From Moraxellaceae bacterium (GTDB taxonomy: Bacteria > Pseudomonadota > Gammaproteobacteria > Pseudomonadales > UBA3067): DNA of 15,135 nucleotides. Position 1 is the first letter of the stretch, and each line of letters begins with the position of its first letter. The DNA lies in NCBI GenBank assembly GCA_002401525.1, contig NVTH01000014.1, positions 1 through 15,135 of the forward strand, given 5' to 3'. The notes under the pieces were generated by a model. That model did no database searches, was not told the DNA's origin, and saw only the letters and a list, made by a program, of their open reading frames with translations. Of this stretch, positions 1 through 15,135 are shown in pieces. Position numbers and translations under genes: made by a program.

Positions 1-1
1 G

Positions 2-25
2 ACCCGCTTAAAAACCCGCTTGAAA
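2..25. repeat. Two-copy 12/13-bp direct repeat at the left edge
   Basis: The unit acccgctt(g)aaaa occurs twice in succession, differing by one inserted base. It lies in the non-coding stretch beyond the 3' end of the histidine kinase gene. No function is apparent. The rest of 1-113 shows no gene I can support. Confidence 0.5.
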
Positions 26-113
26 ACTCTGTTCTACTCTACGATACCTTGAAAGACAACAAACCGAAACAACTGAGTCACGTCACTGAACTTTGATCCC
101 GGAACTTAAAACC

Positions 114-147
114 TAGAACCTGGAATCTAGAACCTGGAATCTAGAAC
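114..147. repeat. 14-bp tandem repeat, about 2.4 copies
   Basis: The unit tagaacctggaatc is present at 114-127 and again, identically, at 128-141, followed by a partial copy tagaac at 142-147. The preceding bases (ggaacttaaaacc) look like a degenerate further copy. The array ends 6 bp from the stop codon of the minus-strand histidine kinase, so it lies in that gene's 3' flank. Each unit is close to a palindrome (ctag, tctaga), so the array could also form hairpins. Confidence 0.75.
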
Positions 148-153
148 GACAAG

Positions 154-1734
154 TTAAAATAATTCCGACTCATCGTCGCTCACGTACACTTGATCCTCGT
201 AGTGAATTAAGATCAGCGGCAACTCCAAATGAAAGCGACTGCCCTTACCTACTTCACTTGTTACTTGAATGGTACCTTGAAGGTCCTTGCAGAATTGACA
301 GGCAATAGCGAGGCCAATTCCCAATCCAGAATGATGATTGGCGACATTCGTATTCAGTTGAGAGAAAGGGGTAAATAACTGTTTTTGATGCAGCTCACTG
401 ATCCCCACGCCTGTATCGGTCACATTAAGTTCCAGGTTCTTTCCTTCCACTCCAATTTCCAACTGAACATGACCCTCGCAGGTAAATTTAATCGCATTGG
501 ACAAAAGTTGTTCTACGATATGCTTTATACGGCGGACATCCGTATCGACTACAATTTCCTCCTGACGCCATATAACTTCAAAACCCAGCCCATTCTCCAG
601 CGACTCCTTTTCTGCATTCAGTATCGACTGAAAAAAAACATCACGAAGAATACTGCGCTTAGGCATCACCTTTTGTTCCGACTGAATTTCTGAGATTTCA
701 AGCAAACTAGTAATAAGCTTCAACAAATCGTCGGACTTCTCATCCAACTGACTTAATGCTTCGAGATCTCTTTCAGTCAGCACATCCCCTTTATCTTTTT
801 TGTTGAGGTAGTGACTAAATCCCAGAATCGCATTCATCGGCGTACGCAGCTCATGAGAGACCAATGACATAAATACATTTCTCGCTTGATCGGACTCCCA
901 GTTTAGTAGTTCATGACCAATGGCAATCGCTCGAGCGTTTACTCCCTCAGCCAACTTAAACAATAATTCTTTTTTGTTGCCGTAGGCTTCAGTACTCGGT
1001 TCGGGCATATTTCTCGCTAGAATTGAAATATGACTAAAGTTAACTACCGTTTTATTAGGCAAATCGATAAAGCGTTCTGCTTGCCTAAAGTGCAACACCA
1101 ATCGATGCCAGACGATTTCTTCTTTTTCAGCGCCGAAATAAATCCAATTATTCTCTGTTTTCAATAAACCATACGTTTCAAAGCCCATTTTTTCTAGTAT
1201 TTGCGCAGCGATTGCCGCTAAACTTTCAAAGCTTTCACACTCAAAGGTCTTTTGCATAAAGCGCAACACGTCCCCTAGCTCACTTCCTGCAGACATGCTC
1301 AGCAGAGCAATATCGCTGGCCTCTTTCAAATCCCGATTTGTTTTCTTTTGAGCAGCAATTAAATCCGCATAATTTTCCAGACAACAATATAAATTATCTA
1401 AATTACCTGCGGCCACATGGCCACACATCCCTAGAGTCCAAGCAGCAGAATAATCCACCTCGAGACCTTGTTCGAAAATCAAAATAAACCGCTCGAATAA
1501 CGGTTTATTACACCCCCTAACCGAAGTTATCTGATTAAGTAAAGCCTCATAACTTTCTTCATTAACGGAAATTACAGCAATATCAAATAAAGTTTGCCCT
1601 ATAACTTCCGAAAAAGATGATTCCACCGCTTTGTAGTCACACTCAATGGAAATGTTTTTTTCGGAAATTAATTGTTCGATACCATTTTTCACCACCATAG
1701 GCGTGGAAAAAAGCACGCGACAGGGATCTAACAT
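154..1734 (-). CDS. Soluble sensor histidine kinase with degenerate receiver-like N-terminus
   Basis: This is a 526-residue two-component histidine kinase that should autophosphorylate on His and pass the phosphate to a response regulator, which is not encoded in this window. The HisKA H-box is SHELRTP with phospho-acceptor H294. In the HATPase_c domain I see the N-box around N413 (LLSNAIKF), the G1 box DTGVGI (440-445), an F-box FTPF (454-457) and the G2 box GLGIGLAI (470-477). No membrane segment or signal peptide is visible, so it is likely cytoplasmic. Residues 5-125 alternate hydrophobic strands and helices like a receiver domain, but the strand ending near VISVNEE (55-61) has no phosphorylatable Asp there, suggesting a pseudo-receiver. 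Residues 125-180 look helical, and about 165-275 may be a GAF-like sensor. The ATG is preceded by AGGAG (1739-1743) at short, 4-nt spacing. It is divergent from the lipoprotein genes. The kinase call is secure; the sensor domains are inferred. Confidence 0.93.
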   Translation of the reverse strand: MLDPCRVLFSTPMVVKNGIEQLISEKNISIECDYKAVESSFSEVIGQTLFDIAVISVNEESYEALLNQITSVRGCNKPLFERFILIFEQGLEVDYSAAWTLGMCGHVAAGNLDNLYCCLENYADLIAAQKKTNRDLKEASDIALLSMSAGSELGDVLRFMQKTFECESFESLAAIAAQILEKMGFETYGLLKTENNWIYFGAEKEEIVWHRLVLHFRQAERFIDLPNKTVVNFSHISILARNMPEPSTEAYGNKKELLFKLAEGVNARAIAIGHELLNWESDQARNVFMSLVSHELRTPMNAILGFSHYLNKKDKGDVLTERDLEALSQLDEKSDDLLKLITSLLEISEIQSEQKVMPKRSILRDVFFQSILNAEKESLENGLGFEVIWRQEEIVVDTDVRRIKHIVEQLLSNAIKFTCEGHVQLEIGVEGKNLELNVTDTGVGISELHQKQLFTPFSQLNTNVANHHSGLGIGLAIACQFCKDLQGTIQVTSEVGKGSRFHLELPLILIHYEDQVYVSDDESELF

Positions 1735-1842
1735 AAAGCTCCTGATTCAATCTGATAATATTCTCTATCCAATAACAGGCGTTCTTAACCAGCATTACTC
1801 CAGTCAGTTCGCGCGTATGTTTTTTTAGTATAGTCATTTTTA

Positions 1843-1878
1843 GCCAATACTATTTCAAAGCATAGTGGCCAATATTAT
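1843..1878. promoter_or_regulatory. Candidate operator: two GCCAATAYTAT direct repeats
   Basis: GCCAATACTAT at 1843-1853 and GCCAATATTAT at 1868-1878 match at 10 of 11 positions, with starts 25 bp apart. They lie in the middle of the divergent promoter region. A regulator binding site is an inference from position and repetition only. Confidence 0.25.
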
Positions 1879-1974
1879 GACGCAAATATTTCCCCTTTAG
1901 TGACTTAGCACTGACACTCTAAGAACCCTTTGTCTCCATAAGATTGGACATTAACAGAATTTAAATAACAATTT

Positions 1975-2002
1975 TTCACAGTGATAAAGCAGGCAATATG
2001 GT
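1975..2002 (+). promoter_or_regulatory. Candidate sigma70 promoter for first lipoprotein gene
   Basis: TTCACA (1975-1980) and TATGGT (1997-2002) are separated by 16 bp and lie about 65 bp ahead of the start codon. Both hexamers are imperfect and a second -10-like TATAAG follows directly (2002-2007), so the exact start site is uncertain. Confidence 0.3.
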
Positions 2003-2067
2003 ATAAGAATCCCAGCTTATAGAAGACCCCTCTTATTTAAAAAAAATTAGCCTAAAAAGGACTCCCC

Positions 2068-4881
2068 ATGAATCACAAAAATAAGTTTTGGCTGGCGCTA
2101 TTTTTGGCATCGGTAGCCACACTCAATGGATGCAGTAGCGGCAGCAGCAGTGACGATAACGAAACCATCGAATCGGAAGCGAAAGCCTCCAGTACAGTTT
2201 CGGGTAGCGCAGTCAAAGGATTAATGTCCTTCGCCCCCGTGAGCGTGTTCCCTGTAATCAATGGGTTAATAGGCTCCACCAGTATTACAGCAGGAGAAAC
2301 TGACACCAACGGGACTTATCAATTGAACCTGGCAGATTATTCCGGTCCCGTACAATTACAGCTTAGTATTGACGACGATACCTTGATGATTTGCGACGCA
2401 TTCAATGGCTGCGGTGTGTACGCTGTAGACGATGTGTTAGACCTCAACATAGATTTGGCGATCGATTTCGGCGATAAGTATCACCCCATTGACCCCGACT
2501 TTGTTCTCACCGCATTAGTCCCCAATGTAGAAACAGGCGTCATCACCCCGGTTCAAATTACACCGCTTACACACGCCGCAGCAGAATATGCCACAAGTAG
2601 TGGCGCCAGCCTTGATGCGAACGTCATTAATGAGGCCAATTTACAACTTGCCTCAGTACTTGGCCTAACCATCGATATACTCAGCACCCCCCCCGTGGAC
2701 ATAGTCGCCATACCCGCAGACTCCGCCGACGGCAATATAGAATACGCCGCTCTACTGGCTTCATTGGCATCCATGGCCACAGAACAAGGCATTCCTGATA
2801 GTGACATGATTGCCATTTTCGTCGATGCTTTCGTCGATAATGACGGTCAATTTATTCAAAACTCAGCCACCCCTGGCGTTTTTACCTTAGAAGACCTTTA
2901 TGACAACGCCGGATCGGCACTAACCGCTGCCACCCCCAACTCAGATACCAGTCTGGTAACCGTGCAGGTGGAAATGGAACAAAATGAAAATGTTGCCGGA
3001 AATGCGCCCCCCGACACCACCACAGGCGTCGATATTCCTGATATGAATGAAGAAGAGCCGGTCAGTGCTGTTGACTCGGCCAAAGCACTCATCTCGGATG
3101 TGCGCACCTGGGGGAATGTGATTGAACAAGAAACCGACGGCCCTCTCCACGACTTAGGAGAACACGCTCAAACCATTGGTGAATCCCTTGAATTGGCGAT
3201 GAATGATCTGCAATTAAAACAAGGCATGCAAAACCTGTTTAGCCAAGAGGGTGACACTGAAGGACACGCTGTACTGCTCGTCGATGCATTACAATACGCA
3301 GTGGAAATCACTGAAGCAGTGCTAAAGGCAGGCCAAACCGCCGACGTTTATGATCTCGCAGACGAAATTCCTGGCTTGGATTCGGATATTTACGAAGACC
3401 AAGAAATCACTCGCTCGGGTGAGGTCCACGTCAACCGATCCCTCAATACAGTGGATTTTTTGGACGCCTTCATTAATGGCCAAAATGTTGACATACACTT
3501 AGAATCCTCAGATTTAGAAAGCGGATCCACCACCCACGTATTCGCTCGTTTTAGCGAAACCTTGCCTAGCTTGGTAAGCAATTCACAGGCCTCGATGATG
3601 ATCGAAGGTGGCGCCTCGATGACCACCAGCATCGCCATTAACTTGAACAACGATATTGCTGACGAAACAGTCGAACTCGGAATTCTGAGCGCCGAAGTCA
3701 TAGTGAGTGAATTAACCGGTGCCAATCCGAGTACATTTTCCGGGACCCTAGTCTCGGTCATTGGTCGTGATTTGGAGAACCTCAATATGGCAGTGGACCA
3801 GCTCTCTCTCACAGGCATCCCCAACCTCGATCAATTCCCCGGAATCCCCAGTGACATTCAAACCGATCTATACAGTCAACACCTACTTCACGTCACCGGG
3901 GTTGCTGAAGGAACCAATGAATTATTGGATGGCGTAATTTTTTGGGCAACCTCCGTCGAAGAATTACCGGTCATACTTTCTTCTGAAGACATAACGCCTG
4001 AAGCGATCACATTTGAAGAAAACTACAGTGAATTTGATCTCAAATACGCTAGCTTTAAATTTACCGGTGAACTTTCTAATGGGTTAGGCGACAGTTTTAA
4101 CGGAGAATTCGAATTCGAGATTCAAAAGCAACTGCTCGACAACCGTCGCAATGTCGCTGCTCTATCCTTTATTGGCAACATCGCAGCAAAAACGGGCGAT
4201 AGTTTCGAGGGGTCCTTTAATTTGGCGGGAGAATCACCCTTGGTGACTACTGGGCCGGACGCAGGGACAGTCGCCGTGGACGACGAAGGAAACGAAATTT
4301 TTAATCTCTCCCACGCATCCTTGAGTGGCGAGTTCTATTTCAGCACCGGAGAGTCCATGCTCGCTTCGGCCGTGGCCACGAGTGACAATGCCAGCACGTT
4401 TATTCCAGAACCTGCCCCCGAGAACGATGAATCAGAAAACAATTTCCGCAACCTCGACCTTGCCCTCTGTTTTACCACTCAACTGGCTGGATTGCCTTTG
4501 GCTCGATTTACTTTATCGGCTGAAAGAACAGGCTACCAAGACGGCATCGGCAATATCGATATTTCTTACGGCGGCGCAATCAGCAATGAAGGTGATTTCT
4601 CCGGAGCCGCCCGTCGAATTCAACTGGAACTGAATTCTCAGCAAGCATTAGACGACATCACTTCTAACCGAATCATCATCTCCAATGAAGCAGGCGTGAC
4701 GCTTACCGCCGGCGTAATATGCGCGGATGAAGACACTCAAGAGGAGTGTGAAGAGAAGCTTAATGAAGAAGGAACACAAGGCATCATCATGGTGGGCGAT
4801 GAAAAAGTCGCTGACCTGGATTTGGTGGACGATAATTGGCTGATTCGCTATACCGACGGCACCTTTGAATCCTTGTTTTAA
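2068..4881 (+). CDS. Large outer-membrane lipoprotein, paralogue 1
   Basis: This is a 937-residue predicted lipoprotein of unknown function. A charged N-terminus and hydrophobic core lead to lipobox LNGC with lipidated C22; the following Ser argues for outer-membrane sorting. A Ser/Asp-rich linker (22-45) follows. Residues about 45-105 (SGSAVKGLM.. to ..DTNGTYQLNL) resemble a carboxypeptidase-regulatory-like beta domain. A cysteine pair at 109 and 115 lies in a DDDTLMICDAFNGCG block that is identical in the next gene. A Pro/Asp/Glu-rich linker near 313-330 precedes a second half carrying the conserved SDVRTWGNVI block, then several beta-rich segments of GEFEFE/GSFNL type. A second cysteine pair is at C885 and C894, and the protein ends in DGTFESLF. 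Start choice is supported by AAGGA (2057-2061) 6 nt before the ATG. I do not recognise a named family. The tandem paralogue and the secreted protein downstream suggest a cell-surface role (inference). Confidence 0.88.
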   Translation: MNHKNKFWLALFLASVATLNGCSSGSSSDDNETIESEAKASSTVSGSAVKGLMSFAPVSVFPVINGLIGSTSITAGETDTNGTYQLNLADYSGPVQLQLSIDDDTLMICDAFNGCGVYAVDDVLDLNIDLAIDFGDKYHPIDPDFVLTALVPNVETGVITPVQITPLTHAAAEYATSSGASLDANVINEANLQLASVLGLTIDILSTPPVDIVAIPADSADGNIEYAALLASLASMATEQGIPDSDMIAIFVDAFVDNDGQFIQNSATPGVFTLEDLYDNAGSALTAATPNSDTSLVTVQVEMEQNENVAGNAPPDTTTGVDIPDMNEEEPVSAVDSAKALISDVRTWGNVIEQETDGPLHDLGEHAQTIGESLELAMNDLQLKQGMQNLFSQEGDTEGHAVLLVDALQYAVEITEAVLKAGQTADVYDLADEIPGLDSDIYEDQEITRSGEVHVNRSLNTVDFLDAFINGQNVDIHLESSDLESGSTTHVFARFSETLPSLVSNSQASMMIEGGASMTTSIAINLNNDIADETVELGILSAEVIVSELTGANPSTFSGTLVSVIGRDLENLNMAVDQLSLTGIPNLDQFPGIPSDIQTDLYSQHLLHVTGVAEGTNELLDGVIFWATSVEELPVILSSEDITPEAITFEENYSEFDLKYASFKFTGELSNGLGDSFNGEFEFEIQKQLLDNRRNVAALSFIGNIAAKTGDSFEGSFNLAGESPLVTTGPDAGTVAVDDEGNEIFNLSHASLSGEFYFSTGESMLASAVATSDNASTFIPEPAPENDESENNFRNLDLALCFTTQLAGLPLARFTLSAERTGYQDGIGNIDISYGGAISNEGDFSGAARRIQLELNSQQALDDITSNRIIISNEAGVTLTAGVICADEDTQEECEEKLNEEGTQGIIMVGDEKVADLDLVDDNWLIRYTDGTFESLF

Positions 4882-4891
4882 ACACAGTTTT

Positions 4892-4930
4892 AAACTCTGA
4901 ACAGCAGTGGCTGTTCAGAGTTTTATTACA
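4892..4930 (+). terminator. Strong intrinsic terminator after first lipoprotein gene
   Basis: A perfect 14-bp stem (4892-4905 with 4910-4923) closes a 4-base loop (agtg) and runs into T-rich sequence (ttttatta). It starts 10 bp after the stop codon, so the second lipoprotein gene probably needs its own promoter. Confidence 0.85.
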
Positions 4931-4940
4931 TCCCGATTAA

Positions 4941-4959
4941 CCCTTAGCCCTTAGCCCTA
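4941..4959. repeat. cccttag short tandem repeat
   Basis: Two copies of cccttag followed by ccctag stand just after the terminator. It is a short intergenic repeat with no visible function. Confidence 0.4.
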
Positions 4960-4965
4960 GCATTC

Positions 4966-4985
4966 AAAATACGTCCGTATTTTTT
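4966..4985 (+). terminator. Possible second, AT-rich terminator hairpin
   Basis: AAAATAC (4966-4972) and GTATTTT (4977-4983) form a 7-bp stem around GTCC and lead into two further T residues. The stem is AT-rich and weak. It may back up the stronger terminator about 45 bp upstream. The rest of the space to 5174 holds an extended-looking TATAAC (5124-5129) that could be the -10 of the next gene, with no convincing -35. Confidence 0.3.
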
Positions 4986-5174
4986 ACATACTTTCCCACA
5001 TTAACACCCTCCTCTACCCCGTCTAAAGCACCTTTTCAAGCCAACAATTACTGCAGTCCAAACCTAATAAATACCAAGTCATTAAATCTGACGAAATAAC
5101 TAACAATTAAAATAATTTCAAGGTATAACCTGCTCACGTCTAAACAGATGGCTCAAATAAATAGGGAATCAATA

Positions 5175-7922
5175 ATGATTAAAAAAGCTCTAAAGCTACT
5201 GCCATTTATTATGGTGGCGGCCGTGTCGCTCCAAGGCTGTAGTAGTGGCAGCAATAACGATAGAAACGTCAGCAGCACCGAAACAATAATTGACGAGTCC
5301 TCCACCGGCACCACACTATCCGGTAATGCAGTAAAAGGATTGATGGCTTTTGCACCGGTGAGTGTTTTCCCCATCACTGATGGGGTTATTGGCACAACCG
5401 CTCTAGTCGAGGGAGAAACTGACGCCAGCGGAGCCTACCTACTTAACCTGGCTTCCTACTCAGGCCCTGTGCAGATGCAGCTCAGTATTGACGACGATAC
5501 ACTGATGATTTGCGACGCTTTCAATGGCTGCGGAAGCTATGAGGCAGGCGATGCTTTAGACCTAAGCCTCGATTTCAGCATCGATTTCGGCGATCAATTC
5601 CACCCCAACGACCCCGAATTAGTACTCACCGCCTTAGTGCCTAACGCGTTAGAAGGCGAAGACACGGCAGTACAAATCACCCCTTTAACCCACGCCGCTG
5701 CTTTGTTCGCAATCGCTAACAATATCACTCTCGATGCCGATTCTATCTCAGTCGCCAATACGCAAATTGCCTCAGACCTGAATCTAACCATCGATATACT
5801 CAGCGCTGCTCCCGTCGACATTACTGAGATTCCGGAGAATTCCAGCAATAGCAACATTGAATACGCCGCGCTACTGGGTTCTCTAGCGTCCATGGCCACC
5901 AGTCAAGGTCGTTCCGACAGCGACATGATCAGCCTGTTTGTCAATTCCTTCCTCGAGAATGGCGGTCAATTTCTTTCCAATTCTCTCGATGACAGTAACT
6001 TCACTTTAGAAGACCTCTTTGCCAATGCAGGGGATGTACTGTCTGCGGCAGAAGACAATTCCGGGACCAAACTGACCACCGTTCAGGCGGAAATGGAGCA
6101 AAACGAACTTACTGCGCGAGAATCTAGGGTAACGACCCCTCCGCCCTCTGTTCCTGCCCCTGCTCCTGTTCTTCCTCTTAAACCCATTGACTCTGCCAAA
6201 GCACTGGTTTCAGACGTGCGCACCTGGGGCAACGTAATCCAAAAAGATCCACAAGATCCCCTTGACGACTTGGACCAGCATGTCCGCGCCATCGAAGAAT
6301 CCCTCGATATTGCAGCGGATAATCTAGAGCTCAAAAAAGGCATGGAAAATCTATTTAACGTGGCGTTTAACCAAGACCAATCGCAAGCCAAACTGCTGTT
6401 GGACGCGCTGCACTATTCATTGGACATCACCGCCGCTGTGTCAGCGGAAGGCCAAACCGCAACCAACTACAATCTCGGCAGCGAAATCCCAGGCCTTGAC
6501 TCTGACGTTTACGAGGGTCAGGAAATCATTGCCAAAGGCAATGTCAGTGTTGATCGTGACGCTCACACAGTGAATGTCAACGGCACCATCAACGAGCAAT
6601 CGGTGAGCCTACATTTTCAATCCTCAGATTTAGACAGCGAATCCACCTCAGTGGTGTTTATTCGCATCGACGAAAGTCAAACCAGCCGCGTAGAGAATAA
6701 ATTAGCTCGTATGACTCTCGCGGGGGGCGCATCAGTCTTCACCAGCATCCCCGTTGACCTCAACGAGGAAATCGACGACGAAACCATCGAAGTCGCTGTC
6801 CTCGGAATGGAAATAGTGATCCTTGAAAAATTCGGCACCCACCCCAGCACGTTTACTGGCACTCTAACCTCAGTCGTCAGCCGAGACCTGGCCAACCTAG
6901 ACGCAGCGGTGGATTCATTGCCATTAACCGGGATTCCTAATCTTGATGAGTTTCCTGGCATTCCTGATGAGATTCAAACTGACTTCTACGCGCAACACTT
7001 TTTCCGGGTCACCGGCGTTGCTGCCGGCACTGAGGAACTACTCGATGGCACAATATTTTTGTCTCAATCCGCCTCGGACGGAACCGACCTGGGCGTAAAT
7101 TTCGGTGCGTTTAATTTTACCGGTGAACTTTCCAATGGCATCGGGGATCGTATTAGCGGTGAATTCGAATTCACCTTTCAACAACAACTCGACCTTCGTC
7201 GTAATGTCGCCACACTTGCTTTTTCCGGCACCATTGAAGCCCAAAGCGGAGAAAGCTTTGAAGGTGCCTTCAGCATAGAAAGCGAATCACCTACACAGTA
7301 TTTCGGAGTTGGAGCCCCCGTCATTATCGTCGATGAAAATGGCGACGACTACACCAACCTAGCCAACGTCACTCTAAGCGGTGAATTCAATTTTGGAACG
7401 GGCAAATCAATACTTGCCTCAGCAGTGGCCAATAGCGACAACGCAGGAGCCTTTGTTCCCTCAGGAGAGGAAACTGAAAGCAATTTCCAAAACCTTAACG
7501 TTGCAATCAGCCTTAACGCTCAATTCAACAACATGCCATTAGCGCGCTTCACCCTATCAGCCCAAAGAACAGGCTTTGAGGGCGGGATCGTCCGCATGGA
7601 TATCTCCTACGGCGGCTCGATCAGCAACAACGGAGAGTTTTCCGGCGCCGCTCAACGGATTCAATTAGCGTTAGATTCTCAACAAGATCTAGATAACATT
7701 GTTTCCAATCAGATCATTATCTCCAATGAACAAGGCGTTGCTATTACACTAGGCATTAGCTGTGACGCGAATGATTCACAAGCAGAGTGTGAAAATAAAC
7801 TCAAGGACGAAGGCGTTCGTGGCGCCATCACGGTAGGCGATGATCATGTCGCCGACCTTGATTTAGCCGATGACCTTTGGCTAATCCGTTACGTTGATGG
7901 CACTTTTGAATCGCTGTTTTAA
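5175..7922 (+). CDS. Large outer-membrane lipoprotein, paralogue 2
   Basis: This 915-residue lipoprotein is a full-length paralogue of the preceding gene. I place the start at the internal ATG (5175) rather than the in-frame ATG at 5148, because AGGGA (5163-5167) stands 7 nt before it and the product then begins MIKKALKLLP, a normal lipoprotein signal ending in LQGC with lipidated C22. Both cysteine pairs are kept (C113/C119 and C863/C872), as are the DDDTLMICDAFNGCG, SDVRTWGNVI and terminal DGTFESLF blocks. The central linker differs: here it is Pro-rich (PPPSVPAPAPV), where the first copy is Asp/Glu-rich. A segment near FLSQSASDGTD is also shorter than its counterpart. Divergence is spread along the whole length, so the duplication is not recent. 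Function is unknown; a surface-exposed structural, adhesive or binding role is only a guess. Confidence 0.87.
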   Translation: MIKKALKLLPFIMVAAVSLQGCSSGSNNDRNVSSTETIIDESSTGTTLSGNAVKGLMAFAPVSVFPITDGVIGTTALVEGETDASGAYLLNLASYSGPVQMQLSIDDDTLMICDAFNGCGSYEAGDALDLSLDFSIDFGDQFHPNDPELVLTALVPNALEGEDTAVQITPLTHAAALFAIANNITLDADSISVANTQIASDLNLTIDILSAAPVDITEIPENSSNSNIEYAALLGSLASMATSQGRSDSDMISLFVNSFLENGGQFLSNSLDDSNFTLEDLFANAGDVLSAAEDNSGTKLTTVQAEMEQNELTARESRVTTPPPSVPAPAPVLPLKPIDSAKALVSDVRTWGNVIQKDPQDPLDDLDQHVRAIEESLDIAADNLELKKGMENLFNVAFNQDQSQAKLLLDALHYSLDITAAVSAEGQTATNYNLGSEIPGLDSDVYEGQEIIAKGNVSVDRDAHTVNVNGTINEQSVSLHFQSSDLDSESTSVVFIRIDESQTSRVENKLARMTLAGGASVFTSIPVDLNEEIDDETIEVAVLGMEIVILEKFGTHPSTFTGTLTSVVSRDLANLDAAVDSLPLTGIPNLDEFPGIPDEIQTDFYAQHFFRVTGVAAGTEELLDGTIFLSQSASDGTDLGVNFGAFNFTGELSNGIGDRISGEFEFTFQQQLDLRRNVATLAFSGTIEAQSGESFEGAFSIESESPTQYFGVGAPVIIVDENGDDYTNLANVTLSGEFNFGTGKSILASAVANSDNAGAFVPSGEETESNFQNLNVAISLNAQFNNMPLARFTLSAQRTGFEGGIVRMDISYGGSISNNGEFSGAAQRIQLALDSQQDLDNIVSNQIIISNEQGVAITLGISCDANDSQAECENKLKDEGVRGAITVGDDHVADLDLADDLWLIRYVDGTFESLF

Positions 7923-7935
7923 TTCAACCCGACAC

Positions 7936-7980
7936 CGCTCTAGCGTTCCTTAACTGATCAAGTTCTGTAACACTAGAGCG
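7936..7980. terminator. Inverted repeat with long loop after second lipoprotein gene
   Basis: cgctctag (7936-7943) pairs with ctagagcg (7973-7980) around a 29-base loop that contains its own small palindrome. There is no T-run after it, so it is a poor intrinsic terminator and may only stabilise the 3' end. Read-through into the gene at 8031 is possible. Confidence 0.35.
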
Positions 7981-8030
7981 ACCTTTAGCTCACACACATC
8001 CCAACCCACCACTCAAAAAGAAGCACCCTT

Positions 8031-9203
8031 TTGAAACACACATTGCTAATTTCCAACCTGATTTTAATGCTACTGACGTCTACTGCAGTCAACGCCACTT
8101 CTGATACACAAAACACTTCGGACACGACGTTAGCAAGCGTGTTTTCAAATTCGATTCAGCCCCAACTTAAAAAATTTCATCCCTACATCCACCTCAACAG
8201 TTTCACTTACAGCGAACCGATTTCCATCGATGGCATGCTCCATGAATGGGATGACGATTTACACTCAGGTGAATTGGCATTCACACAACAAAGAATTTCC
8301 GTAGGCCTGAGTCACAGCAGTGGCTGGTCCCTTGGCTGGATAAGCCGATACGACTATTTTTTAGAATTCACCGAAGACACGGCGTTGCTTTATCATCAAG
8401 GCGAAAACGACTTGCCCGCCAGCCGGGATTATCACTACCAACTATTCTTGCGCGCAGAACACGCTAAAAGCAGTGGCCCTCAAATCGCTTATCAAACGCC
8501 CCTATTAAAGTTTGGGCCTGAACAAAGTCATCAAATAAAAGTCAAAATTCAAATCGCACGACTGACGTCGAATCAACTTTATAACGGATCCATTTGGGGC
8601 GAAGCCATCCTACTGGAAAATGACGACATTGAAGCGCAACTCAACATCGATTACGCCTATCACGAAGATTCCTTGTTTGATCGCCCATTAACCAACACGA
8701 TCGAAGGACAAGGGTTGAGTGTCGATTTATTTGCGGATTGGCAATTTAAACAATGGCAGGTTTCTCTGACACTTTTAGATGCTTATTATCGAGTGAAGTG
8801 GCAGGACAACCCGTTCACGACGGCCATCATAAGCACCGACACCAGAGGCGTGGACGAAAACGGATTTATTCGTTACAGCCCAATTCTTTCCGGCCTAGAA
8901 GGCAATAAAGATTTCATTCAAAAATTACCCCTCGACCTTTACCTCAATACGGCCTATCAGTGGAACCAGCATTGGGGATCATTTGTTAACTATCATCACG
9001 TCGCGTCAACACACTTCTATCAACTGGGCATGGAATATTTCAGCCTGGGCAAAGCCAGTTACTTTTTAGCCTATCAAGAGCCTACTCAAGCCCTTTCTCT
9101 AGGGTTTAAATACGATACATTTGAAATTTCTTTGGGCCTAGACAGTCTTTCTACAAACAATGCACAAACCTTAGCCATTCAATTGATCTGGGGCCTGAAC
9201 TAA
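8031..9203 (+). CDS. Secreted protein, probable outer-membrane beta-barrel
   Basis: This 390-residue protein carries a Sec signal peptide (hydrophobic 4-20, likely cleaved after AVNA, residue 22). The mature part is rich in Tyr, Trp and Phe and has many alternating polar/hydrophobic stretches (such as WQVSLTLLDAYYRVKW and ASYFLAYQEPTQALSLGFKY) that look like membrane beta-strands. It ends in a hydrophobic/aromatic strand, AIQLIWGLN, without the usual C-terminal Phe. The start is a TTG; AAAAAGAAG (8015-8023) stands 7 nt upstream and the signal peptide begins right there, so I accept it, although a second TTG lies at 8043. It follows the second lipoprotein gene by about 110 bp in the same direction and may be co-transcribed. 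I do not recognise the family; a barrel partner for the two lipoproteins is an attractive but untested reading. Confidence 0.75.
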   Translation: MKHTLLISNLILMLLTSTAVNATSDTQNTSDTTLASVFSNSIQPQLKKFHPYIHLNSFTYSEPISIDGMLHEWDDDLHSGELAFTQQRISVGLSHSSGWSLGWISRYDYFLEFTEDTALLYHQGENDLPASRDYHYQLFLRAEHAKSSGPQIAYQTPLLKFGPEQSHQIKVKIQIARLTSNQLYNGSIWGEAILLENDDIEAQLNIDYAYHEDSLFDRPLTNTIEGQGLSVDLFADWQFKQWQVSLTLLDAYYRVKWQDNPFTTAIISTDTRGVDENGFIRYSPILSGLEGNKDFIQKLPLDLYLNTAYQWNQHWGSFVNYHHVASTHFYQLGMEYFSLGKASYFLAYQEPTQALSLGFKYDTFEISLGLDSLSTNNAQTLAIQLIWGLN

Positions 9204-9287
9204 CAACCCATCACCCTCCCGCATTAAAATAGCCTCCAATTCCTATTAATTCAGCATCAAACGCCTATCGACTGCCAAGGCTGCTAT

Positions 9288-9332
9288 GCATTAAGTAACC
9301 GCGCATTAAGTAACGGCGCATCATGTAATGGC
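9288..9332. repeat. 15-bp tandem repeat, three copies
   Basis: The unit gcattaagtaaccgc at 9288-9302 recurs at 9303-9317 with one change and at 9318-9332 in a more diverged form (gcatcatgtaatggc). It lies in the leader region about 150 bp ahead of the aldolase-family gene. Confidence 0.7.
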
Positions 9333-9482
9333 ACTTCAACTATTTGTATATTTCTAACCACAGCATTACACTCACTGAACAAACTCGAAAAGAGATCTGC
9401 GCGAGAAAGTCTCCCTGTCCCGAATAAAAATATTAGGCCCATTAAAACAATAAAAAAACCAAAACAAAGCAAGGATATCACT

Positions 9483-10292
9483 ATGGCCGGTTTAAAATTC
9501 CCCACAGAAAAACCTTCAGAGAACGCGTCGAATGCTTCCGCTGAAAAATCTGCAAAGCCAAAATCAATGTCCAAAGAGGAATGGCAAATCCGAATTGATT
9601 TAGCTGCTTGTTATCGCTTAGTGGCTCATTACGGCTGGGATGACATGATCTTTACTCATCTATCAGCACGAGTACCTAGTTCGGACCATCATTTCTTGAT
9701 CAACCCTTATGGCATGCTGTTTAGCGAAATCACTGCCTCATCTCTGGTGAAAGTGGATCAAGAAGCCAATATCATTGGTGACAGCGATTACGGCGTCAAT
9801 CCTGCCGGATTTACCATTCATAGCGCGGTGCACATGGCCCGGCCGGAAGCCGGCGCAGTGCTGCACTTACACACGCGTGCCGGCATGGCCGTTTCCGCGC
9901 AATCGGAAGGGCTGCTGCCTTTAACTCAAACCTCAATGTTAGTGTTACCAAAAATTACTTACCATGACTATGAAGGGGTAGCAGTCAACCTGGAGGAACG
10001 AGAAAGGATTGTTCAAGACCTTGGCGAGCAAGACCTAATGATACTGCGCAATCACGGCACACTTGCGGTGGGTAATTCGATTCCTGAAGCATTTTTACTG
10101 ATGTATTTTTTAGAAAAAGCCTGCGACGCTCAGATCGCTGCTCAATCAGGCGGCAGTGCACTGAACATACCCTCCAACCAAGCATTAGAAACCACCAGCA
10201 AACAATCCGAGGGGATTCACATGGCTGGCCACATGGCTTGGCCGGCATTGTTAAGAATGCTGGATCGACAAGACGATTCTTTTAGGCTTTGA
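9483..10292 (+). CDS. Class II aldolase/adducin family protein
   Basis: This is a 269-residue protein of the class II aldolase/adducin fold, whose enzymatic members are Zn-dependent sugar-phosphate aldolases and epimerases (FucA, AraD). Visible family blocks are FTHLSARVP (57-65), INPYGMLFSEIT (73-84), NPAGFTIHSAVHMARPEAGAVLHLHT (106-131), YHDYEGVAV (160-168) and RNHGTLAVG (189-197). The likely Zn-binding histidines H128, H130 and H191 are present. The Glu that serves as catalytic acid and base in FucA appears replaced by Gly109, as in the adducin-like branch (NPAGF..H), so classical aldolase activity is doubtful. A Ser/Ala/Lys-rich tail (about 10-30) precedes the domain. AAGGA (9471-9475) sits 7 nt before the ATG. 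It converges on the PmoC-like gene. The substrate cannot be told from sequence. Family assignment is firm, function open. Confidence 0.92.
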   Translation: MAGLKFPTEKPSENASNASAEKSAKPKSMSKEEWQIRIDLAACYRLVAHYGWDDMIFTHLSARVPSSDHHFLINPYGMLFSEITASSLVKVDQEANIIGDSDYGVNPAGFTIHSAVHMARPEAGAVLHLHTRAGMAVSAQSEGLLPLTQTSMLVLPKITYHDYEGVAVNLEERERIVQDLGEQDLMILRNHGTLAVGNSIPEAFLLMYFLEKACDAQIAAQSGGSALNIPSNQALETTSKQSEGIHMAGHMAWPALLRMLDRQDDSFRL

Positions 10293-10370
10293 TTGATTAT
10301 TAAAAAACAGACCTTTTAACTACTCATCCCCTAATACCGCCTCATTCCAGCTCTCACCTGCCCCGCCCTT

Positions 10371-10401
10371 CTCCGTCATTCCCGCGAAGGCGGGAATCCA
10401 T
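10371..10401 (+). repeat. REP-like palindrome, left arm of 31-bp inverted pair
   Basis: This 31-bp element contains the hairpin attcccgc-gaag-gcgggaat. It is exactly the reverse complement of 10508-10538. Such sequences are typical dispersed extragenic palindromes in proteobacterial genomes. It lies about 80 bp past the stop of the aldolase-family gene, between convergent genes. Confidence 0.85.
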
Positions 10402-10507
10402 CGAGTTCAGAGCTATAAATTCAGCCGTTTTCTTTATTCTATTTTCGTAGTCACCGTGCTCGCACCAGGAGAGCTAGGAACATTCGTATAGCAAACCCAT
10501 TATCGGC

Positions 10508-10538
10508 ATGGATTCCCGCCTTCGCGGGAATGACGGAG
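10508..10538 (-). repeat. REP-like palindrome, right arm of 31-bp inverted pair
   Basis: This is the perfect inverted copy of 10371-10401, 106 bp away, giving a BIME-like pair. Being only 40 bp past the stop of the minus-strand PmoC-like gene, its GC-rich hairpin may also protect or end that transcript. No other gene is visible in the 285-bp gap 10293-10577. Confidence 0.85.
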
Positions 10539-10577
10539 GAGAGCCGATAACGAGTGAGAGCCGAAATAACGATAAAT

Positions 10578-11435
10578 TTACGCAGCCTTTAAATTTTCTT
10601 CTTGCTCTGCCTTCGTTATTGCCGTCAATGTACGCACTCGACTTAATGCTTGAATGATAAATCCACCCAAACCAAATAAAGCCCAACCCAAGGTAACAAA
10701 TCCATAATGTATCGGAGCCGCGAATAATTCTTCCGCGTAAAAAAAGGTATGGCCCCATTCGTTAAATCCGACGTTGGGCATAATTAAAATCGGCCCAGAC
10801 AAAACAATAAGGAGGGGAATCGAAACGCGCTGATAATAATCCGGCAACCGAGTATGCAGCCAAACAAATGCAAGCGCTAAAGAAACAACCCCGATGGGAA
10901 TCGCGTAATAAAATAAACTGATATGAGTCGGTGTAAAATCAGTGTCACGAATAGTAATCTGATGCCACGCCGCATCTGACTCTGCGTATAACGCCAAAAT
11001 CATCACCACAAAAACACTCGCCACCATCATGATCGAAAATACTAAATAGTATCGCGACAACTCCTGCAAAGGCGTCATCGTTAAAATATTTTTCGGTCGA
11101 GTAAACCACAACGTGGGAATTGAAATAAGTCCAAACAGAATAATTAGCGGCAATTGAATCCAGAGCAGATTCATAAAATAGGTTTGAAATTCGGGCTCAA
11201 ACGCATCCAAGCCGTAAATTAAAGCAAATGAAGTCATGTACCAACGATAGCCGCCTAACAATACTATCCCTATCGCCATCAGCACCAAGGGAGGTTTTAG
11301 CGGAATCTGAGGAATACCATTTTTCACTGGATAGAGGAATAAATCGAACCCAGTAGACGGAGCGAACTGTTGGGAAGCGGGAGTCTCCTTATCAACATAA
11401 GGAGAAAGAGACGGATTTGAAACGCGAGTGGCCAT
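10578..11435 (-). CDS. pmoC: PmoC/AmoC-like copper membrane monooxygenase subunit C, orphan
   Basis: This 285-residue integral membrane protein belongs to the C-subunit family of copper-dependent membrane monooxygenases (methane, ammonia and short-chain hydrocarbon oxidation). About six hydrophobic segments are seen (near 48-72, 88-110, 130-150, 172-193, 205-222 and 240-265). Diagnostic blocks are GLDAFEPEFQTYFMNLL (75-91), WHQITIRDTDFTPTHI (157-172) and NEWGHTFFYAEELFAAPIHYG (225-245). The CuC ligands correspond to D154, H158 and H171; the neighbouring CuD-type ligands to N225, H229 and H243. Both sets have exactly the spacing known from Methylococcus PmoC (D156/H160/H173 and N227/H231/H245). 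The length is normal, so this is not a fragment. AGGGA (11443-11447) lies 7 nt ahead of the ATG. In most operons the order is C-A-B, but no A or B gene follows: the next downstream sequence is the REP pair. It may serve a complex encoded elsewhere, as solitary amoC copies do in nitrifiers. The substrate cannot be deduced. Confidence 0.93.
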   Translation of the reverse strand: MATRVSNPSLSPYVDKETPASQQFAPSTGFDLFLYPVKNGIPQIPLKPPLVLMAIGIVLLGGYRWYMTSFALIYGLDAFEPEFQTYFMNLLWIQLPLIILFGLISIPTLWFTRPKNILTMTPLQELSRYYLVFSIMMVASVFVVMILALYAESDAAWHQITIRDTDFTPTHISLFYYAIPIGVVSLALAFVWLHTRLPDYYQRVSIPLLIVLSGPILIMPNVGFNEWGHTFFYAEELFAAPIHYGFVTLGWALFGLGGFIIQALSRVRTLTAITKAEQEENLKAA

Positions 11436-11598
11436 AAATAGTTCCCTTTATTAAAGTACATTCTTATTGAACGATACTCCCGGGACTACTTACTTTTTCA
11501 ATCCGGTTTAATTAATCCTTCATACCAGAATACGATAATACAATTAAACGTTTTGAATCATACCCAATCGCTATTGGTTACACATCTTCCTGTATAGT

Positions 11599-11627
11599 TT
11601 ATTAGTCGTCAATATCTAATTAGGCAA
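11599..11627 (-). promoter_or_regulatory. Candidate promoter for the PmoC-like gene
   Basis: On the minus strand, TTGCCT (11622-11627) and TAATAA (11599-11604) are 17 bp apart, leaving a leader of roughly 155 nt before the start codon. The hexamers match sigma70 consensus only moderately. The gene therefore may have its own transcript, separate from the peptidase gene upstream. Confidence 0.3.
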
Positions 11628-11691
11628 GGGAATAAGTGCTTTAATATAGATTACAAATGCACCCTGCATAAAAAAACACCACTCTTATCCA

Positions 11692-11703
11692 GACCGGCCG
11701 GTC
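11692..11703 (-). terminator. 12-bp GC-rich palindrome after peptidase gene
   Basis: gaccggccggtc is a perfect palindrome 5 bp beyond the stop codon of the minus-strand peptidase gene; on that strand it is followed about 15 nt later by a run of seven T residues. It could be an unusual terminator or a protein-binding site, but the distance to the T-run is too long for a classical intrinsic terminator. Confidence 0.35.
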
Positions 11704-11708
11704 ACACA

Positions 11709-12785
11709 TCAATAATAATGCGCAAACTTTTCTTTATCCAACCAGCGGTAAAAATCTCGCTGCAAGTTCGTTAATCCACCCGGGTAATAGCGTTCAAAAA
11801 CGTCTTTCGCCAACGTAGAAACCTCGCCCTCATCGTTTAAATGAAACAGTAAACGACGAAATACATCGCGATTGGACTCCGAAGACAGCAGATAAAAAAC
11901 CAATGCACCGGACCAACCGTACATGGGATCACCCTCGCCCTGTTTCGCATAGAATACGGGTTGAGAAAGCCGGGTCAATTGTTCCAAATCGATAAAAGTA
12001 CCGCTTTCAAACTTCTGTTTTACTTTTTTAATTTGATACGCACTGATGGGGATTTTTATCGCCTGGCCCGAAAGTTTCATTTGTTCAAAATACTCTGCCG
12101 TCCCCTCCCCCAACCAAGTGGGTATGCGTTTATAGCGATGCCTCATTAATGCGTGAGTCACCTCATGACTAATCACCTCTATCATTCGTTCTGGATTTCG
12201 GTTTTGCCAAACGTGTGCAGTATTATCCCGAGGACGATAAAAGGCCGGCACGTTTCGATCGCCACCGGTCTTTCTACCCTGGTTAAAAAGTGCCGTAACA
12301 CTGTCGCGCTCTTTATAGATGATTAACGTTAAGGAATTAAAGTCGCTCAAATCCACTGCAAATTCTTTTTGCAGAATAGAGCGTATTTTTTTCACCACAA
12401 TAATAATTCGATTTTTAACATCCACCGCCATGACGCCCTTTTCCACCACCACCTTTACATCAAAATCTCGACTATGATCATATTTAGCGGAAAAATCTTC
12501 GATCACTTGTGTTTTATTGTTTGGTTTTGCATCGCCAAAATGCACTTTGCCATGTTCATCCACCCACTTGTATATCTCCCCCTGAGTCAGCGATGAAAAG
12601 CCAAAACACGTCACTGCAAGCATTAAAAGCAGCACTCGGGGATGGCAACGGGCGTCGCTCGATGGGTGGGAAACGAACCTCCGATCTGACCGAGGCTCAC
12701 GAATAGAATTAAATTGGATCAAAAAGACGATTCGAAAGGCCGTATACAGCACGGCATGCTGAATTATATTAGGCAAAATACTCAC
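11709..12785 (-). CDS. Secreted DUF4124 / peptidase-MA-like metalloprotease
   Basis: This 358-residue protein joins a short DUF4124-type domain (EIYKWVDEHGKVHFGDAKP, 70-88) to a gluzincin metallopeptidase domain of the peptidase MA-like type. The zinc motif is HEVTH (207-211), with WLGEGTAEYFE (224-234) supplying the third ligand, probably E227. The domain ends normally (YRWLDKEKFAHYY). The segment VLLLMLAVTCFGFSSLTQG (51-69) is a typical signal peptide placed directly before DUF4124, yet the reading frame opens 50 codons earlier. The listed GTG at 12785 has AGGA 6 nt upstream and a TATAAT box further up, which supports it. The alternative GTG at 12635 would start just at the signal peptide but has no Shine-Dalgarno sequence. 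It should act in the periplasm or at the membrane. The gene is divergent from the YheT-like hydrolase. Substrates are unknown. Confidence 0.88.
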   Translation of the reverse strand: MSILPNIIQHAVLYTAFRIVFLIQFNSIREPRSDRRFVSHPSSDARCHPRVLLLMLAVTCFGFSSLTQGEIYKWVDEHGKVHFGDAKPNNKTQVIEDFSAKYDHSRDFDVKVVVEKGVMAVDVKNRIIIVVKKIRSILQKEFAVDLSDFNSLTLIIYKERDSVTALFNQGRKTGGDRNVPAFYRPRDNTAHVWQNRNPERMIEVISHEVTHALMRHRYKRIPTWLGEGTAEYFEQMKLSGQAIKIPISAYQIKKVKQKFESGTFIDLEQLTRLSQPVFYAKQGEGDPMYGWSGALVFYLLSSESNRDVFRRLLFHLNDEGEVSTLAKDVFERYYPGGLTNLQRDFYRWLDKEKFAHYY

Positions 12786-12822
12786 GTTTATCCTAAATTA
12801 AAAAGGCTTGATGCATTCTAGG

Positions 12823-12828
12823 ATTATA
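12823..12828 (-). promoter_or_regulatory. Consensus -10 box for the peptidase gene
   Basis: On the minus strand the bases read TATAAT, a perfect -10 hexamer, about 37 bp ahead of the GTG start at 12785. No good -35 is seen at 16-18 bp (aagcct/caagcc), so an activator may be needed. The position supports the upstream start codon of the peptidase. Confidence 0.45.
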
Positions 12829-13014
12829 AGCCAGGGCCCAAATAAGGCTTGGCGCTAGCACCAATAGTCGTCCGAAAACCAGGGGATTTCGTCGTATTCC
12901 CAAGAGCCCTATTTCGAACTAGTCCAATTTCTGGGCCCTCATATTAGCGCAGGCTACTTCCCTAAAGCATTGATAGCCATGAACTAATTACATAACAACG
13001 CAAGATGAAAAAGA

Positions 13015-13043
13015 TTTACATTAATCCGTTCCGCGCCTAGAAT
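13015..13043 (+). promoter_or_regulatory. Likely sigma70 promoter for the YheT-like hydrolase
   Basis: TTTACA (13015-13020) and TAGAAT (13038-13043), each 5 of 6 to consensus, are separated by the ideal 17 bp. Transcription would begin near 13050, about 60 nt ahead of the start codon. Confidence 0.6.
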
Positions 13044-13111
13044 AACCGCCCCCGGAATGGACTGATTCGAACCGATACTCACCATCATTACCCAACACCC
13101 AATAGTACTCT

Positions 13112-14212
13112 ATGCCCTACATCACACAATCAAGCTACACATCTCGAGGCCTCTTTAAGTCAGGTCATGTACAAACCATCTACCCCACCCTGTTTCGTAC
13201 AGTGAACCACTCTCGCGCTCAATCCAAATCTAGCCCCAAGCACCAAAACCAATGCTCATATCAACACCAATACAGGCGTGAACGGCTGGAATTATTAGAC
13301 GGTGACTTCCTTGATTTGGATTGGACAACTCATGCAGACTGCAATAACGACCGCAACGATACCCACAACACCCGCAACACCCGCAACACCCACAACGGCA
13401 AGCACAAGCACAACGGCCGACTCGCCATACTTTGTCACGGCTTGGAAAGTTCTACCGATGCGACTTACATGCGCTGCATGGCCAAAGCGTGCCATTTAAG
13501 CGGCTGGGATAGCGTGGGTTATAACTTTCGCGGCTGTAGCGGCGAACCCAACCGTCTGCCTCACGCCTATCACTGTGGATTAACGGAAGATTTAGATAAA
13601 GTGGTACAACATGCGATCAAGACCGATCGTTATCGATCCATTTCTCTGATCGGATTCAGCTTGGGGGGCAATCTAGTCTTAAAATATTTGGGAGAACGAG
13701 GGCAAGACGTAGCGCCTCAAATTACCAATGCGGCCGCAGTGTCAGTGCCTTGCGATTTAGCAGACAGTTCAATTGAATTGGAACGCTGGGACAACTGGGT
13801 CTATAAAACCCGTTTTCTTCGTTTGCTAGTGTCGAAATCTAAGTTGAAAAAGGCCCTCATCAGCCAGCAGCTCGGTCAATGGCCCAGCGATGAAATTCGT
13901 TCGATTAAAGACTTTGACGAGTATTTCACCGCACCGCTGAATAATTTCAGGGGTGCGGACCATTACTACGAAACCACCAGCTCGATTCGATTTCTAAGCC
14001 AAATCCAACGCCCCACCCTGCTCCTTAATGCCAAAAACGATCCGCTACTGGGGGAGAATTGCTACCCCTACTCGATCGCCGAAAATAATGCCGCGCTCTA
14101 CTTGGAGACGCCGCTCTACGGCGGCCATGTGGGGTTTATACAAGACGCTCCTGATGATTTATATTGGCACGAACAGCGCATTCTGGAATTCCTTAACAGC
14201 ACTCAAGCTTGA
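13112..14212 (+). CDS. YheT-like alpha/beta-fold hydrolase
   Basis: This 366-residue serine hydrolase belongs to the YheT group (COG0429-like). The group signature near the N-terminus, SGHVQTIYPTLFR (17-29), is followed by the oxyanion-region LCHGLESS (107-114), the NFRGCSGEPNR block (138-148) and the nucleophile elbow GFSLGGN (181-187) with S183. D310 (NAKNDPLLG) and H339 (YGGHVGF) complete the probable triad. It is presumably a cytoplasmic or membrane-associated esterase; the natural substrate of the family is not settled. Residues 84-101 are an insertion rich in Asn, His, Arg and Thr, encoded by a 9-bp tandem repeat between two beta-strands before the HG motif, which makes the protein slightly longer than usual. 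The ATG lacks a clear Shine-Dalgarno sequence, but a good promoter stands about 60 bp upstream. It faces the DUF5062-like gene. Confidence 0.92.
   Translation: MPYITQSSYTSRGLFKSGHVQTIYPTLFRTVNHSRAQSKSSPKHQNQCSYQHQYRRERLELLDGDFLDLDWTTHADCNNDRNDTHNTRNTRNTHNGKHKHNGRLAILCHGLESSTDATYMRCMAKACHLSGWDSVGYNFRGCSGEPNRLPHAYHCGLTEDLDKVVQHAIKTDRYRSISLIGFSLGGNLVLKYLGERGQDVAPQITNAAAVSVPCDLADSSIELERWDNWVYKTRFLRLLVSKSKLKKALISQQLGQWPSDEIRSIKDFDEYFTAPLNNFRGADHYYETTSSIRFLSQIQRPTLLLNAKNDPLLGENCYPYSIAENNAALYLETPLYGGHVGFIQDAPDDLYWHEQRILEFLNSTQA
13361..13396 (+). repeat. In-frame 9-bp minisatellite within hydrolase gene
   Basis: Four consecutive 9-bp units, acccacaac / acccgcaac / acccgcaac / acccacaac, encode (Thr-His/Arg-Asn)x4. 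They differ only at the fifth base. The flanking bases (gataacg-like and aagcacaagcacaacggc) look like further diverged units. Copy-number change would keep the frame. Confidence 0.9.
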
Positions 14213-14221
14213 TTTTCCTAT

Positions 14222-14230
14222 CCCCCCCCC
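14222..14230. repeat. Nine-cytosine homopolymer
   Basis: A run of nine C residues lies 10 bp after the hydrolase stop codon, between convergent genes. Such tracts slip readily, but here no reading frame crosses it. Confidence 0.6.
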
Positions 14231-14247
14231 TTACAAACTCCTGCGTT

Positions 14248-14268
14248 AAAACCCCGGCTTGGGGCCGG
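14248..14268 (-). terminator. Intrinsic terminator of the DUF5062-like gene
   Basis: Read on the minus strand, ccggc (14264-14268) and gccgg (14254-14258) form a GC-rich stem around cccaa, followed by gg and four T residues (14248-14251). It overlaps the region right after the stop codon and may also work for the converging hydrolase transcript. Confidence 0.6.
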
Positions 14269-14269
14269 C

Positions 14270-14533
14270 CTAGGCCTTCATTAACGGATGATCTTCCGGC
14301 AGCTGTTTAGCCATCCAAAGCGCTAGTTTTCGTTTCATATTGACGTCATTTTGCTGCTGCTTCGCTAAAGGCTGGATTAGCTTATCGTGAACCAGCAATT
14401 GATACAGATAATGCACTTTTTCCTTTGCTGAATCGGTGGCTTCAAACTCCCCCACACCGCGTTTCTTCGCGTAGACGCCCCCGACTCTCAATGCTTCTTT
14501 GAGTAATTCCGCTTCATTGTCAATTTTTTTCAT
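14270..14533 (-). CDS. DUF5062 family small protein
   Basis: This 87-residue, highly charged, apparently all-helical cytoplasmic protein matches what I remember of the DUF5062 family from Vibrio and other gammaproteobacteria. The recognisable blocks are MKKIDNEAELLKEAL at the start, YAKKRGVGEFE in the middle, LYQLLVHDKLIQPL (43-56) and MKRKLALWMAKQLPEDHPL (66-84) near the end. The family has no assigned function. There is no signal peptide, membrane segment or cysteine. AAGGA (14540-14544) lies 6 nt ahead of the ATG, so the start is secure. It is a single-gene unit, converging with the hydrolase and divergent from the acyltransferase. Confidence 0.85.
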   Translation of the reverse strand: MKKIDNEAELLKEALRVGGVYAKKRGVGEFEATDSAKEKVHYLYQLLVHDKLIQPLAKQQQNDVNMKRKLALWMAKQLPEDHPLMKA

Positions 14534-14599
14534 CGCGCATCCTTTTTTATAATCACTACCGCTTTTTTATGCTCGTTCCTAGACAGAACCACGTAGATT

Positions 14600-14667
14600 A
14601 TAGAGCCACTAAAACCATAGAACCACCGAAATAATAGAACCACCAAAATAATAGAACCACCGCTAAA
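14600..14667. repeat. 17-bp tandem repeat, four copies
   Basis: The unit atagaaccaccgaaata is seen at 14617-14633 and 14634-14650 with one difference, flanked by a diverged copy at 14600-14616 and a fourth, partly diverged copy from 14651. The array stands between the divergent DUF5062-like and acyltransferase genes, just before a candidate promoter. Confidence 0.85.
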
Positions 14668-14668
14668 A

Positions 14669-14697
14669 TTGACGCAAGCTGCGCAATTATTGATATT
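14669..14697 (+). promoter_or_regulatory. Candidate promoter for the acyltransferase gene
   Basis: TTGACG (14669-14674) and GATATT (14692-14697) are 17 bp apart and lie immediately after the 17-bp repeat array. Transcription would begin near 14704, about 110 nt ahead of the start codon. Confidence 0.4.
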
Positions 14698-14813
14698 ACC
14701 AATCTTCACTCATTCCTTTCACCAAAAATCAACTCCATGACTATACTTTCAAGCGAGTAGAACGAATAGACAGGATTTTCTTACGCCAAACCGAATTAGA
14801 ACAAACCGGCCAA

Positions 14814-15135
14814 ATGAGAACAAGCGGGGTTCAATTGCTACAAGCTCAACGACAGGAAGTCATTCAGCCTCGCCAAATACAGCCTACTCAACTAGAGAAC
14901 CTCACGCCTCTGCGCGGTATAGGCTCGATATTCGTATTAGTGTTCCACTTAAGATTTCAGTTCCCCGCCTTCAACGAGTTTATTCAACTGCACACCCAAT
15001 TTTTTCATCGCACCTATATTTGGGTGGATTTCTTTTTTATCCTTAGCGGCTTTGTCATTAATCACGTCTATGGAAAGAGCTTTGATAAAGGCTTTACGTT
15101 ACGCAAAGGGCGCCGCTTTATCGTGTCTCGTTTCG
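14814..15135 (+). CDS. Acyltransferase-3 family membrane protein (OafA-like), 5' part
   Basis: The first 107 codons of a gene that runs off the window. After a Gln-rich, probably cytoplasmic N-terminal stretch (residues 5-28) comes the family opening LENLTPLRGIGSIFVLVFH (about 28-46), where the Arg and final His match the conserved R and H of acyltransferase-3 proteins. Next is YIWVDFFFILSGFVINHVYG (about 66-85), which matches the usual VDlFFvLSGFli block, then a basic segment ending in RRFIVSRF, the normal start of the R-x-x-R-hxP region. The complete family is about 350-650 residues with ten or more membrane helices and O-acylates sugars of LPS, exopolysaccharide or glycolipids. The frame is open from 14694, but 14814 is its only ATG; it lacks a clear Shine-Dalgarno sequence, so the start is moderately sure. 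Substrate unknown. Confidence 0.85.
   Translation, partial: MRTSGVQLLQAQRQEVIQPRQIQPTQLENLTPLRGIGSIFVLVFHLRFQFPAFNEFIQLHTQFFHRTYIWVDFFFILSGFVINHVYGKSFDKGFTLRKGRRFIVSRF

Follow-up and report, generated by a model that had tools for sequence, protein, structure and literature searches.

A solitary pmoC/amoC-type gene at positions 10578..11435 of the window probably encodes a working C subunit that would join, in trans, A and B subunits encoded at distant loci, as one of a divergent set of C proteins. The window is the whole stretch of DNA that was analysed (15,135 nucleotides); it represents bases 1-15135 of the 29,397-base contig C159 of G000, a MAG of 3.37 Mb in 250 contigs and 74% complete.

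The solitary C gene and its locus

ORF, profile and structure searches identified a pmoC/amoC-type gene of 285 aa on the minus strand (11435..10578 as read), where positions 10578-11435 form a single unbroken reading frame of 285 codons; the plus strand across this interval is full of stops. The Pfam AmoC profile (PF04896) covers residues 57-271 with an E-value of 2.1e-63 and a score of 214.4 bits (cut-off 26.7), and with phmmer, matches were obtained to 14 different PmoC/AmoC chains from enzymes of solved structure, the best at E 1.3e-55. The core of the protein aligns with C chains from solved pMMO and AMO structures, and its ligand stretches line up in the three phmmer alignments shown, with 7s4l among the chains compared. 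The copper ligands D154/H158/H171 and N225/H229/H243 are present with the spacing D-x3-H-x12-H and N-x3-H-x13-H, exactly as an earlier note on this DNA, silent on the strand, had read them, and we take these six residues to be the CuC and CuD sites. The structure model has a mean pLDDT of 78, with low-confidence regions (pLDDT < 50) at residues 1-30, 224-226 and 228-237. All 20 PDB matches of the model at E ≤ 0.001 are CuMMO C subunits, the best being 7s4h (E 2.1e-13, TM-score 0.81 over the target), and the predicted structure has the PmoC membrane fold. Two NCBIfam equivalog models scored below their cut-offs (NF041641, 234.1 versus 319; TIGR03078, 205.7 versus 280.6), which places the protein on a divergent branch of the PmoC/AmoC family. 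As judged from its sequence, it is of a type other than the classical methane or bacterial ammonia type.

The genome-wide search of G000 revealed no A or B match anywhere on the 29,397 bases of C159, and no A or B gene adjoins the C gene; adjoining genes of this kind were what the earlier note had named as a ground for rejecting its reading. The nearest upstream gene, 273 bases away on the same (minus) strand, encodes a DUF4124 / DUF1570 protein (11709..12785), and a gene for a class II aldolase/adducin family protein (9483..10292, plus strand) is convergent with the C gene. Both are neighbours of the C gene also in G001, a genome of the same genus from the sister species NORP74 (77% and 84% identity, respectively), where the orthologous C protein shares 76% identity over 285 aa and the neighbours match on both sides by BLAST. 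A protein search revealed the orthologues P0002 (89% identity) and P0003 (76%), each of 285 aa. For the G000/G001 pair, pN/pS is 0.21, dN 0.17 and dS ~2.3, and the resulting dN/dS of ~0.07 is only rough because synonymous sites are saturated (pS 0.72). Two operonic C pairs gave pN/pS values of 0.07 and 0.20, and five neighbouring genes 0.07-0.25. These values indicate that the window gene is under purifying selection, and dN/dS is not near 1, the sign of relaxed selection against which the earlier note had set its claim of functional constraint. The gene encodes a genuine full-length C subunit under constraint.

The 193 bases upstream of the gene (11436..11628, minus strand) aligned with those of the NORP74 orthologue with a local score of 141, whereas none of 2000 shuffled pairs scored above 40. 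Conservation is densest at 11579-11628, with 46 of 50 columns identical between the two species. This conserved block suggests that the window gene has a regulatory region of its own. A promoter motif shared by all C genes was not found among 253 upstream pairs from G000 and G001: the five best scores belong to orthologous pairs, and the best cross-locus score, 38 for two A genes, lies within the null maximum of 40. The motif GATATTGACGACTAATAAA has a single occurrence in the window, and a scan for consensus promoters and terminators gave no more matches than in shuffles.

Elsewhere in the window, positions 2068-4881 and 5148-7922 encode tandem paralogous lipoprotein-like proteins of ~930 aa (55% identical, no Pfam family). 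Downstream of the C gene lies a 37-nt inverted repeat pair (10365-10544), 95% complementary with arms 106 nt apart. Its core recurs in paired form close to a second solitary C gene, that of contig C137 (L026 2686-2828); as the loci searched were mostly C-gene loci, no link of the repeat to C genes is claimed.

C, A and B genes in G000 and related genomes

G000 contains nine C, three A and three B matches. These searches ruled out an orphan reading of the window gene: the absence of A and B partners stated in the earlier note holds for the contig and fails for the genome. All A and B matches lie on contigs C118, C129 and C163, each of which carries C-A-B (on C118, the contig end truncates the C gene to 204 aa), in keeping with the suggestion in that note of a spare subunit for a distant monooxygenase operon. 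The remaining six C genes are solitary. For five of them, more than 1 kb of downstream sequence is available and contains no A gene; the sixth (C177) ends 107 bases from its contig end, but its orthologue G001 C66 is followed by a convergent gene. According to the trees, all six have one-to-one orthologues in G001. Five of these pairs share neighbours on both sides (the window pair by BLAST, so that the gene stands in the same place in NORP74, and four by eye), and the C177/C66 pair has a common neighbour on the upstream side, as seen by eye from protein start positions. Two extra solitary copies of G001 (C46_a and C58b) have no partner in the less complete G000.

Solitary C genes also occur outside this genus. 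Among 56 genomes sampled from genus to order, seven have C matches: G000-G004, all from one family, with 5-10 matches for C and 1-3 for A each (parts of broken genes and, in G004, a short fragment of an A gene are included in these counts), G024 with two of each, and G028 with one of each. Further genomes with an excess of C are UBA5859 (G057, identical to G067 by coordinates; 96% complete) with nine C and one A, Gammapro7 (G056) with six C matches (one a 40-residue fragment) and two A, and WOFB31 (G058) with three C and two A. In a sample of 369 genomes of the class, 11 have C matches, and the excess of C over A reaches at least four only in G000, G067, G195 (99% complete) and G307 (96% complete). 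With at most seven candidates scored per genome here, G000 and G067 have at least the numbers counted, and one candidate of G195 was left unscored. G067, G195 and G307 belong to the same class as G000 and to other orders, and the C gene set is therefore either old or transferred.

Altogether, G000 and nine gammaproteobacterial relatives each have 1-8 solitary C genes and 1-3 A genes. The window gene, whose solitary state the earlier note had thought unusual, is thus one of six in its own genome and one of 54 solitary-labelled pieces in the ten genomes. At least 1 kb of downstream sequence is available for 45 of these pieces; the other nine have less and could be cut-off operons, and G003 C35_a and C35_b, both among the 54, seem to be parts of a single gene. 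With contig-edge copies counted, eight of the ten genomes have at least five solitary-labelled copies. A tree of 106 C proteins places 65 rows in one clade (support 100/98), of which 53 are solitary-labelled and 12 operonic, one of the latter coming from G024. C reading frames of up to 190 aa (G003 C35_a and G004 C209) were left out of the trees and the ligand count, duplicates were dropped (six loci from the early ligand and tree comparison, twelve from later trees on), and methanotroph rows were reduced to six in the A tree and eight in the C tree.

It is scarcely credible that the window gene is a decaying relic, a recent stray duplicate or a MAG contaminant. Such an origin would suit the fragmented assembly and the broken state of some clade copies (G003 C35_b is truncated, and G004 C209 has a stop), but the full-length orthologues at 89% and 76% identity, the shared neighbours, the pN/pS of 0.21 and the conserved upstream block argue against it. 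Moreover, multi-copy C occurs also in genomes that are 96-99% complete with 1% contamination (G002, G067, G195 and G307).

Several solitary C genes are clustered: G002 C131 has three on one strand (L149 5125-8608), G001 C46 a convergent pair (L139 5409-7379) and G307 C6 a divergent pair (L220 5372-8087).

A phage origin of the window gene was rejected, since its neighbours are conserved chromosomal genes and a viral scan gave only two distant loci. These two contigs from viral collections (L188 and L189) carry a C gene 45-48% identical to that of the window, with no A gene beside it within the 4-5 kb read.

AB operons without C and the divergence of C proteins

Six of the ten genomes contain an A-B-D operon that lacks an adjoining C gene (G002 C169, G003 C107, G056 C21, G058 C83, G195 C28 and G307 C1; loci L152, L158, L190, L191, L209 and L216), and no C match was found on any of these six contigs. 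In this operon type, A-B-D is followed by a multicopper oxidase (Pfam) and then by a cupredoxin-like gene, which was named by eye and, like D, has no family match. Among the six operons, only that of G195 showed no oxidase (within 14 kb), and four showed the cupredoxin-like gene. A C gene heads the A-B-D operon in G000 C129 and G001 C69 and lies 0.8 kb upstream of it in G057 C8; G004 C181 is cut at the contig end and is uninformative in this respect. In the A tree (53 rows), the A proteins of the C-less operons group with those of C129, C69 and C8 (support 95/81). This tree predates G195 and G307, whose C-less operons were assigned by identity to the A protein of G000 C129 (67% and 70%, versus 48% and 50% for their other A proteins). 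In G002 and G003, the operon is flanked by clpB, as in G000 C129, where C is present, and no remnant of a C gene was recognised in the 0.8-0.9-kb gap of these two genomes (best E 0.09). The B gene of G003 (L158) reads as two ORFs.

Since these AB operons have no C gene beside them, their C subunit is needed from elsewhere in the genome, and the simplest reading is that another C gene provides it. The solitary C genes are the obvious candidates for this source. A further operon, this one with C, is present in five of the six genomes, and its C subunit may serve the C-less AB genes; in G003 (79% complete), no other A was seen. The C-less operons are confined to the relatives, whereas the three AB pairs of G000 each have a C gene. 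In the available excerpts of Khadka et al. 2018 (PMC6215863), bacterial AB genes are described as always clustered with C. The six C-less operons are exceptions to this rule.

The C paralogues of G000 are only 47-64% identical to each other (median 54), and within-genome identity over all clade genomes ranges from 40 to 79%. This divergence bears on the reading that the solitary gene just adds more of the same C subunit, for dosage or backup, as the near-identical copies of nitrifiers and methanotrophs may do. Two control genomes, G378 with five C and three A genes and G193 with three C and two A, do have extra C genes whose A partners lie elsewhere, but the C copies of these genomes are 97-100% and 88-98% identical, respectively, and the divergent solitary copies studied here are each conserved between species, which makes dosage an unlikely explanation. 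Divergence alone is no proof of specialisation, because divergent C genes are found also in G400 (two genes at 47% identity, both beside an A gene) and in G024 (two at 47%, both operonic).

Of the 64 clade copies that exceed 190 aa, 63 have the complete set of six ligands; the remaining one is a truncated ORF. A set of 65 operonic C proteins from outside the clade defines 57 near-invariant positions, of which solitary copies keep a median fraction of 0.947, no less than the 0.929 of the clade's operonic copies (53 and 11 rows, respectively; p 0.10). Site variability of 42 solitary rows is correlated with that of the 65 outside operonic proteins (Spearman 0.74 over 222 sites). The near-invariant sites that vary within the clade are not significantly nearer to the ligands in distance along the sequence (p 0.54), so that this test lends no support to substrate specialisation. 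Two of the sites, positions 177 and 224 in window numbering, are near-invariant phenylalanines in the operonic C subunits outside the clade and vary among clade copies (F/G/L/M/A/Y at 177, F/L/Y at 224). Position 224 adjoins the ligand N225, and both sites are offered only as leads; the available part of a paper on the M. trichosporium pMMO (PMC9024549) was of no help on the pocket.

The pattern of conservation also bears on a role of the C protein independent of A and B, such as storing copper or handling it, the latter an alternative raised by the earlier note, or acting as a sensor. Such independence would be compatible with the position of the gene alone on its contig, with the first 56 residues outside the Pfam match and with the low model confidence for residues 1-30. 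We regard it as very improbable and as less likely than a spare subunit for a distant operon, given that the same near-invariant positions are kept, that site variability resembles that of operonic C subunits, that an A gene is present in each of the ten genomes and that six relatives have AB operons without an adjoining C. In addition, no copper-handling family was found among the ten window proteins scanned.

Likely substrate, proposed mechanism and known systems

For the distant operons, the earlier note had left a choice between hydrocarbon and ammonia oxidation, of which the hydrocarbon branch now appears likelier. None of the six clade genomes searched matched the hydroxylamine oxidoreductase (HAO) family PF13447 expected of a bacterial ammonia oxidiser (the result for G000 itself being read from a 74%-complete assembly), whereas control G378 gave three matches. 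All six have PQQ alcohol dehydrogenases scoring over the TIGR03075 cut-off, versus none of the 14 control genomes, and these predicted enzymes could act on the alcohol product of a short-chain hydrocarbon CuMMO. The four that were read have 744-754 aa, a single CxxCH motif at about residue 640 and, at the C-terminus, a cytochrome c domain. Such an architecture presumably points to quinohaem alcohol dehydrogenases and not to methanol dehydrogenase. In the A tree, the methanotroph rows are separate from these A proteins, although support for the deep fork is weak (74/86). Together, the HAO result, the PQQ alcohol dehydrogenases and the position of the A proteins favour short-chain alkane or alkene oxidation as the predicted activity, and ammonia oxidation by these enzymes seems unlikely.

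Under the preferred reading, assembly in trans, the window C gene would be transcribed as its own unit from its own putative promoter, and its product would join A and B proteins from distant operons, replacing the operonic C. The copper sites would be occupied in the assembled C subunit, and the complete CuMMO would hydroxylate a putative short-chain hydrocarbon in the membrane, the resulting alcohol then presumably being oxidised by the PQQ alcohol dehydrogenase. Each retained C paralogue may yield an enzyme version suited to a particular condition or substrate, a division of labour among the C genes.

More tentatively, the few A-B platforms of each genome might share divergent, separately regulated and interchangeable C subunits, forming a modular monooxygenase, although we consider this rather doubtful. 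Because C carries the putative active-site coppers, swapping it could alter substrate or affinity without new operons. If the modular reading is true, these bacteria change substrate or affinity by exchanging C, and some lineages keep an AB operon without a C of its own.

The active-site subunit of CuMMO is a long-standing question. The available text of PMC7674155 refers to growing evidence that the role of PmoC is essential. A clade that has multiplied and diversified C far more than A, and that has AB operons without C, represents a natural experiment on this question, with the prediction that C sets specificity and that A-B accepts several C subunits. Surveys based on pmoA would count 1-3 genes here, missing most of the enzyme diversity in these bacteria.

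CuMMO operons from Porticoccaceae and other marine Gammaproteobacteria (L080, L085-L088, L090-L094 and L096), which we take to be of the hydrocarbon type, have the same A-B-D-multicopper oxidase-cupredoxin-like gene order as G000 C129. At these loci, C heads each operon, in contrast to the AB operons without an adjoining C in six genomes of the window clade. No report of a C expansion of the kind seen here was found in the open-licence literature searched, and none on the MAGs NORP74, NORP332, UBA5859, Gammapro7 and WOFB31. Stand-alone C genes beside operonic copies are known as pmoC in methanotrophs and amoC in ammonia-oxidising bacteria, according to the available parts of PMC6215863, PMC7674155 and PMC10030591. 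Like the window gene, these copies lie away from the CAB operon and are additional to the operonic ones, but copies in the two control genomes are 88-100% identical, versus 40-79% within genomes of the window clade. Extra amoC genes of some bacteria have been implicated in stress response, as stated in the available part of PMC10030591. Lone pmoC genes without A or B have been described in large freshwater phages, where they are over 90% like host copies and have been proposed to augment the host enzyme (PMC7674155, available excerpts). The window gene is likewise a lone C but lies among conserved chromosomal genes.

A parallel in arrangement comes from soil ammonia-oxidising archaea, which, in the excerpts available, have dispersed C homologues like the window clade. 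Nitrososphaera viennensis has single amoA and amoB genes and many dispersed C homologues, and one of its six AmoC proteins is primary in the native complex (PMC10030591, available part). This organism is an archaeal ammonia oxidiser, whereas the window clade comprises bacteria with operons, a PQQ alcohol dehydrogenase and no HAO match. In its function, the window gene probably resembles these known solitary C genes. Solitary C genes as such are known; in the literature searched, the large divergent set together with the AB operons without C appears to be new.
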